DNA of 64,000 nt from Fictibacillus macauensis ZFHKF-1. Lineage in GTDB: Bacteria > Bacillota > Bacilli > Bacillales > Fictibacillaceae. Shown here in pieces: positions 1-64,000 of this stretch (position 1 is the first letter of the stretch; each line of letters begins with the position of its first letter). The DNA lies in the NCBI RefSeq assembly GCF_000269865.1, contig NZ_AKKV01000027.1, forward strand, positions 62,001 to 126,000, written 5' to 3'. The notes beneath the pieces are model-generated. The model saw only the letters and a list, made by a program, of their open reading frames with translations. It was not told the DNA's origin and did not search any database. The position numbers and the translations under genes were made by a program.

Positions 1-1017
1 GAACTTCGGAATGGAAATCGTTCGATGTTTTCTGAAGACTTGTTTGCAAAATTACAAGATCGTTTGCAAAAGGGCGAACAATCTGTGCTTTTCTTAAATC
101 GAAGAGGCTATTCTTCGTTTATTTTATGTAGAGATTGTGGGTATGTTGGTGAATGTCCACATTGTGATATTTCGTTAACGTATCATAAGAAACATCATAC
201 GTTGCGCTGTCACTATTGTGGGTATGCTGAAGAAATGCCTACTAATTGTCCTTCTTGTGAGAGCTCGTATATTCGTTTTTTTGGTACTGGAACACAAAAA
301 GTCGAAGAAGAATTGGCCAAGCTATTACCTGAGGCGCGTGTTATTCGAATGGATGTGGATACAACGAGTCGAAAGGGCAGTCATGAAAAGCTTCTTTCTC
401 AGTTTGGAGAAGGCAAGGCTGATATTTTATTAGGCACACAAATGATTGCCAAAGGACTTGATTTTCCAAAAGTAACACTCGTTGGTGTCCTAGCTGCTGA
501 TACGATGTTGCACTTGCCTGACTTCAGAGCATCTGAAAAAACGTTTCAATTGCTTACCCAAGTGAGCGGTCGTGCCGGCCGTCATGAGCTAGAAGGTGAA
601 GTGGTTATTCAAAGCTATACGGTGGGCCATTATAGTATTGAGCTTGCAAGTAAGCATGACTATCATACTTTTTATAAAGAAGAAATGGCTGTGCGTCAAA
701 GTCATCGGTACCCACCCTATTATTATTTAACGTTATTATCGTTCTCTCATCCTGATGTATTAAAAGTGGTGGATGCTAGTGAGAAGTGCGCTGGGTATTT
801 GCGAGAGCGACTCTCTGAAAGGACGCTCATTTTAGGTCCAGTCGTGTCACCAATTGCCCGGATCAAAGATAGATATCGGTATCAGGTCATGATAAAATAC
901 AAAAATGAACCAGCGTTAAGTCGTATCATTCAAGAATTATTACAGCATTTTCAACCGCTAATGGATAAAGAAGGCTTGCACATTTCTGTTGATATGAACG
1001 CGCAGCAAATGATGTAA
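1..1017 (+). CDS. priA: Primosomal protein N' (replication restart helicase PriA), 3' part
   Basis: The reading frame is open from base 1, so the window starts inside the gene and only the C-terminal ~338 residues are present. Eight cysteines in four CxxC pairs (fragment residues about 43/46, 52/55, 70/73, 83/86) form the two-zinc module typical of PriA. They are followed by the second RecA-like helicase lobe, with [12 protein letters not shown] and a QVSGRAGRH motif VI. PriA is a 3'-5' superfamily 2 helicase that reloads the replisome at stalled forks. The DNA-binding domain and the Walker A lobe lie upstream of the window. It is followed closely by fmt, the standard Bacillus order. Confidence 0.96.
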
Positions 1018-1073
1018 GAAGCATAATGATATCGATTAATGAGACATGTTTTTTGAAAGGTAGGAATCATTTT

Positions 1074-2015
1074 ATGAGAATTGTATTTATGGGAACTCCA
1101 GATTTTTCGGTCCCGGTATTGCGCCAGCTAGTTAAGGATGGCTATGATGTTGTAGCAGCAGTTACCCAACCGGATAAACCACAAGGTCGAAAGAAAGAGA
1201 TCAAGCCAACACCTGTCAAAGAAGAAGCGCTAGCACACGGCATTCCGGTGCTACAACCAGTTAAATTGCGTCAAGAATTTGAAGCTATTCTTACCTTAAA
1301 ACCAGACTTAATTGTTACGGCTGCATACGGTCAAATATTACCTACAGAAGTGCTAGAGGCACCGCAGTATGGTTGTATTAACGTACATGCATCACTTCTT
1401 CCAGATTATCGCGGCGGAGCACCAATTCATCAAGCGATTATGGATGGCAAAAAAGAAACAGGTGTAACGATTATGTATATGGTAGATCAGTTAGATGCAG
1501 GTGATATTTTAACGCAAGTAACAGTTCCCATTACAGAAGAGGACCATACAGCAAGTATGTTTGATAAATTAAGTGAAGCAGGGGCAATGTTGCTCTCAGA
1601 AACGATTCCAGCGCTTATTGAGGGAAAACTAACACCGCAAAAGCAAGAGGAAGATAAGGTAACGTATGCGTTCAATATAAGTAGGGAAAAAGAACGAATT
1701 GATTGGGCGAATACAGGAGAAGCCATTTACAATCAAATTCGCGGTCTTCATCCGTGGCCAGTAGCCTATACAACGTGGAATGGGAAACCGCTGAAAATTT
1801 GGTGGGGAGAAAAAAGAACCACTAACAAGCAAGGTGAACCAGGAACGATTGTTGAGGTAACGAAACAAGGTTTCCTCGTCAAAACAGGAAATGATACAGG
1901 AATTTTCATTACTGACTTACAACCGTCAGGAAAAAAACGAATGGCTGCTTCACAATTTTTACAAGGCGCTCAAGATTTATTGGGAATCGCATTAGGTGAT
2001 GACCTTGAAAAATAA
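1074..2015 (+). CDS. fmt: Methionyl-tRNA formyltransferase
   Basis: The 313-residue product transfers a formyl group from 10-formyl-THF to initiator Met-tRNA. The N-terminus [11 protein letters not shown] is the family's standard opening, and an AAAGGTAGG stretch lies about 9 bases before this ATG. An in-frame ATG further upstream at 1026 would add a non-homologous tail. The catalytic Asn103, His105 ([15 protein letters not shown]) and Asp141 are all visible. The C-terminal OB-like tRNA-binding domain follows from about residue 205. The end of the gene overlaps the start of rsmB. Confidence 0.97.
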
Positions 2016-3378
2016 TGTTCGCAATACAGCCGTTGACGTATTATTAAAAATTGAACAAAATCAAGCATATAGTAATTTGTTACTTCATCAGGCGATCTCC
2101 TCTTCGCAATTGAACGCGAAAGATGTGGGTCTTTTAACAGAGCTTGTTTATGGAACGACACAACGAAAAAATACGCTTGATTATTATTTAACGCCATTCA
2201 TTGCAAAAGGCTTGCACAAATTAGAGCCATGGGTACTCGTTTTATTGCGAGTCTCTCTATATCAAATGATCTTTTTGGATAAAATTCCTGATCACGCCAT
2301 ATTAAATGAAGCGGTAGAAATTGCGAAAAAGCGAGGACATAAAGGAATTTCAGGGCTTGTAAATGGCGTGCTTCGCAAAGTTCAACGCCAAGGTGTGCCG
2401 TCACTTGATCTTGTCCGCGATGAGGATGAGCGCCTGGCGCTCCGTTATAGCCTACCAACATGGCTTATGAAACGATGGGTGGCACAATACGGACGAGAAG
2501 AAGCAGAGAAAATGGCTGCTTCAAGTATTACTCCTTCTTCTGTTACAGGTCGAGTGAATGTTCAAAAAGGCAGTCGGGAAGAGCTGCAAAAGCGCTTGCA
2601 AACAGAAGGTGTAATGACCGTTGAAGGTGAACTTGCTCCCGAAGCGATTCAATTGGAAAAAGGAAGTCTGTCTCAAACTCAATCTTTTTCACAAGGGTAT
2701 GTTACAATACAAGACGAAAGTTCAATGCTCGTAGCACGTGGCCTTGGACCAAAGGAATCAGAAACGATTCTTGATGCATGTGCAGCTCCTGGAGGAAAAA
2801 CAACACATATTGCCGAATTACTAAACAATTCAGGATCTGTTGTTGCATTGGATTTACACAAGCATAAGGTAAAGCTCATTGAAGAGCAGGCGAAACGCCT
2901 ACATTTAACAAATATTGAAACGAAAGCGATGGACAGTCGAAAAGCACCAGAACATTTTCCGCCGGCCTCTTTCGATCGTATTTTAGTAGATGCTCCTTGT
3001 ACGGGGTTTGGGGTGATTCGCAAGAAACCGGATTTAAAATGGTCTAAAAAAGAGGAAGATATCCATCGAATTTCAACGATTCAAATGGAAATACTGAACA
3101 GCGTTGCGACGCTATTAAAGCCTGGCGGTACGTTAGTGTATAGTACGTGTACGGTTGATCACGAAGAAAATCAAGAAGTGGCGCAGCAATTTTTAGCAAC
3201 GCATCCTGAATTTACATGGGATCAATCTTTCCAAGCACGTATGCCAGAAGTGGTAAAGCCATATATGGATCCTGAAGAAGCTCAAGTACAAATTCTTCCC
3301 CACTATTTTAACAGCGATGGTTTTTACCTTGCGTGCTTTACGAAAACAAATACAACTGGTGGTGGAACACAATGTTAA
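2005..3378 (+). CDS. rsmB: 16S rRNA (cytosine-967-C5)-methyltransferase
   Basis: This is a SAM-dependent m5C rRNA methyltransferase with an N-terminal NusB-like RNA-binding domain (about residues 1-130) and a C-terminal Rossmann methyltransferase domain. The two family cysteines are C332 in DAPCTGFG and C382 (catalytic) in YSTCTV; the SAM loop [10 protein letters not shown] is also clear. I prefer the TTG at 2005 because AGGTGAT lies 4 bases before it and the N-terminus then reads [14 protein letters not shown], like B. subtilis YloM. In-frame GTG 1996 and ATG 1999 are alternatives but lack a spaced Shine-Dalgarno. It overlaps fmt by 11 bases. Confidence 0.93.
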
Positions 3379-4457
3379 AACCTTTAAGTGATAAACAAAA
3401 AAATCCAGCAATCAAATCTTCCATTTTCTCAATGGAACTAAGTGATTTGCAAAATTGGTTAGTAGATATTAAAGAACCAAAGTTCCGAGCAGCACAAATT
3501 TTTGATTGGCTTTATGAAAAACGGGTTACTTCGTTTGAAGATATGTCGAACTTGCCAAAAGGGCTTCGTGAAAAAATGGCAGCCTCGTTTCATATTGAAC
3601 CGATGAAGGAAGTGACACGTCAGGAGTCATCAGACGGAACAATTAAGTTTTTATTTGAATTGCAAGATGGTTACTCTATTGAAACCGTGTTAATGCGACA
3701 TGATTATGGAAATAGTGTATGTGTTACAACGCAAGTAGGCTGTCGTTTAGGTTGTACATTTTGTGCATCTACGCTCGGCGGGTTAAAGCGTAACTTACAT
3801 GCGGGTGAAATTGTTGCTCAAGTATTGCAAGTGCAACGAGCATTAGATGAAACGGAAGAACGGGTTGATTCTGTCGTTATTATGGGAATTGGTGAGCCGT
3901 TTGATAATTACGAGGGACTTATGACGTTCTTACGAATTATTAACCACGATCAAGGACTAAATATTGGCGCTCGTCATATTACGGTCTCTACGAGTGGAAT
4001 TGTTCCGTATATTTATAAGTTTGCCGATGAAGGACTTCAAATTAATTTTGCGGTTTCTCTTCATGCACCAAATGCTGAAATTCGTAGCAAATTAATGCCT
4101 GTAAACCGTTTGTACCCGATGAACGAGCTTATGGATTCTATTCGTTATTATACTCAAAAAACGGGACGTCGTGTTAGTTTTGAATACGGGCTATTTGGCG
4201 GCGTAAACGACCAAGTAGAGCATGCAGAAGAACTTGCTACTCTTATTAAATCAGTGAAATGTCACGTCAACTTAATTCCAGTCAACTACGTACCAGAGCG
4301 TGACTATGTTCGAACACCGAAAAAACAAATCTTTAAGTTCTTAGATACGTTAAAGAAACGCGGAGTGAACGCTACGGTTCGTAGAGAGCAAGGGCATGAT
4401 ATCGATGCGGCTTGTGGACAGCTTCGAGCGAAGGAGCGTCAAGAAGAGACGAGGTGA
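3372..4457 (+). CDS. rlmN: Dual-specificity 23S rRNA/tRNA adenine-C2 methyltransferase, radical SAM
   Basis: The 361-residue radical SAM enzyme makes m2A2503 in 23S rRNA and m2A37 in some tRNAs. The 4Fe-4S ligands are C124, C128 and C131 in the CxxxCxxC motif, and the methyl-carrying cysteine near the C-terminus is C348 in DIDAACGQL. The start at 3372 (MLKPLSDK) overlaps the end of rsmB by 7 bases, which suggests translational coupling. The longer in-frame start at 3333 would lie inside rsmB and add a non-conserved tail. The gene runs directly into prpC. Confidence 0.97.
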
Positions 4458-4461
4458 CGGA

Positions 4462-5223
4462 ATGCAGTTCGCATTAAAAACAGATAAAGGCAAGGTGCGC
4501 CAACACAACGAAGATAGCGGGGGAGTGTTCACGAAAGGTGAGCACTTTCTTGCCCTTATTGCAGACGGTATGGGAGGCCATAAAGCAGGTGATGTAGCGA
4601 GCTTAAAAGCTATACAGCACTTTGAGACCGCATGGTCAAGTATAACGGATGATGTGTTGGAAAAGCCGATCAAAGCAGAGGAATGGTTAGTAAAAACAGT
4701 TTCTGAGGCAAATAAAGCGCTTTATGAATACGCCCAAACACATACAGATTGTAGTGGCATGGGTACAACGCTCGCTGGTGCCTTATGTACGCCATCTTTT
4801 GTCACGTTTATGCATATTGGAGACAGTCGCGTCTATTATTATAGTGAAAACAAGCTAACGTTAAAAACGGAAGATCATACGCTCGTTAATGAACTTGTTC
4901 GTTCTGGGCAATTAACAGAAGACGAAGCTGAAAATCATCCGCGTAAAAATGTGATCTTGCGCGCTTTAGGAACCGAAATGGACATTGATGTGGATATTGA
5001 AAGCATCTCATGGGGGGAAGGAGACCACATTTTATTGTGTTCTGATGGGCTTTCGAATAAAGTAAGTAAACAGATGATGGAAACGATTATACAAGATGAA
5101 ACGCTCTCTCTTGATCAGCAAGCGGATCAGCTCATTCAACTTGCGAATGAAGCAGGAGGAGAAGACAATATTACGATTGGTATTGTCGCCTATCGTCTTC
5201 CTTCGAAGGAGTTTGCTACATGA
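4462..5223 (+). CDS. prpC: PP2C-type protein serine/threonine phosphatase
   Basis: The 253-residue metal-dependent phosphatase is the cognate partner of kinase PrkC, reversing phosphorylation of PrkC and of targets such as EF-G. PP2C motifs are visible: DKGKVRQHNED near the N-terminus, the metal-binding ADGMGGH at residues 34-40, GDSRVYYY, and the C-terminal GGEDNITI. The chosen ATG is preceded by GAGGTGAC. An earlier in-frame ATG (4396) lies within rlmN and adds a non-homologous tail. The stop overlaps the prkC start (ATGA), so the pair is almost certainly co-translated. Confidence 0.97.
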   Translation: MQFALKTDKGKVRQHNEDSGGVFTKGEHFLALIADGMGGHKAGDVASLKAIQHFETAWSSITDDVLEKPIKAEEWLVKTVSEANKALYEYAQTHTDCSGMGTTLAGALCTPSFVTFMHIGDSRVYYYSENKLTLKTEDHTLVNELVRSGQLTEDEAENHPRKNVILRALGTEMDIDVDIESISWGEGDHILLCSDGLSNKVSKQMMETIIQDETLSLDQQADQLIQLANEAGGEDNITIGIVAYRLPSKEFAT

Positions 5224-7217
5224 TTGGAAAGCGCATCGGTGATCGTTATAAGCTTCTAGAGGTCATTGGCGATGGCGGAATGGCCATTGTTTATCGAGCG
5301 AAAGACCTTATTTTAGATCGTGACGTTGCGGTAAAAATTCTTCGTTCTGAGTTTTCGGGTGATGAAGAATTTATTAAACGATTTAGACGTGAAGCAGAAG
5401 CGGCTACAAGTTTATCACACCCCCATATTGTTAGCATTTTTGATGTTGGTGAAGAAGACCATGTCTATTACATTGTAATGGAATATGTAAAAGGCAAAAC
5501 GTTAAAGCAATATATTAAAGAGCACGGAGTACTGTCCGTAGAGGAATCGATTCGAATCATTCGTGAAATCGCTTCAGGGATGGTCATTGCTCATGATTAT
5601 GGCATTATCCATCGCGATATTAAACCTCATAATATTTTAATTAATGAGGAAGGGGTCGCAAAAGTTACTGATTTTGGTATTGCTTTGGCGATCACTTCCG
5701 CAACAATTACGCATACCAATTCGGTACTTGGATCTGTTCACTATTTTTCACCTGAGCAAGCACGTGGTGGCGTCGCCAATGCTAAATCGGATATTTATTC
5801 CCTCGGCATTGTTTTATTTGAAATGCTAACAGGTAGAGTTCCTTTTACAGGAGAGTCTCCCGTCTCAGTGGCATTGAAGCATTTGCAAGAAGAAGTACCA
5901 GAGCCAAGGAAGTTCAATCCTGGTATCCCACAAAGTGTGGAAAATGTCATTTTGAAAGCTCTCACTAAAAATCCGGCCTATCGTTATGAAAGTGCTCTTG
6001 AAATGATGGATGACTTAGATACCGCTTTGTCACCTCATCGGTTGCATGAACAACGTTGGCATGATTTTGACGAAGAAAAAGATGCCACGCGTGTTATGCC
6101 GCCTGTCAAAGTACCAACGACAGCTAAACCAGAACCTGTACAGCCAGTAAAAGAGAGTTCTCCAGCAAAAGAACCTTCCTCGGTCGAGCGAAAACGGCGT
6201 AAAAAGTGGGGCATCCTTATCTTTTTATTACTGTTATTAATTGGTGGTGGAACCGCTGCTGCTTTCATGATGCCTGATTTATTTAAAGTAAAAGATGTCA
6301 CCGTGCCAAATGTTGTTCATATGCGCTACGAAGATGCATTTGATTCTCTAACAAAATTAAAATTAAAAGTAGAGCGTCGAGATCGCTATAGCGATAAAGA
6401 GGATCAAGGGAAGATAGTGCAACAAGATCCTGATGGACAAGCAACGGTAAAAGAGGGTAGCACCATTATTTTATACGTTTCAAAAGGGATTCAAAAAGTT
6501 GAAATGATTGATGTGACAGGTATGAACGAAAAAGGTGCGAAAGATCTTTTAAATGAAAAAGGTTATGAAAAAGTAGAAACGGTACCTGTTGATTCGGAAG
6601 ATACGCCAGAAGGAGAAGTTGTTTCACAAACACCTGAAAAAGGGGAAAAAGTGAATCCTGCGGAAGCCCAAGTGATTCTGCGGGTAAGCAAAGGACCTTC
6701 GACTGTGCGTTTAGATAATTTAGTTGGAAATACAAAAGAAGATGTTAAAAAATATAGTGAGCAAGAAGGTTTGAAAGCTTCCTTTAAAGAAGCGTATTCG
6801 GATTCGGTTGATAAAGGTAAAGTTATTTCGCAAAACCCAACGCCTTACAGCAGTGTTGCCAAAGGTAGTACCGTCACCTTCGTCATTTCTAAAGGAAAAG
6901 AAAAAGACGATGATGATCATCAAGGTCCAAAAGATAAACCCATTACCTTTAATAACAAAATAACGGTTGAAGTTGCTAAAGGTGATGAAGATAAGAATTT
7001 CCATGTAAAAATTGTCTTTAGTGATGCGAAAAAAGAAGAAGGCGTGTTTGTGGACGAAAAGATTTCAAAAACGAAAGTCTACATGGTTCCACTTACGGTT
7101 TCATCCGATCGCGATGCTTCCTATACGGTCTATGTAAATGGAAAAGAACAAACGTCGAAAACTTTTACGTACAAAGAGGCGAAAGATGGTAAGTTCAAAG
7201 GAGACAAAGATGAATAA
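5220..7217 (+). CDS. prkC: PASTA-domain Ser/Thr membrane kinase
   Basis: The 665-residue eukaryotic-type kinase senses muropeptides and cell-wall fragments, and acts in germination and stationary-phase signalling in Bacillus. The kinase domain spans about residues 1-270, with catalytic K39, HRD aspartate D133 and DFG aspartate D151. A basic/proline-rich juxtamembrane linker follows, then one transmembrane helix (about 330-353). Three extracellular PASTA repeats (about 357-425, 426-492, 493-560) come next, and a roughly 100-residue beta-rich tail ends the protein. The start overlaps the prpC stop, and the 3' end contains the rsgA start. Confidence 0.97.
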   Translation: MIGKRIGDRYKLLEVIGDGGMAIVYRAKDLILDRDVAVKILRSEFSGDEEFIKRFRREAEAATSLSHPHIVSIFDVGEEDHVYYIVMEYVKGKTLKQYIKEHGVLSVEESIRIIREIASGMVIAHDYGIIHRDIKPHNILINEEGVAKVTDFGIALAITSATITHTNSVLGSVHYFSPEQARGGVANAKSDIYSLGIVLFEMLTGRVPFTGESPVSVALKHLQEEVPEPRKFNPGIPQSVENVILKALTKNPAYRYESALEMMDDLDTALSPHRLHEQRWHDFDEEKDATRVMPPVKVPTTAKPEPVQPVKESSPAKEPSSVERKRRKKWGILIFLLLLLIGGGTAAAFMMPDLFKVKDVTVPNVVHMRYEDAFDSLTKLKLKVERRDRYSDKEDQGKIVQQDPDGQATVKEGSTIILYVSKGIQKVEMIDVTGMNEKGAKDLLNEKGYEKVETVPVDSEDTPEGEVVSQTPEKGEKVNPAEAQVILRVSKGPSTVRLDNLVGNTKEDVKKYSEQEGLKASFKEAYSDSVDKGKVISQNPTPYSSVAKGSTVTFVISKGKEKDDDDHQGPKDKPITFNNKITVEVAKGDEDKNFHVKIVFSDAKKEEGVFVDEKISKTKVYMVPLTVSSDRDASYTVYVNGKEQTSKTFTYKEAKDGKFKGDKDE

Positions 7218-8100
7218 GACTGAAGGTAGAATTATAAAGTCAGTCGCTGGTTTTTATTACGTTCTTTCAGACGGTGACGTTTTTCAATGTCGTGGTCGGG
7301 GGAATTTTCGCAAAAAGAAAATTACCCCCCTTGTGGGTGACTGGGTTCAGTATGAATCTACAAGTCCGACTGATGGCTATATTCTAGATATTAAAGAACG
7401 GAAAAATGAATTAAACCGGCCGCCGATCTCTAATGTGGATCAGGCGGTTCTCGTGTTCTCAGCTGTGCGACCAACGTTTTCTACGACACTATTGGATCGC
7501 TTTCTCGTTCATATTGAGGCCAATGGGATTACACCGGTTATTTGTATAACGAAAATGGACCTCGTTCAAGATGAAAAGCAACAAACCGAAATGCTATCGT
7601 ACATTGAAGACTATCAACGGTTAGGCTATGAAGTGATTGCTACATCTGCTAAGTCATTAGAAGGTATGAATGAAATTAAGCCAGTATTTAAAGAACGAAC
7701 GAGTGTATTTGCAGGGCAATCTGGTGTCGGTAAGTCGTCATTGTTGAATGCTTTAATGCCAGACCTTAAACTAGAGACGAATGATATTTCTGATCATCTT
7801 GGTCGTGGAAAGCATACGACAAGACATGTGGAACTGTTACCTTTTGAAGAAGGTTTAGTAGCAGATACACCAGGATTTAGTTCGCTAGATTTTGTTGATA
7901 TAGAAATTGAAGAATTATCCTTTTATTTTCCCGAAATGAACAGTCGACTTGCGGATTGTAAATTTCGTGGGTGTACGCATAGCTCTGAGCCGAAATGTGC
8001 AATTAAAGAGGCGGTAGAACATGGGGAAATTCCAACGTTTCGCTATAAGCATTATTTAGAATTTTTACAAGAGATTAAAGATCAAAAACGGAGGTACTAG
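7210..8100 (+). CDS. rsgA: Ribosome small-subunit-dependent GTPase A
   Basis: The 296-residue circularly permuted GTPase acts late in 30S assembly; in B. subtilis it is also called CpgA/YloQ and is phosphorylated by PrkC. An N-terminal OB fold is followed by GTPase motifs in permuted order: TKMD (G4), then GQSGVGKSSLLN (G1), then DTPG (G3). A C-terminal zinc site (CKFRGCTHSSEPKC) closes the protein. The start at 7210 (MNKTEGRIIKS) follows AAAGGAG and overlaps the prkC end by 8 bases; a longer in-frame start inside prkC is not conserved. Confidence 0.96.
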   Translation: MNKTEGRIIKSVAGFYYVLSDGDVFQCRGRGNFRKKKITPLVGDWVQYESTSPTDGYILDIKERKNELNRPPISNVDQAVLVFSAVRPTFSTTLLDRFLVHIEANGITPVICITKMDLVQDEKQQTEMLSYIEDYQRLGYEVIATSAKSLEGMNEIKPVFKERTSVFAGQSGVGKSSLLNALMPDLKLETNDISDHLGRGKHTTRHVELLPFEEGLVADTPGFSSLDFVDIEIEELSFYFPEMNSRLADCKFRGCTHSSEPKCAIKEAVEHGEIPTFRYKHYLEFLQEIKDQKRRY

Positions 8101-8101
8101 T

Positions 8102-8746
8102 ATGATTAAAGTTGCACCATCCATTCTTTCAGCTGATTTTTCAAAATTAGGAGAGGATGTCGTAGCAGTCGTTGAAAACGGAGCCGATTATATTCATATT
8201 GATGTGATGGATGGCCATTTTGTGCCCAATATTACAATTGGTCCACTAGTAGTTGAAGCGATTCGTCCATTAACGGACGCGACGTTCGATGTTCATTTAA
8301 TGATTGAAAATCCGGATCAGTATATTCCTGCCTTTGCAAAAGCGGGCGCAGATATCATTTCTGTGCATGTAGAAGCTTGTCCGCACCTACATCGCACAAT
8401 TCATTTAATTAAAGAACATGGAAAAAAAGCAGGCGTTGTTTTAAATCCAGCAACGAGTATTGAATCAATTCGTCATATTCTTGCAGACGTTGATTTAGTG
8501 CTTGTAATGTCCGTGAACCCTGGATTTGGTGGACAAACATTTATTCATGAAGTGTTAACAAAAATGGAAGCTCTTGCTGCCTTAAAAGTAGAAAAAGGCT
8601 TAGACTTTGAAATTGAAGTAGACGGTGGCGTTAATGAAGAAACGGCTCGTTTGTGCGAGCAAGCAGGCGCCAATGTTCTTGTGGCAGGCTCCGCTATTTA
8701 CGGCAAGGCCAACTTAAAAGAAGCGATTGCTGCCATTCGCGGCTAA
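8102..8746 (+). CDS. rpe: Ribulose-phosphate 3-epimerase
   Basis: The 214-residue TIM-barrel enzyme interconverts ribulose-5-phosphate and xylulose-5-phosphate in the pentose phosphate pathway. Family motifs are present: APSILSADFSKLG at the N-terminus, HIDVMDGHFVPNIT with metal-binding His/Asp, MSVNPGFGGQ for phosphate binding, and VDGGVN. The ATG follows the rsgA stop by one base, with an AAACGGAGG Shine-Dalgarno inside rsgA. It ends the prpC-prkC-rsgA-rpe run and is followed by a terminator hairpin. thiN, which follows rpe in B. subtilis, is not present here. Confidence 0.97.
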   Translation: MIKVAPSILSADFSKLGEDVVAVVENGADYIHIDVMDGHFVPNITIGPLVVEAIRPLTDATFDVHLMIENPDQYIPAFAKAGADIISVHVEACPHLHRTIHLIKEHGKKAGVVLNPATSIESIRHILADVDLVLVMSVNPGFGGQTFIHEVLTKMEALAALKVEKGLDFEIEVDGGVNEETARLCEQAGANVLVAGSAIYGKANLKEAIAAIRG

Positions 8747-8761
8747 TTGTGATCCTCACAC

Positions 8762-8802
8762 AAGCGCTCCCCTTTCTAACAGAAATGGTGGGGCGCTTTT
8801 TT
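8762..8802 (+). terminator. Rho-independent terminator after rpe
   Basis: AAGCGCTCCCC (8762-8772) pairs imperfectly with GGGGCGCTT (8790-8798), with a one- or two-base bulge, followed by a run of T. It lies 15 bases after the rpe stop and closes the operon. Confidence 0.8.
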
Positions 8803-9012
8803 GTGTTTCTTTTTTGATCGTTCCTTCTTTGGGTAAAAAATAAAGAGCTTGTAAATAACTGTACTTATTCATACCGAAACCGCATAAGAATGTTCATAAA
8901 GAACCATGATTACAGTCTTTACGCAACAGGCCGCATGGATCCTCTTTTTTCATGAGTATTCTTTTATAGAAAGTTGCTTTTATTTTTTTATAGGGCCTGG
9001 AGGAGGGGTATG

Positions 9013-9093
9013 ATGAAATTCTACACCATTAAACTGCCTAAGTTTTTAGGAGGTTTTGTTCGCGCAGTTTTAGGTTCATTTAAAAAAGGATGA
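9013..9093 (+). CDS. spoVM: Stage V sporulation protein M (SpoVM)
   Basis: This 26-codon gene reads MKFYTIKLPKFLGG followed by FVRAVLGSFKKG. SpoVM is an amphipathic helix that recognises the positively curved forespore membrane and anchors the SpoIVA spore coat basement layer. The small size, the conserved MKFYTIKLPKFLGG core and the position between rpe and rpmB make the call secure. A GGAGGAGGGG Shine-Dalgarno lies upstream. An adjacent in-frame ATG at 9010 would add one Met but is too close to it. I saw no convincing sigma-E promoter in the ~200 bases upstream. Confidence 0.96.
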   Translation: MKFYTIKLPKFLGGFVRAVLGSFKKG

Positions 9094-9095
9094 AC

Positions 9096-9138
9096 AAAAA
9101 GGCTAAAAAGCATCGGTTCGATGCTTTTTAGCCTTTTT
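9096..9138 (+). terminator. Strong terminator between spoVM and rpmB
   Basis: A perfect 20-bp stem (9096-9115 with 9119-9138) closes a GTT loop. It has A-runs on the left and T-runs on the right, so it can act in both directions. It starts 3 bases after the spoVM stop and separates spoVM from convergent rpmB. Confidence 0.9.
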
Positions 9139-9147
9139 AAGGAATAA

Positions 9148-9175
9148 AAAAACAACGGAAAATCCCGTTGTTTTT
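9148..9175 (-). terminator. Rho-independent terminator of rpmB
   Basis: An 11-bp stem (AAAAACAACGG at 9148-9158 with CCGTTGTTTTT at 9165-9175) with a 6-base loop lies just downstream of rpmB on the minus strand. The A-run on the plus strand gives the U-run of the minus transcript. Confidence 0.85.
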
Positions 9176-9183
9176 AGTAGGTA

Positions 9184-9372
9184 TTAAACGCGTTCAACTT
9201 TACCAGATTTAAGGGCACGTGCAGACACGTAGACACGTTTCGGTTTGCCGTCAACCAAAATGCGGACTTTTTGAACGTTAACGCCCCAGCTTTTTTTAGA
9301 CTTGTTCATAGCGTGTGAACGTTTATTTCCCGTTTTTGGGCTTTTGCCAGTAATATAACATTTGCGTGACAT
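9184..9372 (-). CDS. rpmB: 50S ribosomal protein L28
   Basis: The 62-residue ribosomal protein starts [23 protein letters not shown], ends [12 protein letters not shown], and matches the usual Bacillus length. It is the only minus-strand gene between priA and rnc, as in B. subtilis. A single Cys (C5) is present, so this is the zinc-free form. A GGAGG Shine-Dalgarno (AAAGGAGGTAC on the minus strand) precedes the ATG. It has its own promoter and terminator. Confidence 0.97.
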
Positions 9373-9435
9373 AGTTAGTACCTCCTTTATAACCGTGAAA
9401 CTGTATTAGTTCAGTCGTATGTTCAATACTAACCT

Positions 9436-9464
9436 ATAGTAGCATGATGGGAGTAGAAAAGCAA
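9436..9464 (-). promoter_or_regulatory. Sigma-A promoter of rpmB
   Basis: Read on the minus strand: TTGCTT (-35, plus 9459-9464), a 17-base spacer and TACTAT (-10, plus 9436-9441), about 60 bases before the rpmB start. The fit to the consensus is good; it was not tested. Confidence 0.7.
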
Positions 9465-9601
9465 CCTAAGATTTTTAGGTTTTCAAGTAAATTTGCTTGA
9501 CGGTGTTTTTAGACGTCATTCGGTAATCCTTCCAAAAAAGAAAATAATATAGTAAAATGAAGGCTAACTATAATTGAAGGAAGAAAAAGGAGGAAACAAG
9601 C

Positions 9602-9964
9602 ATGTCCATTGAGATGAAGAATAAATATGGCAACATTGACATTTCGACTGAGGTCATCGCGACGATTGCAGGTGGAGCGGCCATTGATTGCTACGGAATC
9701 GTTGGAATGGCATCAAAAAAGCAGTTAAAAGATGGTTTAACGGAATTGTTAGGACGCGATAATTTTTCTCGTGGCATCGTTGTTCGCCAAACGGAAGATG
9801 GCATACATATCGATATGTTTATTATCGTTAGTTATGGGACGAAGATTTCTGAAGTTGCTCATAATGTTCAAACAAAAGTGAAGTATACTTTGGATCAAAT
9901 GCTTGGACTTTCTGTTGATTCAGTCAATATTTTTATCCAAGGTGTAAGAGTAACTAGCCTTTAG
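9602..9964 (+). CDS. yloU: Asp23/Gls24 family envelope stress response protein (YloU)
   Basis: The 120-residue Asp23/DUF322 protein has the family core DISTEVIATIAGGAA with AAIDCYGIVGMAS, and a C-terminal VNIFIQGVRV strand. Asp23 proteins are small and membrane-associated and are linked to cell-envelope homeostasis; the precise function is unclear. GGAGG lies 8 bases before the ATG. It is co-directional with fakA 16 bases downstream, a pairing conserved across Firmicutes. I saw no convincing promoter in the preceding 200 bases. Confidence 0.93.
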   Translation: MSIEMKNKYGNIDISTEVIATIAGGAAIDCYGIVGMASKKQLKDGLTELLGRDNFSRGIVVRQTEDGIHIDMFIIVSYGTKISEVAHNVQTKVKYTLDQMLGLSVDSVNIFIQGVRVTSL

Positions 9965-9980
9965 TTAGGAGGAACGGTTC

Positions 9981-11654
9981 GTGTCTTTAACGAAGTTAGA
10001 TGGTAAAAAGTTCGCAGAAATGGTGGAAAAAGGAGCGGCCAACTTATCGAAACATGCAGCCATGATCGATGCGTTGAACGTATTTCCTGTTCCTGACGGA
10101 GATACAGGTACAAATATGAACTTAACAATTACTTCTGGTGCAAAAGAAGTAAAGCAACATGTTCATACTGAAATAGGTAAAGTAGCACAAGCTTTTTCAC
10201 GTGGATTACTTATGGGAGCAAGAGGGAATTCAGGTGTTATTCTTTCACAGTTGTTTCGTGGTTTTGCGAAATCCGTTGAAACAAAGGTGGAAGTTAATGC
10301 AGCGCAATTAGCAAAAGCATTAGAAAATGGAGTGGAAACGGCATACAAAGCGGTGATGAAGCCTGTTGAAGGAACCATTTTAACCGTTGCTAAAGAAGCG
10401 GCGAAAGCGGCAGCAAAAGCAACAAAAAGTAGTAACGATATTTTATATGTGATGAATGAAGTCGTTAAGGAAGCGAAAATTGCCCTAGATCATACGCCAG
10501 AGCTTTTACCTGTACTTAAAGAAGTCGGTGTTGTTGATTCGGGTGGCCAAGGGCTATTAACTGTTTATGAAGGATTTTTATTAGCGCTAGAAGGAAAAGC
10601 GCTTCCGGACGTGTCACTGCAAGCGCCATCGATGAGCGACCTTGTTAATGCGGAACATCATAAGGCGCAAGCACATATGAAAACTGAAGATATTCACTAT
10701 GGCTATTGTACAGAATTTATGGTGAAGTTAGAGAAGGAAAAGCTTCAAACTTCGCCTTTCCAAGAAATGGCGTTTCGACAAGAGTTAGATCAGCATGGCG
10801 ATTCGTTACTTGTTGTTGCGGATGAAGGATTAGTCAAAGTTCATATTCATACAGAGGCGCCCGGGGACATGTTAACACTTGCTCAGCAATTTGGGAGTCT
10901 CGTAAATATTAAAATTGAAAATATGCGTGAACAGCATACGGCTATTCTAAATGAAGAACGAGATAAGCCGGTCGCTTCGCCGCCGTCAACAGAAAAAAGT
11001 CGCTATGGCATTGTAACCGTAGCAATGGGAGCAGGAGTAAAATCACTGCTACAATCGCTTGGCGCAACATCAGTCATTGAAGGTGGCCAAACGATGAATC
11101 CAAGTACGGAAGATATCGTAAAAGCTATTGAAGAAGCTAATGCAGAAGAAGTCATTATTTTACCGAATAATAGCAATATTATTATGGCGGCAGAGCAGGC
11201 AGCAACCGTTGTGCAACAAAAAACGGCGATCATTCGCTCGAAAAATGTCCCACAAGGGATGGCGGCATTGCTTGCCTTCCAAACAGCGGCAACGCTTGAA
11301 GAAAATGAGCAACGGATGACCAATGCGCTTTCCAGTGTTAAATCTGGTCAAGTAACCTCGGCAGTGAGAGATACTACGATTGATGGAGTAACCGTTACAA
11401 AGGGTGACTTTATTGGCATCTTAAACGGAAAAATCGTAACGTCACTCGCACAAAAGGACGGCACCGTACAGGCTTTACTAGCGCAAATGCTCGATGAAGA
11501 TTCTGAAATTGTGACGTTGTTAACAGGTGAAGACGCAACGAAACAAGAAGTAGAGCAACTCCTTGTTTTTATGGAAGAAACGTACCCTGATGTTGAAGTG
11601 GAAGTGTATGAAGGTGGACAACCGTTGTATCCATATATTCTTGCTGTTGAGTAA
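9981..11654 (+). CDS. fakA: Fatty acid kinase catalytic subunit FakA (YloV, DhaL/DegV-like)
   Basis: The 557-residue protein has an N-terminal DhaL (Dak2) ATP-binding domain (about residues 1-200) with DGDTGTNM and GARGNSGVILSQ. A middle domain and a C-terminal domain of about 200 residues follow. FakA phosphorylates fatty acids held by FakB proteins, feeding exogenous acyl groups to PlsX/PlsY, which fits the plsX-fab cluster 4 kb downstream. The start is GTG at 9981 behind TTAGGAGGAAC. It is followed by a long hairpin that looks like a terminator. Confidence 0.93.
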   Translation: MSLTKLDGKKFAEMVEKGAANLSKHAAMIDALNVFPVPDGDTGTNMNLTITSGAKEVKQHVHTEIGKVAQAFSRGLLMGARGNSGVILSQLFRGFAKSVETKVEVNAAQLAKALENGVETAYKAVMKPVEGTILTVAKEAAKAAAKATKSSNDILYVMNEVVKEAKIALDHTPELLPVLKEVGVVDSGGQGLLTVYEGFLLALEGKALPDVSLQAPSMSDLVNAEHHKAQAHMKTEDIHYGYCTEFMVKLEKEKLQTSPFQEMAFRQELDQHGDSLLVVADEGLVKVHIHTEAPGDMLTLAQQFGSLVNIKIENMREQHTAILNEERDKPVASPPSTEKSRYGIVTVAMGAGVKSLLQSLGATSVIEGGQTMNPSTEDIVKAIEEANAEEVIILPNNSNIIMAAEQAATVVQQKTAIIRSKNVPQGMAALLAFQTAATLEENEQRMTNALSSVKSGQVTSAVRDTTIDGVTVTKGDFIGILNGKIVTSLAQKDGTVQALLAQMLDEDSEIVTLLTGEDATKQEVEQLLVFMEETYPDVEVEVYEGGQPLYPYILAVE

Positions 11655-11662
11655 GTAAATTT

Positions 11663-11713
11663 ATTCTCTCTATTGCTGTGTAATTGTGTTACAGTAATGG
11701 AGGGAATATTTTT
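11663..11713 (+). terminator. Likely terminator after fakA
   Basis: A long stem pairs 11663-11680 with 11690-11707, includes several G-U pairs, and is followed by ATTTTT. It lies 9 bases after the fakA stop and about 30 bases before sdaAB, so it probably separates or attenuates the two units. Confidence 0.65.
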
Positions 11714-11744
11714 ATGTCTTTCTTTTTAGCGGAGGGAAATAGTA

Positions 11745-12407
11745 ATGAAATATAAAAGTGTTTTTGATATTATTGGACCGATTATGATTGGCCCATCTAG
11801 TTCACATACAGCGGGTGCAGCTCGCATTGGACGAGTGGCTCGACAATTATTTGGAAGAAAGCCTGCTTTTGCAAAGATCTCCTTTTATGGTTCTTTTGCA
11901 AAAACGTACAAAGGTCACGGCACAGATGTGGCAATTGTCGGGGGGATTTTAGACTTCGATACGTTTGATACGCGGATCGTGGATGCGCTTACAATTGCGG
12001 AAAATGAAGGAATTGCCGTTACGATGAAAGAAGAAGATGCGTTAACGGATCATCCTAATACGGCGCGCATTGTTTTAGGTGATGAGCGAGGAACGATTGA
12101 ACTTGTCGGAATTTCCATAGGTGGCGGAAAGATTGAAATTGTCGAACTGAATGGCTTTGGGTTAATATTAAGCGGAGATTATCCAGCTCTTTTAATTGTG
12201 CATAATGACCGTTACGGGGCGATAGCTGGCGTGGCTAATGTTCTTGCCAAGCATGAAATTAATATTGGTCATATGCAAGTGTCAAGAAAAGAAAAAGGTC
12301 AAGAAGCACTTATGATTATTGAAGTAGATCAACTTGTAGAGACGAGCATTGTTGATGAAATTGAAGAACTTCCTATTGTCCAACAAGTTGTAAAAATAAA
12401 CGATTAA
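11745..12407 (+). CDS. sdaAB: L-serine ammonia-lyase, iron-sulfur-dependent, beta subunit
   Basis: This 220-residue subunit of the two-part serine dehydratase, which converts L-serine to pyruvate and ammonia, carries the GPSSSHTAGAARIGR motif near residue 15. A C-terminal ACT regulatory domain (about 145-220, starting LLIVHNDRYGAIAGVA) is present. A GGAGGG Shine-Dalgarno precedes the ATG. The alpha subunit follows 15 bases downstream. Confidence 0.95.
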   Translation: MKYKSVFDIIGPIMIGPSSSHTAGAARIGRVARQLFGRKPAFAKISFYGSFAKTYKGHGTDVAIVGGILDFDTFDTRIVDALTIAENEGIAVTMKEEDALTDHPNTARIVLGDERGTIELVGISIGGGKIEIVELNGFGLILSGDYPALLIVHNDRYGAIAGVANVLAKHEINIGHMQVSRKEKGQEALMIIEVDQLVETSIVDEIEELPIVQQVVKIND

Positions 12408-12422
12408 GAAAGGAAGAAGGCT

Positions 12423-13310
12423 ATGTTTCGCAATGTGGCAGAATTAGTTGAGCTTGCGCAAACGCAAAACTGTAAAATATCAGATGTAATGATTGCACAA
12501 GAAATGGAATTTACAGGGCGCTCACGTGAAGAAATTATTGCGCAAATGGATCGTAATTTGCGCGTCATGGAGGAAGCTGTCGAACGTGGAGTGACAGAAG
12601 AAGTGAAGTCACATTCTGGTTTAACTGGTGGAGACGCCATTCGTTTACAAGCTTATATGAAGAGCGGGAAAAGTTTAACAGGAGAATTTGTGCTGGATGC
12701 CGTTAGCAAAGCGATTGCAACCAACGAAGTAAACGCTGCAATGGGCACGATTTGTGCGACGCCCACTGCCGGGTCTGCAGGGGTCGTACCGGGCGTATTA
12801 TTTGCATTAAAAAACAAACTTCATCCCACGCGAGAGCAAATGATTGAATTTTTATTTGCTTCCGGCGCATTTGGGTTTGTTGTTGCAAATAATGCATCTA
12901 TTTCTGGCGCAGCTGGAGGCTGCCAAGCAGAAGTAGGCTCAGCAACAGGCATGGCGGCGGCAGCCATTGTTGAAATGGCTGGAGGCACGCCTGAACAAAG
13001 TGCACAGGCAATGGCAATCGCACTGAAAAATATGTTAGGACTCGTTTGTGATCCCGTTGCAGGTCTTGTTGAAGTACCTTGTGTTAAGCGAAATGCTATG
13101 GGGGCGAGCAATGCGCTCGTAGCGGCAGATATGGCACTTGCAGGTATTGAAAGTCGCATTCCCTGTGATGAAGTTATTGATGCCATGTATCGTATTGGGC
13201 AAACCATGCCGACAGCATTAAAGGAAACCGCACAAGGAGGTTTAGCGGCAACCCCAACTGGACGAGCGTTAGAAGCGAAAATCTTTGGGATCCCGTTAGA
13301 TAAAAAATGA
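12423..13310 (+). CDS. sdaAA: L-serine ammonia-lyase, iron-sulfur-dependent, alpha subunit
   Basis: The 295-residue catalytic subunit binds the labile 4Fe-4S cluster. Conserved cysteines are seen in TICATPTAGSAG, GGCQAEVGSA and the pair in VCDPVAGLVEVPC. Together with SdaAB it deaminates serine. The stop codon overlaps the recG start (ATGA), so recG may be translationally coupled. Confidence 0.95.
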   Translation: MFRNVAELVELAQTQNCKISDVMIAQEMEFTGRSREEIIAQMDRNLRVMEEAVERGVTEEVKSHSGLTGGDAIRLQAYMKSGKSLTGEFVLDAVSKAIATNEVNAAMGTICATPTAGSAGVVPGVLFALKNKLHPTREQMIEFLFASGAFGFVVANNASISGAAGGCQAEVGSATGMAAAAIVEMAGGTPEQSAQAMAIALKNMLGLVCDPVAGLVEVPCVKRNAMGASNALVAADMALAGIESRIPCDEVIDAMYRIGQTMPTALKETAQGGLAATPTGRALEAKIFGIPLDKK

Positions 13311-15349
13311 AATTAGAGCAATTGAGTGTTACAGATGTAAATGGAGTAGGAGATAGTAAAGCAGAAGAGCTTAGAAGTATGGGGATTCTTTCGGTACATG
13401 ACCTTCTGAATTATTTGCCGTTCCGTTATGACGATCACTCCTTAAAGGATTTAAGTGAAGTAAAACATGAAGAGAGAGCAACCGTGGAGGGGAAGGTTCA
13501 TAGTGAACCTTCTCTCCGCTATTTTCCGAAGAAAAAATCAAAGCTTTCTGTTCGAGTGCTTGTTGGACGCTATTTAATTACGGCCGTTTTTTTTAATCAG
13601 CATTATGTTAAAAACCAGCTTTCTATCGGTCAAACAGTAACATTAACAGGAAAATGGGACGTTCATAAAATGACACTTACTGTTAATGAGGTGAAATTTG
13701 GCATTCAGCCCAAAGATGAAAGCATTGACCCTGTTTATACGGTTAGAGGGCGTTTAGGTGTAAAGCAGTTGCGACGGTTCATTAAAAACGCCTTTCTGTC
13801 GTATGGCAATAATCTGACAGACAAAGTACCAGAATCCCTACGAGAAATGTATAAACTGTTACCAATTAATCAAGCCTTATACAATATGCATTTTCCGCAA
13901 AGCTATCAACATTTAAAACATGCACGTCGACGAATGGTCTATGAAGAGCTTTTGTTATTTCAGTTAAAAATGCAAATGTTTCGTAAAATAAATCGTGAGC
14001 AATCAGAAGGAAAAGGACTGCATTTTGCGAAAGAGAAAGTAGAGTCTTTTATAGCATCATTACCCTTCCCGTTAACGTCGGCACAACGGCGTGTCACGGA
14101 TGAAATTTTAAAAGATTTAACGTCAAACTATCGAATGAATCGCCTGTTGCAAGGAGATGTAGGATCAGGTAAAACGGTTGTAGCAGCCATTGCCTTATAC
14201 GCGGCCGTAGAAGCTTCTACACAAGGGGCGCTCATGGTGCCAACAGAAATTTTAGCCGAGCAGCATTTTCAGTCGTTAGAAAGCATGCTGTCTTCTTGTG
14301 GACTAAGTGTAGCGCTCCTCACGAGCTCTGTAAAAGGGAAGCGCAGAAAAGACATTCTCTCCCGTCTTGCCGATGGAGAGATTGATGTGCTTATAGGGAC
14401 GCATGCGTTGATTCAAGAGGAAGTCGTTTTTAAAAGATTAGGTCTTGTGATTACGGATGAACAGCATCGCTTCGGTGTTAAACAACGTCGGGTGCTTCGA
14501 GAAAAAGGGGAAAACCCTGATGTGTTATTTATGACGGCCACACCCATTCCGCGAACATTGGCAATTTCTGTTTTTGGTGATATGGATGTATCGGTGATTG
14601 ATGAAATGCCAGCAGGTCGAAAAGTCATTGAAACCTACTGGGCGAAGCATCATATGCTTGACCGTGTTCTTGGTTTTGTGCAAAAAGAATTAGATCAAGG
14701 ACGACAAGCTTATGTGATTTGTCCCCTCATTGAAGAGTCTGATAAATTGGATGTCCAAAATGCGATTGATGTTCATGCGCAGCTGCAGCATTATTTTAAG
14801 CAGTATAAGGTTGGTTTAATGCATGGACGCTTAACTTCAGCAGAAAAAGAAGAAGTCATGAGAGAGTTTGCAACGAATGCCTGTCAGCTTCTCGTTTCAA
14901 CAACTGTAGTTGAAGTCGGCGTAAACGTCCCGAATGCAACGATGATGGTCATTTATGATGCTGAACGCTTTGGCCTTTCGCAGCTTCATCAGTTACGAGG
15001 GCGCGTTGGTCGAGGAAGTGAACAATCATATTGCATTCTCATTTCAGATGCGAAATCTCAAGATGGTAAAGAACGCATGAGAATCATGACAGAAACCTCA
15101 GATGGGTTTGTTTTATCACAAAAGGACTTAGAACTTCGAGGACCAGGTGACTTTTTTGGTAATAAACAAAGCGGCTTACCAGATTTTAAAGTGGCAGATG
15201 TTGTACATGATTATCGCGTGCTAGAAGTGGCGCGAAACGATGCTGCTCGTCTTGTCAATGGGACAGAACTGTATTATGACGCGTCGTTTGAGCCATTAAA
15301 ATCGTACTTGGAAGACGAAGGTGTATTTGATCCTGAACGTTTGGATTAA
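13307..15349 (+). CDS. recG: ATP-dependent DNA helicase RecG
   Basis: The 680-residue branch-migration helicase remodels stalled forks and Holliday junctions. The N-terminal wedge/OB domain (about 1-150) leads into a superfamily 2 motor. Motifs seen include QGDVGSGKTVVA (Walker A, about residue 283), DEQHRFG (motif II), TATPIPRT (III) and QLRGRVGRG (VI). The start overlaps the sdaAA stop. It ends just upstream of the fapR promoter. Confidence 0.97.
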   Translation: MKLEQLSVTDVNGVGDSKAEELRSMGILSVHDLLNYLPFRYDDHSLKDLSEVKHEERATVEGKVHSEPSLRYFPKKKSKLSVRVLVGRYLITAVFFNQHYVKNQLSIGQTVTLTGKWDVHKMTLTVNEVKFGIQPKDESIDPVYTVRGRLGVKQLRRFIKNAFLSYGNNLTDKVPESLREMYKLLPINQALYNMHFPQSYQHLKHARRRMVYEELLLFQLKMQMFRKINREQSEGKGLHFAKEKVESFIASLPFPLTSAQRRVTDEILKDLTSNYRMNRLLQGDVGSGKTVVAAIALYAAVEASTQGALMVPTEILAEQHFQSLESMLSSCGLSVALLTSSVKGKRRKDILSRLADGEIDVLIGTHALIQEEVVFKRLGLVITDEQHRFGVKQRRVLREKGENPDVLFMTATPIPRTLAISVFGDMDVSVIDEMPAGRKVIETYWAKHHMLDRVLGFVQKELDQGRQAYVICPLIEESDKLDVQNAIDVHAQLQHYFKQYKVGLMHGRLTSAEKEEVMREFATNACQLLVSTTVVEVGVNVPNATMMVIYDAERFGLSQLHQLRGRVGRGSEQSYCILISDAKSQDGKERMRIMTETSDGFVLSQKDLELRGPGDFFGNKQSGLPDFKVADVVHDYRVLEVARNDAARLVNGTELYYDASFEPLKSYLEDEGVFDPERLD

Positions 15350-15357
15350 TCACTTTC

Positions 15358-15386
15358 TTGAAAAGAAGGAGCAGCTATTATATACT
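15358..15386 (+). promoter_or_regulatory. Sigma-A promoter of the fapR-plsX-fabD-fabG operon
   Basis: TTGAAA (15358-15363), a 17-base spacer and TATACT (15381-15386) form a good promoter 8 bases after recG. The predicted start point falls inside the FapR-type operator just downstream. Confidence 0.75.
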
Positions 15387-15390
15387 ACTA

Positions 15391-15407
15391 TTAGTACCAG
15401 CTCTTAA
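15391..15407 (+). promoter_or_regulatory. FapR operator candidate
   Basis: TTAGTACCAGCTCTTAA matches the FapR recognition sequence as I recall it (TTAGTACC followed by a degenerate right half). It covers the predicted transcription start. FapR bound here would block the promoter and release on malonyl-CoA binding, giving the known autoregulation of fapR operons. Confidence 0.75.
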
Positions 15408-15467
15408 AAAAGGCACACTATCCAAGAAGCTGATGCTTAATAAGGCGAATTTTGGACGGTGGATAGG

Positions 15468-16025
15468 ATGAAACGAAACAAGCAAGAACGACAGAAACTA
15501 TTGCAGTCGACAATTGAAGGTACGCCTTTTATTACAGATGAAGAGCTTGCCAAGCGGTTTGGAGTCAGTGTACAAACCATTCGATTAGATCGACTGGAAC
15601 TGTCTATTCCAGAACTGAGAGAACGCATTAAACATGTAGCACAGCAACAGTTAGATACGGTCAAGGCACTTCCGCTTGAAGAAGTCATCGGAGAAATGAT
15701 TGACCTTCAGCTTGATGAAGCTGCGATTTCGATATTAGATATTCAGCGAGAACATGTGTTTTCAAGAACGAAAATTGCGCGAGGTCACCACTTATTTGCT
15801 CAAGCGAACTCATTGGCGGTTGCCGTTATTAACGATGAACTGGCGCTTACAGCAAGTGCGAATATTCGCTTTACACGACAAGTAAAAGAAGGAGAACGAG
15901 TCATCGCTAAAGCGCGCGTTGTCTCGATTGAGGAAGCGCGAACGACAGTTGAAGTTACTAGTTATGTCGATAAAGAAGCGGTATTTTCCGGGGAATTTAT
16001 CATGTATCGTTCCACCGGAGAATAA
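15468..16025 (+). CDS. fapR: Transcription factor FapR, regulator of fatty acid and phospholipid synthesis
   Basis: The 185-residue repressor has an N-terminal DeoR-like helix-turn-helix (about 15-50, with [21 protein letters not shown]) and a C-terminal hot-dog fold (about 80-185) that binds malonyl-CoA. I chose ATG 15468 because the resulting [13 protein letters not shown] aligns with the B. subtilis start. An in-frame GTG three codons upstream is possible. It heads an operon with plsX, fabD and fabG, its usual targets. Confidence 0.95.
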
Positions 16026-16040
16026 AGGAGGACCAGCAAC

Positions 16041-17048
16041 ATGAGGATTGCAATTGATGCAATGGGTGGCGATCATGCGCCAGAAGCACCAGTAAAAGGG
16101 GCGTTAAAAGCGCTAGAAATTTTTAAAGATGTTCAGATTACATTAGTAGGCGATGAAGCGAAGATTAAACCGTATCTTCCCGAAGGCACCGCGATTACCA
16201 TTCTTCATACAGATGAACAGATTACGAGCGAAGATGAACCGGTGAAAGCTGCAAGACGCAAAAAGAAAGCGTCGATGGTACTCGCTGCTCAAGAAGTAAA
16301 AGAAGGACGAGCGGATGCCTGTATATCAGCAGGAAATACGGGTGCTTTAATGGCTGCTGGCCTTTTTACAGTAGGGCGTATTAAAGGTGTCGATCGGCCC
16401 GCCTTATCACCAACATTGCCAACAGCAGATGGCCAAGGCTTTTTATTGTTAGATGTTGGTGCTAATATGGACGCAAAGCCTGAGCACCTTCTTCAATATG
16501 CCATTATCGGAAGTACATATGCGCAGCAAGTGAGAGGCATTGCTTCTCCTCGTGTAGGGCTACTAAACGTTGGAACAGAGAGTGAAAAAGGAAATGCCCT
16601 TTATAAAGCAGCATTTAATTTGCTTGAGCAAGCGCCAATTCATTTTGTTGGCAATGTAGAAGGTCGCGATTTATTAAATAGTGTGGCTGATGTCGTTGTT
16701 TGCGATGGTTTTTCTGGCAATGTTGTCTTAAAAACCATTGAAGGAACAGCTCTTACAGTCATGTCTATGTTAAAAGAACAACTAACAGCAACGACGATTA
16801 GTAAACTTGCTGCTGCCGTTTTAAAACCACGCTTAAAAGGATTGAAAACAAAGCTAGATTACTCTGAGTATGGTGGGGCTGGGTTATTTGGTCTAGCCGC
16901 TCCTGTAATCAAGGCGCATGGTTCATCCGATGAACATGCTATTTTCAGTGCGATTCGCCAAACGAAAACAATGGTAGAAAAAGAAGTTGTTGTCATTATC
17001 GAACGAAAAATGAAAGAAATTGAGAATTCGTTAAAGGAGGAATTGTAA
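16041..17048 (+). CDS. plsX: Phosphate acyltransferase PlsX
   Basis: The 335-residue peripheral membrane enzyme converts acyl-ACP to acyl-phosphate, the first step of the PlsX/PlsY phosphatidic acid pathway. Family motifs [15 protein letters not shown] at the N-terminus, [10 protein letters not shown] and [10 protein letters not shown] are present. AAAGGAGGACC precedes the ATG. The last base of its stop codon is the first base of the fabD start codon (TAATG). Confidence 0.97.
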
Positions 17049-17986
17049 TGAGTAAAATCGCTTTTTTATTCCCAGGTCAAGGCTCACAGGTAGTAGGTAT
17101 GGGTCAGGAACTAATGGAACAACACCCAGAAGCAAAAGCCATCTTTACAAAAGGAGACGAAGTGCTAGGTTTTTCTCTATCTTCTCTCATTATGAATGGA
17201 CCTGAAGAAGAGTTAAAACGTACTGAAAATACACAACCTGCCTTGTTAACAACAAGCATTGCTACCCTCGCTGTTTTAAACAAGCATGGTATACAGGCAG
17301 ATTACACAGCTGGTCATAGTTTAGGTGAATATTCTGCGCTTGTGGCAAGTGGCAGTTTATCGTTTGAAGATGCCGTTCATGCCGTACGTGAACGCGGCTT
17401 ATTCATGGAAGAAGCTGTTCCCACTGGCGTTGGTGCTATGAGCGCCATTCTTGGCATGGATCAAGCAACGGTTGAAGCTATAACAACATCTGTGAGTGAG
17501 CAAGGTGAAGTGGTTCAAGTTGCTAACTTGAATTGCCCGGGGCAAATTGTAATCTCAGGAACAGCTAAAGGCGTACAGGATGCAGCCGCATTAGCAAAAG
17601 AACAAGGTGCAAAAGTGATTCCTCTTCAAGTGAGTGGACCCTTTCATTCTGCGTTAATGGAACCCGCTGCTGTAAAAATGGCGGGAGTGTTGGAGCAGAT
17701 TACTATTCAAGACGCTCTTATTCCTGTAATCACAAATGTAACAGCAGAGGCAGCAACATCTGCGACAGAGATAAAAGATTTACTTGTAAAACAAATGTAT
17801 TCACCCGTACGCTGGGAAGAGACTGTTCGTGAATTGCTTGCCCTAGGCGTGGAAACATTTATTGAAATTGGACCAGGAAAAGTGTTAAGCGGTCTTGTGA
17901 AAAAAGTACATCGTCGCGCAAATGTGATCGCGGTTAGTGATGAAGCATCAATTGCTGCAGCACTGGAAAAACTGAAAGGGGAATAA
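17048..17986 (+). CDS. fabD: Malonyl-CoA:ACP transacylase
   Basis: The 312-residue enzyme loads malonyl groups onto ACP. The N-terminal FLFPGQGSQ, the nucleophile Ser in GHSLGEYSAL (about residue 90) and the catalytic His in GPFHSALMEPA (about 199) are all present. The start overlaps the plsX stop, with AAAGGAGGA upstream. fabG follows within 7 bases. Confidence 0.97.
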   Translation: MSKIAFLFPGQGSQVVGMGQELMEQHPEAKAIFTKGDEVLGFSLSSLIMNGPEEELKRTENTQPALLTTSIATLAVLNKHGIQADYTAGHSLGEYSALVASGSLSFEDAVHAVRERGLFMEEAVPTGVGAMSAILGMDQATVEAITTSVSEQGEVVQVANLNCPGQIVISGTAKGVQDAAALAKEQGAKVIPLQVSGPFHSALMEPAAVKMAGVLEQITIQDALIPVITNVTAEAATSATEIKDLLVKQMYSPVRWEETVRELLALGVETFIEIGPGKVLSGLVKKVHRRANVIAVSDEASIAAALEKLKGE

Positions 17987-17992
17987 TAGCGT

Positions 17993-18733
17993 ATGTTAAA
18001 TGGAAAAACAGCCCTCGTTACCGGAGCATCTAGAGGAATAGGAAAAGCAATTGCCCTTGAGTTAGCAAAGCAAGGTGCCAACGTAGCAGTTAACTACGCA
18101 GGCAGTGAAGCAAAGGCGCAAGAAGTAGTTGAAGAAATAAGAGCGCTCGGCCAGCAAGCGATAGCGATTCAAGCGGATGTTGCGAACAGTGAGTCCGTAA
18201 CGAATATGGTAAAAGCGGTTATTAGTGAATTTGGTTCGTTAGATATTTTGGTGAATAACGCTGGAATTACGAAAGACAACTTAATGATGCGCATGAAAGA
18301 AGAAGAATGGGATTCTGTCATTGACACAAACTTAAAAGGAGTGTTCCTTTGCACAAAGGCGGTTACCCGTCAAATGATGAAACAGCGTAAAGGAAGAATT
18401 ATTAATATCTCTTCCATTGTTGGTGTGTCTGGAAACCCTGGTCAAGCGAACTATGTAGCAGCAAAAGCGGGAGTTATTGGTCTTACGAAATCTACGGCGA
18501 AAGAACTTTCCAGTCGTAACATTACGGTGAATGCAGTCGCACCTGGCTTTATTGCAACAGACATGACAGAGGTTTTAGAAGATCAAGTGAAAGAAGAAAT
18601 GTTAAAAGGAATTCCTCTAGCGCGCTTTGGAGAAGCGCAAGAGATTGCGGCTTTAGTTGCCTTTCTTGCTGGTGAAGGAAGCGGCTATATTACGGGACAA
18701 ACCATTCATGTAGACGGTGGTATGGTTATGTAA
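17993..18733 (+). CDS. fabG: 3-oxoacyl-ACP reductase
   Basis: The 246-residue short-chain dehydrogenase reduces 3-ketoacyl-ACP with NADPH. The cofactor loop GASRGIGKA (about 11-19), NNAG (about 86-89), catalytic Ser in NISSIVG and the YVAAK motif are seen. AAAGGGGA lies before the start. A 114-base gap with a weak stem (near 18737-18764) separates it from acpP. Confidence 0.97.
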
Positions 18734-18847
18734 TTTCTGCAGAAAAGCAGTGTATTGCTTTCTGTGAAGTAACTTTTTGGATTCTTTCTTTTTTATCTTT
18801 TTTTTTCTTTAGAAATAGTATATATTATTGAAAGGAGGTGAATACAC

Positions 18848-19081
18848 ATGTCAGACGTATTAGAAAGAGTTTCTCAAATTGTCGTCGATCGTCTAGGTGT
18901 AGACGCTGCAGAGGTTAAGCTTGAAGCTTCTTTTAAAGAAGATCTTGGAGCAGACTCCTTAGATGTCGTTGAGCTTGTTATGGAGCTTGAAGACGAATTT
19001 GATTTAGAAATTTCCGATGAAGATGCTGAAAAAATTGCAACGGTTGGTGACGTTGTTAATTACATAAACAGCAAGAACTAA
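18848..19081 (+). CDS. acpP: Acyl carrier protein
   Basis: The 77-residue acidic protein carries growing acyl chains on phosphopantetheine. The attachment site is the Ser in [10 protein letters not shown] (about residue 37). A strong AAAGGAGGTG Shine-Dalgarno lies upstream. An AT-rich stretch (18800-18835, containing TAGTATATATTATT) may hold a separate promoter, but I could not assign a clear -35. Confidence 0.98.
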
Positions 19082-19097
19082 TGGTAAATGAAGAGCG

Positions 19098-19129
19098 TAA
19101 AGTCCCGTACATTGTGATGCGGGACTTTA
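19098..19129 (+). other. Hairpin between acpP and rnc
   Basis: TAAAGTCCCG (19098-19107) pairs exactly with CGGGACTTTA (19120-19129), with a further CAT/ATG pairing inside. There is no long T-run after it, so it is a poor terminator. It may be an RNA-stability or RNase III processing element ahead of rnc. Confidence 0.6.
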
Positions 19130-19184
19130 AACTATTAGCAAACAAATGCAGCTCTTATCCTCTAAATGTTTGCGGGAGGCAATA

Positions 19185-19970
19185 ATGAAAGGTTCAAAAA
19201 AGCAATATACGAATTCGAAAAAATTTTCTAGACACCGGTTTAAGCATTCTGCTCGCAAGCAGATGGATGAAAAGGTGCGCATTCAAAAAGTAGCTCCCTT
19301 ACAAGAAAAAATCTCTTTGTATTTTGTAGATGAAAAACTACTTGTTCAAGCATTTACCCATTCATCATATGTGAATGAGCATCGAGGGCGCCCATATGAA
19401 GACAATGAACGTCTTGAATTTTTAGGTGACGCGGTTCTTGAACTCACAATTTCTCAATTTCTTTACAAGAAATATCCTACTATGAGTGAAGGAGAATTAA
19501 CAAAGCTTCGAGCGGCCATCGTTTGCGAACCATCGCTCGTTCTTTTGGCGAATGAACTTCATTTTGGTGATTATGTGCTCCTTGGTAAAGGGGAAGAAAA
19601 CACGGGTGGTCGCACACGCCCAGCGCTGTTAGCGGATGTGTTTGAAGCCTTTATTGGTGCACTTTACTTGGATAAAGGAATTGACGCTGTTAAAGCGTTT
19701 TTAGAAATTCATGTTCATCCCCGAATCAATGAAGGTGCTTTTTCTCATGTGATGGATTTTAAAAGTCAGCTACAAGAGTATGTCCAACGCGAAGGGCTTG
19801 GGACAATTGATTATGCGATTATACAAGAAAAAGGGCCTGCGCATAATCGAGAATTCGTTTCTGAAGTGAAGTTGAACCAAGAAGGCTGTGGTGTTGGTTT
19901 TGGCCGTTCTAAGAAAGAGGCGGAGCAACATGCTGCTCAAGAAGCGCTTGGTAAAATAGTCAAACAGTAA
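19185..19970 (+). CDS. rnc: Ribonuclease III
   Basis: The 261-residue double-strand-specific endoribonuclease processes rRNA, small cytoplasmic RNA and antisense duplexes. The RNase III signature [13 protein letters not shown] and the second acidic cluster [13 protein letters not shown] form the catalytic domain. A C-terminal dsRBD (about 185-258, ending in a [14 protein letters not shown] helix) follows. Start 19185 is preceded by GGGAGG; an in-frame ATG 13 codons upstream lacks one. The N-terminal ~35 residues are basic and longer than in E. coli, as in other Bacillus enzymes. Confidence 0.97.
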
Positions 19971-19998
19971 AAAAACACCCTTGTATTAGGGTGTTTTT
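19971..19998. terminator. Bidirectional terminator between rnc and the DUF1128 gene
   Basis: AAAAACACCCT (19971-19981) and AGGGTGTTTTT (19988-19998) form an 11-bp stem with a 6-base loop and flanking A and T runs. It serves rnc on the plus strand and the convergent small gene on the minus strand. Confidence 0.9.
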
Positions 19999-20009
19999 CC
20001 TGTTCATGC

Positions 20010-20231
20010 TTATTTTTTTAATGCGCCTAATTCAGAAACGATTTCTTCCATATCACGGACGCTAAAGCTTGGCATTTTCATAACCATATCAAAAAGTTCT
20101 TTTAAATCGTCATATTGCTGTAGGCTATAATCACTGCCTTGAATAAGACCGCTATTAACGAGTTGAAGCTTCTTTTTCATCGCTTCAATCATATGTTCAA
20201 TGTTTTCCTGGCTCGGGGAAGTTAAGTTCAA
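20010..20231 (-). CDS. DUF1128 family protein (YfkK-like)
   Basis: A small helical protein of 73 residues if started at the TTG at 20231 (MNLTSPSQENIEHMIEAM). It resembles B. subtilis YfkK by the pattern ENIEHMIEAMKKKL, VNSGLI and FSVRDMEEIVSELG; its function is unknown. The TTG follows GAAAGGGTG at good spacing. The longer ATG start at 20264 would begin upstream of or at the transcription start implied by the extended -10, so I prefer TTG. It lies opposite to and between rnc and smc, a place where B. subtilis has no such gene. Confidence 0.8.
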   Translation of the reverse strand: MNLTSPSQENIEHMIEAMKKKLQLVNSGLIQGSDYSLQQYDDLKELFDMVMKMPSFSVRDMEEIVSELGALKK

Positions 20232-20265
20232 TATGAGCACCCTTTCTTTTACGCAATCTTTCATA

Positions 20266-20274
20266 ATTGTAGCA
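20266..20274 (-). promoter_or_regulatory. Extended -10 promoter for the DUF1128 gene
   Basis: On the minus strand TGC directly precedes TACAAT (plus 20266-20271), an extended -10. The -35 (CGTACA) is weak. The transcript would start near 20259. Confidence 0.5.
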
Positions 20275-20345
20275 TAAAAGAAGCTATTTGTACGGAGATG
20301 TATGGTAAAATAAATTAGTTAAGAATACATAAGGGGGATTTTTAG

Positions 20346-23300
20346 ATGTTCCTCAAACGATTAGATGTTGCAGGCTTTAAATCGTTTGCAGATGCTATTG
20401 GTATTGAGTTTGTCCCGGGCGTCACTGCAGTTGTTGGGCCGAATGGGAGCGGAAAAAGTAATATTGCAGATGCAGTCAGATGGGTTCTCGGTGAGCAATC
20501 TGCTAAATCACTACGCGGCGCGAAGATGGAGGATATTATTTTCTCTGGAAGCGAAGGACGCAAACCGCTAAATGTAGCGGAAGTTACGCTCACGCTCGAT
20601 AATGAGGATCAACACCTCCCGCTTGAATACAATGAAATTAGCGTAACACGTCGCGTATATCGCTCAGGTGATAGTGAGTATTTGCTAAATAAACAACAGT
20701 GTCGATTAAAGGACATCGTTGATTTGTTTATGGATTCAGGTTTAGGTCGAGAAGCGTATTCTATTATCGGACAAGGTAAAATAGATGAGATTTTAAGCAG
20801 TAAAGCAGAAGACCGTCGCAAGATTTTTGAAGAAGCTGCTGGTGTATTGAAGTATAAGACTAGAAAGCATAAAGCAGAACAAAAGCTACATGAAACGCAA
20901 GAAAACTTAAATCGCGTAGAAGATATTCTCTTCGAATTAGAAGGTCAAGTAGAGCCGCTGGAAATTCAAGCATCAATTGCTAAAGACTATCTCGAAAAGA
21001 AGGAAGAGCTTCAACAGCATGAAGTAGCGTTAACGGTTTATGAAATTGAAGAGTTGCATACGAAATGGGAAACACAATCACGCACTTTAGATGAATTACG
21101 CAAAAAAGATGCCCGTTTGGAAGAGAAAGTAACGAGCGAAGAAAAGGTCCTTCGACAAACGCGTGGAAATATTCAGGCGCTTGACGAGTCGCTCGACGAA
21201 TTGCAGCAATCGCTGCTAGTAGCGAGTGAAGAACTTGAAAAGCTTGAAGGAAAACGCGAAGTATTAAAAGAGCGCAAGAAAAATTATCATCATAATAAAG
21301 AAACGCTATTGCAACAAGTGCAGCAATATAAAAGCAAACGTACGGTGTTACAAGAAGAAGAAACACTAGAACGAGAGAAGTTTGCTTCACACAAACAGGA
21401 GCTTTCTTCTTTAAAGGCAAGCTTACAAGAAGAAGAACAGCGACTAGCGCTTTTAGAGCTTGATATCGAAGCGGAAATGGAACGTCTTAAAGGCGACTAT
21501 TTTGAAAACTTAAATGAGCAAGCATCGGTTCGAAATGAAATTCGCTATTTGTCTGATCAGAAGCATCAACAACAGTTTAAATCCGGTCGTCTAGATGATG
21601 AGCATGAACAGTATGCAGCGAAGCGAACGACTGTTCAAGCGAAAAAGCAACAGCTTCTAGGAGAGGTTGAGATTTCTAAGGCACAAGTCGATGATGCGAT
21701 AGCAGCTTATGCAAAAAAACGCGAAGAGCTGGAATCACTTCAGAAGAAGCAAGAATCATTGCAAGCAGAGCTCTATAAAGCCTATCAATTTATCCAACAG
21801 TTTAAATCTAAAAAAGAATGGCTTGAATCGATGCAAGAAGAGTATCAAGGGTTCGTTCAAGGTGTTAAAGAAGTTTTAAAAGAAAAAGATCGTGCGTTAA
21901 ACGGTATTGAAGGTGCGGTTGCCGAGCTTATCACCGTATCAAAAGATATGGAAACAGCGCTTGAAACGGCGTTAGGCGGTTCGATGCAACATGTTGTCAC
22001 TTCGACAGAAAAAGATGCGGTCGCAGCCATTCAGTTTTTAAAGAAGAAAAAACTAGGTAGGGCTACATTTTTACCACGCTCAGTCATTAAGGGACGATCT
22101 ATACCGGCGTCTGATCAAACAATGATTGCTTCTCACCCTGCCTTTGTTAATATAGCAGCACAGGCAGTAACTTATGATGAGAAGTATGCCGCCATCATTG
22201 GTAACCTTCTCGGTCATATTATCATTGCTAACACGATTGAAGGAGCGAATGAGCTTGCTCGTCTGATTCGCTATCGCTACCGAATTGTAACGCTTGAAGG
22301 AGATGTTGTTAGTGCGGGTGGCTCCATGACAGGTGGTAGCCTTCGTCAAAAATCAAATTCTCTTCTTTCGAGGCAGCGAGAATTGGAAGAAACAACAACA
22401 AAACTCGTGAAAATGGAAGCTCAAACGCTTGTCATTGAGCAACGTGTGCGCGAGCAAAAAGAGGCCATTGCCGAGTGCGATGCTGACTTAGAACATCTTC
22501 GCGCCGAGGGAGAAAACAGCCGACTAGCTCAACAATCACTAAAAGGAAAGCTTCGAGAAGTGGAGTTAGAAGAGCAAAATTTAAATGAACGACTAACGCT
22601 TTATGATCGCGAAAAAACAGACTATATTGAAGAACAGTCATCCATCACAAAGCGAGTTGCTATGCTTGAAGTTACTCTACAGGAGCGAGTGGAAGAAGCG
22701 AAGACACTTGAACATACGATACAAACGTTAGAAAAAGAAAAGAAAAATCAACAGGTAACAAAAGAAGAAACGCAGCAGTTGGCGACGGCTTTAAAAATAA
22801 AAATAGCTGAAAAAGAACAACAAGTTGCTCATCAAAAAGAAACGCTTGAACGTTTGCAGCAAGACTTACAAGAAACTCAATTACGATTAACGGATTATGA
22901 ACAAGACTATTGGTTGTTAGAAGAAGAAATGAACAATCGCTCTTCTGGTGAAGAGGCAGTTGATACGCATATTGCAACCAAGCGGGAAGATAAGGCGCGA
23001 ATTATCCAACTTATTACAGAGCGCCGCCGCGATCGTCAGCTCTTGTATACACAGGTAGAACAAGCGGAAGCGACGTTAAAAGAATCGCAACGAATCCTGC
23101 GCCACATTAGAGAAAACTTGACGACTGAGGAAGTACAAGTGAACCGGCTTGACGTGGAACTCGATAATCGCTTGCATCATTTGCGTTCGGAATATGCGTT
23201 ATCCTTTGAGGCAGCTAAAGCAAACTATCCTGCGCTCGAACAACCAGATGAGTCACGGAAAAAAGTACGGTTAATTAAGCTAGCTATTGAAGAATTGGGG

Positions 23301-23912
23301 ATTGTGAATTTAGGAGCCATTGAAGAGTATGAGCGTGTTTTTGAACGATTCTCCTTTTTGAAAGAGCAGCAAGAAGATTTAGTGAAGGCGAAAGAAACGT
23401 TGCATGGTGTAATTGGTGAAATGGATGAGGAAATGCAAAAGCGGTTTGAAGAAACGTTTGAAAATATCCGCTATCATTTCGGCACTGTGTTTAAAGAGTT
23501 ATTTGGTGGCGGTCGTGCTGATTTATCGCTCACCGATCCTACGCAGCTACTTCTTACGGGTGTGGATATTTTGGCACAACCACCAGGCAAAAAGTTACAA
23601 CATTTAGCGCTACTATCCGGTGGTGAACGAGCACTTACCGCGATTGCTTTATTATTTGCAATCTTAAAAGTACGACCGGTTCCGTTTTGTATTTTAGATG
23701 AGGTTGAAGCTGCTTTAGATGATGCGAATGTAGGTCGCTATGCTAGCTTTTTACGCTCGTTTAGTTCTCATACGCAGTTTATCGTTGTTACCCATCGTAA
23801 AGGGACAATGGAAGAAGCGGATGTACTGTATGGTGTAACGATGCAAGAATCTGGTGTATCTAAACTAGTTTCAGTGAAATTGGAAGAAACGACAGAACTC
23901 GTTGAAGCATAA
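20346..23912 (+). CDS. smc: Chromosome segregation SMC ATPase
   Basis: The 1188-residue condensin core protein organises and segregates chromosomes with ScpA and ScpB. Walker A GPNGSGKSN lies near residue 32. Two long coiled coils (about 170-500 and 670-1020) flank the hinge (about 510-650, with GGSMTGGSLR). The C-terminal head holds the LSGGERALTA signature and the FCILDEVEAALDD Walker B. Full length and intact. The ATG follows AAGGGGG. ftsY follows 29 bases downstream, the usual rnc-smc-ftsY order apart from the small inserted gene. Confidence 0.98.
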   Translation: MFLKRLDVAGFKSFADAIGIEFVPGVTAVVGPNGSGKSNIADAVRWVLGEQSAKSLRGAKMEDIIFSGSEGRKPLNVAEVTLTLDNEDQHLPLEYNEISVTRRVYRSGDSEYLLNKQQCRLKDIVDLFMDSGLGREAYSIIGQGKIDEILSSKAEDRRKIFEEAAGVLKYKTRKHKAEQKLHETQENLNRVEDILFELEGQVEPLEIQASIAKDYLEKKEELQQHEVALTVYEIEELHTKWETQSRTLDELRKKDARLEEKVTSEEKVLRQTRGNIQALDESLDELQQSLLVASEELEKLEGKREVLKERKKNYHHNKETLLQQVQQYKSKRTVLQEEETLEREKFASHKQELSSLKASLQEEEQRLALLELDIEAEMERLKGDYFENLNEQASVRNEIRYLSDQKHQQQFKSGRLDDEHEQYAAKRTTVQAKKQQLLGEVEISKAQVDDAIAAYAKKREELESLQKKQESLQAELYKAYQFIQQFKSKKEWLESMQEEYQGFVQGVKEVLKEKDRALNGIEGAVAELITVSKDMETALETALGGSMQHVVTSTEKDAVAAIQFLKKKKLGRATFLPRSVIKGRSIPASDQTMIASHPAFVNIAAQAVTYDEKYAAIIGNLLGHIIIANTIEGANELARLIRYRYRIVTLEGDVVSAGGSMTGGSLRQKSNSLLSRQRELEETTTKLVKMEAQTLVIEQRVREQKEAIAECDADLEHLRAEGENSRLAQQSLKGKLREVELEEQNLNERLTLYDREKTDYIEEQSSITKRVAMLEVTLQERVEEAKTLEHTIQTLEKEKKNQQVTKEETQQLATALKIKIAEKEQQVAHQKETLERLQQDLQETQLRLTDYEQDYWLLEEEMNNRSSGEEAVDTHIATKREDKARIIQLITERRRDRQLLYTQVEQAEATLKESQRILRHIRENLTTEEVQVNRLDVELDNRLHHLRSEYALSFEAAKANYPALEQPDESRKKVRLIKLAIEELGIVNLGAIEEYERVFERFSFLKEQQEDLVKAKETLHGVIGEMDEEMQKRFEETFENIRYHFGTVFKELFGGGRADLSLTDPTQLLLTGVDILAQPPGKKLQHLALLSGGERALTAIALLFAILKVRPVPFCILDEVEAALDDANVGRYASFLRSFSSHTQFIVVTHRKGTMEEADVLYGVTMQESGVSKLVSVKLEETTELVEA

Positions 23913-23941
23913 AGTAGACAGGTTACCTATAAGGAGGCACT

Positions 23942-24928
23942 ATGAGCTTTTTAAAACGATTAAAAGAAAAATTCACAGCACAAACCGATGCGGTGACAGA
24001 AAAGTTTAAAACGGGTCTTGAGAAAACAAGAAATTCTTTTTCTACGAAAGTAAACGATCTTGTAAAGCGTTATCGAAAAGTGGACGAAGAGTTTTTTGAG
24101 GAATTAGAAGAAATTTTAATTAGTGCCGACGTTGGCGTACACACCGTCATGGAATTGATTGATCAATTAAAAGACATCGCACGAACTCGAAATATTCAAG
24201 ATACGATGGAGTTAAAATCCGCCATCTCAGAAACGTTAGCAGCGATGTTGCGTAAAGATGATGAAGAAGGAGCGCTCGCTCTTCAAAATGGTCAAATGAC
24301 CGTTATTCTTGTTGTTGGTGTAAACGGTGTAGGAAAAACAACAACCATTGGAAAACTTGCGCATCAATTAAAGCAACAAGGGAAATCAGTATTGCTAGCA
24401 GCCGGCGATACCTTTCGTGCAGGAGCCATTGATCAGCTAGAAGTTTGGGGTGAACGAGCGGGTGTGGATGTTATTAAACACCAAGAAGGAGCCGATCCTG
24501 CCGCCGTTATTTTCGATAGTGTAAAAGCGGCAAAATCAAGAGGAGTTGACGTTCTTCTTTGCGATACGGCAGGCCGTTTGCAAAATAAAGTAAACTTAAT
24601 GAATGAACTTGAAAAAGTGAAACGCGTCATCGAACGGGAAGTGCCAGGCGCTCCTCATGAAGTGTTGCTCGTTGTTGATGCGACTACAGGTCAAAATGCA
24701 ATGAGTCAAGCAAAAATCTTCTCCCAAGCAACCAACGTTACAGGGCTCGTGTTAACAAAGCTAGACGGAACAGCTAAAGGTGGTATTGTCCTTGGCATTC
24801 GTCATGAGCTTGATATTCCAGTGAAATTTGTAGGGCTCGGTGAAAAAATTGATGATCTCCAAGCATTTGATCCAGAGCAATTTGTGTATGGGTTGTTTAT
24901 GAATATGGAAGAGGAAGAAGCAGAGTAA
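23942..24928 (+). CDS. ftsY: Signal recognition particle receptor FtsY
   Basis: The 328-residue SRP GTPase docks SRP-bound ribosomes at the membrane. A basic N-terminal region precedes the NG domain. GTPase motifs GVNGVGKTTTIGKLA (G1), DTFRAGA (G2), DTAGRLQ (G3) and TKLDGTAKGG (G4) are all intact. The acidic A-domain of E. coli is missing, as is normal in Bacillus. A stem overlapping its last codons may terminate transcription. Confidence 0.97.
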   Translation: MSFLKRLKEKFTAQTDAVTEKFKTGLEKTRNSFSTKVNDLVKRYRKVDEEFFEELEEILISADVGVHTVMELIDQLKDIARTRNIQDTMELKSAISETLAAMLRKDDEEGALALQNGQMTVILVVGVNGVGKTTTIGKLAHQLKQQGKSVLLAAGDTFRAGAIDQLEVWGERAGVDVIKHQEGADPAAVIFDSVKAAKSRGVDVLLCDTAGRLQNKVNLMNELEKVKRVIEREVPGAPHEVLLVVDATTGQNAMSQAKIFSQATNVTGLVLTKLDGTAKGGIVLGIRHELDIPVKFVGLGEKIDDLQAFDPEQFVYGLFMNMEEEEAE

Positions 24929-24958
24929 CGTGCTTCTTCCGTTCCTTCTAGTAGAAGG
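24913..24958 (+). terminator. Possible terminator at the end of ftsY
   Basis: GGAAGAAGC (24913-24921, inside the last ftsY codons) pairs with GCTTCTTCC (24932-24940). A second small hairpin, CCTTCT/AGAAGG (24944-24958), follows. The T-tract is weak and interrupted, so activity is uncertain. Confidence 0.45.
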
Positions 24959-24977
24959 GTTCTGTTAAGAAAAAAAC

Positions 24978-25006
24978 TTGACATTACGAACGGTAGCGTG
25001 TACTAT
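24978..25006 (+). promoter_or_regulatory. Sigma-A promoter of ylxM-ffh
   Basis: TTGACA (24978-24983), a 17-base spacer and TACTAT (25001-25006) give a near-consensus promoter about 40 bases before ylxM. An overlapping TATAAT three bases downstream has a poorer 20-base spacing. Confidence 0.85.
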
Positions 25007-25047
25007 AATCTAATGTAAAGGCTTTTCACTTAACAAGGGGTGATTTT

Positions 25048-25371
25048 GTGCTTGATAAAACAACAAGGGTTAATTATTTGTTTGATTTTTATCAATCACT
25101 GCTAACCTCCAAACAGAAAAACTATATGACTTTGTATTATCTCGATGACTTTTCTCTTGGGGAAATTGCCGAACAATATAGCGTCAGCCGACAAGCTGTT
25201 TATGACAATATTAAACGGACCGAGGCGATGTTGGAAGAGTATGAAGATAAGCTTGGTTTGTTTTCAAAATTTCAAGAACGTGAGCAATTACTTGTGGCGC
25301 TGAAACAACAGCTACAGCCAAGTGATCATGCTGCGTTAGAAATTATTGAACGCCTTGAAAAAATGGAATAG
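25048..25371 (+). CDS. ylxM: YlxM family DNA-binding protein (putative SRP-associated regulator)
   Basis: The 107-residue UPF0122 protein has a sigma-region-4-like helix-turn-helix (about 20-70, [26 protein letters not shown]). It almost always precedes ffh in Firmicutes, and related proteins bind SRP components in streptococci. The start is GTG behind AAGGGGTGAT. The stop lies 12 bases before the ffh start. Confidence 0.93.
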
Positions 25372-25383
25372 GGGGCGAGAACT

Positions 25384-26727
25384 ATGGCATTCGAAGGTTT
25401 GGCTGACCGACTGCAAAGCACCCTTCAAAGAATCCGTGGAAAAGGGAAAGTAACCGAAGCGGATGTAAAGGAAATGATGCGTGAAGTGCGCCTCGCTCTC
25501 CTCGAAGCGGATGTTAACTTTCGAGTTGTAAAAGACTTCATTAAAAAAGTAACTGAACGAGCAGTAGGGCAAGAAGTACTGAAAAGCCTCACGCCGGGGC
25601 AACAAGTCGTTAAAGTCGTTCATGACGAATTAACAACGTTGTTAGGTGGCGAGCAAAGTAAACTTGCTGTAGGCACAAAGCCACCGACAGTTATTATGAT
25701 GGTAGGTCTTCAAGGAGCTGGGAAAACAACAACGACGGGCAAGCTTGCCAATCATTTGCGTAAAAAGCTGAACCGCCAACCGTTGTTAGTAGCCGCTGAT
25801 ATTTATCGTCCCGCTGCTATTCAGCAATTGGAGACGTTAGGAAAACAACTGAGTCTTCCTGTATTTTCAATGGGTGATCAAGTAAGTCCTGTTGAAATTG
25901 CTACAAAAGCGCTCGAAAAAGCGAAAGCAGAGCATTATGACTATGTGATTATTGATACAGCTGGACGCCTTCATATTGATGAAGTATTAATGGAAGAGCT
26001 CCAACAAGTAAAAGAAATTGCCAATCCGCATGAAATTTTACTTGTCGTTGATTCGATGACAGGGCAAGATGCTGTGAATGTCGCAGAGAGCTTTAATGAA
26101 AAGCTCGGCGTAACGGGAGTTGTGCTCACAAAGCTTGATGGCGATACACGCGGTGGTGCCGCATTGTCCATTAAAGCCGTAACCAATTTACCGATTAAGT
26201 TTGCGGGTATGGGTGAAAAGATGGATGCGTTAGAACCATTCCATCCTGATCGCATGTCTTCTCGAATTCTTGGTATGGGTGATGTTTTAACACTCATCGA
26301 AAAAGCGCAAACGACAGTCGATGAAGAAAAAGCAAAAGAGCTTCAAAAGAAAATGCGCGATATGTCGTTTACTTTTGATGATTTTCTGGAGCAAATGGGG
26401 CAAGTGCGCAACCTTGGGCCATTAGATCAGTTGCTTGGCATGATGCCTGGCGCTGGTAAAATGAAAGGCTTAAAAAACGTATCCATTGATGAGAAACAAA
26501 TTTCTCACGTGGAAGCGATTATTAAGTCAATGACAAAGCTTGAACGTGAACAACCTGAGATTATTAGTGCGTCACGTAAACGACGAATTGCAAATGGTAG
26601 CGGTAGAACCGTTCAAGAAGTCAATCGTTTAATCAAGCAATTCGAGGACATGAAGAAAATGATGAAACAAATGTCCGGAATGATGAAGGGTAAGAAAAAA
26701 GGCGGATTTAAGTTTCCGTTTATGTAA
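25384..26727 (+). CDS. ffh: Signal recognition particle GTPase Ffh
   Basis: The 447-residue protein has an NG GTPase domain (G1 [15 protein letters not shown] near residue 106, [17 protein letters not shown]). It also has a C-terminal methionine-rich M domain (about 300-447, with [14 protein letters not shown]) that binds 4.5S/scRNA and signal peptides. A GGGGCGAG Shine-Dalgarno precedes the ATG. It shares the ylxM promoter. Confidence 0.98.
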
Positions 26728-26745
26728 AAAGGATGAATTTTTCAG

Positions 26746-26774
26746 TTGACAAAACTGAGAGTTTATTATATTAT
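26746..26774 (+). promoter_or_regulatory. Strong sigma-A promoter of rpsP
   Basis: Consensus TTGACA (26746-26751), a 17-base spacer and TATTAT (26769-26774) lie about 40 bases before rpsP. It drives the rpsP-khpA pair and perhaps the genes beyond. Confidence 0.88.
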
Positions 26775-26816
26775 ATTGATTTGTGTGTGAACAATTTTCG
26801 GAGGTGCATTTTTACA

Positions 26817-27089
26817 ATGGCAGTAAAAATTCGTTTAAAACGCATGGGGCAAAAGAAAGCTCCATTTTATCGTGTAGTAGTAGCAGATTCTCGCGCGCCA
26901 CGTGATGGTCGCTTCATCGAAGAAATTGGTTATTACAACCCGCTTGTAAAACCAGCTGAAGTGAAAATCAACGAAGAGCAAGCGCTTAAGTGGATGCTTG
27001 ATGGTGCGAAACCATCTGACACAGTTCGTAACCTATTCTCTGATGCAGGTTTAATGGAGAAATTCCATAACGCTAAACTTCAAAAGTAA
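26817..27089 (+). CDS. rpsP: 30S ribosomal protein S16
   Basis: The 90-residue ribosomal protein starts [19 protein letters not shown], the family signature. The ATG follows CGGAGGTG. A longer in-frame start at 26733 would run through the promoter and is rejected. The stop abuts an in-frame ATG of the next gene. Confidence 0.98.
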
Positions 27090-27100
27090 TGGGTGAAACT

Positions 27101-27331
27101 ATGATTGCAGAGTTAATCGAAACGATTGTAAAGGCTCTTGTTGATCATCCAGAAGAAGTTCGTGTGACAGAACACATGGACGGCAATAAACTTGTTTACC
27201 AACTCTCTGTGCATAGTATTGATATGGGCAAAGTTATTGGTAAGCAAGGGCGAGTTGCGAAAGCAATTCGTACGGTCGTTAATGCAGCAGGTGCGCATAA
27301 CAATAAACAGATCGCCTTAGAGATCGTTTAA
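27101..27331 (+). CDS. khpA: KH-domain RNA-binding protein KhpA (YlqC)
   Basis: The 76-residue single KH-domain protein has the GKVIGKQGRVAKAIR loop (GxxG) that binds RNA. KhpA/KhpB in Gram-positives bind small and messenger RNAs and influence cell division. The start at 27101 has GGGTGA 7 bases upstream; ATG 27089, overlapping the rpsP stop, is an alternative. ylqD, which sits between this gene and rimM in B. subtilis, is absent. Confidence 0.94.
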   Translation: MIAELIETIVKALVDHPEEVRVTEHMDGNKLVYQLSVHSIDMGKVIGKQGRVAKAIRTVVNAAGAHNNKQIALEIV

Positions 27332-27358
27332 AGCGTAGCTGTGAAAACAACGAATGAT

Positions 27359-27393
27359 AAAAAAGGGATGAGGGGAAGCCTCGCCCTTTTTTT
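27359..27393 (+). terminator. Terminator between khpA and rimM
   Basis: AAAAAAGGG-AT-GAGG pairs with CCTC-G-CCC and is followed by seven Ts. It begins 28 bases after khpA, so rimM-trmD may be expressed by read-through or from a promoter I could not place. Confidence 0.8.
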
Positions 27394-27430
27394 GTTTAAT
27401 ATTGACCTAAAAAGGAGCAAGGTGAAAGCT

Positions 27431-27943
27431 ATGCCAAAATGGTTAAATGTAGGAAAGATCGTTAACACACATGGCATTCGTGGCGAAGTGCGTGTGATTT
27501 CTCGTACGGACTTTCCAGAAGAGCGCTATAAGGTTGGAAATGTATTGCATGTAGATTTAGAAGATGGAATGGTTCCTGTAACAATTTCTGCACATCGCCT
27601 TCATAAGCAATTTCATTTGTTACAATTCGAAGGATATCCGAATATTAACGATGTAGAAAAGTTTAAAGGCTTCCTATTAAAAGTATCGGCAGAAGAAACC
27701 GTAGCGCTAGATGAAGGTGAGTTTTTCTATCACGATATTATCGGAGCAACGGTCTGGACGGAGGAAGGCGAAGAACTTGGAAAGATTAAGGAAATTCTTT
27801 CGCCAGGTGCCAATGACGTTTGGGTAATTAAACGAAACAATCAAGGCCCAGATCTGTTAATTCCTTATATTCCATCTGTTGTTAAAGAAGTGGATGTAGA
27901 AGCGAAGAAAGTAACGATTCATCTTATGGACGGTTTATTGTAA
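27431..27943 (+). CDS. rimM: 16S rRNA processing protein RimM
   Basis: The 170-residue 30S maturation factor has the N-terminal [22 protein letters not shown] and a C-terminal PRC-barrel ([16 protein letters not shown]). It binds S19 and helps assemble the 30S head. The start is at 27431 after AAAGGAGCAAGGTG; the longer in-frame start at 27341 would run through the terminator stem. Its stop shares a base with the trmD start. Confidence 0.97.
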
Positions 27944-28683
27944 TGATGCAAATGGATGTGTTAACGCTATTTCCTGAAATGTTTCATGGCGTTATAGGTT
28001 CCTCAATCTTAAAAAAAGTGCAAGAGAAACAGCTCGTCTCCTATCGTATTGAAGATTTTCGTCAGTTTGCGGATAATAAGCATCAACGCGTGGACGATTA
28101 TCCATATGGTGGAGGAGCAGGAATGGTTTTAATGCCTCAACCGCTCTTTGATGCCGTTGATTATTTGAAGAAAGAGCAGCCAACGTCAAAACCTAGAGTG
28201 ATCTTGCTCTGTCCGCAAGGAGAACGTTTTACGCAAGCGAAAGCAGAAGAACTTGCACAAGAAGAGCATTTAATTTTCGTTTGTGGTCATTATGAGGGCT
28301 ATGATGAGCGCATACGTGAACACCTTGTAACCGATGAAATTTCTATTGGTGACTTTATTTTAACTGGTGGTGAATTAGGGGCGATGGTCGTTATGGATAG
28401 CGTAACCCGCTTGTTAAAAGGTTCGCTTGGTAATGAAGAATCATCGGTACACGATTCATTTTCTACCGGTCTGCTTGAGCATCCACAGTATACCCGACCG
28501 CGTGATTTTCGAGGGTTAAAAGTGCCGGATGTATTATTATCAGGTCATCATCAAGATATTGAGGAATGGCGTAGAAAAGAATCGCTGAAACGAACGTTGA
28601 CACGACGACCAGATTTACTTGAAGGAAAAGAGCTCAGCGAACGTGAACAACAATGGCTTGATGATATGAAAAAAGATAGCTGA
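27943..28683 (+). CDS. trmD: tRNA (guanine-37-N1)-methyltransferase
   Basis: The 246-residue SPOUT enzyme prevents +1 frameshifting by methylating G37. [11 protein letters not shown] opens it, and knotted SAM-site motifs [21 protein letters not shown] and [15 protein letters not shown] are intact. Start ATG 27943 overlaps the rimM stop (TAATG); 27946 fits the B. subtilis N-terminus equally well. Confidence 0.97.
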
Positions 28684-28701
28684 TTTTTTTAAGACAGGTG
28701 C

Positions 28702-28730
28702 TTGCCTAGGATGGTAGGCTATGCTATGAT
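28702..28730 (+). promoter_or_regulatory. Sigma-A promoter of rplS
   Basis: TTGCCT (28702-28707), a 17-base spacer and TATGAT (28725-28730) with an upstream TGC (extended -10). The transcript would start near 28737, giving an untranslated leader of about 80 bases. Confidence 0.85.
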
Positions 28731-28736
28731 ATAAGC

Positions 28737-28807
28737 TGTGGCTTAGGCCAGTTATTAAGATGCTCCGCTGCCCGTTAAGGTGGGCAAGAACGTCTGTCGG
28801 AAGGAGG
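28737..28807 (+). promoter_or_regulatory. L19 ribosomal protein leader
   Basis: The leader between the predicted start point and rplS contains GTGGCTTAGGCCA and ATGCTCCGCTGCCC, with a GCCC/GGGC hairpin (near 28769-28785), followed by GTCTGTCGG. This resembles the L19 autoregulatory leader known from Bacillus, recognised from memory. CTCC (28763-28766) can pair with the rplS Shine-Dalgarno GGAG (28803-28806). The overlapping TCCG (28764-28767) can instead pair with CGGA (28798-28801). The two pairings exclude each other, as expected for translational control. Confidence 0.7.
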
Positions 28808-28815
28808 CAATAACT

Positions 28816-29160
28816 ATGCAACAAATTATTGCAGAACTCGCTAAAGAACAATTGAAATCTGATCTTCCTAAATTCCGTTCAGGTGACACAGTTCGTGTAC
28901 ACGTGAAAGTTGTTGAGGGAACTCGTGAGCGTATTCAGTTGTTTGAAGGTGTTGTAATCAAAAAACGCGGAACTGGAATCAGTGAAACGTTCACTGTTCG
29001 TAAGATTTCTTACGGTGTTGGAGTTGAGCGTGTATTCCCGCTTCACTCTCCAAAGATTGCGAACCTTGAAGTTGTTCGTCGCGGTAAAGTTCGTCGTGCG
29101 AAGCTTTACTACCTACGTGCACTTCGCGGTAAAGCAGCGCGTATTAAAGAAATTCGCTAA
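28816..29160 (+). CDS. rplS: 50S ribosomal protein L19
   Basis: The 114-residue ribosomal protein has [22 protein letters not shown] and [23 protein letters not shown], the family core. The ATG is preceded by GGAAGGAGG. It has its own promoter and leader and is followed by a strong terminator, so it is likely a single-gene unit. Confidence 0.98.
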
Positions 29161-29167
29161 TTGCACA

Positions 29168-29202
29168 AAAAAGGAGCTTGACGTATATGCAAGCTCCTTT
29201 TT
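29168..29202 (+). terminator. Rho-independent terminator of rplS
   Basis: AAAAAGGAGCTTG (29168-29180) and CAAGCTCCTTTTT (29190-29202) form a perfect 13-bp stem with a 9-base loop ending in a T-run. Confidence 0.92.
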
Positions 29203-29253
29203 ACATATGAAAAAAGGCTATGGGATGAATACTAGTGAATGCGAGGAAAGAGT

Positions 29254-29835
29254 ATGGCGGGAAAAAAGAAGAAAGAATCATGGGAATGGATTAAAGCACT
29301 TGTTATTGCGGTGGCGATTGCAGCTATCGTACGTGGCATTTTTTTTGCACCAATTGTTGTAAGCGGTCCTTCAATGCAACCAACATTTTTTACCGGAGAT
29401 CGCCTCGTCGTTTCAAAGCAGTCAACGCCTGACCGGTTTGACATTATTGTATTTAATCACAACGAACCGCAAGAAGATGGTTCAACGCAAGAAAAAGAAT
29501 ACATAAAGCGCGTAATTGGGTTACCTGGAGATACGGTTGAATACAAAAATGACGTGCTCTATGTGAATGGTAAAGCCTATAAAGAAACGTATTTAAATGA
29601 CTACCGTTCGAAGTATGAAAAAGAGAAAAAAGCTAACTTCACGTTAGATTTTACCCTATTTGAAGTAACGCAACCGCACGTTAAAAAAGTTCCAAAAGGT
29701 GAGCTGTTTGTGTTAGGTGACAATCGTCAAAGAAGCTCTGATAGCCGCACGTTTGGAACGATTAAACAAAGTGATATTGTCGGCAAAGCGCTCTTTAGAT
29801 TTTGGCCTTTTTCAAAAATAAGTACGATCGATTAA
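29254..29835 (+). CDS. sipS: Type I signal peptidase
   Basis: The 193-residue enzyme cleaves Sec and Tat signal peptides at the outer membrane face. One N-terminal transmembrane helix (about 13-32) precedes the catalytic Ser40 (SGPSMQPT) and Lys85 ([11 protein letters not shown]). [11 protein letters not shown] is the conserved C-terminal box. ATG 29254 has GAGG 9 bases upstream; ATG 29239 is an alternative. Bacillus genomes carry several paralogues, so the exact sip letter is not certain. Confidence 0.93.
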
Positions 29836-29851
29836 GACAGTAGGTGAAAGA

Positions 29852-30703
29852 ATGACAATTCAATGGTTTCCAGGTCATATGGCCAAAGCCAGACGAGAAA
29901 TAACAGAAAAATTGAAGCTTATTGATGTTGTATTTGAACTCGTCGACGCTCGTATCCCTCTCGCATCTAGAAATCCGATGATTGATGAGATAACGGCAGG
30001 CAAGCCGCGTCTTCTTCTGTTAAATAAAGCAGATATGGCGGATCCTGAAGCAACAAAACAATGGGTTCACTATTTTGAGAATAAAGGGCTTCCTGTGCTC
30101 GTGTTAAATGCGAAGACAGGGCAAGGCATTAATAAAATAGAAGCAAAAGCAAAAGAACTTGTTAAAGAAAAATTTGATAAAATGAAAGCAAAAGGAATCG
30201 TAAAGCCTCGTGCCGTACGTGCCTTAATTCTAGGGATTCCGAACGTCGGAAAGTCTACGCTTATTAATCGTCTTGCAGGAAAAAACATTGCTGTAACAGG
30301 CGATAAACCCGGCGTTACGAAAAAACAGCAATGGATTAAAGTAGGAACGTCCCTTGAACTTTTAGATACGCCAGGAATTCTTTGGCCTAAGTTCGAAGAC
30401 CAAGAGATCGGTTTAAAGTTAGCGGTAACCGGGGCTATTAAAGAAACGCTACTTGATTTTACAGAAGTGGTGCTCTATGCATTAGGGTATTTAAAAGTTC
30501 ATTATAGCGAGCGCCTATGCGAACGTTATAATTTAGCAGATATTCCTGAGGAACCGCTCGCTCTTTTTGATGAAATTGGTCGCAAGCGAGGATGCTTAAT
30601 GAGCGGCGGCTATATTGACTATGAAAAAGCAGCAGAAATTATTTTGCGGGATTTACGAGCTGAAAAGCTTGGACGATTATCATACGAGCTACCTTTACAG
30701 TAG
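29852..30703 (+). CDS. rbgA: Ribosome biogenesis GTPase RbgA (YlqF)
   Basis: The 283-residue circularly permuted GTPase is needed for late 50S assembly. N-terminal [16 protein letters not shown] is typical. Motifs come in permuted order: LLNKADMAD (G4), [12 protein letters not shown] (G1), then [10 protein letters not shown] (G3). The C-terminal RNA-binding domain follows from about residue 200. GTAGGTGAAAG precedes the start. Confidence 0.97.
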
Positions 30704-30707
30704 CAGC

Positions 30708-30739
30708 AAAAAGACACGTGGAATGAGACGTGTCTTTTT
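30708..30739 (+). terminator. Terminator between rbgA and rnhB
   Basis: AAAAAGACACGT (30708-30719) pairs perfectly with ACGTGTCTTTTT (30728-30739) around an 8-base loop, 5 bases after rbgA. Confidence 0.88.
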
Positions 30740-30774
30740 AGTTCATAAGGACACTAAAGAAAAGGAAGATTTGT

Positions 30775-31554
30775 ATGAAACGAACGATTAAAGAGATTCG
30801 AGAGCAATTGCATGCTTTGCAAGGCATGACGGAAGAAATGGCGACGTTTGTGGACGCATTAAGAAGCGATGAACGTGCTGGTGTCGCTAAACTTGTTGAT
30901 CAGTTTGAAAAAGAGCAAACAAAAGCAATCGCCTTGCGCGCAAAATATAAAGAAATGACACAATTTGAGCAGGATACTCGTAACGAAGGATATACGATGA
31001 TTGCGGGTATTGATGAAGCAGGTCGAGGGCCGCTTGCAGGACCGGTAGTGGCTGCTGCTGTTATTTTACCGACTGACGTATACATACCCGGCTTAAATGA
31101 TTCAAAACAGCTCAGTGCCCAAAAACGGGCGTCTCTGTATGACATCATTCAGCAACAAGCCATCGCTATTGGCGTTGGCGTCATTTCTGCACAGACTATT
31201 GATGAAGTAAACATATACGAAGCTTCCAAGCTTGCGATGCTAGAGGCTGTACAGAAATTGGCAGTAACGCCCGATCATTTGCTCATTGATGCGATGGTAT
31301 TGCCAACAGAGATTGCACAAACAAAGATTATTAAAGGAGATGCGCGTAGCGTTAGCATTGCCGCAGCTTCTGTTATTGCTAAAGTCACACGAGATCACTA
31401 TATGGAAAAATTACACGAACAGTATCCGCACTATCAATTTCATAAAAATATGGGTTATGGTACGAAAGATCATCTAGAGGCATTACATACGTATGGAAGC
31501 ATTTCTGAACATCGACAGTCGTTTGCTCCTGTACGTCAAGGTGCGCTCGTATAA
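30775..31554 (+). CDS. rnhB: Ribonuclease HII
   Basis: The 259-residue enzyme removes ribonucleotides from DNA and RNA-DNA hybrids. An N-terminal extension of ~75 residues is normal in Bacillus. The catalytic domain opens with AGIDEAGRGPLAGPV (two acidic residues), followed by LNDSKQL and, later, LLIDAM with a further acidic residue. AAAGGAAG lies before the ATG. Confidence 0.97.
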   Translation: MKRTIKEIREQLHALQGMTEEMATFVDALRSDERAGVAKLVDQFEKEQTKAIALRAKYKEMTQFEQDTRNEGYTMIAGIDEAGRGPLAGPVVAAAVILPTDVYIPGLNDSKQLSAQKRASLYDIIQQQAIAIGVGVISAQTIDEVNIYEASKLAMLEAVQKLAVTPDHLLIDAMVLPTEIAQTKIIKGDARSVSIAAASVIAKVTRDHYMEKLHEQYPHYQFHKNMGYGTKDHLEALHTYGSISEHRQSFAPVRQGALV

Positions 31555-31606
31555 GGAGTCGTTCTTGCTTTCTTTGGAGATGCTACAAGTAAAGAGGAGG
31601 ATGACT

Positions 31607-31744
31607 ATGAATAAACAAAACAAAACAATGGAGATTGGTGAAGAATTCGGCATGTACATGCCGGTAGTTGAGCGTGATCGCCATCAAGGAAAAAACGAGC
31701 CACAAAAGCAAAAAGAAAAACAAGAAAAAGAAGCTAAATCATAA
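31607..31744 (+). CDS. Small highly charged protein of unknown function
   Basis: Forty-five codons starting MNKQNKTMEIGEEFGMYMP and ending in a lysine/glutamate/glutamine-rich tail. GAGGAGG lies about 6 bases before ATG 31607; an ATG two codons earlier (31601) touches the Shine-Dalgarno. I recognise no family. No signal peptide, membrane segment or cysteine is seen, and the tail looks disordered. It occupies the place of ylqG-ylqH of B. subtilis. A terminator follows. Confidence 0.6.
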   Translation: MNKQNKTMEIGEEFGMYMPVVERDRHQGKNEPQKQKEKQEKEAKS

Positions 31745-31754
31745 CATAGATGCT

Positions 31755-31812
31755 GGCGAATCATGGTTGAAGACGTCTGATGAGACGTTTTCAACTGTTG
31801 TTCGCCTTTTTT
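31755..31812 (+). terminator. Long hairpin terminator before sucC
   Basis: GGCGAA...GTTGAAGACGTCT pairs with AGACGTTTTCAAC...TTCGCC across a GATG loop, with a small internal mismatch zone, followed by TTTTTT. It separates the rnhB unit from sucCD. Confidence 0.85.
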
Positions 31813-31930
31813 GATTCGTAAAACAACTCCTATATTGTTAGTAAATAGAAAAATTGTTGGAGATTTAACATATAATCATTCCAATAATAGTACATATTGT
31901 TAAATTTATGGAGAAAAATACCGTTTTTTC

Positions 31931-31944
31931 TGAATGCGTTTGCA
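31931..31944 (+). promoter_or_regulatory. Catabolite-responsive element (cre) candidate upstream of sucC
   Basis: TGAATGCGTTTGCA matches the Bacillus cre consensus TGWAARCGYTWNCW at all but one position. Its centre lies about 60 bases upstream of the start point implied by the promoter at 31962-31990. CcpA is the expected binder; the effect is not known from sequence. Confidence 0.55.
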
Positions 31945-31961
31945 TTATTTCTGAAGAATGG

Positions 31962-31990
31962 TAGACAGCACCGCTTCAATTATATAAAAT
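31962..31990 (+). promoter_or_regulatory. Sigma-A promoter of sucCD
   Basis: TAGACA (31962-31967), a 17-base spacer and TAAAAT (31985-31990); each hexamer has one mismatch to the consensus. It lies about 40 bases before sucC. A TATAAT at 31871 lacks a matching -35. Confidence 0.65.
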
Positions 31991-32032
31991 GGTAACGGTA
32001 GTTTAGTTTTGAACATGATAGGAGGATGGAGA

Positions 32033-33193
32033 ATGAATATCCACGAGTATCAAGGCAAAGAGGTACTAAGAAAATACGGTGTGGCTGTTCCGAACGGTAA
32101 AGTAGCGTATTCCGTAGAAGAAGCAGTTGAAGCTGCAAAAGAATTAGGAAGCGCTGTTACTGTTGTTAAAGCTCAAATCCATGCTGGTGGTCGCGGTAAA
32201 GCCGGCGGTGTTAAAGTAGCGAAAAACCTTGACGAAGTTCGTACATATGCGAATGAAATTTTAGGTAAAGTTCTCGTAACACATCAAACAGGTCCTGAAG
32301 GTAAACAAGTTAAGCGCTTGCTTATTGAAGAAGGCTGTGACATTAAGAAAGAATATTATATCGGACTCGTTCTTGATCGTGCAACGTCAAGCGTTGTTAT
32401 GATGGGATCTGAAGAAGGTGGAACGGAAATTGAAGAGGTTGCCGAGAAGACACCTGAGAAAATTTTTAAAGAAGTAATTGATCCAGCAATCGGTCTTCAA
32501 GCGTTCCAAGCACGTCGTTTAGCATTTAACATTAACATTCCAAAAGAACTTGTTAATAAAGCAGCGAAGTTCATGATGAGCTTATACACAGCATTCGTTG
32601 AAAAAGATTGCTCTATTGCTGAAATTAACCCGCTTGTTGTTACAGGTGATGGCAATGTAATGGCTCTTGACGCGAAATTAAACTTTGATTCTAATGCTCT
32701 TTACCGTCAAAAAGATATCGTAGCATATCGTGACCTTGAAGAGGAAGATGCAAAAGAAATCGAAGCTTCTAAATATGACTTAAGCTATATTGCTCTTGAT
32801 GGCAACATCGGATGTATGGTAAATGGTGCGGGTCTTGCAATGGCAACGATGGACATCATTAAACATTACAGCGGCGATCCTGCTAACTTCCTTGATGTAG
32901 GTGGCGGTGCAACAGCTGAAAAAGTAACAGAAGCATTTAAAATCATCTTATCTGATAAAAAAGTTAAAGGGATTTTCGTTAACATTTTCGGTGGAATTAT
33001 GAAGTGTGATGTAATCGCTACCGGTGTTGTTGAAGCAACGAAACAAGTAGGACTAGACTTACCGCTTGTTGTTCGTCTTGAAGGAACAAATGTTGAGCTT
33101 GGAAAGAAAATTCTAAAAGAGTCTGGCTTAAATATCACATCTGCTGATTCTATGGCAGATGGTGCTGAAAAAATCGTAGCATTAGTAAAGTAA
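32033..33193 (+). CDS. sucC: Succinyl-CoA synthetase (ADP-forming) beta subunit
   Basis: The 386-residue ATP-grasp subunit interconverts succinyl-CoA and succinate in the TCA cycle. [16 protein letters not shown] opens it. The [12 protein letters not shown] nucleotide loop and the C-terminal [15 protein letters not shown] are intact. The start at 32033 follows GATAGGAGGATG; an in-frame ATG 8 codons upstream is rejected. sucD follows 36 bases downstream. Confidence 0.98.
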
Positions 33194-33229
33194 GTTCCCC
33201 GAAAATAAGAAAGAAGGGTGGAGAAATAG

Positions 33230-34144
33230 ATGAGTATTTTTATTAATAAAGACACAAAGGTCATCGTGCAAGGGATTACAGGATCAGTGGGTCTTTTCCA
33301 CACACAACAAATGCTAGAATACGGAACAAAAATCGTCGGTGGTGTAACTCCTGGTAAAGGCGGCACTGAAGTTGAAGGTGTTCCAGTATTTAATACCGTA
33401 CAAGAAGCAGTAAAAGCAACAGGTGCTAACGCATCTGTAATCTACGTGCCACCTGCTTTTGCAGCAGATTCAATCGTAGAAGCTGTAGACGCTGAGCTGG
33501 ATCTTGCGATTTGTATTACGGAAGGCATTCCTGTAATGGATATGGTAAATGTACGACGCTATATGCAAGGCAAGAAAACACGTCTTGTTGGACCAAACTG
33601 TCCAGGTGTGATTACGCCGGAAGAATGTAAAATTGGTATTATGCCTGGTTACATTCATACGAAAGGTCATGTTGGGGTTGTTTCTCGTTCAGGAACATTA
33701 ACGTATGAAGCTGTTCACCAATTAACAGAGCGTGGCATTGGCCAATCTACTGCTGTTGGAATCGGTGGCGACCCAGTAAACGGAACCGACTTCATTGATG
33801 TATTAAAAGCCTTCAATGAAGATGAAGATACGTATGCTGTCATCATGATCGGAGAAATCGGTGGTACAGCTGAAGAAGAAGCGGCTGAATGGGTAAAAGC
33901 AAACATGACTAAACCTGTTGTCGGCTTCATCGGTGGTCAAACAGCACCTCCAGGAAAACGTATGGGCCATGCTGGTGCCATTATTTCTGGTGGGAAAGGT
34001 ACTGCTGCTGAAAAGATTAAAACAATGGAAGCATGCGGTATTAAAGTAGCTGAAACTCCTTCTGTAATGGGTGAAACACTTGTTTCCGTTTTAACAGAAA
34101 AAGGGTTACTTGATTCTTGTAAAACACATAAAGCAAACGTATAA
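33230..34144 (+). CDS. sucD: Succinyl-CoA synthetase alpha subunit
   Basis: The 304-residue CoA-binding subunit has an N-terminal Rossmann domain ([19 protein letters not shown]) and the phosphohistidine in [14 protein letters not shown] (about residue 246). A Shine-Dalgarno AGGGTGGAG is present. A terminator follows directly. Confidence 0.98.
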
Positions 34145-34149
34145 ACTAC

Positions 34150-34180
34150 AAAAGCTCCCGTTTTTTAGGGAGCTTTTTTT
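34150..34180 (+). terminator. Rho-independent terminator of sucCD
   Basis: AAAAGCTCCC (34150-34159) and GGGAGCTTTT (34168-34177) form a 10-bp stem followed by further Ts, 6 bases after sucD. Confidence 0.9.
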
Positions 34181-34308
34181 AAGGTTGCTCTTTTTTTATG
34201 CCGACAAGCAGGAAGACGGAACGTTCTCATCGAAATGAGCCATTTAAGTCTTTTATTCTATGAGAGAAAAAGAAGCGTAGCCTTTACTTTTCTTTATGGG
34301 AGGATTAT

Positions 34309-35199
34309 ATGGATAGGGAACGTCTCATTTTGTTGCATCATTGTCGGGGCGTAACTTGGAAAGTGTTGAATCATTTCGTAGCGCTAGGGTCATTAGAAAC
34401 CGTTTTTCAGTTAACCTCGACGGACGTGATGGAGCTTACGGGAATGAAGCGTGAAACGAGCGATGCGTTTATACACGATCGTGACCGTTTATGTAGTAAA
34501 GAGATTCAGCATTTTTATCATAAGCATGATATTCATATACATACGATGACAGACGAGAAGTATCCACCCCTTTTAAAACAAATTTATGATCCACCATGGG
34601 TGCTCTACACGAAAGGAAATCAAGAAGTATTAAACAACCCAAATACCCTTGGAGTAGTTGGAACGAGGCACCCAACGCGCGAAGGACAATTGAGTCTTCA
34701 GCGTGTGGTAACACCGCTTATTAACGACGGATGGGTCATTGTAAGTGGGTTAGCCATTGGTATGGACACACAAGCCCATGAATTGACAGTACGTAATGAT
34801 GGCAGTACGATGGCAGTACTTGGTTCTGGTTTAGGATGCGTGTATCCGAAACAAAATGAAGCGCTCGCTTTACGCATTACCCACAAAGGTGTGTTAGTGA
34901 CAGAATATCCGTATTTAGTACAACCGCAAAAGTGGCATTTTCCACAGCGAAATCGAATCATTAGTGGACTATCAAGAGGCGTGCTTGTGACGGAAGCCAA
35001 AGAAAAAAGTGGCTCATTAATTACTGCTGATCAAGCGATGGAGCAAGGACGAGACGTGTTTGCCTTACCAGGGTCGCTTTTAAATGAGTATGCTCACGGA
35101 ACAAATCGGTTGATCCAAGAAGGGGCGAAGCTTGTATTAGGTGCTCAAGATATTCTTGATGAATTAACTGTGAAAGATTGGGCGAAAATGGAGTATTAA
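34309..35199 (+). CDS. dprA: DNA-processing protein DprA (Smf)
   Basis: The 296-residue protein protects incoming single-stranded DNA and loads RecA during transformation; it is widespread even in non-competent species. The extended Rossmann fold shows VVGTRHPTREGQ, SGLAIGMDTQAHE and VLGSGLGCVYPKQN (about 110-200). An N-terminal HhH-like segment (ELTGMKRETSDAF) is present. GGGAGGA precedes the ATG. It is followed by topA, as in B. subtilis. Confidence 0.95.
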   Translation: MDRERLILLHHCRGVTWKVLNHFVALGSLETVFQLTSTDVMELTGMKRETSDAFIHDRDRLCSKEIQHFYHKHDIHIHTMTDEKYPPLLKQIYDPPWVLYTKGNQEVLNNPNTLGVVGTRHPTREGQLSLQRVVTPLINDGWVIVSGLAIGMDTQAHELTVRNDGSTMAVLGSGLGCVYPKQNEALALRITHKGVLVTEYPYLVQPQKWHFPQRNRIISGLSRGVLVTEAKEKSGSLITADQAMEQGRDVFALPGSLLNEYAHGTNRLIQEGAKLVLGAQDILDELTVKDWAKMEY

Positions 35200-35233
35200 T
35201 AGAACAAATTTTTCAAAGAACGATGAAAACGGT

Positions 35234-35262
35234 TTGACAAACGTTCCTAGTCTATTTAATAA
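35234..35262 (+). promoter_or_regulatory. Sigma-A promoter of topA
   Basis: Consensus TTGACA (35234-35239), a 17-base spacer and TAATAA (35257-35262), or AATAAT with 18, about 45 bases before topA. Confidence 0.75.
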
Positions 35263-35304
35263 TAGGGAAGATTTGATTAACCCTTAAAGGGGGATAAACG
35301 AAAA

Positions 35305-37380
35305 ATGGAAGAATACCTAGTAATTGTTGAATCTCCCGCGAAAGCAAAGACGATTGAAAAGTATTTAGGAAAAAAATACGTCGTTAAAGCGTCTATGGGG
35401 CACGTAAGAGATTTACCTCGTAGCCAAATGGGAGTAGAAATTGAAGATAATTTTCAACCGAAATATATAACGATTCGCGGAAAAGGACCAGTGTTAAAAG
35501 AATTAAAGACCGCTGCAAAAAAAGCAAAAAAGATTTTTCTCGCATCTGACCCCGATCGTGAAGGAGAAGCCATTGCGTGGCACTTAGCGCATAGCCTAGA
35601 TATCGATCTAACATCAGACTGTCGTGTAGTCTTTAACGAAATTACAAAAAATGCGATTAAAGATTCTTTTAAACGTCCTCGTAAAATTAATATGGATTTA
35701 GTAGATGCCCAACAAGCGCGCCGGATTCTTGATCGTCTCGTTGGGTATAAAATAAGCCCATTGTTATGGAAAAAAGTTAAAAAAGGCTTAAGTGCAGGCC
35801 GTGTTCAAACTGTCGCACTTCGTTTGATTGTGGAACGTGAAAAAGAAATTAAACAATTTGTTCCCGAAGAGTATTGGAAAATTAAAGCGGCATTTACGTA
35901 TGGAAAAGAAGCTTTTGAAGCTCATTTTTACGGAGTGGATGGCAAAAAACGTGAGCTTTCTAATGAACAAGATGTAAAAGACGTTCTGCAGAAACTAAAG
36001 GGAACGGCATTTACGATTCAATCGGTACAAAAGAAAGAGCGAAAACGTAATCCAGCACCTCCGTTTATTACATCGTCCCTTCAACAAGAAGCAGCACGCA
36101 AGCTCAATTTCCGAGCGAAGAAAACAATGATGCTCGCACAGCAACTGTATGAAGGAATCGATCTTGGTAAAGAAGGTACGGTAGGTTTAATTACGTACAT
36201 GAGAACAGATTCAACACGTATTTCCGATGTAGCGAAGGAAGAAGCGAAGTCGTTTATTACGGCGGAGTATGGTGAAGCCTTCGTAAATACAACACCACGT
36301 CCGGAAAAGAAACAAGGAAAAAATGCGCAAGATGCACATGAAGCCATTCGTCCTTCCTCAGCATCTAAGCATCCAAAAGAGTTAAAAGAATTTTTAAGTC
36401 GTGACCAGTTGCGATTATATCGCTTAATTTGGGAACGATTCATTGCCAGTCAAATGGCACCAGCTGTTCTTGATACGATGACGGTCGATTTAAATAACGA
36501 AGGTGTACTATTCCGAGCGAACGGTTCAAAAGTGAAATTTCCAGGATTCATGAAAGTGTATATTGAAGGAAATGATGACGGCAAAAAAGATGAAGATCGT
36601 CTATTGCCAGATTTAGAAGAAGGAAAAACTGCCGTTTATGAAGAGATGGAGCCTACGCAACACTTTACGCAACCACCTCCTCGTTATAGCGAAGCTCGTC
36701 TCGTTAAGTCGATGGAAGAGCTTGGCATTGGTCGTCCTTCTACGTATGCACCGACGCTTGATACGATTCAAAAGCGTGGCTATGTTATGTTGGATGATAA
36801 AAAATTCCAACCGACAGAACTCGGTGAAGTTGTTCTTGAATTAACACTTGAATTTTTCTCAGAAGTATTCAATGTTGAATTTACTGCTCAAATGGAAACG
36901 GATTTAGATGAAATTGAAGATGGCGATAAGCAATGGAATGACGTCATTGATGAGTTTTATCAATCTTTTGAAAAACAACTCGTTGTTGCAGAAGAAGAGA
37001 TGAAGGAAGTAGAAATTAAAGATGAACCAGCTGGTGAGCAGTGCGAGCTGTGCGGCCATGAAATGGTTTATAAAATGGGACGTTATGGCAAGTTTATGGC
37101 ATGCTCTAATTTCCCAGAGTGCCGCAACACGAAACCTATTGTAAAAGATACAGGTGTAGAGTGTCCGGAATGTCACGAAGGAACCATCGTAGAGCGGAAA
37201 AGTAAGAAAAAACGAATTTTTTACGGTTGTAGCCGTTATCCAGAGTGTGAATTTGTTTCTTGGGATAAGCCGGTTGGCAGAATTTGTCCGAAGTGCGGAA
37301 AAATACTCGTTGAGAAAAAGACAAAAAAAGGCAAAGTTGTACAGTGTATTTCATGTGACTACGCTGAGGAGCAAGCATAA
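35305..37380 (+). CDS. topA: DNA topoisomerase I
   Basis: The 691-residue type IA enzyme relaxes negative supercoils. An N-terminal Toprim domain ([17 protein letters not shown] and [12 protein letters not shown]) is followed by the catalytic tyrosine in [11 protein letters not shown] (about residue 300). Three C-terminal four-cysteine zinc ribbons (about 580-690, e.g. [21 protein letters not shown]) bind DNA. Length equals the B. subtilis enzyme. AAAGGGGGA precedes the start. Confidence 0.98.
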
Positions 37381-37397
37381 AGGAGAAATAAAGCATA

Positions 37398-38702
37398 ATG
37401 AGTGATTTTGTAACGGTTATTGGTGCCGGGCTCGCTGGAAGTGAAGCGGCTTGGCAAATTGCCAATTCAGGAGTAAACGTTCATTTGTATGAAATGCGTC
37501 CGAAAAAGCAAACGCCAGCGCATCATACGGATAAATTTGCAGAACTTGTTTGCAGTAACTCTCTGCGATCTAACACATTAACAAATGCGGTTGGTGTACT
37601 AAAAGAAGAGATGCGCCATTTGAATTCTGTCATTATCGCATCGGCCGATGATTGCGCCGTTCCAGCTGGTGGGGCGTTGGCAGTTGATCGACATGAGTTT
37701 GCAAGTCTCGTAACAGAGCGAGTAAAGAATCATCCCAATATCACCGTATTTGAAGAAGAGATGACAGAACTTCCTGAAGGGCCTACTGTTATTGCAACAG
37801 GACCGCTTACTTCAGAAGGATTGTCAGCATCACTACGCGCGTTAACTTCCGAAGATTATTTATACTTTTATGATGCAGCAGCACCCATTATTGATGTAGA
37901 AAGCATTAATATGGATAAAGTATATTTAAAATCACGGTATGACAAAGGTGAGGCTGCTTACTTAAATTGTCCGATGACCGAAGAAGAGTTTACAACATTT
38001 TATGAAGCGTTAATCGCTGCTGAAACGGTACCGCTTAAAGAATTTGAAAAAGAAATTTTCTTTGAAGGGTGCATGCCGATTGAAGTAATGGCCTCACGCG
38101 GCAAAAAAACGATGTTATTTGGTCCGTTAAAGCCAGTTGGTTTAGAAGATCCAAAGACAGGAAAACAACCGTATGCGGTCGTTCAACTTCGTCAAGATAA
38201 TAGTGCAGGAACACTGTATAATATAGTAGGTTTTCAAACGCACTTAAAATGGGGACCACAAAAAGAAGTGCTACAGCTCATCCCGGGTCTTGAAAATGCT
38301 GAGATTGTGCGCTATGGTGTTATGCATCGCAATACGTTCATTAACTCTCCAAAACTATTAAAAGAAACGTATCAATTCAAAGAGCGAGAAAACTTGTTTT
38401 TTGCAGGGCAAATGACGGGCGTCGAAGGGTACGTTGAAAGTGCTGCTTCAGGTTTGATTGCTGGTTTAAATGCGGCTCGTTTTGTTAAAGGTGAAGAGCT
38501 TTTGAGCTTTCCAGAAGAAACGTCAATTGGAAGCATGGCACGCTATATTACGACAGCAAACGCAAAGAATTTCCAACCAATGAATGCTAATTTTGGTTTG
38601 TTACCAGCGCTTGAAACACGCATTCGTAATAAAAAAGAGCGCTATGAAGCGTTAGCGAATCGAGCGTTAGAAACAATTCAGAATTTTATAACAAAATTGT
38701 GA
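37398..38702 (+). CDS. trmFO: Methylenetetrahydrofolate-tRNA-(uracil-54-C5)-methyltransferase
   Basis: The 434-residue FAD- and folate-dependent enzyme makes ribothymidine at tRNA position 54. The N-terminal FAD loop [16 protein letters not shown], the CSNSLRSN motif with catalytic Cys, and [18 protein letters not shown] near the C-terminus are present. It lies 17 bases after topA behind AAAGGAGAAA. A short hairpin separates it from xerC. Confidence 0.97.
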
Positions 38703-38716
38703 AATAACTTGTCATT

Positions 38717-38748
38717 GCCCCTAATCTATGTTACGATTTAGGGGCTTT
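38717..38748 (+). terminator. Hairpin between trmFO and xerC, weak terminator
   Basis: GCCCCTAATC (38717-38726) pairs with GATTTAGGGGC (38735-38745), allowing one bulge, followed by only TTTGT. The xerC Shine-Dalgarno follows at once, so it may be an attenuator rather than a full stop. Confidence 0.5.
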
Positions 38749-38762
38749 GTGAGGTGTATTCT

Positions 38763-39665
38763 GTGGAAAGTAATGACCGTTTACTTAAGATGTTTATCGA
38801 GTATTTGCAAATCGAGAAAAACAGCTCGCACTATACAACGGGAAATTACGAACAAGCGATTTCTCATTTCAGAACGTTTATGAAACAGCAGGCAATCGAC
38901 AGATTCGCTGCTGTTTCTTATCTTTTGGTTAGACGTTATTTAACGACCCTTCATGATGCTGGGTATTCGCGAAAAACAGTTGCCAAGAAAATTTCAGCGC
39001 TGCGCAGTTTCTATCGTTTTTTAAACAGAGAACAAGTAATGGATCATAATCCATTTGCTACGGTGTCTCTGCCGAAAAAAGGAGTAAGTCTTCCTCATTT
39101 TTTATACGAAGAGGAGCTCAGTCTTCTCTTTGATGTGAGTGACATCTCAACTCCGTTGGGCCAACGGAATCAAGCGATTCTAGAATTGTTGTATGCAACG
39201 GGAATTCGAGTCAGTGAATGTTGTGGGATGAATATGGAAGATGTTGACTTCTTTATTGAAACCGTCCTCGTTCGAGGAAAAGGAAGAAAAGAAAGATATG
39301 TCCCCATCGGTAGTTATGGGCTAGAAGCATTAGAGCGTTATATTGCAAACGGCAGAAAAGAGCTGCTCTGTAAGGCGAAGCAACCAACGAAAGCGTTGTT
39401 TCTTAATCATCGCGGTGGCAGACTAACTGATCGCTCTGTGCGCAATATTTTAAACCGTCTAATTGAACAGACGACATTAACCATACATATAAGCCCACAC
39501 GTTCTCCGCCATACATTTGCGACTCATTTGCTAAATGAAGGCGCAGATTTACGCGCAGTACAGGAGCTACTTGGGCACTCTCATCTTTCCTCCACGGGCA
39601 TTTATACGCATGTGACGAAAGAGCACCTGAAAAAAATTTATACTAACACGCATCCGCGTGCATAA
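38763..39665 (+). CDS. xerC: Tyrosine recombinase XerC (CodV)
   Basis: The 300-residue site-specific recombinase resolves chromosome dimers at dif with XerD. A SAM-like N-terminal domain (about 1-90) precedes the catalytic domain. Active-site residues are visible: Arg in ATGIRVSECC, HVLRH (His and Arg), His in LGHSHLSSTG and the Tyr nucleophile in IYTHV. I chose GTG 38763, six bases after GAGGTG; an in-frame GTG at 38754 overlaps that Shine-Dalgarno. It heads the xerC-hslV-hslU-codY operon. Confidence 0.95.
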   Translation: MESNDRLLKMFIEYLQIEKNSSHYTTGNYEQAISHFRTFMKQQAIDRFAAVSYLLVRRYLTTLHDAGYSRKTVAKKISALRSFYRFLNREQVMDHNPFATVSLPKKGVSLPHFLYEEELSLLFDVSDISTPLGQRNQAILELLYATGIRVSECCGMNMEDVDFFIETVLVRGKGRKERYVPIGSYGLEALERYIANGRKELLCKAKQPTKALFLNHRGGRLTDRSVRNILNRLIEQTTLTIHISPHVLRHTFATHLLNEGADLRAVQELLGHSHLSSTGIYTHVTKEHLKKIYTNTHPRA

Positions 39666-39690
39666 ATGAGAGTAAGGAGGGATTTTCAAA

Positions 39691-40233
39691 ATGACCCATT
39701 CATTTCATGCAACAACGATTTTTGCTGTTCATCATAATGGTAAATGTGCCATGTCCGGTGATGGGCAAGTAACATTCGGCAACACAGTAGTAATGAAGCA
39801 TTCAGCGAAGAAGGTAAGACGACTTTATGGTGGTAAAGTATTAGCAGGATTTGCAGGTTCGGTAGCTGATGCCTTTACGTTATATGAGAAGTTTGAAGCA
39901 AAATTAGAAGAATATAGTGGTAACTTAGCACGCGCAAGTGTAGAGTTAGCAAAAGAATGGCGAACGGATCAAGTGCTTCGAAAGCTAGAAGCGATGTTAA
40001 TCGTAATGAATAGTGAAAGCCTTTTACTCATTTCGGGTACAGGAGAAGTGATTGAGCCGGATGATGGCATACTTGCGATCGGTTCAGGAGGGAATTTTGC
40101 ATTAGCAGCAGGGCGTGCGCTTAAGCGGAATGCTCCTTCTTTAACAGCTGCTGAAATCGCGAAAGCAGCACTAGAGATTGCTGGTGAAATCTGTGTATAC
40201 ACAAATGATCAAATTGTTCTTGAAGAGCTATAA
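39691..40233 (+). CDS. hslV: ATP-dependent protease proteolytic subunit HslV (ClpQ/CodW)
   Basis: The 180-residue proteasome-beta-like subunit pairs with HslU. The N-terminus is [18 protein letters not shown]. Bacillus ClpQ starts MSSFHATT and uses an N-terminal Ser. Here Met removal would expose Thr2, and the extension ahead of the conserved ATTIFAV block is one residue longer. [14 protein letters not shown] and the C-terminal [14 protein letters not shown] are standard. AAGGAGGG precedes it. Confidence 0.96.
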
Positions 40234-40251
40234 TAAGGAGCGTGTATAGCG

Positions 40252-41646
40252 ATGACTACTCAATTGACACCAAGACAAATTGTGGAGAAACTGGATCAAT
40301 ATATTGTTGGCCAAAAAGAAGCAAAAAAAGCGGTCGCTGTCGCGTTACGAAACAGACATCGAAGAAGCTTACTTGATGAAAAATTACGAGATGAAATTTC
40401 TCCTAAAAACATTTTAATGATCGGTCCGACCGGGGTCGGTAAAACAGAAATTGCGAGAAGGCTAGCTAAACTCGTTCAAGCTCCTTTCATTAAAGTAGAA
40501 GCGACAAAATTCACAGAAGTAGGCTATGTCGGTCGGGACGTAGAATCAATGGTACGAGATTTAGTAGAAACGTCCATTCGGCTCGTGAAAGAACAACGCA
40601 TGCTTGAAGTGAAGGATAAAGCGGAAGAGAATGCGAATAAGCGTCTCATTGAATTGCTCGTTCCAGGCAAGCAAAAAGAGTCTTCTATGAAAAATCCACT
40701 TGAAATGCTTTTCGGTTCAGGCAATACATCTTCCCAAAACCAAGGCGATCAAGAAGATGATGCTACGATTGCTCAGCAACGTAAACAAATGGCTCATAAA
40801 CTAGCATTAGGTGAAATGGAAAACCATCTTGTAACAGTAGAGGTGGAGGAACAGAATCATTCGATGATGGATATGTTTCAAGGCTCTGGACTTGACCAGC
40901 TTGGTGTTAATATGCAAGATGTACTGGGAGGTCTCGTTCCTAAAAAGAAAAAGCGTCGGAAGTTAACCGTTTCCGAAGCGCGAAAAGTACTTACGCAAGA
41001 TGAGGCTGCTAAATTAATTGATATGGATGAAGTCTCGAGTGATGCTGTTTATAAAGCGGAGCAACAGGGTATTATTTTTATCGATGAAATTGATAAGATT
41101 GCAGGAAAACAACAACAAAGTGCGGACGTTTCACGCGAAGGCGTGCAACGTGATATTTTGCCAATCGTAGAAGGTTCTACCATTATGACGAAATATGGTT
41201 CGGTCAAAACAGATCATATTTTATTCATTTCTGCGGGTGCTTTTCATATGGCAAAACCGTCTGATTTAATCCCAGAACTACAAGGAAGATTTCCAATTCG
41301 CGTAGAGCTTGAAAAGTTATCTGTACATGATTTTACGAGAATTTTAGTAGAGCCAGATAATGCGCTGTTAAAGCAATACCAAGCTCTTTTAGCGACTGAA
41401 GGTATAAATCTTGAATTTTCTGACGAAGCTATAGCTAAGATTGCGACTTTAGCTTTTCAAGTTAATCAGGAAACGGATAATATTGGTGCGAGAAGACTTC
41501 ATACTATTTTAGAACGCTTGTTGGAGGATCTATCTTTTGAAGCACCTGATGTAACGATGGATACAATTAAAATAACACCAGAATATGTGGAAGAGAAACT
41601 TGCTTCAATTGCTAAGAACAAGGATCTGAGTCAGTATATTCTGTAG
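40252..41646 (+). CDS. hslU: ATP-dependent protease ATPase subunit HslU (ClpY)
   Basis: The 464-residue AAA+ unfoldase has Walker [16 protein letters not shown] (about 62-70), Walker [12 protein letters not shown], and the intermediate domain (about 110-250). The C-terminal tail LSQYIL is the docking peptide for HslV. AAGGAG lies before the start; it begins 18 bases after hslV. Confidence 0.97.
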
Positions 41647-41659
41647 GAGGAAAAGGGAA

Positions 41660-42439
41660 ATGAACTTACTAGAAAAAACACGAAAGCTGAACGCAATGCT
41701 TCAACAATCAGGAGGAAAGCCGGTTAACTTTAAAGAAATGGCTGAAACTCTTCGTGATGTAATTGAAGCAAATATCTTTGTTGTCAGCAGAAGGGGGAAA
41801 TTATTAGGCATTTCACTGAATCAAGAAATTGAGAATGAGCGCATGAAAAAAATGCTTGAAGAGCGTCAATTTCCAACTGAATATACTAAAGGGTTATTCA
41901 ACGTAATGGAAACTTCTTCAAATCTTGATATTGCCAGTGAATATACAGCATTTCCTATTGAAAACAAAGAATTATTTTCTTCAGGCTTAACAACGATTGT
42001 ACCTATTATTGGTGGTGGAGAGCGCTTAGGGACACTTATTTTATCTCGACTCTCAAACTCTTTTAATGATGATGATTTATTGTTAGCAGAGTATGGAGCA
42101 ACAGTCGTTGGTATGGAAATTCTTCGTGAAAAAGCAGAAGAAATCGAAGAAGAAGCGCGCAATAAAGCCGTAGTACAAATGGCTATTAGCTCGTTATCTT
42201 ATAGTGAACTTGAAGCAATTGAACATATTTTTGATGAGCTAGAAGGAAATGAAGGTTTACTTGTAGCTAGTAAAATAGCTGATCGCGTAGGAATTACGCG
42301 TTCTGTAATTGTAAATGCCCTTCGTAAACTAGAAAGTGCGGGTGTTATTGAATCTCGTTCACTAGGTATGAAAGGAACGTACATTAAAGTACTTAATGAT
42401 AAATTCTTGCTAGAATTATCTAAGTTAAAAACAAGCTAA
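41660..42439 (+). CDS. codY: GTP-sensing global transcriptional regulator CodY
   Basis: The 259-residue repressor senses branched-chain amino acids (N-terminal GAF domain, about 1-155) and GTP. It binds DNA through a C-terminal winged helix (about 185-255, with [32 protein letters not shown]). Length matches the B. subtilis protein. TAGGAGGAAAAGGG precedes the ATG. It ends the operon and is closed by a strong terminator, with the insertion element right after. Confidence 0.98.
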
Positions 42440-42454
42440 GAAGAGAATAACGAG

Positions 42455-42488
42455 GAGCTGTGTCTGATTCGAGACACAGCTCTTTTTT
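42455..42488 (+). terminator. Rho-independent terminator of codY
   Basis: GAGCTGTGTCT (42455-42465) pairs perfectly with AGACACAGCTC (42472-42482) around GATTCG, followed by seven Ts. Confidence 0.93.
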
Positions 42489-42500
42489 TGATGTATTGAA

Positions 42501-42523
42501 AACCCCTGGCTATGCCGGGGGTT
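42501..42523 (+). repeat. Left-end subterminal hairpin of the insertion element
   Basis: AACCCCTGGC pairs with GCCGGGGGTT (one G-T wobble) around a TAT loop. Such an imperfect palindrome near the end is what TnpA of this family binds. Confidence 0.75.
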
Positions 42524-42615
42524 CTAAAAAGCTTCAAGCGTGGTATTAAAAAAACCTCACTTCATCATAAGCTAAAGTTGGTTTCCCGACCACTTCACTC
42601 ATCAAAGAAGGAGGT

Positions 42616-42634
42616 ATGTCCTTGTGAAGGACAT
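42616..42634 (+). promoter_or_regulatory. Start-codon hairpin of tnpA
   Basis: ATGTCCTT (42616-42623) pairs perfectly with AAGGACAT (42627-42634), leaving the GTG start codon alone in a 3-base loop. The Shine-Dalgarno GAAGGAGG lies just before the stem. This would hold down tnpA translation. Confidence 0.65.
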
Positions 42635-43094
42635 GAACAGTTTAGCACACACGACATGGAATTGTAAGTACCACATCGTACTCGCACCAAAATATAGAGG
42701 ACAAATTATATATGGAAAATATAGAAAGAGTATCGGTCAAATAATCCGAGATTTATGTGAACGCAAGGGAGTGGTCATTCATGAAGCCAATGCATGTAAA
42801 GACCACATTCATATGTTGTTGAGCATCCCACCTAAATGAAGTGTATCTCAATTTATGGGTTACTTGAAAGGAAAAAGTAGCCTGATGATTTTCGATCGAC
42901 ATGCGGATTTAAAATATCGCTATGGGAATCGCAAATTTTGGTGTCGAGGATTCTATGTCGATACCGTGGGCCGAAATAAAAAGAAAATACAAGAATACAT
43001 ACGAAATCAGCTCGTAGAAGACTTTCGTACAGATCAGTTAACGTTATTTGAAGAGTACGACCCGTTCACTGGACAGAAAAATAAAAAGAAGTAA
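42624..43094 (+). pseudogene. tnpA: IS200/IS605 transposase TnpA, interrupted by an internal TGA
   Basis: Two pieces in the same frame, 42624-42839 and 42840-43094, together give a normal-length HUH transposase of 157 codons including the internal TGA (42837-42839) and the terminal stop. The first part holds the metal-binding HUH motif (KDHIHMLLSIPP). The second holds FMGYLKGKSSL and the helix with the likely catalytic tyrosine (YIRNQL). The stop falls between them after IPPK, where relatives carry one ordinary residue. The truncated product lacks the tyrosine and cannot act unless the TGA is read through. No frameshift is seen. Confidence 0.85.
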
Positions 43095-43132
43095 GGAAAT
43101 TCTTTAGAATTAGTGAGTGAATGTGGTGCAAA

Positions 43133-43190
43133 AGGGAGACCTCCTCAGGGGGCCTTTAAGGCCGAGGCCGGTAAGAGAGGCTTTTAGCCG
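43133..43190 (+). other. Structured non-coding segment in the 3' part of the insertion element
   Basis: After the tnpA stop the sequence contains CCTCC-TCA-GGGGG, GGCCTT-T-AAGGCC and GGCT-TT-TAGCC, consecutive self-complementary blocks leading up to the right-end hairpin. It may be part of the transposon end, or a transcript-level structure. I cannot tell which. Confidence 0.45.
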
Positions 43191-43196
43191 CAGAGC

Positions 43197-43222
43197 AAAC
43201 CACCAGTTCCCACTGGTGGTTT
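43197..43222 (+). repeat. Right-end hairpin of the insertion element
   Basis: AAACCACCAGT (43197-43207) pairs perfectly with ACTGGTGGTTT (43212-43222) around TCCC. Its strength and position mark the right end. Confidence 0.8.
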
Positions 43223-43316
43223 TGATTGTACCATGAACGACAAGAAAATAGATGCATGTACTTAGGTCTTAATAACTATTATTGTATAAAAATGAATATA
43301 GGTACAAAAGACCCAT

Positions 43317-43343
43317 TAAAATAGTAGTACCATTTATCGAAAA
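43317..43343 (+). promoter_or_regulatory. Weak sigma-D-like promoter upstream of flgB
   Basis: TAAA (43317-43320), 15 bases, then ATCGAAAA, which keeps only the CGA core of the sigma-D -10 (GCCGATAT). Plausible by position, weak by sequence. Confidence 0.3.
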
Positions 43344-43366
43344 ATGTCTAAATGTGCAAAAAAATA

Positions 43367-43396
43367 TAGACATTTTTTGGCTTAGTACCGTAAAAT
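43367..43396 (+). promoter_or_regulatory. Candidate sigma-A promoter of the fla/che operon
   Basis: TAGACA (43367-43372), an 18-base spacer and TAAAAT (43391-43396), one mismatch in each hexamer, 65 bases before flgB. The -35 forms the right arm of an 11-bp inverted repeat (43340-43350 with 43367-43377), and a GTACC motif lies in the spacer. Confidence 0.5.
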
Positions 43397-43460
43397 ATGG
43401 AATAACAGCAGAAAATGGTACATAAGGTAATTTATTTATAGTAAAAAAGGGGTATGAAAA

Positions 43461-43838
43461 ATGTTTGGAAATGGAGTAATACCGCAACTGGAGAAAGGTT
43501 TACAGCGTATTTCATTGCAGCAACAGGCAAATGCAGCCAATATAGCCAATGTTAATACGCCCAATTATAAGTCTAAAGTCGTAGGTTTTCAATCGGAATT
43601 TCATTCGATGCTTCAAGCTTACCGTAGCGATCGCCGTCATCTTTCCTTTTCGGGAGAGAACGGTCAGTATGTGACTAGAAAAGAAACCTCAACCGTTATG
43701 AATCATAATGGAAATAATGTTGACATTGATCAGGAAATGGCTGAAATAGCCAAAAATCAATTAATGAACCAAGCGATGATTCAATTACTAAACAGTAAAA
43801 TGAATGGAATGAGAATCGTCATAAAAGGAGGTAAGTAA
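43461..43838 (+). CDS. flgB: Flagellar basal-body rod protein FlgB
   Basis: The 125-residue proximal rod protein has the conserved N-terminal rod motif ANAANIANVNTPNYK and a C-terminal helix (MAEIAKNQLMNQAMIQLLNSK). It is the first gene of the flagellar operon. A Shine-Dalgarno AAAAAAGGGG is present. flgC begins on its stop codon (TAATG). Confidence 0.96.
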   Translation: MFGNGVIPQLEKGLQRISLQQQANAANIANVNTPNYKSKVVGFQSEFHSMLQAYRSDRRHLSFSGENGQYVTRKETSTVMNHNGNNVDIDQEMAEIAKNQLMNQAMIQLLNSKMNGMRIVIKGGK

Positions 43839-44287
43839 TGGGAATCTTTAATGCGTTAAATAGTTCAGCATCAGCCTTGACGGCACAACGATTAAAAATG
43901 GATGTTGTGTCGAGTAACATGGCGAACGCTGAAACAACGCGAGGAACGAGAGTAAACGGAAAATGGATTCCGTATCAACGGAAAATGGTTGTGGCAGAAG
44001 CAAGCAATCGACCGTTCGCTTCTTTTTATGAACAGGCAACAGCAGGGGCGATAAATCATGAAGGAGTCGTTGTACGTGGAATCGTCAATGATCGTACGCC
44101 ATTTAAACGGGTATATAATCCCACGCATCCAGATGCTAATGAGCAGGGCTATGTTTTAATGCCGAATGTAGATCCACTTAAAGAGATGATCGATTTGATG
44201 AGTGCATCACGTTCATATGAAGCAAATGTTACCGCTTTAAACGCTTCAAAAGCTATGTATGCGAAAGCATTAGAAATTGGAAGGTAG
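43838..44287 (+). CDS. flgC: Flagellar basal-body rod protein FlgC
   Basis: The 149-residue rod protein starts MGIFNALNSSASALTAQRLKMD, with VVSSNMANAETT as the rod motif. The C-terminal MIDLMSASRSYEANVTALNASKAM is typical of axial proteins. The start overlaps the flgB stop; AAAGGAGGT lies upstream. Confidence 0.97.
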   Translation: MGIFNALNSSASALTAQRLKMDVVSSNMANAETTRGTRVNGKWIPYQRKMVVAEASNRPFASFYEQATAGAINHEGVVVRGIVNDRTPFKRVYNPTHPDANEQGYVLMPNVDPLKEMIDLMSASRSYEANVTALNASKAMYAKALEIGR

Positions 44288-44296
44288 AGTGATCAT

Positions 44297-44596
44297 ATGA
44301 CAATGAGCGTGCAAGGTGTAACGAATGTAGCGTCAATACCGCTAACGGAGAACATACAACAAGTAAAAGAAAGCGAAGGTTCATTTGCTACGGTCTTACA
44401 GAACATGCTTCAGGAAACGAATGGCTATGAACAAGCTTCTAATCAGGCGACTAATCAGCTATTAACAGGAAAAACCGATGATATTAGTTCGGTAATGGTA
44501 TTAGCTGAAAAGGCAAACTTAACGTTACAAACAGCCGTTGAAGTAAGGAATAAAGTTTTAGAAGCCTATCAAGAGATTATGAGAACACAACTATAG
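44297..44596 (+). CDS. fliE: Flagellar hook-basal body protein FliE
   Basis: The 99-residue MS-ring/rod junction protein has FATVLQNMLQETN and the C-terminal MVLAEKANLTLQTAVEVRNKVLEAYQEIMRTQL helix pair of the family (quoted in part for recognition: VLEAYQEIMRTQL). It begins 9 bases after flgC. A 72-base AT-rich gap follows before fliF, holding a small GAGG/CCTC stem. Confidence 0.95.
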   Translation: MTMSVQGVTNVASIPLTENIQQVKESEGSFATVLQNMLQETNGYEQASNQATNQLLTGKTDDISSVMVLAEKANLTLQTAVEVRNKVLEAYQEIMRTQL

Positions 44597-44668
44597 AAAT
44601 CATTATATTATTTCGTTTTTGAATTGTTTTTTTGAGGGTAACCTCATGAACAACATGTGGAGGAGATC

Positions 44669-46237
44669 ATGATTGAGAACTTAAAAAATAGAATACGAGC
44701 AATGAATAATGCCTTTCAACTTTGGAGTCGTAAGAAAAAATGGCTGCTGTTGTGTGGCATCCTAGGCATTTTAACAGTGGCATTTGTGATTTCATACATG
44801 TCGCGCGAAAAGCTAGTTCCTCTCTACACAGAACTGTCACCACAGGAAGCAGGTCAAATCAAAAGTCATTTAGACGGTAAAGGGATTTCGTCTGAATTAT
44901 CGCAAGGTGGTAAAGTTATTTCGGTTCCAGAAGAACAGGTCGATGCGTTAAAAGTATCACTTGCTTCTGAAGGTATTCCAAAAAGCGGAAGCATTGATTA
45001 TTCCTTTTTCGGACAAAACAAAGGATTTGGCATGACAGACAATGAGTTTAATGTGTTAGAACGAGAAGCAACTCAAACGGAGATTGAAAAGCTCATAAAA
45101 AATATTAGCGGGGTTGATGATGCGAAGGTCATGATTTCAACACCTGAAAAGGGCGTATTCGTTAAGCAAGAAAAACAACAGTCCTCAGCCTCTGTCGTTT
45201 TAACATTAAAACCTGAAACAAAACTAGATGACGGTCAAGTCCGCTCCTTGTACCACCTTGTTTCTAAAAGTGTACCAAATTTACCAACAGAGAATATCGT
45301 TATTTCTGATCAATACTTCCACTCATTTTCTTTAGATCAAGGAAAACAAAAAGGGGATCTATCGCAGTATGAAGCACAGCGCAACGTAAAGCAGGAAATT
45401 GAACACGATTTGCAAATGCGGGTGCAACAAATGCTTTCTATGTTAATTGGGCCCAATAAAGTAATCAGTACAGTGACCGCTGATATCGATTTTACAAAAG
45501 AGAAAAGAGAAGAAAAAAGAGTTGAGCCAGTTGATACAAAAAAAATAGAAGGCATTAAGTTAAGCGCAGAAAAGGTGCGAGAAACATTTACCGGATCACA
45601 AGCTAAAGCTAAAGGCATTGATGGGACCGGAGAAAGTGACATTCCTACGTATCAAGGGACTGATCAAGCAGGTGGCGATTCAGAAAAAACAGAGGATCGC
45701 ATTAATTATGAAGTGAATCGTATTCATAAAGAAATTACGAAAAGTCCTTACACGATTCGTGATTTAGGCATCCAAGTCATGGTGGAACCACCAAAACCAA
45801 ATGATCCAACTTCTTTACCACAAGGAACGATTGAAGATATTACGCAAATGTTAAGTAACATTGTGCGGACGAGCATTGCAAAGGATGCAGCAACAAAAGT
45901 AGGCGATAACGATATTAGTCAAAAAATCTTCGTTTCTGCTAAGCCTTTCCATAAGGAAGAGCCAGTCAAGGCAGAAGAAAAAACAGCCATTCCACTGTGG
46001 ATGTTAATCTCAGCTGGTCTCTTGCTGCTCGGTGTCATCATTGCTCTAATCCTTTGGAGAAAACGAAAGCGCAATGAAGACGAAGAGGATGGTTGGCTTG
46101 ATGAAGAGGAGCAAATCGAAACGGTTCAGCAAGAAGAAAAAGAAAGTGATGTGCAAAAGGCTCAGCTAGAAAAGCTAGCAAAAGACCGACCTGATGAATT
46201 TGCTAAGCTATTGCGAACGTGGCTTTCAGAAGAATAG
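44669..46237 (+). CDS. fliF: Flagellar MS-ring protein FliF
   Basis: The 522-residue ring protein has transmembrane helices near residues 24-44 (LLLCGILGILTVAFVISYM) and 445-465 (LWMLISAGLLLLGVIIALIL). A large periplasm-equivalent part with PKEG-like YscJ repeats lies between them. The C-terminal tail binds FliG. ATG 44669 follows GGAGGAGATC; an in-frame upstream GTG is less likely. Confidence 0.97.
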   Translation: MIENLKNRIRAMNNAFQLWSRKKKWLLLCGILGILTVAFVISYMSREKLVPLYTELSPQEAGQIKSHLDGKGISSELSQGGKVISVPEEQVDALKVSLASEGIPKSGSIDYSFFGQNKGFGMTDNEFNVLEREATQTEIEKLIKNISGVDDAKVMISTPEKGVFVKQEKQQSSASVVLTLKPETKLDDGQVRSLYHLVSKSVPNLPTENIVISDQYFHSFSLDQGKQKGDLSQYEAQRNVKQEIEHDLQMRVQQMLSMLIGPNKVISTVTADIDFTKEKREEKRVEPVDTKKIEGIKLSAEKVRETFTGSQAKAKGIDGTGESDIPTYQGTDQAGGDSEKTEDRINYEVNRIHKEITKSPYTIRDLGIQVMVEPPKPNDPTSLPQGTIEDITQMLSNIVRTSIAKDAATKVGDNDISQKIFVSAKPFHKEEPVKAEEKTAIPLWMLISAGLLLLGVIIALILWRKRKRNEDEEDGWLDEEEQIETVQQEEKESDVQKAQLEKLAKDRPDEFAKLLRTWLSEE

Positions 46238-46247
46238 GAGGGAAATC

Positions 46248-47258
46248 ATGACAAAAGCTACGAAAATGACAGGCAAAGAAAAAGCAGCTATGCTAATGAT
46301 TTCCATTGGTCCAGAGGCAGCTGCTCAAATATATAAACAGTTAAGTGAAGAAGAAGTAGAGAGACTAACATTGCAAATTTCGCAAATTCGTAAAGTTGAA
46401 AAAGTCATTCAAGATGAGGTTGTCGGTAAATTTTATCAACTTCTCTTAGCACAGGATTATATTACGCAAGGAGGCATTGGTTACGCAAAAATGGTGTTAG
46501 AACGGGCGCTCGGTCAAGAAGAAGCTATGGATATTATTCATCGCTTAACCTCTACATTGCAAGTAAGGCCGTTTGATTTTGCTCGGCGTGCCGATCCTGC
46601 CCAAGTGCTTAGCTTTATCCAAGATGAGCATCCGCAAACAATTGCCCTCATTTTGTCTTATCTTGATGCAACGCAATCAGGGCAAATTCTCTCTGAATTA
46701 CCTCCGGAAATGCAAGGTGATGTTGCTAGACGAATTGCGGTTATGGATCGAACATCGCCAGAAATTATTAACGAAGTGGAACGGATTCTAGAAAGAAAAT
46801 TATCCGCTACGGTACATAATGATTTTACGCAAGCAGGTGGTGTCGAAGCCGTTGTAGACGTCTTAAACGGAGTAGATCGAGCAACGGAAAAAACGATTTT
46901 GGACGCTTTAGAAGTTCAGGATCCGGAGTTGGCAGAGGAAATTAAGAAGCGGATGTTTGTATTTGAAGATATTGTAATTCTCGATCATCGTGCGATTCAA
47001 CGTGTTATTCGTGAAGTACAAAATGAAGATCTCATTCTAGCACTTAAAGCTGCTAGTGAAGAGGTGAAAACGCTTGTATTTCGCAATATGTCTGAGCGGA
47101 TGGTGGAAACATTTCAAGAAGAGATGGAATTTATGGGACCTGTCCGTTTGAAAGATGTAGAAGAAGCACAGTCTCGAATTGTGGCTACTATTCGGCGCTT
47201 AGAAGAAGCGGGGGAAGTTGTTGTCGCTCGAGGTGGAGGAGAGGATGTCATTGTGTAA
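46248..47258 (+). CDS. fliG: Flagellar motor switch protein FliG
   Basis: The 336-residue C-ring protein transmits torque from stators. The EHPQTIALILSYL motif (about residue 126) and the C-terminal torque helix region with charged residues (DEDLILALKAASEEVKTLV-like) are present. TAGGAGGGAAATC precedes ATG 46248; the longer start lies inside fliF. The 3' end overlaps fliH by 14 bases. Confidence 0.97.
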   Translation: MTKATKMTGKEKAAMLMISIGPEAAAQIYKQLSEEEVERLTLQISQIRKVEKVIQDEVVGKFYQLLLAQDYITQGGIGYAKMVLERALGQEEAMDIIHRLTSTLQVRPFDFARRADPAQVLSFIQDEHPQTIALILSYLDATQSGQILSELPPEMQGDVARRIAVMDRTSPEIINEVERILERKLSATVHNDFTQAGGVEAVVDVLNGVDRATEKTILDALEVQDPELAEEIKKRMFVFEDIVILDHRAIQRVIREVQNEDLILALKAASEEVKTLVFRNMSERMVETFQEEMEFMGPVRLKDVEEAQSRIVATIRRLEEAGEVVVARGGGEDVIV

Positions 47259-48039
47259 AATTATTAAAGCCTCAGAAATTAATCATACAGCTTCTTTTAA
47301 GCCTGTTCATCTTCATCAACTGCTCTACGCAACAGCGTTTGCGCAAGCGGATGAAGAAGACTGCTCTACACGTTTGATGGAGGAAGCGCTTCAAGCAAAA
47401 AAAGAAGCAGATGTATATAAAGAAGAGTTGCAAAAGCAACATCAAGCAGAAGTGGAGTATGAGAAACAACAAGTGCAAATTGAAATAGAGCAATTACGTA
47501 AAGAAACACGACAACAGGCGTATGAAGAAGGAGTAAGCCAAGGACAAGCGGAAGGTCGTGCGCATTATGATGAAGCACTACAACAAGTCAATAAGCTTAC
47601 ACAATTAGCACAGAAAGAGTATGAAAGTCATATCGAAAAAGCGACACCGATAATTATAGAGCTTGCTGTTGAGTTAGCGCAAAAAGTAGTCGGTGCCTCA
47701 TTTGAACAAGATGAGCAAACATTCGTTTCTGTTCTGAAGCAACTTTTATTGGAATTAAAAATGAATCACGCTATTCGCTTGTATGTGCCGGTTTCTTGGT
47801 ATGAAGCAACGCTTTGTGCAAAAGAAGATTTAGAAAGTGTGCTGGAGAAAAAAGATACTTTATCGCTTTATCCAGACGAACAGTTACAAGGAAATGATTT
47901 TTACGTGGAATATCCCGGTGGGAAGATTGAAGGTGGGCTTGATCGCCAGTTACTACAACTGAAAGAAAAATTGCAAGAATATGTTGAGGAGCACAACCAT
48001 GAACGTGCCGGCATTAAAAACAATTATACAAAAAAGTAA
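47245..48039 (+). CDS. fliH: Flagellar assembly protein FliH
   Basis: The 264-residue negative regulator of the FliI export ATPase has a long coiled coil (about 40-150, rich in Glu, Gln and Lys). A C-terminal V-ATPase subunit E-like domain (IIELAVELAQKVVGASFEQDE onward) follows. It is somewhat longer than B. subtilis FliH. It starts inside fliG behind GGAGGAGAGG and its end overlaps fliI by 41 bases. Confidence 0.93.
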   Translation: MSLCKIIKASEINHTASFKPVHLHQLLYATAFAQADEEDCSTRLMEEALQAKKEADVYKEELQKQHQAEVEYEKQQVQIEIEQLRKETRQQAYEEGVSQGQAEGRAHYDEALQQVNKLTQLAQKEYESHIEKATPIIIELAVELAQKVVGASFEQDEQTFVSVLKQLLLELKMNHAIRLYVPVSWYEATLCAKEDLESVLEKKDTLSLYPDEQLQGNDFYVEYPGGKIEGGLDRQLLQLKEKLQEYVEEHNHERAGIKNNYTKK

Positions 48040-49318
48040 TAGCTATAAATATTATGGCAGAGTGACAAAGGTTGTAGGGTTAACGATTGAATCATCTGGC
48101 CCGCGTGCCTCCATTGGTGATCTTTGTTATATCCATCTTGGGGATAATCACCAAAAAAAGGTGAGTGCAGAAGTGGTTGGTTTTCATGAAGATCGCGTAT
48201 TGCTTATGCCTTTTGCACCCATTAAAGAAATGGCAGTAGGTAGTCTCGTAGAGGCGACCGGTCAGTCTGTTTCTATTGGTGTTGGACCCGCTTTAATTGG
48301 TCAAGTTATTGATGCATTAGGGAAGCCGTTAGATGGTGTTTCATTAAAAGGGCTCGTAAACGTCCCAACAGATCAAGAACCGCCAAATCCCCTTTCAAGA
48401 CCGAGAATTAAAGAGGTTATGTCTGTTGGTGTTCGCTCTATTGATAGTGCATTAACTGTTGGAAAAGGTCAAAGAATGGGTATTTTTGCTGGAAGTGGTG
48501 TTGGGAAAAGTACGTTACTAGGTATGATTGCACGAAATTCAATGGCTGACGTCAATGTAATTGCTTTAATCGGGGAACGCGGTCGTGAAGTAATGGACTT
48601 TATTGAAAGAGATCTTGGAGAGGAAGGGCTCAAGAAGTCTGTTGTAATTGTCGCAACGTCAGATCAGCCAGCACTTATGCGCCTAAAAGGAGCCATGACA
48701 GCAACAGCAATCGCTGAATATTTTAGAGATTGTGGCATGAATGTCATGCTGATGATGGATTCGGTTACACGCTTTGCGATGGCGCAACGAGAAATTGGCT
48801 TAGCTGTAGGAGAACCACCTACAACAAAAGGGTATACACCATCTGTGTTTGCTTTATTGCCTAAATTGTTAGAGCGGTCAGGGATGAGTGAGCATGGATC
48901 CATTACGGCATTTTATACGGTGTTAGTTGATGGAGATGATATGAATGAGCCCATTGCGGATAGTGTTCGCGGCATTTTAGATGGTCATATCGTACTAGAT
49001 CGTTCCCTCGCCCATAAAGGTCAATTTCCAGCCATTGCGCTATTAAAAAGCGTTAGCCGTGTGATGAATGACTTGATTGACGCTACGCATAAAGAGGCAG
49101 CCGCCAGTCTTCGCAAGCTGTTAGCTACGTATTTAGAGGCAGAAGATTTAATTACCATTGGAGCTTATAAAAAAGGATCATCAGCTTCTGTTGATCACGC
49201 TATTAAACAGCATCCAAAAATTATTTCTTTTTTACAACAAAGTGTAGATGAGCCTGCTGATTTTTACGAGACACTTCATCGTCTACTTCAAGAGTTTGGG
49301 GGAGAAACAAGTTCATGA
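47999..49318 (+). CDS. fliI: Flagellum-specific ATPase FliI
   Basis: The 439-residue F1-beta-like ATPase powers type III flagellar export. Walker A is GIFAGSGVGKSTLLG (about residue 163). GERGREVMDFIERDL and the Walker B region NVMLMMDSVTRFA are intact. The ATG at 47999 follows GAGGAGCACAACC inside fliH. The stop overlaps the fliJ start (ATGA). Confidence 0.97.
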   Translation: MNVPALKTIIQKSNSYKYYGRVTKVVGLTIESSGPRASIGDLCYIHLGDNHQKKVSAEVVGFHEDRVLLMPFAPIKEMAVGSLVEATGQSVSIGVGPALIGQVIDALGKPLDGVSLKGLVNVPTDQEPPNPLSRPRIKEVMSVGVRSIDSALTVGKGQRMGIFAGSGVGKSTLLGMIARNSMADVNVIALIGERGREVMDFIERDLGEEGLKKSVVIVATSDQPALMRLKGAMTATAIAEYFRDCGMNVMLMMDSVTRFAMAQREIGLAVGEPPTTKGYTPSVFALLPKLLERSGMSEHGSITAFYTVLVDGDDMNEPIADSVRGILDGHIVLDRSLAHKGQFPAIALLKSVSRVMNDLIDATHKEAAASLRKLLATYLEAEDLITIGAYKKGSSASVDHAIKQHPKIISFLQQSVDEPADFYETLHRLLQEFGGETSS

Positions 49319-49752
49319 TCTTTGAATTTAAAATGGAAAAATTATTAAGACTTAAAATTCGTGAAAAAGAACAAGCAGAAGTGAGCTATGCGGCGAGTGT
49401 CGATCGCTTTGAAGAACTAGCACAAACACTTTTTCAATTATTAAAGCAACGAGAGCGGATTGAAGAGCATTCTTCACATCAGTTTCGTCAAAAAGTCGTT
49501 ATTAACGAATTGCAACAAACGCAACGCTTTCTGCTTTCCTTATCACAACGAATTGCTGATTTACATGAGCGCGTATTACATGCACGTAGAGAAATGAATG
49601 AGGCTCAGCAATGGTTAGTTGAAAAAACAACAGACGTGAAAAAACTAGAAAAATTAAAAGAAAAACGAGAAGAAGTTCATAAAGAACACATTCGTCTTTA
49701 TGAAATGAAAGAAAGTGATGAAGTAGCCGTAAGACGTTATATCAACGTATAA
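49315..49752 (+). CDS. fliJ: Flagellar export chaperone FliJ
   Basis: The 145-residue all-helical coiled-coil protein is the central stalk-like component linking FliI to FlhA. It starts MIFEFKMEKLLRLKIREKEQAE, as in Bacillus FliJ, and is rich in Glu, Gln and Arg throughout. Translationally coupled to fliI. Confidence 0.93.
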   Translation: MIFEFKMEKLLRLKIREKEQAEVSYAASVDRFEELAQTLFQLLKQRERIEEHSSHQFRQKVVINELQQTQRFLLSLSQRIADLHERVLHARREMNEAQQWLVEKTTDVKKLEKLKEKREEVHKEHIRLYEMKESDEVAVRRYINV

Positions 49753-49766
49753 AAAGGAGTGGTTAT

Positions 49767-50315
49767 TTGGAGAAGAAAGGTGTAGCTCGTCGATTTCTTC
49801 TTTCCATTGTCTTCTCACTTCTGTTCCTTTGCCTTTCATTAGGCTTGATTTTATCCTTCTTAGGTTGGAATGTGTGGGAGGACGTTAAGAAAAACGTTCC
49901 TTTATTCTCTTCATCGGTTACAGCGCAAGACGATCATGATGAGACAAAAGACAATGAGGCGTATTGGAAGAAGAAAGATGCAGAGCGTGAAAAAACAGTG
50001 AGTCAATTGAAGCAAGCGATGACTAGTAAAGACGAAGAATTACAAAAAATGAAGACGCAACTAAAGCAGCTACAATCAGAAAAAAAGAAAGAAACGAAAA
50101 AAGTCATAAAAGAACCCCACGTAAATACAACGCAACTAGCTAGCTGGTACGAGACGATGTCTCCCAAAAAAGCTGCGGTTATCTTTGAAAAAATGAAACT
50201 AAAAGAAGTAAAACAAGTATTACATACGTTAGATGATGACGTATCGAGTGCCATATTAGAAAAAATGTCGCCAACACAAGCAGCAAAGCTAACAGCCATG
50301 ATGAATAAAAAATAG
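49767..50315 (+). CDS. ylxF: MotE/YlxF family flagellar protein
   Basis: The 182-residue membrane-anchored protein has one N-terminal transmembrane helix (about 8-32). A Lys/Glu-rich coiled coil (about 60-115) follows, then a C-terminal MgtE_N-like domain (WYETMSPKKAAVIFEKMKLKE). MotE-like proteins are thought to be chaperones or stator-associated factors. The start is TTG 49767 behind AAAAAGGAGTGG. It lies between fliJ and fliK as in B. subtilis. Confidence 0.88.
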   Translation: MEKKGVARRFLLSIVFSLLFLCLSLGLILSFLGWNVWEDVKKNVPLFSSSVTAQDDHDETKDNEAYWKKKDAEREKTVSQLKQAMTSKDEELQKMKTQLKQLQSEKKKETKKVIKEPHVNTTQLASWYETMSPKKAAVIFEKMKLKEVKQVLHTLDDDVSSAILEKMSPTQAAKLTAMMNKK

Positions 50316-50334
50316 TGAAATAGGAGGAAAGCTC

Positions 50335-51873
50335 ATGGAATTGGCAAACGGTGTGGAAGTGCTTTTTCGAAAACAAGCGATACCAGTTACGACAAAAAAG
50401 GAAGAAAACGCGTCATTGCTAGCATCCTTTCATAGCTCACTTCAGGCTGCTACTTCAAAAGAGGAAGAGCAGGAGCAATCGGGAACGTTTGAGGAAGAAG
50501 CGCAAAGAGTGATTGAAGCGTGCAATGAGTGGTTGGAAGAAATTTCTCACTTGTCAGATGGTGAACGCATGCAAGCTTTTGAAGAGTATAGCGCCTTATT
50601 TTTCTCCTCACAAAAGGGAGGTGATACTAATCCTGTAACAAGCGATGATCAACCGTTAACTGCTGTTCAAGAAAAAGCGCTTCACGTTTTTCAGCTACTT
50701 GCTGGCTTACACCAACAATACAGTGGCTATGAGCGAGGTAATCAATGGCGACAAGAAATGGTTCACAGTCAGGAGTCGACCGTAAATGACATTTTAACGC
50801 AAATGCAACGTTCTTTGACACAGCTCATGGATCAAAGCGGGAGAACCGAAGAGAAGAATGCGAAGGGTGTTTTATTATCCGAAATGCTAAGAACCTTTTT
50901 GGAACAAGAAACGGTCAGATTACAAGCTCCAAAACAAGAAGCAACCATTATGTTAGATGCGCTTCGAGAAGCACGTCTCCCTCGGTTTGTAAAGGAGATG
51001 GAGGGAGGAAATAACCTAAATAGCGTGATTTCCGAAGAAACAAACGAAGAAAAACAGTTATCTATGTCTCGTTTACGCGACAAGCTTTCCATCGAAGCCC
51101 TCTCGCGTTCCTTTAGTTCATTAAGTGGTCCAGCAGTAATGACTGAAAAGGCTGTCACGAATGAGCAACGTATCTTTTTAGCCATGATGAAGGGTGAAAC
51201 CGAAGTAAACAGAGCTTCATCTCAAGAGAATAAAGGAATAGGTGCGGTCTCTACTACGGTGGATTTAGCAGGTCAGCTGACATCTTCTAGTGATCAAGAG
51301 CCATTTTTCTCGGAAAAAATACTGCAAGAAAAGGCTGGTCTATCGACACTGCGTGATGAGAGGTTAACAGACTTTTCAATGCCACGCGTTCTCAGTATGG
51401 AAGGTGTAGCCCTAGGTCGGATAAATAGGGATGAATCCTCATCATCCCCGCTTTTGCGCACGGTGCTTCGAGATCTACAACAATGGACAATGCAACAACA
51501 CATGAACGCTGAGATCGGCGAACCTTTAACGGCCCTTCGCATTAGGCTAACACCGGAAGCGCTCGGAACCCTTTCAATAGAAATGATGAAAGAAAACGGG
51601 AAATTGTTCGCTAAGATTGTCACTACTTCTAGTGGCGCAAAAGAACTAGTAGAAGCCAACATTCATGTATTAAAGTCGGCGTTTCAAGAGAGCGGTACAA
51701 GGATTTCCGAAGTTGTCGTTCAAGAAGAAACGGGGACAACGCCGCAACCATTTAACGATCATCGTTCCAAGCAAGAGCATCGAGAGAACCAAGAGCAACG
51801 AGAGGAACGCAAGGTGGAAACTGATTTTTTACACGTATTAATGGAAACGACACAGGAGGAGAGTGACATATGA
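50335..51873 (+). CDS. fliK: Flagellar hook-length control protein FliK
   Basis: The 512-residue secreted molecular ruler has a long low-complexity N-terminal region rich in Glu, Gln and Ser. A conserved C-terminal domain (about 395-470) follows, containing LRIRLTPEALGTLSIEM, a pattern typical of Flg_hook domains. The charged Arg/Glu/Gln tail is variable. The stop overlaps the flgD start (ATGA). The N-terminal part is weakly conserved, so the identity rests on the C-terminal domain and position. Confidence 0.9.
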   Translation: MELANGVEVLFRKQAIPVTTKKEENASLLASFHSSLQAATSKEEEQEQSGTFEEEAQRVIEACNEWLEEISHLSDGERMQAFEEYSALFFSSQKGGDTNPVTSDDQPLTAVQEKALHVFQLLAGLHQQYSGYERGNQWRQEMVHSQESTVNDILTQMQRSLTQLMDQSGRTEEKNAKGVLLSEMLRTFLEQETVRLQAPKQEATIMLDALREARLPRFVKEMEGGNNLNSVISEETNEEKQLSMSRLRDKLSIEALSRSFSSLSGPAVMTEKAVTNEQRIFLAMMKGETEVNRASSQENKGIGAVSTTVDLAGQLTSSSDQEPFFSEKILQEKAGLSTLRDERLTDFSMPRVLSMEGVALGRINRDESSSSPLLRTVLRDLQQWTMQQHMNAEIGEPLTALRIRLTPEALGTLSIEMMKENGKLFAKIVTTSSGAKELVEANIHVLKSAFQESGTRISEVVVQEETGTTPQPFNDHRSKQEHRENQEQREERKVETDFLHVLMETTQEESDI

Positions 51874-52250
51874 ATATAAACATTAACAATGATTTACTGT
51901 TACCAACTACGAAAACAGCAGCTCCAAAAGCTACTCTCGGTAAAGATGAGTTTCTGAAACTACTAATGGTACAGCTTAAAAATCAGGATCCAGCGAGCCC
52001 AATCGACGATAAACAATTTATTTCCCAAATGGCCACATTTACCTCATTAGAACAGCTAACGAATTTAAATCAATCGATGAAAGCATTGGCTGATAGCACG
52101 TTGATTGGCAAACAGATCAAATATCAAAAAGAAAATGGCACTCCTACAGAAGGTGAAGTGAAAAGTGTGTTATTTAAAAATGGCGCGACACAACTGCAAT
52201 TGAAAAATGATGTCGTTATTGAGCGCAATCAACTTCTTCAAGTGATGTAG
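51870..52250 (+). CDS. flgD: Flagellar hook assembly (capping) protein FlgD
   Basis: The 126-residue protein has the FlgD N-terminal core (LGKDEFLKLLMVQLKNQDP and FISQMATFTSLEQLTNLN). The tudor/Ig-like C-terminal part of proteobacterial FlgD is lacking, which is usual for Bacillus, though it is slightly shorter than B. subtilis FlgD. It scaffolds hook polymerisation. Coupled to fliK. Confidence 0.94.
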   Translation: MNININNDLLLPTTKTAAPKATLGKDEFLKLLMVQLKNQDPASPIDDKQFISQMATFTSLEQLTNLNQSMKALADSTLIGKQIKYQKENGTPTEGEVKSVLFKNGATQLQLKNDVVIERNQLLQVM

Positions 52251-52294
52251 TTTTTGTTTTTTTATATGGTGTAAATCAAAGAGGGGGATAAGAG

Positions 52295-53080
52295 ATGTTA
52301 CGTTCACTGTATTCAGGAATTAGCGGAATGAAAAATTTTCAAACGAAATTAGATGTGATTGGAAATAACATTGCTAACGTCAATACCTATGGTTTTAAAA
52401 AAGGAAGAGTAACCTTTAAAGATTTAGTCAGTCAGCAACTTGCACAAGGTACGGTCGGAACGAATCCGAAGCAAGTAGGCCTCGGCTCTGGCGTTGCAAC
52501 GATTGATACAGTGGATACACAAGGTAGTCCACAAACGACTGGCAGGCCGCTTGATGTGGCAATTGAAGGAGATGGTTACTTTCTTGTGCAGTCACCTGGA
52601 GGCAACTTTTTAACGCGTGCGGGTAATTTTTACTTAACGCCAGACGGTGACGAGCGCAAACTCGTTACAGCAGATGGGTATGCCGTACTTGATGTTGACG
52701 GTGCAGAAATCAAAATTCCAAAAGAAGCAAAAAGTTATAGCATTGGATCAGATGGATCGGTAACTATTGTGACGGATACGGGTACAACGAGCGATCAAAA
52801 ACTGGGACTTGTCACCGTGCCAAATCCGGGTGGCTTAGAAAAAACAGGAAGTAACTTATATCGCATTGGTCCTAATTCTGGTGAACATTCTTCTCCGGCA
52901 TTAGTCCCAGGAAGTGGTGGAGCGGGCAAACTCATAAGTGCTTCTCTCGAAATGTCGAACGTAGATCTATCCGAAGAATTTACGGAAATGATTGTAGCGC
53001 AACGTGCTTTTCAGTCAAATACAAAAATTATTACAACGTCTGATGAAATATTACAAGAGCTTGTTAATTTAAAACGATAA
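52295..53080 (+). CDS. flgE: Flagellar hook protein FlgE
   Basis: The 261-residue axial protein starts MLRSLYSGISGMKNFQTKLD and ends FQSNTKIITTSDEILQELVNLKR-like (last 13: SDEILQELVNLKR). It closely follows B. subtilis FlgE (once named FlgG). It is a minimal hook protein with no large D2/D3 insert. By homology alone it could be called flgG; position after flgD and before swrD supports the hook role. AGGGGG precedes the start. Confidence 0.93.
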   Translation: MLRSLYSGISGMKNFQTKLDVIGNNIANVNTYGFKKGRVTFKDLVSQQLAQGTVGTNPKQVGLGSGVATIDTVDTQGSPQTTGRPLDVAIEGDGYFLVQSPGGNFLTRAGNFYLTPDGDERKLVTADGYAVLDVDGAEIKIPKEAKSYSIGSDGSVTIVTDTGTTSDQKLGLVTVPNPGGLEKTGSNLYRIGPNSGEHSSPALVPGSGGAGKLISASLEMSNVDLSEEFTEMIVAQRAFQSNTKIITTSDEILQELVNLKR

Positions 53081-53093
53081 GAAGGTGAGGAGA

Positions 53094-53122
53094 CCGGAGT
53101 GAACGGCAACGATTCATTCCGG
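53094..53122 (+). promoter_or_regulatory. Hairpin between Shine-Dalgarno and start codon of swrD
   Basis: CCGGAGTGAA (53094-53103) pairs with TTCATTCCGG (53113-53122), ten pairs with one G-T. The only good Shine-Dalgarno (GAAGGTGAGG, 53081-53090) lies 40 bases before the swrD ATG. With the stem folded it would be about 10 bases away. Confidence 0.65.
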
Positions 53123-53129
53123 CAACGTC

Positions 53130-53351
53130 ATGATTGAATTAACAAAACTAAATGGTGAAACGTTTACATTACATGCTGTATGGATTGAACATATTCAAGC
53201 GTTTCCGGATACGACAATTACGCTTACATCGGGAAAGAAGTTCGTAGTTTTAGAGAAACCAGAAGAAGTGAAAGCTCGTGTCATGACATTCTATCAAACA
53301 GCCTCTCCCTATTCGACCTGCTTACATCCCCAAAAGGAGGAAAGTAAATGA
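53130..53351 (+). CDS. swrD: FlbD/SwrD family flagellar power protein
   Basis: The 73-residue protein begins MIELTKLNGETFTLHAVWIEHIQ. In B. subtilis SwrD raises motor torque and supports swarming. No Shine-Dalgarno is adjacent to the ATG; a hairpin and a 12-codon frame (GTG 53099, stop 53135-53137) overlap the start region. The stop overlaps the fliL start (ATGA). Confidence 0.93.
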   Translation: MIELTKLNGETFTLHAVWIEHIQAFPDTTITLTSGKKFVVLEKPEEVKARVMTFYQTASPYSTCLHPQKEESK

Positions 53352-53791
53352 GCGCAGAATCAATGCCCCCCAAAAAGCGAAATGGCTTGTTTATAGTAGT
53401 TATTGCAGTGCTTATCGCTAGTGGCGCAATGCTTTATTTTCTCTTTTTTAACGAGAAAGAGAAAGCCTATGGAAGCGATCCAGGGGCTGAGGATCTTGCC
53501 CAGCTAACTGTGGAGACGAAGGAAATTATTACAAACCTAAAAGACCAATCGTATATTAAAACAAAATTCCGATTCCAAACAGATACGGCGGAAGCGAAAG
53601 AAGAGCTAGAACAACGCCTTTTTCAAGTAAATCATCTTGTCATTTATGAATTAGCTGCTTTCAATCGTAAAGAGCTTCAAGGACAGCAAGGAATAAGTAA
53701 GCTTGAAGAACGTTTAAAACGACAAACAGCTCAACTTCTGCAAAAAGGCTCCATTCAAAAAGTGTATACGGTTGAAAAGGTTGTTCAGTAA
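53348..53791 (+). CDS. fliL: Flagellar basal body-associated protein FliL
   Basis: The 147-residue single-pass protein has a transmembrane helix at about 14-36 (LFIVVIAVLIASGAMLYFLF) and an extracellular domain related to stomatin rings around stators. It is needed for full torque. The start overlaps the swrD stop behind AAAAGGAGG. Confidence 0.92.
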   Translation: MSAESMPPKKRNGLFIVVIAVLIASGAMLYFLFFNEKEKAYGSDPGAEDLAQLTVETKEIITNLKDQSYIKTKFRFQTDTAEAKEELEQRLFQVNHLVIYELAAFNRKELQGQQGISKLEERLKRQTAQLLQKGSIQKVYTVEKVVQ

Positions 53792-53816
53792 GTAACAACC
53801 CACAAGGAGAAGAGAA

Positions 53817-54797
53817 ATGACAGAAGTATTATCACAAAATGAAATTGATGCGCTACTTTCTGCGATTTCAACCGGTGAAATGGATGCAGAAGAGCTAAAA
53901 AAAGAAGAAAACGAGCGACGTATAAGAACGTATGACTTTAAGCGAGCGCTGCGTTTTTCTAAAGATCAAGTAAGAAGTATTACGCGCGTACATGAAAATT
54001 TTGCTCGTTTATTAACAACCTATGTTTCTGCTCAATTGCGAACCTATGTGCAAATATCTGTTGCTTCAGTCGACCAATTGCCTTATGAAGAATTCATACG
54101 TTCGATCCCAAGGATGACGATTTTAAATCTATTCGAAGCCGCGCCTTTACCTGGACGCCTTTTAATAGAAGTAAATCCGAATATTGCCTATAGCATGTTA
54201 GACCGCTTATTAGGAGGGCATGGGACGAGTGTCAATAAGGTAGCTTCGTTAACAGAAATAGAAACAACCATCCTTTCACAGTTGTTTCGTGGCTCGTTAT
54301 CAAGTTATCAAGAAGCGTGGAGTACGGTCGTAGATATAGAGCCGACAATGCTTGATTTTGAAGTGAATCCACAGTTTTTACAAATGGTTTCTCCGAATGA
54401 AACCGTCGTTGTTATTTCATTAACAACAACGATCGGCGAAACAAGTGGCATGATGAATGTTTGTTTACCACATGTTGTATTAGAACCGGTTATGCAAAAA
54501 CTATCGGTTCATTATTGGATGCAGCATCAGAAGAAAACGCTAGAGCCAGAAGAACAAGATTGGATACAAGAACGAATTAAACGTTCAGATCTAGCAATAA
54601 TTGCTGAATTAGGTCGCTCTACGATGACTGTTCAAGATCTTATGGAATTAACAGAAGGTGACGTGCTGTTGTTAGATCAAAAATTAACTGCGCCGCTTTC
54701 TGTGTATGTAGATGAAAAGAAAAAGTTCCTGGCTCAGCCGGGAAGAGTCAACCGGCAGCTCGCTGTGCAAATGCTTGTTGATTTAAAGGAGGAATAA
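53817..54797 (+). CDS. fliM: Flagellar motor switch protein FliM
   Basis: The 326-residue C-ring protein has the N-terminal CheY-P-binding motif LSQNEIDALLSAI, a CheC-like middle domain (about 45-230) and a C-terminal SpoA/FliN-like domain (about 245-320). CAAGGAGAAG precedes the ATG. Followed by fliY within 4 bases. Confidence 0.97.
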   Translation: MTEVLSQNEIDALLSAISTGEMDAEELKKEENERRIRTYDFKRALRFSKDQVRSITRVHENFARLLTTYVSAQLRTYVQISVASVDQLPYEEFIRSIPRMTILNLFEAAPLPGRLLIEVNPNIAYSMLDRLLGGHGTSVNKVASLTEIETTILSQLFRGSLSSYQEAWSTVVDIEPTMLDFEVNPQFLQMVSPNETVVVISLTTTIGETSGMMNVCLPHVVLEPVMQKLSVHYWMQHQKKTLEPEEQDWIQERIKRSDLAIIAELGRSTMTVQDLMELTEGDVLLLDQKLTAPLSVYVDEKKKFLAQPGRVNRQLAVQMLVDLKEE

Positions 54798-54800
54798 GGC

Positions 54801-55826
54801 ATGCTATCTCAAGATGAAATTGATGCATTGCTTGCAAAAGAAGAAGCGGTGAGTGAAGGAATTGAACATTACTTAACAGGAATGGAACAAGATGCGCTCG
54901 GAGAAATAGGGAACATTTCTTTTGGTAGTGCGTCAACAGCGCTTTCAGCATTGCTACATCAAAAAGTCCAAATTACAACGCCAATGGTTTCTATTATTGA
55001 AAAGAAAAATTTAGAGGAAGAATTTCCAACGCCTCACGTAGCTGTCAAAGTAGAGTACGTTGAAGGAGTAGAAGGAACCAATTTACTCGTCATTGAAACG
55101 AAGGACGCACAAATTATCGCAGATCTTATGTTAGGTGGAGATGGGAGGAATCCTGCTGAAACATTCGGAGAACTCCAACTTAGCGCCGTAGGTGAAGCGA
55201 TGAATCAAATGATGGGATCGGCTTCGACATCCCTTTCGACTATTTTTCAAAAGAAAGTCGATATCTCGCCTCCTACCATTGAGAATTTAAATGCGAATAT
55301 TCCATTTCCTGTAGATGAAGATATTCTTATTAAAGTATCCTTTCGATTGAAAATTGGTAGTTTAGTAGATTCAAGCATTATGCAACTGATTAAAGTAGAT
55401 TTTGCGCAACTGCTCGTTAAAGGACTGCTGCAAAGACAGGAGTCGGCTGCAACAGTTGAGGCTGTTATGCCGACAACGCACGAGTTACCGCCTAAAGAAA
55501 GTGTAGCCGTTCAGTCCGCTGTATTTTCTCCGTTTCATGAAGAAACGGTTGTTGTGCAGGAGCAAGAACCTTCGATTGAACGACTGCTTGATATTCCATT
55601 GCAGTTAACCGTCGAATTAGGAAGAACACGTCGTACCATTCAAGAAATATTAGAAATGGCTCCAGGTTCAATTGTGGAGCTTGATAAGTTAGCTGGTGAG
55701 CCGGTAGATATTTTAATCAATCAAAAGCTCGTAGCTAAGGGAGAAGTGGTTGTCATTGATGAGAATTTCGGCGTGCGCGTAAATGAAATTGTGAGCCGTA
55801 AAGCCCGTTTAATGAACTTAAAATAA
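54801..55826 (+). CDS. fliY: Flagellar motor switch phosphatase FliY
   Basis: The 341-residue C-ring protein carries the same MLSQDEIDALLA CheY-binding opening as FliM. A CheC-type domain has two phosphatase sites (DALGEIGN and AVGEAMNQ, each with the Glu and Asn). A C-terminal FliN domain (about 265-341) ends it. It dephosphorylates CheY-P at the switch. The linker before FliN looks shorter than in B. subtilis. AAAGGAGGAATAAG precedes it. Confidence 0.95.
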   Translation: MLSQDEIDALLAKEEAVSEGIEHYLTGMEQDALGEIGNISFGSASTALSALLHQKVQITTPMVSIIEKKNLEEEFPTPHVAVKVEYVEGVEGTNLLVIETKDAQIIADLMLGGDGRNPAETFGELQLSAVGEAMNQMMGSASTSLSTIFQKKVDISPPTIENLNANIPFPVDEDILIKVSFRLKIGSLVDSSIMQLIKVDFAQLLVKGLLQRQESAATVEAVMPTTHELPPKESVAVQSAVFSPFHEETVVVQEQEPSIERLLDIPLQLTVELGRTRRTIQEILEMAPGSIVELDKLAGEPVDILINQKLVAKGEVVVIDENFGVRVNEIVSRKARLMNLK

Positions 55827-55852
55827 ATAGATTTTTTGGAGGAGAGAGAAGG

Positions 55853-56215
55853 ATGAGTAAACGTATTTTAGTCGTTGATGATGCAGCTTTTATGAGAATG
55901 ATGATTAAGGATATTTTAATTAAAAATGGCTATCATGTGGTGGGAGAAGCCGCTGATGGTGCTGAGGCTGTTGAGAAATATAAAGAGCTAATGCCTGACT
56001 TAGTAACTCTTGATATTACAATGCCAGAAGTGGATGGAATTGCGGCGTTAAAGGAAATTCGTAAGCACCATTCTGACGCTAAAGTGATTATGTGCTCAGC
56101 GATGGGGCAACAGTCTATGGTGATTGATGCCATACAAGCAGGAGCAAAGGATTTTATCGTAAAGCCATTTCAGGCAGATCGCGTAATTGAAGCGATTTCG
56201 AAAACGTTGAGCTAA
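55853..56215 (+). CDS. cheY: Chemotaxis response regulator CheY
   Basis: The 120-residue single receiver domain has acidic residues in VVDDAAFMR (about 8-10), phosphoacceptor Asp in DLVTLDITMPEVDG (about 54), CSAMGQ (Thr/Ser switch) and the Lys in DFIVKPF. CheA phosphorylates it; CheY-P binds FliM/FliY. GGAGGAGAGAAGG precedes the ATG. Confidence 0.97.
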   Translation: MSKRILVVDDAAFMRMMIKDILIKNGYHVVGEAADGAEAVEKYKELMPDLVTLDITMPEVDGIAALKEIRKHHSDAKVIMCSAMGQQSMVIDAIQAGAKDFIVKPFQADRVIEAISKTLS

Positions 56216-56222
56216 TGTTCTG

Positions 56223-56885
56223 ATGGTGATGATAAAGAACAAGCTGTATATAAGCTTGCTTTGCCTTTTCATCGTGTGTGTAGGCGTAGTAAGTCCGCGC
56301 GCTGTCATAAAAGCAGAGGCAGCGTGTCTTACCGTTTACGAATGTACAGATCATGCGAAGGAAAAAGAAGACAAGCAGACTGGAGCATTAGAAGAGCAGT
56401 CAACGAAAGATCTTTACGGCAATGGTTTTGTAGCGATGTTTAAAGTAATTGCCGCACTAATTTTTGTAATTGGTTTATTGTATGGCGTATTAAAGTTTTT
56501 AAAAAAACGTAGTAAAGGCTTTAAAGAAAAGCAAGGAATGAATACGTTGGTCGGTGTAGGTTTGGGTGGTAATAAGTCCATCCAAGCAGTGAAAGTCGGT
56601 TCAGCAGTTTTTATCGTCGGTATAGGTGAAAATATTACGTTGTTAAAAGAAGTAGTAGATCCTCAAGAAGTTGAGCAATGGTTGCTCTCTCCAAATCGTA
56701 CGCAAACGACAACCGAGAGGCCTCATTCATTCTTTGGGCGCAAAGGTAAAAAAGGACCATCACGCTTCTCTGTAGAGCTAAAAACACGTCTTCGGCAAAT
56801 AAATGATGAGCGATCATCATTTGTTCAAAAGCTGTCAAAGGAAGGGAAAACGCATGAACAATCTACTGCCAAAGATCAATCTTGA
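56223..56885 (+). CDS. fliZ: Flagellar biosynthetic protein FliO/FliZ
   Basis: The 220-residue export-gate assembly protein has an N-terminal signal-like hydrophobic segment (about 8-27). A short external stretch and a second helix (about 72-92, FKVIAALIFVIGLLYGVLKFL) follow. The cytoplasmic FliO domain (GLGGNKSIQAVKVGSAVFIVGIG) ends with a basic tail. ATG 56223 or 56229 are both possible. The 3' end overlaps fliP by 32 bases. Confidence 0.9.
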   Translation: MVMIKNKLYISLLCLFIVCVGVVSPRAVIKAEAACLTVYECTDHAKEKEDKQTGALEEQSTKDLYGNGFVAMFKVIAALIFVIGLLYGVLKFLKKRSKGFKEKQGMNTLVGVGLGGNKSIQAVKVGSAVFIVGIGENITLLKEVVDPQEVEQWLLSPNRTQTTTERPHSFFGRKGKKGPSRFSVELKTRLRQINDERSSFVQKLSKEGKTHEQSTAKDQS

Positions 56886-57534
56886 CTTCCTTAACGGCGC
56901 TAGTGGCTCTACTGAAACGACGATTCAGCTATTACTCTTATTGACGATTCTTTCGGTTGCACCGAGCATTTTACTGCTAATGACGTGTTTTACACGCATT
57001 GTGATTGTGCTGTCTTTTGTAAGAACTTCATTAGCCACCCAACAAATGCCTCCAAACCAGGTGCTGATCGGCATTGCATTATTCTTAACGATTTTTATTA
57101 TGGGCCCTACGTTTTCTCAAATAAATCACGATGCTGTAAAACCACTTATTGACGGCAAGATTACGCAACAACAGGCGTATGAAAAAGGCGCTAAACCGTT
57201 AAAAGAATTTATGACAAAGCATACGAGAGAAAAAGATTTAGAGCTCTTTTTAAACTATACAAAAGCAAAAAAACCAGCGCATGTAAATGATATTCCGATG
57301 CGTGTGCTCGTTCCGGCCTATGCCATTAGTGAATTAAAGTCAGCGTTTCAAATGGGTTTTATGATTTTTGTGCCATTTCTCGTTATTGATATGGTCGTAG
57401 CAAGTATTTTAATGGGGATGGGCATGATGATGTTGCCACCCGTTATGATCTCGTTACCTTTTAAGCTACTGCTATTTATATTAGTCGATGGCTGGTATTT
57501 AATCGTAAAATCCTTGCTATCAAGCTATGGATAA
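56854..57534 (+). CDS. fliP: Flagellar export gate protein FliP
   Basis: The 226-residue membrane protein forms the FliP5-FliQ4-FliR1 export pore. Hydrophobic segments (about 23-43, 65-85, 165-185, 190-215) and the family motif FTRIVIVLSFVRTSLATQQ are present. ATG 56854 follows AAAGGAAGGG inside fliZ; a longer start is rejected. Confidence 0.96.
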   Translation: MNNLLPKINLDFLNGASGSTETTIQLLLLLTILSVAPSILLLMTCFTRIVIVLSFVRTSLATQQMPPNQVLIGIALFLTIFIMGPTFSQINHDAVKPLIDGKITQQQAYEKGAKPLKEFMTKHTREKDLELFLNYTKAKKPAHVNDIPMRVLVPAYAISELKSAFQMGFMIFVPFLVIDMVVASILMGMGMMMLPPVMISLPFKLLLFILVDGWYLIVKSLLSSYG

Positions 57535-57546
57535 GAAGGTGTTTGG

Positions 57547-57819
57547 ATGAATGCAGAAATGGTTATCTCCATCGCGGAAAAAGGTGTATATACCACACTG
57601 ATGGTTGCTGGTCCGCTCTTGTTGCTTGCTTTGGTTGTTGGTTTGCTTGTTAGTATCTTTCAAGCTACAACGCAAATTCAAGAGCAAACACTTGCCTTTA
57701 TTCCTAAAATAGCAGCTGTGCTCATTGCGTTGATCTTCTTTGGACCATGGATGCTAAGCGAGATGGTGACATTTACATATGATATTTTTAATAACTTGGA
57801 ACGATTTGTAGGAGCGTAA
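57547..57819 (+). CDS. fliQ: Flagellar export gate protein FliQ
   Basis: The 90-residue protein has two transmembrane helices (about 17-40 and 52-72) around the conserved VSIFQATTQIQEQTLAFIPKI loop. It begins 12 bases after fliP and ends 4 bases before fliR. Confidence 0.97.
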   Translation: MNAEMVISIAEKGVYTTLMVAGPLLLLALVVGLLVSIFQATTQIQEQTLAFIPKIAAVLIALIFFGPWMLSEMVTFTYDIFNNLERFVGA

Positions 57820-57823
57820 AAGA

Positions 57824-58606
57824 ATGATTGAAACGCTACCAGCTATATTGCTTGTTTTTATACGTATTTCTGTTTTTTTGGCAACGGCGCCTGTGTTTTC
57901 CTATCGAACGATCCCTGTGACCTTTCGCTTAGGTGGTGCAGGATTTCTAGCGGTAATTGTAGTGATGACGATGGGGGCACCCCACATTCCACTATCGCTT
58001 CATTTCATCGTTGCTCTCCTTTTGGAGGGATTGATTGGAATGTTGCTCGGTTTACTTGCTTCCTTCCTATTATATGGTGTTCATATTATCGGAGGTTTTC
58101 TGGATTTACAAATGGGTTTTGCCATTGCGGGAGTGATTGATCCGCAAACAGGTATCCAAACACCGCTAATGGGGAAGTATTTATATCATTTTGCCATGCT
58201 ATTGTTGTTTATAACGAATGGACATTACATGTTACTCGATGGCATCTTTTATAGCTATCAGTTCGTACCCATTGGCGGTCATGTAGACCTTTCAGCGGGT
58301 GAAGTGGCAAATTATGCGGTTACGGTTTTCACAGCCATGTTTCTCATCGCTTTTCAATTGGCCATGCCCATTGTCGGAACGCTTTTTCTCGTTGACCTTG
58401 CATTAGGTATTGTAGCGAGAACGGTACCGCAAATTAATGTATTTGTAATTGGTTTGCCATTAAAAATTCTTGTTGCCTTTGTCATTTTATTATTGGTCTT
58501 ACCCCTCTTTTTTTCTGGCATACACATGTTAAGTCGCGAAACAGCGAGTGTAATGCGACATTTGCTTCAACTATTACAGGAGAACTTACATGAGGTTACA
58601 ACTTGA
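57824..58606 (+). CDS. fliR: Flagellar export gate protein FliR
   Basis: The 260-residue polytopic membrane protein has about six hydrophobic segments. LEGLIGMLLGLLASFLLYG and GGFLDLQMGFAIAGVIDPQTG are the family's conserved blocks. The last 17 bases overlap flhB, which suggests coupled synthesis of gate components. Confidence 0.96.
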   Translation: MIETLPAILLVFIRISVFLATAPVFSYRTIPVTFRLGGAGFLAVIVVMTMGAPHIPLSLHFIVALLLEGLIGMLLGLLASFLLYGVHIIGGFLDLQMGFAIAGVIDPQTGIQTPLMGKYLYHFAMLLLFITNGHYMLLDGIFYSYQFVPIGGHVDLSAGEVANYAVTVFTAMFLIAFQLAMPIVGTLFLVDLALGIVARTVPQINVFVIGLPLKILVAFVILLLVLPLFFSGIHMLSRETASVMRHLLQLLQENLHEVTT

Positions 58607-59669
58607 TCTTCACTATTTTTCAGGAGAAAAAACGGAACAAGCAACACCGAAAAAACGAGAAGAAACGAAGAAAAAAGGACAAGTAGCCAAAAGCGCGGAT
58701 CTTAATGCTGCAGCTACGTTGTTAGCAAGTTTTTTAGCACTTCTATTATTCGGTGAAAGTATGGCTGAAAAGATGATGAATCTATTGCGGGTTTTATTAA
58801 GTAAAGGTTTAGTATTACAGCCGACGGAGGAAAATGTTCATCTGCTATTTGCAAATCTTGTTAAAGATGCAGTAGTAGCCATTGCACCGGTGTTAGTCAT
58901 GGTGATGGTTGCTGGTATTCTCGCTAATTATTTACAAATAGGCTGGCTTTTTTCAATGGAGGCGATCTCGATGAAATGGAATCGTTTAAATCCATTGCAA
59001 GGTGCCAAAAAAATCTATTCATTGCGAGCACTCGTTGAATTAGTCAAATCGATGCTGAAAATTAGTGTGATTGGTGGCGTAACGTTTTTCATTATTTACC
59101 GAAAAAAAGAAGAACTTATGAAGCTTTCGCAAGTAAGTTTAAAATCCTCACTTAGTAGTTTCGGAGAACTAATCTTTGAAATGGGGTTATTTGCTTCCAT
59201 TCTTATGTTGCTCGTAGCCTTACTAGATTATATGTATCAAAAATTTGATTTTGAGAAAAGCATTCGCATGAGCAAACAAGAGATTAAAGATGAACATAAA
59301 AAAATAGAAGGCGATCCAAAAATCAAGGCAAAGGTGAAAGAAAAGCAGCGTCAGCTTGCCATGCGACGCATGATGCAAGATCTCCCTAGTGCAGATGTAA
59401 TCATTACGAATCCAACGCATTATGCAATTGCCTTGAAATATGATGAAACAAAAAGGGACGCTCCCTATGTGATCGCCAAAGGGCTAGATTTTGTTGCTCA
59501 AAAAATGAAAGAAGTTGCAAAAGCACACAATGTAACGCAAGTAGAAAATCGCCAACTGGCACGTACGTTATATAAAGAGACAGAAATAGGTGATAGCATC
59601 CCAGAAGATCTCTTTAAAGCGGTGGCAGAAATTCTTGCGTACGTGTATCAATTGAAAAAGAAAAAGTAA
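58590..59669 (+). CDS. flhB: Flagellar export switch protein FlhB
   Basis: The 359-residue protein has four transmembrane helices (about 30-200) and a cytoplasmic domain with the self-cleaving NPTH motif (IITNPTHYAIALKYD, about residue 270). The cleavage switches export from hook to filament substrates. N-terminal GEKTEQATPKKREE is typical. The start lies inside fliR behind CAGGAG. Confidence 0.97.
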   Translation: MRLQLDLHYFSGEKTEQATPKKREETKKKGQVAKSADLNAAATLLASFLALLLFGESMAEKMMNLLRVLLSKGLVLQPTEENVHLLFANLVKDAVVAIAPVLVMVMVAGILANYLQIGWLFSMEAISMKWNRLNPLQGAKKIYSLRALVELVKSMLKISVIGGVTFFIIYRKKEELMKLSQVSLKSSLSSFGELIFEMGLFASILMLLVALLDYMYQKFDFEKSIRMSKQEIKDEHKKIEGDPKIKAKVKEKQRQLAMRRMMQDLPSADVIITNPTHYAIALKYDETKRDAPYVIAKGLDFVAQKMKEVAKAHNVTQVENRQLARTLYKETEIGDSIPEDLFKAVAEILAYVYQLKKKK

Positions 59670-59697
59670 TGAAGGTGAAAGAGGAGAGAAGCGTTAC

Positions 59698-61728
59698 ATG
59701 AAAGCAAGAGATTTAAGCGTGCTATTAGGTGTCATTATGATTATCGTCATGTTAATTATCCCCTTACCAACATGGATGCTTGATTTTTTTATCATCATTA
59801 ATATTACACTGGCGCTCATCATTATCTTAATCGCAATGAATATGCAGGAGCCGCTTCAATTTTCAATATTTCCTTCGTTGCTCCTTCTGGTTACGTTATT
59901 TCGACTCGGTTTGAATGTATCGACGACAAGGTCCATTTTAGGAAACGGAAAAGCGGGAAATGTGGTCCATACATTCGGAGAGTTCGTTGTCGGAGGAAAT
60001 ATATTAGTCGGAATTGTGGTTTTCTTTATACTCGTAGTCATTCAATTTATCGTCATTACAAAAGGATCGGAACGTGTTTCTGAAGTAGCGGCGCGCTTTA
60101 CGTTGGATGCTATGCCTGGAAAACAGATGAGTATCGATGCCGACTTAAATGCAGGGATGATTTCCGATCAAGAAGCAAGACATCGACGCAACAAAGTAGA
60201 GAGAGAGTCTGATTTCTATGGAGCGATGGACGGAGCGAGTAAGTTTGTAAAAGGTGATGCGATTGCTGGCATTGTCATTGTATTTATTAATATGTTGTTT
60301 GGCATCATTATCGGAACCACACAAATGGGCTTTGATTTTGCAAAAAGCGCACAAACGTTTACGTTATTAACAGTTGGAGACGGGCTCGTCTCTCAAGTGC
60401 CTGCACTAATTATTTCAACAGCCACCGGGATTATCGTTACACGCGCTGCATCAGAAGGCAATTTAGGATTTGACGTTTCCAAACAATTGTTAGCGTATCC
60501 AGACATGTTAGTAGTAGCCGGTGGAACCATTATCGCGCTAGGGTTATTTACGCCCATTAATGATCTCGTTACCCTTCCAATTGGTGGAATAGTTGCTGCC
60601 GGTGGTTATGTACTTCGAAGAGGAGCAGCTAAGAAAAAAGCGGAAGAGAAAGAGGAGAAGGAAATAGCGATTGAACCGATGAAAAGTCCTGATAGCGTCA
60701 TGCCGTTATTGCAAGTTGATCTTATCGAATTTCAATTTGGATATGGATTAATTCCACTCGCTGATTCTTCACAAGGAGGCGATCTCCTCGATCGCATCGT
60801 GATGATTCGTCGCCAATTAGCCTTAGAGCTTGGCATTGTCGTTCCTGTTGTGCGCATTCGCGACAATATACAACTTCAACCTAATGAATATTGTATGAAA
60901 ATTAAAGGAACAGAAGTGGCGAGAGGGAAATTAATGCTGTCTCGTTTTCTCGCCATTAGCTCAGGTATTGATGAGGACAGTATTGAAGGTGAACCGGCTA
61001 TTGAACCTGCCTTCGGACTCGATGCCTTATGGATAGAGGAGGGCAAAAAAGAGCAGGCTGAACAGCTCGGTTATACCGTAGTTGATCCACCATCTGTTGT
61101 ATCGACGCACATAACAGAAGTTATTCGTAGGCATGCTCATGAACTTCTCGGTCGACAAGAAACGAAGCAGCTGCTTGATTATATGAAAGAACACTATCCG
61201 TCGTTAATAGATGAAGTGACGCCTGATCCATTATCGATTGGAGAAATACAAAAAGTATTAGCGAAGCTATTAAAAGAAAAAATTTCCATTAAAAATTTAC
61301 TTGTTATTTTTGAGACGCTAGCAGACTTTGGAAAATTATCCAAAGATCTTGATTTGTTAACAGAGTATGTACGTCAAGCGCTTTCTCGGCAAATTTCACA
61401 ACAATATGCAAAAGTAGGGGCGTCCTTACCGGTATTAACGTTAGGAGCGGAAGTAGAGAAACTAATTGCAGAACATGTGCAGCAAACAGACTATGGAAAT
61501 TATTTAACGTTAGAACCGGGAGATTCACAAGCAATCTTTGCGGCGATTGAGAAGGAAATAAGCCGCAATGTCGGTGTGATGACAGAGCCAATCTTACTAT
61601 GTTCACCAGCAGTTAGGATGTATGTTAGACAACTAGTAGAACGCTACTTACCTCATCTTGTCGTTCTCTCTTATAACGAATTGGAGCCAGATGTGGAAGT
61701 ACAATCAGTAGGTGTGGTACAACGATGA
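59698..61728 (+). CDS. flhA: Flagellar export gate protein FlhA
   Basis: The 676-residue export motor component has about eight N-terminal membrane segments (about 7-320) with the FHIPEP-type signature region (PSLLLLVTLFRLGLNVSTTR). A large cytoplasmic domain (about 330-676) docks chaperone-substrate complexes. Length matches B. subtilis FlhA. Its stop overlaps the flhF start (ATGA). Confidence 0.97.
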   Translation: MKARDLSVLLGVIMIIVMLIIPLPTWMLDFFIIINITLALIIILIAMNMQEPLQFSIFPSLLLLVTLFRLGLNVSTTRSILGNGKAGNVVHTFGEFVVGGNILVGIVVFFILVVIQFIVITKGSERVSEVAARFTLDAMPGKQMSIDADLNAGMISDQEARHRRNKVERESDFYGAMDGASKFVKGDAIAGIVIVFINMLFGIIIGTTQMGFDFAKSAQTFTLLTVGDGLVSQVPALIISTATGIIVTRAASEGNLGFDVSKQLLAYPDMLVVAGGTIIALGLFTPINDLVTLPIGGIVAAGGYVLRRGAAKKKAEEKEEKEIAIEPMKSPDSVMPLLQVDLIEFQFGYGLIPLADSSQGGDLLDRIVMIRRQLALELGIVVPVVRIRDNIQLQPNEYCMKIKGTEVARGKLMLSRFLAISSGIDEDSIEGEPAIEPAFGLDALWIEEGKKEQAEQLGYTVVDPPSVVSTHITEVIRRHAHELLGRQETKQLLDYMKEHYPSLIDEVTPDPLSIGEIQKVLAKLLKEKISIKNLLVIFETLADFGKLSKDLDLLTEYVRQALSRQISQQYAKVGASLPVLTLGAEVEKLIAEHVQQTDYGNYLTLEPGDSQAIFAAIEKEISRNVGVMTEPILLCSPAVRMYVRQLVERYLPHLVVLSYNELEPDVEVQSVGVVQR

Positions 61729-62726
61729 ACATAAAAAAATATAGAGCTACTACGATACAACAGGCGCTTGAAGCGATTGCGAGTAAAGAAGGAAACGAAG
61801 CAGTTATTTTATTTAATCGTGACGTTTATGACGGAGGATTTCTCGGCTTTTTTACAAAAAAGCAAGTTGAGGTAACGGTGTTGGTTGATGATGATCATGA
61901 AGCGGCAACCGTCAATGAGAAGCAGTGGAACGATTATAAGGAGTGGTTAGTGCGACTTGAAGAAAGTGGATTAGCACAGTCGCTTTGTTGCGAAATAGAA
62001 AGAGTCTTACTGCCATATGTAAGAGGCGACTCTTCACATTCAATCGAACACTTGCTTTTTCAATGGTTTTTGGAGCAATTAGATCATCAAGTACGAAGTT
62101 TTCAAGCAAAAACTCGCTTTTTATTTTTTAGTGGACCGTCTGGAGGTGGGAAAACAACGTGTATTGCGAAAATCGCTGCACACGAAGTTTTAACAAAAGG
62201 TACAAACGTGGCACTCATTACAACCGATACGAGGCGGGCAGGAGCCATTCAGCAATTAAAAGTGTATAGTGATGCATTGCACATTCCATTTCAAGTTGCG
62301 TACTCTGAAGACTTTCTACAAAAGGCGCTCCAACGATTTGCATCGTATGATCTCGTGTTAGTGGATCAGCACAGTGAGCAAGCTGTGCTGTTTCCGAATG
62401 AAACGTTCAATATGAGCGATGACGTGGTAGTAGAAAGCGCGAATATTTTAGTAGTTCCAATGACTTCTAACTATAAAGATGTAAAACAAGTCTTAAAGGC
62501 TTACCAAGGAAGGCAACCCCTTCAGATGGTGATTACAAAGGTGGATGAAACGGTCTCACTAGGTTTGCTGCTCAATCTGATGATTTTACATAAGCTTCCT
62601 GTAATGTATATGACGAATGGACATTCCATACCAGAAGACTTATTTGTACCTTCTCATACATCGATTGTCTCTCTTTATTTGCAGCAATGTAAACAACAGC
62701 CTCCTTCTATGAAGAGGAATACGTAA
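61725..62726 (+). CDS. flhF: SRP-type GTPase FlhF, with a degenerate G3 motif
   Basis: The 333-residue protein (B. subtilis FlhF is longer, about 366) sets flagellar number and position in many bacteria. The N-terminal B domain starts MNIKKYRATTIQQALEAI and keeps GGFLGFFTKKQ. G1 is GPSGGGKTTCIAK (about 138-150), G2 region DTRRAGAIQQLK, and G4 is TKVDET. The G3 block, DTAGR in SRP GTPases, reads DQHSEQ here. FlhG (ylxH), its activator, is missing downstream. GTP hydrolysis may be lost or altered. The start overlaps flhA. Confidence 0.92.
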   Translation: MNIKKYRATTIQQALEAIASKEGNEAVILFNRDVYDGGFLGFFTKKQVEVTVLVDDDHEAATVNEKQWNDYKEWLVRLEESGLAQSLCCEIERVLLPYVRGDSSHSIEHLLFQWFLEQLDHQVRSFQAKTRFLFFSGPSGGGKTTCIAKIAAHEVLTKGTNVALITTDTRRAGAIQQLKVYSDALHIPFQVAYSEDFLQKALQRFASYDLVLVDQHSEQAVLFPNETFNMSDDVVVESANILVVPMTSNYKDVKQVLKAYQGRQPLQMVITKVDETVSLGLLLNLMILHKLPVMYMTNGHSIPEDLFVPSHTSIVSLYLQQCKQQPPSMKRNT

Positions 62727-62755
62727 AAAAAGTGTATAAAAGACAATAGTTGGTC

Positions 62756-62783
62756 TAAAGAAATAGCCTTTTTTTACCGATAA
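62756..62783 (+). promoter_or_regulatory. Sigma-D promoter candidate upstream of cheA
   Basis: TAAA (62756-62759), 16 bases, then ACCGATAA (62776-62783), six of eight matches to the sigma-D -10 GCCGATAT including the whole CCGATA core. It lies 60 bases before cheA in the only sizeable gap in this part of the operon. Confidence 0.6.
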
Positions 62784-62843
62784 AAATAAGAGTACCTTAA
62801 CAAGCAATGGGAAAGAAGGCTTTTGGGAGAGGAGTCTGTAAAT

Positions 62844-64000
62844 GTGGAAAATGAAGCTTACTTAGCACTTTTTATTGAAGAAAGTAAGGAACATGTGCAA
62901 CGGCTAAATAATCAGCTATTGCTGTTAGAGAAAAATCCTGAAGATTTGGAGACTATTAAGGAAATTTTCCGTTCAGCTCACACGCTAAAAGGAATGGCGG
63001 CTTCCATGGGCTTTGAACATTTAACCGCGTTAACACATGCGCTAGAAAATATTTTAGATGCACTTTTAAACCAAGCGCTAGACGTGTCACAAGAAGTAGT
63101 AGATGGTTTATTGACTGCATGTGATGTTTTAGAAGATATGATCAGCTCCATAGAGGAAGGGCACGAAAACCCGCACGATATTTCCGGAATTGTCGCAATG
63201 TTAGAAGAGATTGCAACCGCTCAACCTCAAGAAACGTTGAGAAAAAGTGTAAACATTCAGCACGCAGATTCTCAACGAGGTGAGGGAGAAACGTTATATG
63301 ACGTGCGCGTATCCTTAAGTGATGATTGTGCGTTAAAAGCGGTGCGTGCTTACATGATTGTCCAGGCGTTAGAAGAGGATGGGTACATTGTTGAAGCGAA
63401 TCCACCTCTTGAAGCAATGGGAGGACGATTTCAAGAGAAGGATCTCTCGTTTCTTTATCGTACAAAGCAGAAAGAAAGTGAGATTAAGAACAGACTAAAC
63501 AGTATTTCTGAAATAAAGGCGATGGTTGTCCATCCGCATTCCCAAAGTGACGGAACGCCGAAAAAAGGAGATAAAACAAGCCCTACTAAAACAATTCGAG
63601 TGAGCATGGAACGCTTGGATCATTTAATGAATTTATTTGAAGAACTTGTTATTGATCGAGGCCGACTTGAGAAAATTGCGCTTGATGTAGAGCATGTGGA
63701 GTTACAAGAAACAGTAGAACGGATGTCACGTATTTCCTCTGATTTGCAAGATATCGTGCTAACGATGCGGATGGTACCTATCGAGCAAGTTTTTAATCGC
63801 TTTCCGAGAATGATTCGAAGTTTAGCGAAAGATTTAGGGAAAAAAGTGCAATTAACGATAGAGGGTGAAAGTACAGAGTTGGATCGAACGGTCATTGATG
63901 AGTTGGGCGATTCACTCGTTCACTTATTAAGAAATAGCATGGATCATGGCATTGAATTACCTCACATTAGGCAACAACAAGGAAAAAAAGAGCATGGAAC
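62844..64000 (+). CDS. cheA: Chemotaxis histidine kinase CheA, 5' part
   Basis: The frame is open to the window end, giving about 385 residues. P1 holds the phosphorylated His in FRSAHTLKGMAASMGF (about residue 46). A P2 CheY-binding region (about 150-225), the P3 dimerisation helices (IRVSMERLDHLMNLFEELV, about 253-320) and the N-box of the ATPase domain (LVHLLRNSMDHGIE) follow. The start is GTG 62844 behind GAGAGGAG. An out-of-frame ATG at 62842 gives only seven codons. It follows flhF directly; cheB, usually before cheA, is absent. Confidence 0.96.
   Translation, partial: MENEAYLALFIEESKEHVQRLNNQLLLLEKNPEDLETIKEIFRSAHTLKGMAASMGFEHLTALTHALENILDALLNQALDVSQEVVDGLLTACDVLEDMISSIEEGHENPHDISGIVAMLEEIATAQPQETLRKSVNIQHADSQRGEGETLYDVRVSLSDDCALKAVRAYMIVQALEEDGYIVEANPPLEAMGGRFQEKDLSFLYRTKQKESEIKNRLNSISEIKAMVVHPHSQSDGTPKKGDKTSPTKTIRVSMERLDHLMNLFEELVIDRGRLEKIALDVEHVELQETVERMSRISSDLQDIVLTMRMVPIEQVFNRFPRMIRSLAKDLGKKVQLTIEGESTELDRTVIDELGDSLVHLLRNSMDHGIELPHIRQQQGKKEHG

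Follow-up and report, generated by a model that had tools for sequence, protein, structure and literature searches.

The glutamine of the FlhG motif DQAxxLR is described as co-catalytic for the flagellar GTPase FlhF in the available portions of two papers (PMC12826062; PMC12327844), one of which gives Gln8 of Bacillus subtilis FlhG as critical for stimulating GTP hydrolysis (PMC12327844). From what is available of two further papers, Bacillus cereus retains FlhF without an FlhG homologue (PMC7218170, PMC5069341), and its FlhF is reported as a GTP-dependent homodimer; FlhF without FlhG is thus not new in itself. Pseudomonas aeruginosa FleN is said in the accessible part of one source to lack DQAxxLR (PMC12713375), and excerpts from two sources present the need for GTP hydrolysis by FlhF, as against binding alone, in flagellar placement as species-dependent (PMC12713375, PMC12826062).

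Fictibacillus macauensis resembles B. cereus in retaining FlhF without an FlhG homologue, and differs from P. aeruginosa, where the homologue FleN is present. B. subtilis FlhF is the best sequence and fold match of F. macauensis FlhF and shares with it the SRP-type fold, the P-loop, the G2 Asp and Arg, and G4; unlike F. macauensis, B. subtilis has DTAGRN in FlhF and has FlhG. An FlhF that lacks both DxxG and its partner FlhG, encoded in an operon where no other broken gene was seen, amounts to a natural test of the hydrolysis-versus-binding question. The window, a stretch of 64,000 nucleotides from strain ZFHKF-1, contains the following features.

43461..58606, + strand: other flagellar operon genes, flgB to fliR, among which none was seen to be broken; family scans covered positions other than fliH, fliJ, ylxF and fliZ, and the fliK position lacks a family match
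54801..55826, + strand: fliY, with the N-terminal LSQDEIDALL motif retained
59698..61728, + strand: flhA, intact, directly upstream of flhF (TIGR01398, 906.9 bits, cut-off 772.1)
61725..62726, + strand: flhF, 333 aa, an SRP-type GTPase with altered G3
62133..62162, + strand: flhF G1/P-loop, GPSGGGKTTC
62226..62243, + strand: flhF G2, DTRRAG (consensus DTYRIA), with the conserved Asp, Thr and Arg retained
62364..62381, + strand: flhF G3 site, reading DQHSEQ instead of D[ST]AGRN, with a 3-residue insertion after the motif
62535..62552, + strand: flhF G4, TKVDET, retained
62727..62843, + strand: flhF-cheA gap, 117 bp, the usual place of flhG and, in most relatives, also of cheB; no remnant seen
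62844..64000, + strand: cheA, starting at GTG 62844 and extending past the window

The gene directly 3' of flhA in this fla/che operon encodes a real FlhF with a dismantled GTPase switch. Its product matches the SRP54-type NG GTPase domain (PF00448, 4e-27, 95.6 bits, cut-off 22.7) and falls short of the NCBIfam equivalog cut-off (TIGR03499, 156.4 bits versus 174.15), yet this is its best match among 13 families. The predicted model (pLDDT 86.1) retains the SRP-type fold, and its top three fold matches are the FlhF crystal structures 2px3, 2px0 and 8r9r (E ~4e-16 for 2px3 and 2px0). We take 2px0, 2px3 and 3syn to be B. subtilis FlhF entries; 8r9r, from S. putrefaciens, reads DTAGM. Measured against 101 FlhF sequences (95 distinct), 40 of 54 near-invariant residues are retained, including the G1 Lys/Thr, G2 Asp168/Arg171 and G4 Lys272/Asp274, presumably nucleotide contacts. 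The 14 lost positions include the consecutive G217, R218 and N219.

An earlier note had G1 and G4 kept and DTAGR replaced, which the alignment bears out: G1, G2 and G4 are all recognizable (G1 with T139S, V141G and T146C), and DxxG(R) is gone from a G3 loop 3 residues longer than in relatives. The site is real, although the note placed it some 10 bases off: the G3 Asp codon lies at 62364-62366, so the motif spans 62364-62381. Because no frame of 62330-62450 yields D-[STA]-x-G, the change is not a frameshift reading. Assembly or sequencing error is barely credible here: the 99.99% complete assembly is a draft in 55 contigs, but the locus sits inside a 188 kb contig, the flhF frame is intact, no frame restores G3 and further conserved FlhF positions are also substituted.

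The active site might instead have been rebuilt in cis, with Q215 or Q219 of the new loop replacing the FlhG glutamine. SEQAVLF, which contains Q219, resembles DQAxxLR, the model has a short helix at 217-222, and [DE]QA occurs once in FlhF, within the new loop; the chance of this in 8 positions is ~0.4%, a figure that flatters the idea because the pattern was chosen after being seen. The 38 other sequences in the model's alignment come from relatives whose G3 is the usual one, and pLDDT is 54 across residues 221-230, so the modelled loop is not reliable, and we regard a cis-acting glutamine as very improbable.

Between the end of flhF (62726) and the start of cheA (62844), the earlier note saw 117 bases with no trace of flhG or cheB, and this holds in all frames: none contains an flhG- or cheB-like reading. 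An in-frame TTG at 62823 lies upstream of the cheA GTG. Downstream, cheA is followed by cheW, cheD, sigD and swrB (cheW and swrB assigned by order and similarity), without cheC. Right after LSQDEIDALL, fliY has a segment that falls 3 residues short of its counterparts in G020, G024, G023 and G025.

The whole-genome search that the note had called for, covering flhG/minD-like genes and cheB, found neither flhG nor cheB. An FlhG query returned four weak matches (best E 1.1e-20 among the matches listed), whereas 31 of 34 family genomes have an FlhG that scores E 7.9e-62 or better, and profile A3 gave none at E<=1e-45. Neither search brought up an FlhG with P-loop and DQAxxLR helix, the hits being just weak MinD/ParA-type relatives. 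PF01656 had six matches, four of which were scanned further: those above their cut-offs are of MinD and tyrosine-autokinase type, and part-length matches below cut-off come closest to ParA partition and ApbC/Mrp proteins. The remainder are two adjacent longer proteins (frames of 518 and 479 aa). An intact flhG elsewhere, the note's own counter-case, therefore emerged from none of the FlhG query, PF01656 and profile A3. Nor was cheB found elsewhere, as the note had allowed it might be: PF01339 had 0 matches genome-wide, with 6 of 14 control genomes positive, B. subtilis included.

MinD itself, or a short activating-helix protein encoded elsewhere, could replace FlhG. MinD is present (TIGR01968, 402 bits, cut-off 212.9), and the available part of a review states that E. 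coli MinD can take over flagellar control (PMC12826062). Set against this, a DQAxxLR-like motif turned up in no frame, either across the window or across the 19 kb with the downstream genes, and a G3 change would be unexpected with an activator still acting there; we consider such replacement improbable.

The most likely reading of the sequence, to which we give an even chance, is that FlhF binds nucleotide and is no longer cycled by FlhG. The protein would still bind guanine nucleotide, its GTP hydrolysis would be poor or nil, and, with the helix bearing the co-catalytic glutamine gone, FlhG could probably not cycle it. The 'GTP-binding scaffold' of the earlier note fits the retained residues. 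FlhF may act as a constitutive recruiter of early basal-body parts, either GTP-bound or nucleotide-insensitive, and we propose that basal-body spacing would then be set without an FlhG-driven release step. The literature listings yielded no motility descriptions. Counting against this explanation, full G3 loss is carried by one genome only. Further points against it, set out below or above, are the residue losses of FlhF and CheA, the DTVGR of genus g59 in the absence of flhG, the Arg-to-Asp change in g86 despite a retained helix, the varying Arg outside Bacillales where FlhG is present, and the DTAGM of 8r9r.

That genome is the sole case among 148 Bacillales genomes, with none of the 147 others lacking DxxG. 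All 128 genomes, from 69 genera, in which an FlhG whose P-loop motif could be read adjoins flhF have D[ST][AST]GRN at G3; in 127 of them DQAxxLR could be read too (exception L115). Sixty of the 128 were drawn from the best-scoring FlhFs, and eight chosen from lower-scoring FlhFs agree with the pattern. Interrupted flhF frames occur within this set (G162, G136, G420) and within genus g86 (G437). G207 was dropped because its FlhF is split with no readable G3, its FlhG being present, and G415, G027 and G029 stand outside the 148. Relatives with flhG and the same G3 change, which the earlier note had named as telling against it, did not appear (DxxGR loss in 0/128).

Comparing two lists by eye gave 15 FlhG-less genomes. 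At E<=1e-45, eleven genomes appeared to keep FlhF but no FlhG; eight of these were rejected as their loci carry a P-loop-less protein with DQAxxLR; locus reading left F. macauensis (G000), G098 and G159. G429 (locus L147) was likewise rejected as flhG-less, since flhG is present at the locus, and was counted as complete. None of the three genomes without flhG has DTAGRN: two read DTVGRS and one DQHSEQ. They represent two lineages without a trace of flhG, F. macauensis and genus g59, whose FlhFs match that of B. cereus in size and, unlike that of F. macauensis, retain DxxG. Loss of flhG therefore does not force loss of G3. Counted by genus, 2 of the 6 genera whose FlhG is reduced or absent have lost the G3 Arg, as against 0 of the 69 that have a P-loop FlhG (Fisher p 0.005, uncorrected for phylogeny, g1 and g104 entering both groups). 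The link that the earlier note drew between G3 change and FlhG loss is thus supported as a correlation resting on few events; the cheB part of its claim is unrelated.

A further 54 named loci are not part of the 148: 44 of them carry a P-loop FlhG together with DxAGR[NS], and four with P-loop FlhG, outside Bacillales, lack the Arg (DTTGKN in two, DTAGLS and DTAGVD in one each). One locus with the helix and no P-loop reads DTVGMS. In the five where no FlhG was seen, G3 is DTAGRL (three, perhaps SRP paralogues), DTTGKN (one) or DSAGAP (one).

Four other Bacillales genera (g86, g39, g105 and, in G249, g104) have a reduced FlhG in which the FlhF-activating DQAxxLR helix is retained and the MinD-type P-loop motif was not found; within g86, the check that FlhG is missing from the genome as a whole covered G174, G291 and G311 only. 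FlhF keeps DTAGRN in three of the four genera and GRN in 13 of 17 such genomes, and in g86 the G3 Arg is changed to Asp, giving DTPGDN, in 4 of 12 genomes with the helix retained. These lineages are like F. macauensis in that FlhG is reduced and no P-loop motif was found, and unlike it in that the helix adjoins flhF and FlhF retains DxxG. They separate two FlhG jobs, FlhF activation and MinD-type ATPase, in living lineages, and no printed account of a P-loop-less FlhG appeared in the literature listings. The comparative series suggests a route in which FlhG would first drop its ATPase while the activating helix stays, and G3 would become free to change once the helix goes. Tentatively, the FlhF-FlhG system may have been dismantled repeatedly and in this order in Bacillales (FlhG ATPase, helix, then G3), with FlhF persisting as a nucleotide-binding, non-cycling scaffold.

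The main rival, possible although we doubt it, is that FlhF is decaying: dispensable after flhG loss, with G3 hit first, it would be heading to a pseudogene, and flagella would be placed without it. FlhF tops 12 genes in invariant-residue loss against nine relatives (34 of 98; the G024 flhA value excluded as a partial sequence). On other sets it loses 34-40%, which is also compatible with decay; any of six other foregrounds, run on those sets, loses 1-13%. CheA, too, shows loosening (16-21%). The sub-cut-off TIGR03499 score points the same way, as do flhF frames that appear broken in other Bacillales, for example in G162, G207 and G415. Against decay, the 333-codon frame is intact, the near-invariant residues retained include those of G1, G2 and G4, and the FlhF:FlhA branch ratio (1.88:0.31, ~6) is within the relatives' range (~3 to 9), so no excess FlhF rate is visible there.

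Loss of cheB is a separate matter. In the same genus, cheB is absent from the whole genomes of F. solisalsi (G024) and G020, as is cheC from the stretches of 17 kb that were read; both keep flhG and DTAGRN, so we rejected a single event removing flhG and cheB together. A literature listing gave no precedent for cheB loss. In a core tree (2288 positions), F. macauensis branches outside six other g1 species (bootstrap 100), and cheB therefore disappeared on two or more occasions unless it was regained; the grouping in the cheA gene tree is a different one (support 53).

The flhF frame of Fictibacillus macauensis ZFHKF-1 is unbroken (333 codons), with flhA upstream and cheA 117 bp downstream, in a 3.74-Mb assembly of 55 contigs that is 99.99% complete and in which the window occupies bases 62001-126000 of contig C27. 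At the G3 site FlhF reads DQHSEQ, with a three-residue insertion, where other FlhFs of the family have D[ST]AGRN, and no reading frame restores the motif; the earlier note, which described G3 loss together with the lack of flhG and cheB at this locus, was correct in its observation. An AlphaFold model has the SRP GTPase fold (pLDDT 86.1, falling to 54 for residues 221-230; nearest structures 2px3, 2px0 and 8r9r), and its loop says little because the 38 other sequences in the alignment were relatives with the usual G3. This FlhF is a real, unusual protein.

The flagellar operon looks intact, with FliH, FliJ, YlxF and FliZ outside the scan. FlgB, FlgC, FliE, FliF, FliG, FliI, FlgD, FlgG, FliM, FliY, FliP, FliQ, FliR, FlhB, FlhA and SigD exceed curated cut-offs, FliL falls below its own (126.4 of 140), the matches for CheY and CheD stay under the cut-off, and at the FliK position the frame has no NCBIfam match. 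FliY retains its N-terminal motif; in Bacillus subtilis the N-terminal 36 residues of FliY are reported to bind FlhG (PMC12327844).

Among 34 family genomes, FlhF occurs in 32, FlhG in 31, CheB in 29 and CheR in all 34, and only F. macauensis has FlhF without FlhG. Two genomes, G021 and G030, lack FlhF, FlhG and CheB; in G021 (stretches L178 and L179), SigD is the sole flagellar or chemotaxis protein of F. macauensis found in 36 kb around codY to proS, with sigD kept before rpsB. No flhG was found elsewhere in the F. macauensis genome, where PF01656 relatives comprise MinD, a protein of the tyrosine-autokinase type, stretches most similar to ParA and ApbC/Mrp proteins, and a pair of longer proteins left unscanned. 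The proposed joint loss with cheB did not hold, as G020 and F. solisalsi, whose operons run flhF-flhG-cheA-cheW-cheD and whose FlhF reads DTAGRN, have no cheB genome-wide and no cheC within the stretches read; cheB is a separate matter. G022, G023 and G025 have flhG, cheB and cheC. A tree of eight core proteins places F. macauensis outside the six other species of its genus (bootstrap 100), which implies two or more losses of cheB unless the gene was regained. Loss of flhG alone is confined to F. macauensis. Its operon and those of F. solisalsi and G020 (L041, L043, L044) lack cheC and cheB and retain cheD, after cheW; all three genomes also keep cheR, located outside the operon: a methyltransferase without the CheB methylesterase.

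Across Bacillales, 392 of 397 genomes match FlhF profile A2 at E<=1e-30, a level that SRP paralogues also reach, and 362 of 397 have FlhG by profile A3 at E<=1e-45. We opened the loci of 11 genomes with FlhF and no FlhG at that threshold and sampled the families of two further. In g86 (12 genomes), g39 (2), g105 (2) and G249 of g104 (1), the gene directly 3' of flhF encodes a product of roughly 140-280 aa that carries DQAxxLR at or close to the N-terminus and has no P-loop motif; another g104 genome, G271, has FlhG with the P-loop.

Helix-only FlhG (DQAxxLR kept, P-loop motif absent) at loci L160-L173, L176, L177 and L106 of genera g86, g39, g104 and g105; two examples
L160, 2337-2912: 191 aa
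L172, 2074-2508: 144 aa

Six of these proteins tested against Pfam gave no match over cut-off. The alignment between FlhG and a profile built from three g86 proteins spans 70 C-terminal columns (probability 89%, E 2e-6), which makes reduced FlhGs the most likely identity of the P-loop-less proteins. They are an unexpected finding of the comparison, and no description was found in the literature searched. Genomes G098 and G159 of g59 have no flhG, and their FlhF frame, 439 aa long or 435 if counted from its first start codon, is near in size to Bacillus cereus FlhF, given as 439 residues in PMC7218170. In genus g26 of family f23, FlhF matches do not rise above the SRP-paralogue level in most genomes, and three have flhF and flhG. 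Apparently split or interrupted flhF genes, possibly pseudogenes or assembly errors, occur in L114 and L124 (G162), L120 and L125 (G207), L163 (G437) and contig C1 of G415.

G3 motif of FlhF by FlhG state in 148 Bacillales genomes; 60 of the 128 P-loop genomes came from the best-scoring FlhFs
P-loop FlhG, 128 genomes, 69 genera: DSAGRN 66, DTAGRN 58, DTSGRN 3, DTTGRN 1
Helix-only FlhG, 17 genomes, 4 genera: DTAGRN 12, DTPGDN 3, DTAGDN 1, DTEGRN 1
No FlhG, 3 genomes, 2 genera: DTVGRS 2, DQHSEQ 1

This order-wide comparison supports a correlation between G3 change and FlhG loss, the association raised by the note: none of the 128 P-loop genomes has lost the DxxG core, and the G3 arginine is lost only in genera whose FlhG is reduced or absent (2 of 6 such genera, against 0 of 69 with P-loop FlhG; Fisher p 0.005 without phylogenetic correction and with two genera on both sides). 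Arginine is replaced by aspartate in a subset of g86 (L161, L169, L170 and L171, from G433, G291, G174 and G311). Outside Bacillales the arginine varies where FlhG is present, and Shewanella putrefaciens FlhF (8r9r) has DTAGM, so F. macauensis is set apart by loss of DxxG itself.

PMC12826062 describes the glutamine in the DQAxxLR helix of FlhG as a co-catalytic element for FlhF that promotes conversion of the active FlhF dimer into the inactive monomer. Once this helix had been lost, selection may have relaxed on the part of the FlhF site that serves hydrolysis and would persist on nucleotide binding and basal-body protein recruitment, which together could yield a scaffold-like FlhF. Decay of FlhF is still a serious rival, because the state occurs in one genome and a close strain for comparison is lacking. 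F. macauensis has lost 34-40% of FlhF residues invariant in other relatives, against 16-21% for CheA, 4-7% for SigD, 2-4% for Dxr and 1-13% for FlhF in six other foregrounds; with nine relatives, losses are 34/98 in FlhF, 44/269 in CheA, 6/134 in SigD and 26/308 in FlhA (FlhA sequence partial for two). In branch length its FlhF (1.88) exceeds its FlhA (0.31) about sixfold; relatives show ratios between about 3 and 9, so the rate by itself is no proof of a special event. Of 54 positions that are near-invariant among 101 FlhF sequences (95 distinct) encoded beside a P-loop FlhG, F. macauensis FlhF retains 40, including the lysine and threonines of the P-loop, Asp168 and Arg171 of G2, and Lys272, Asp274 and Glu275 of G4. 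Three of the 14 lost are consecutive (G217S, R218E and N219Q), and about half of the others look like conservative changes. In the g59 FlhFs the number kept falls to 34 of 54, with half of the losses in the N-terminal 52 residues, and DxxGR is retained.
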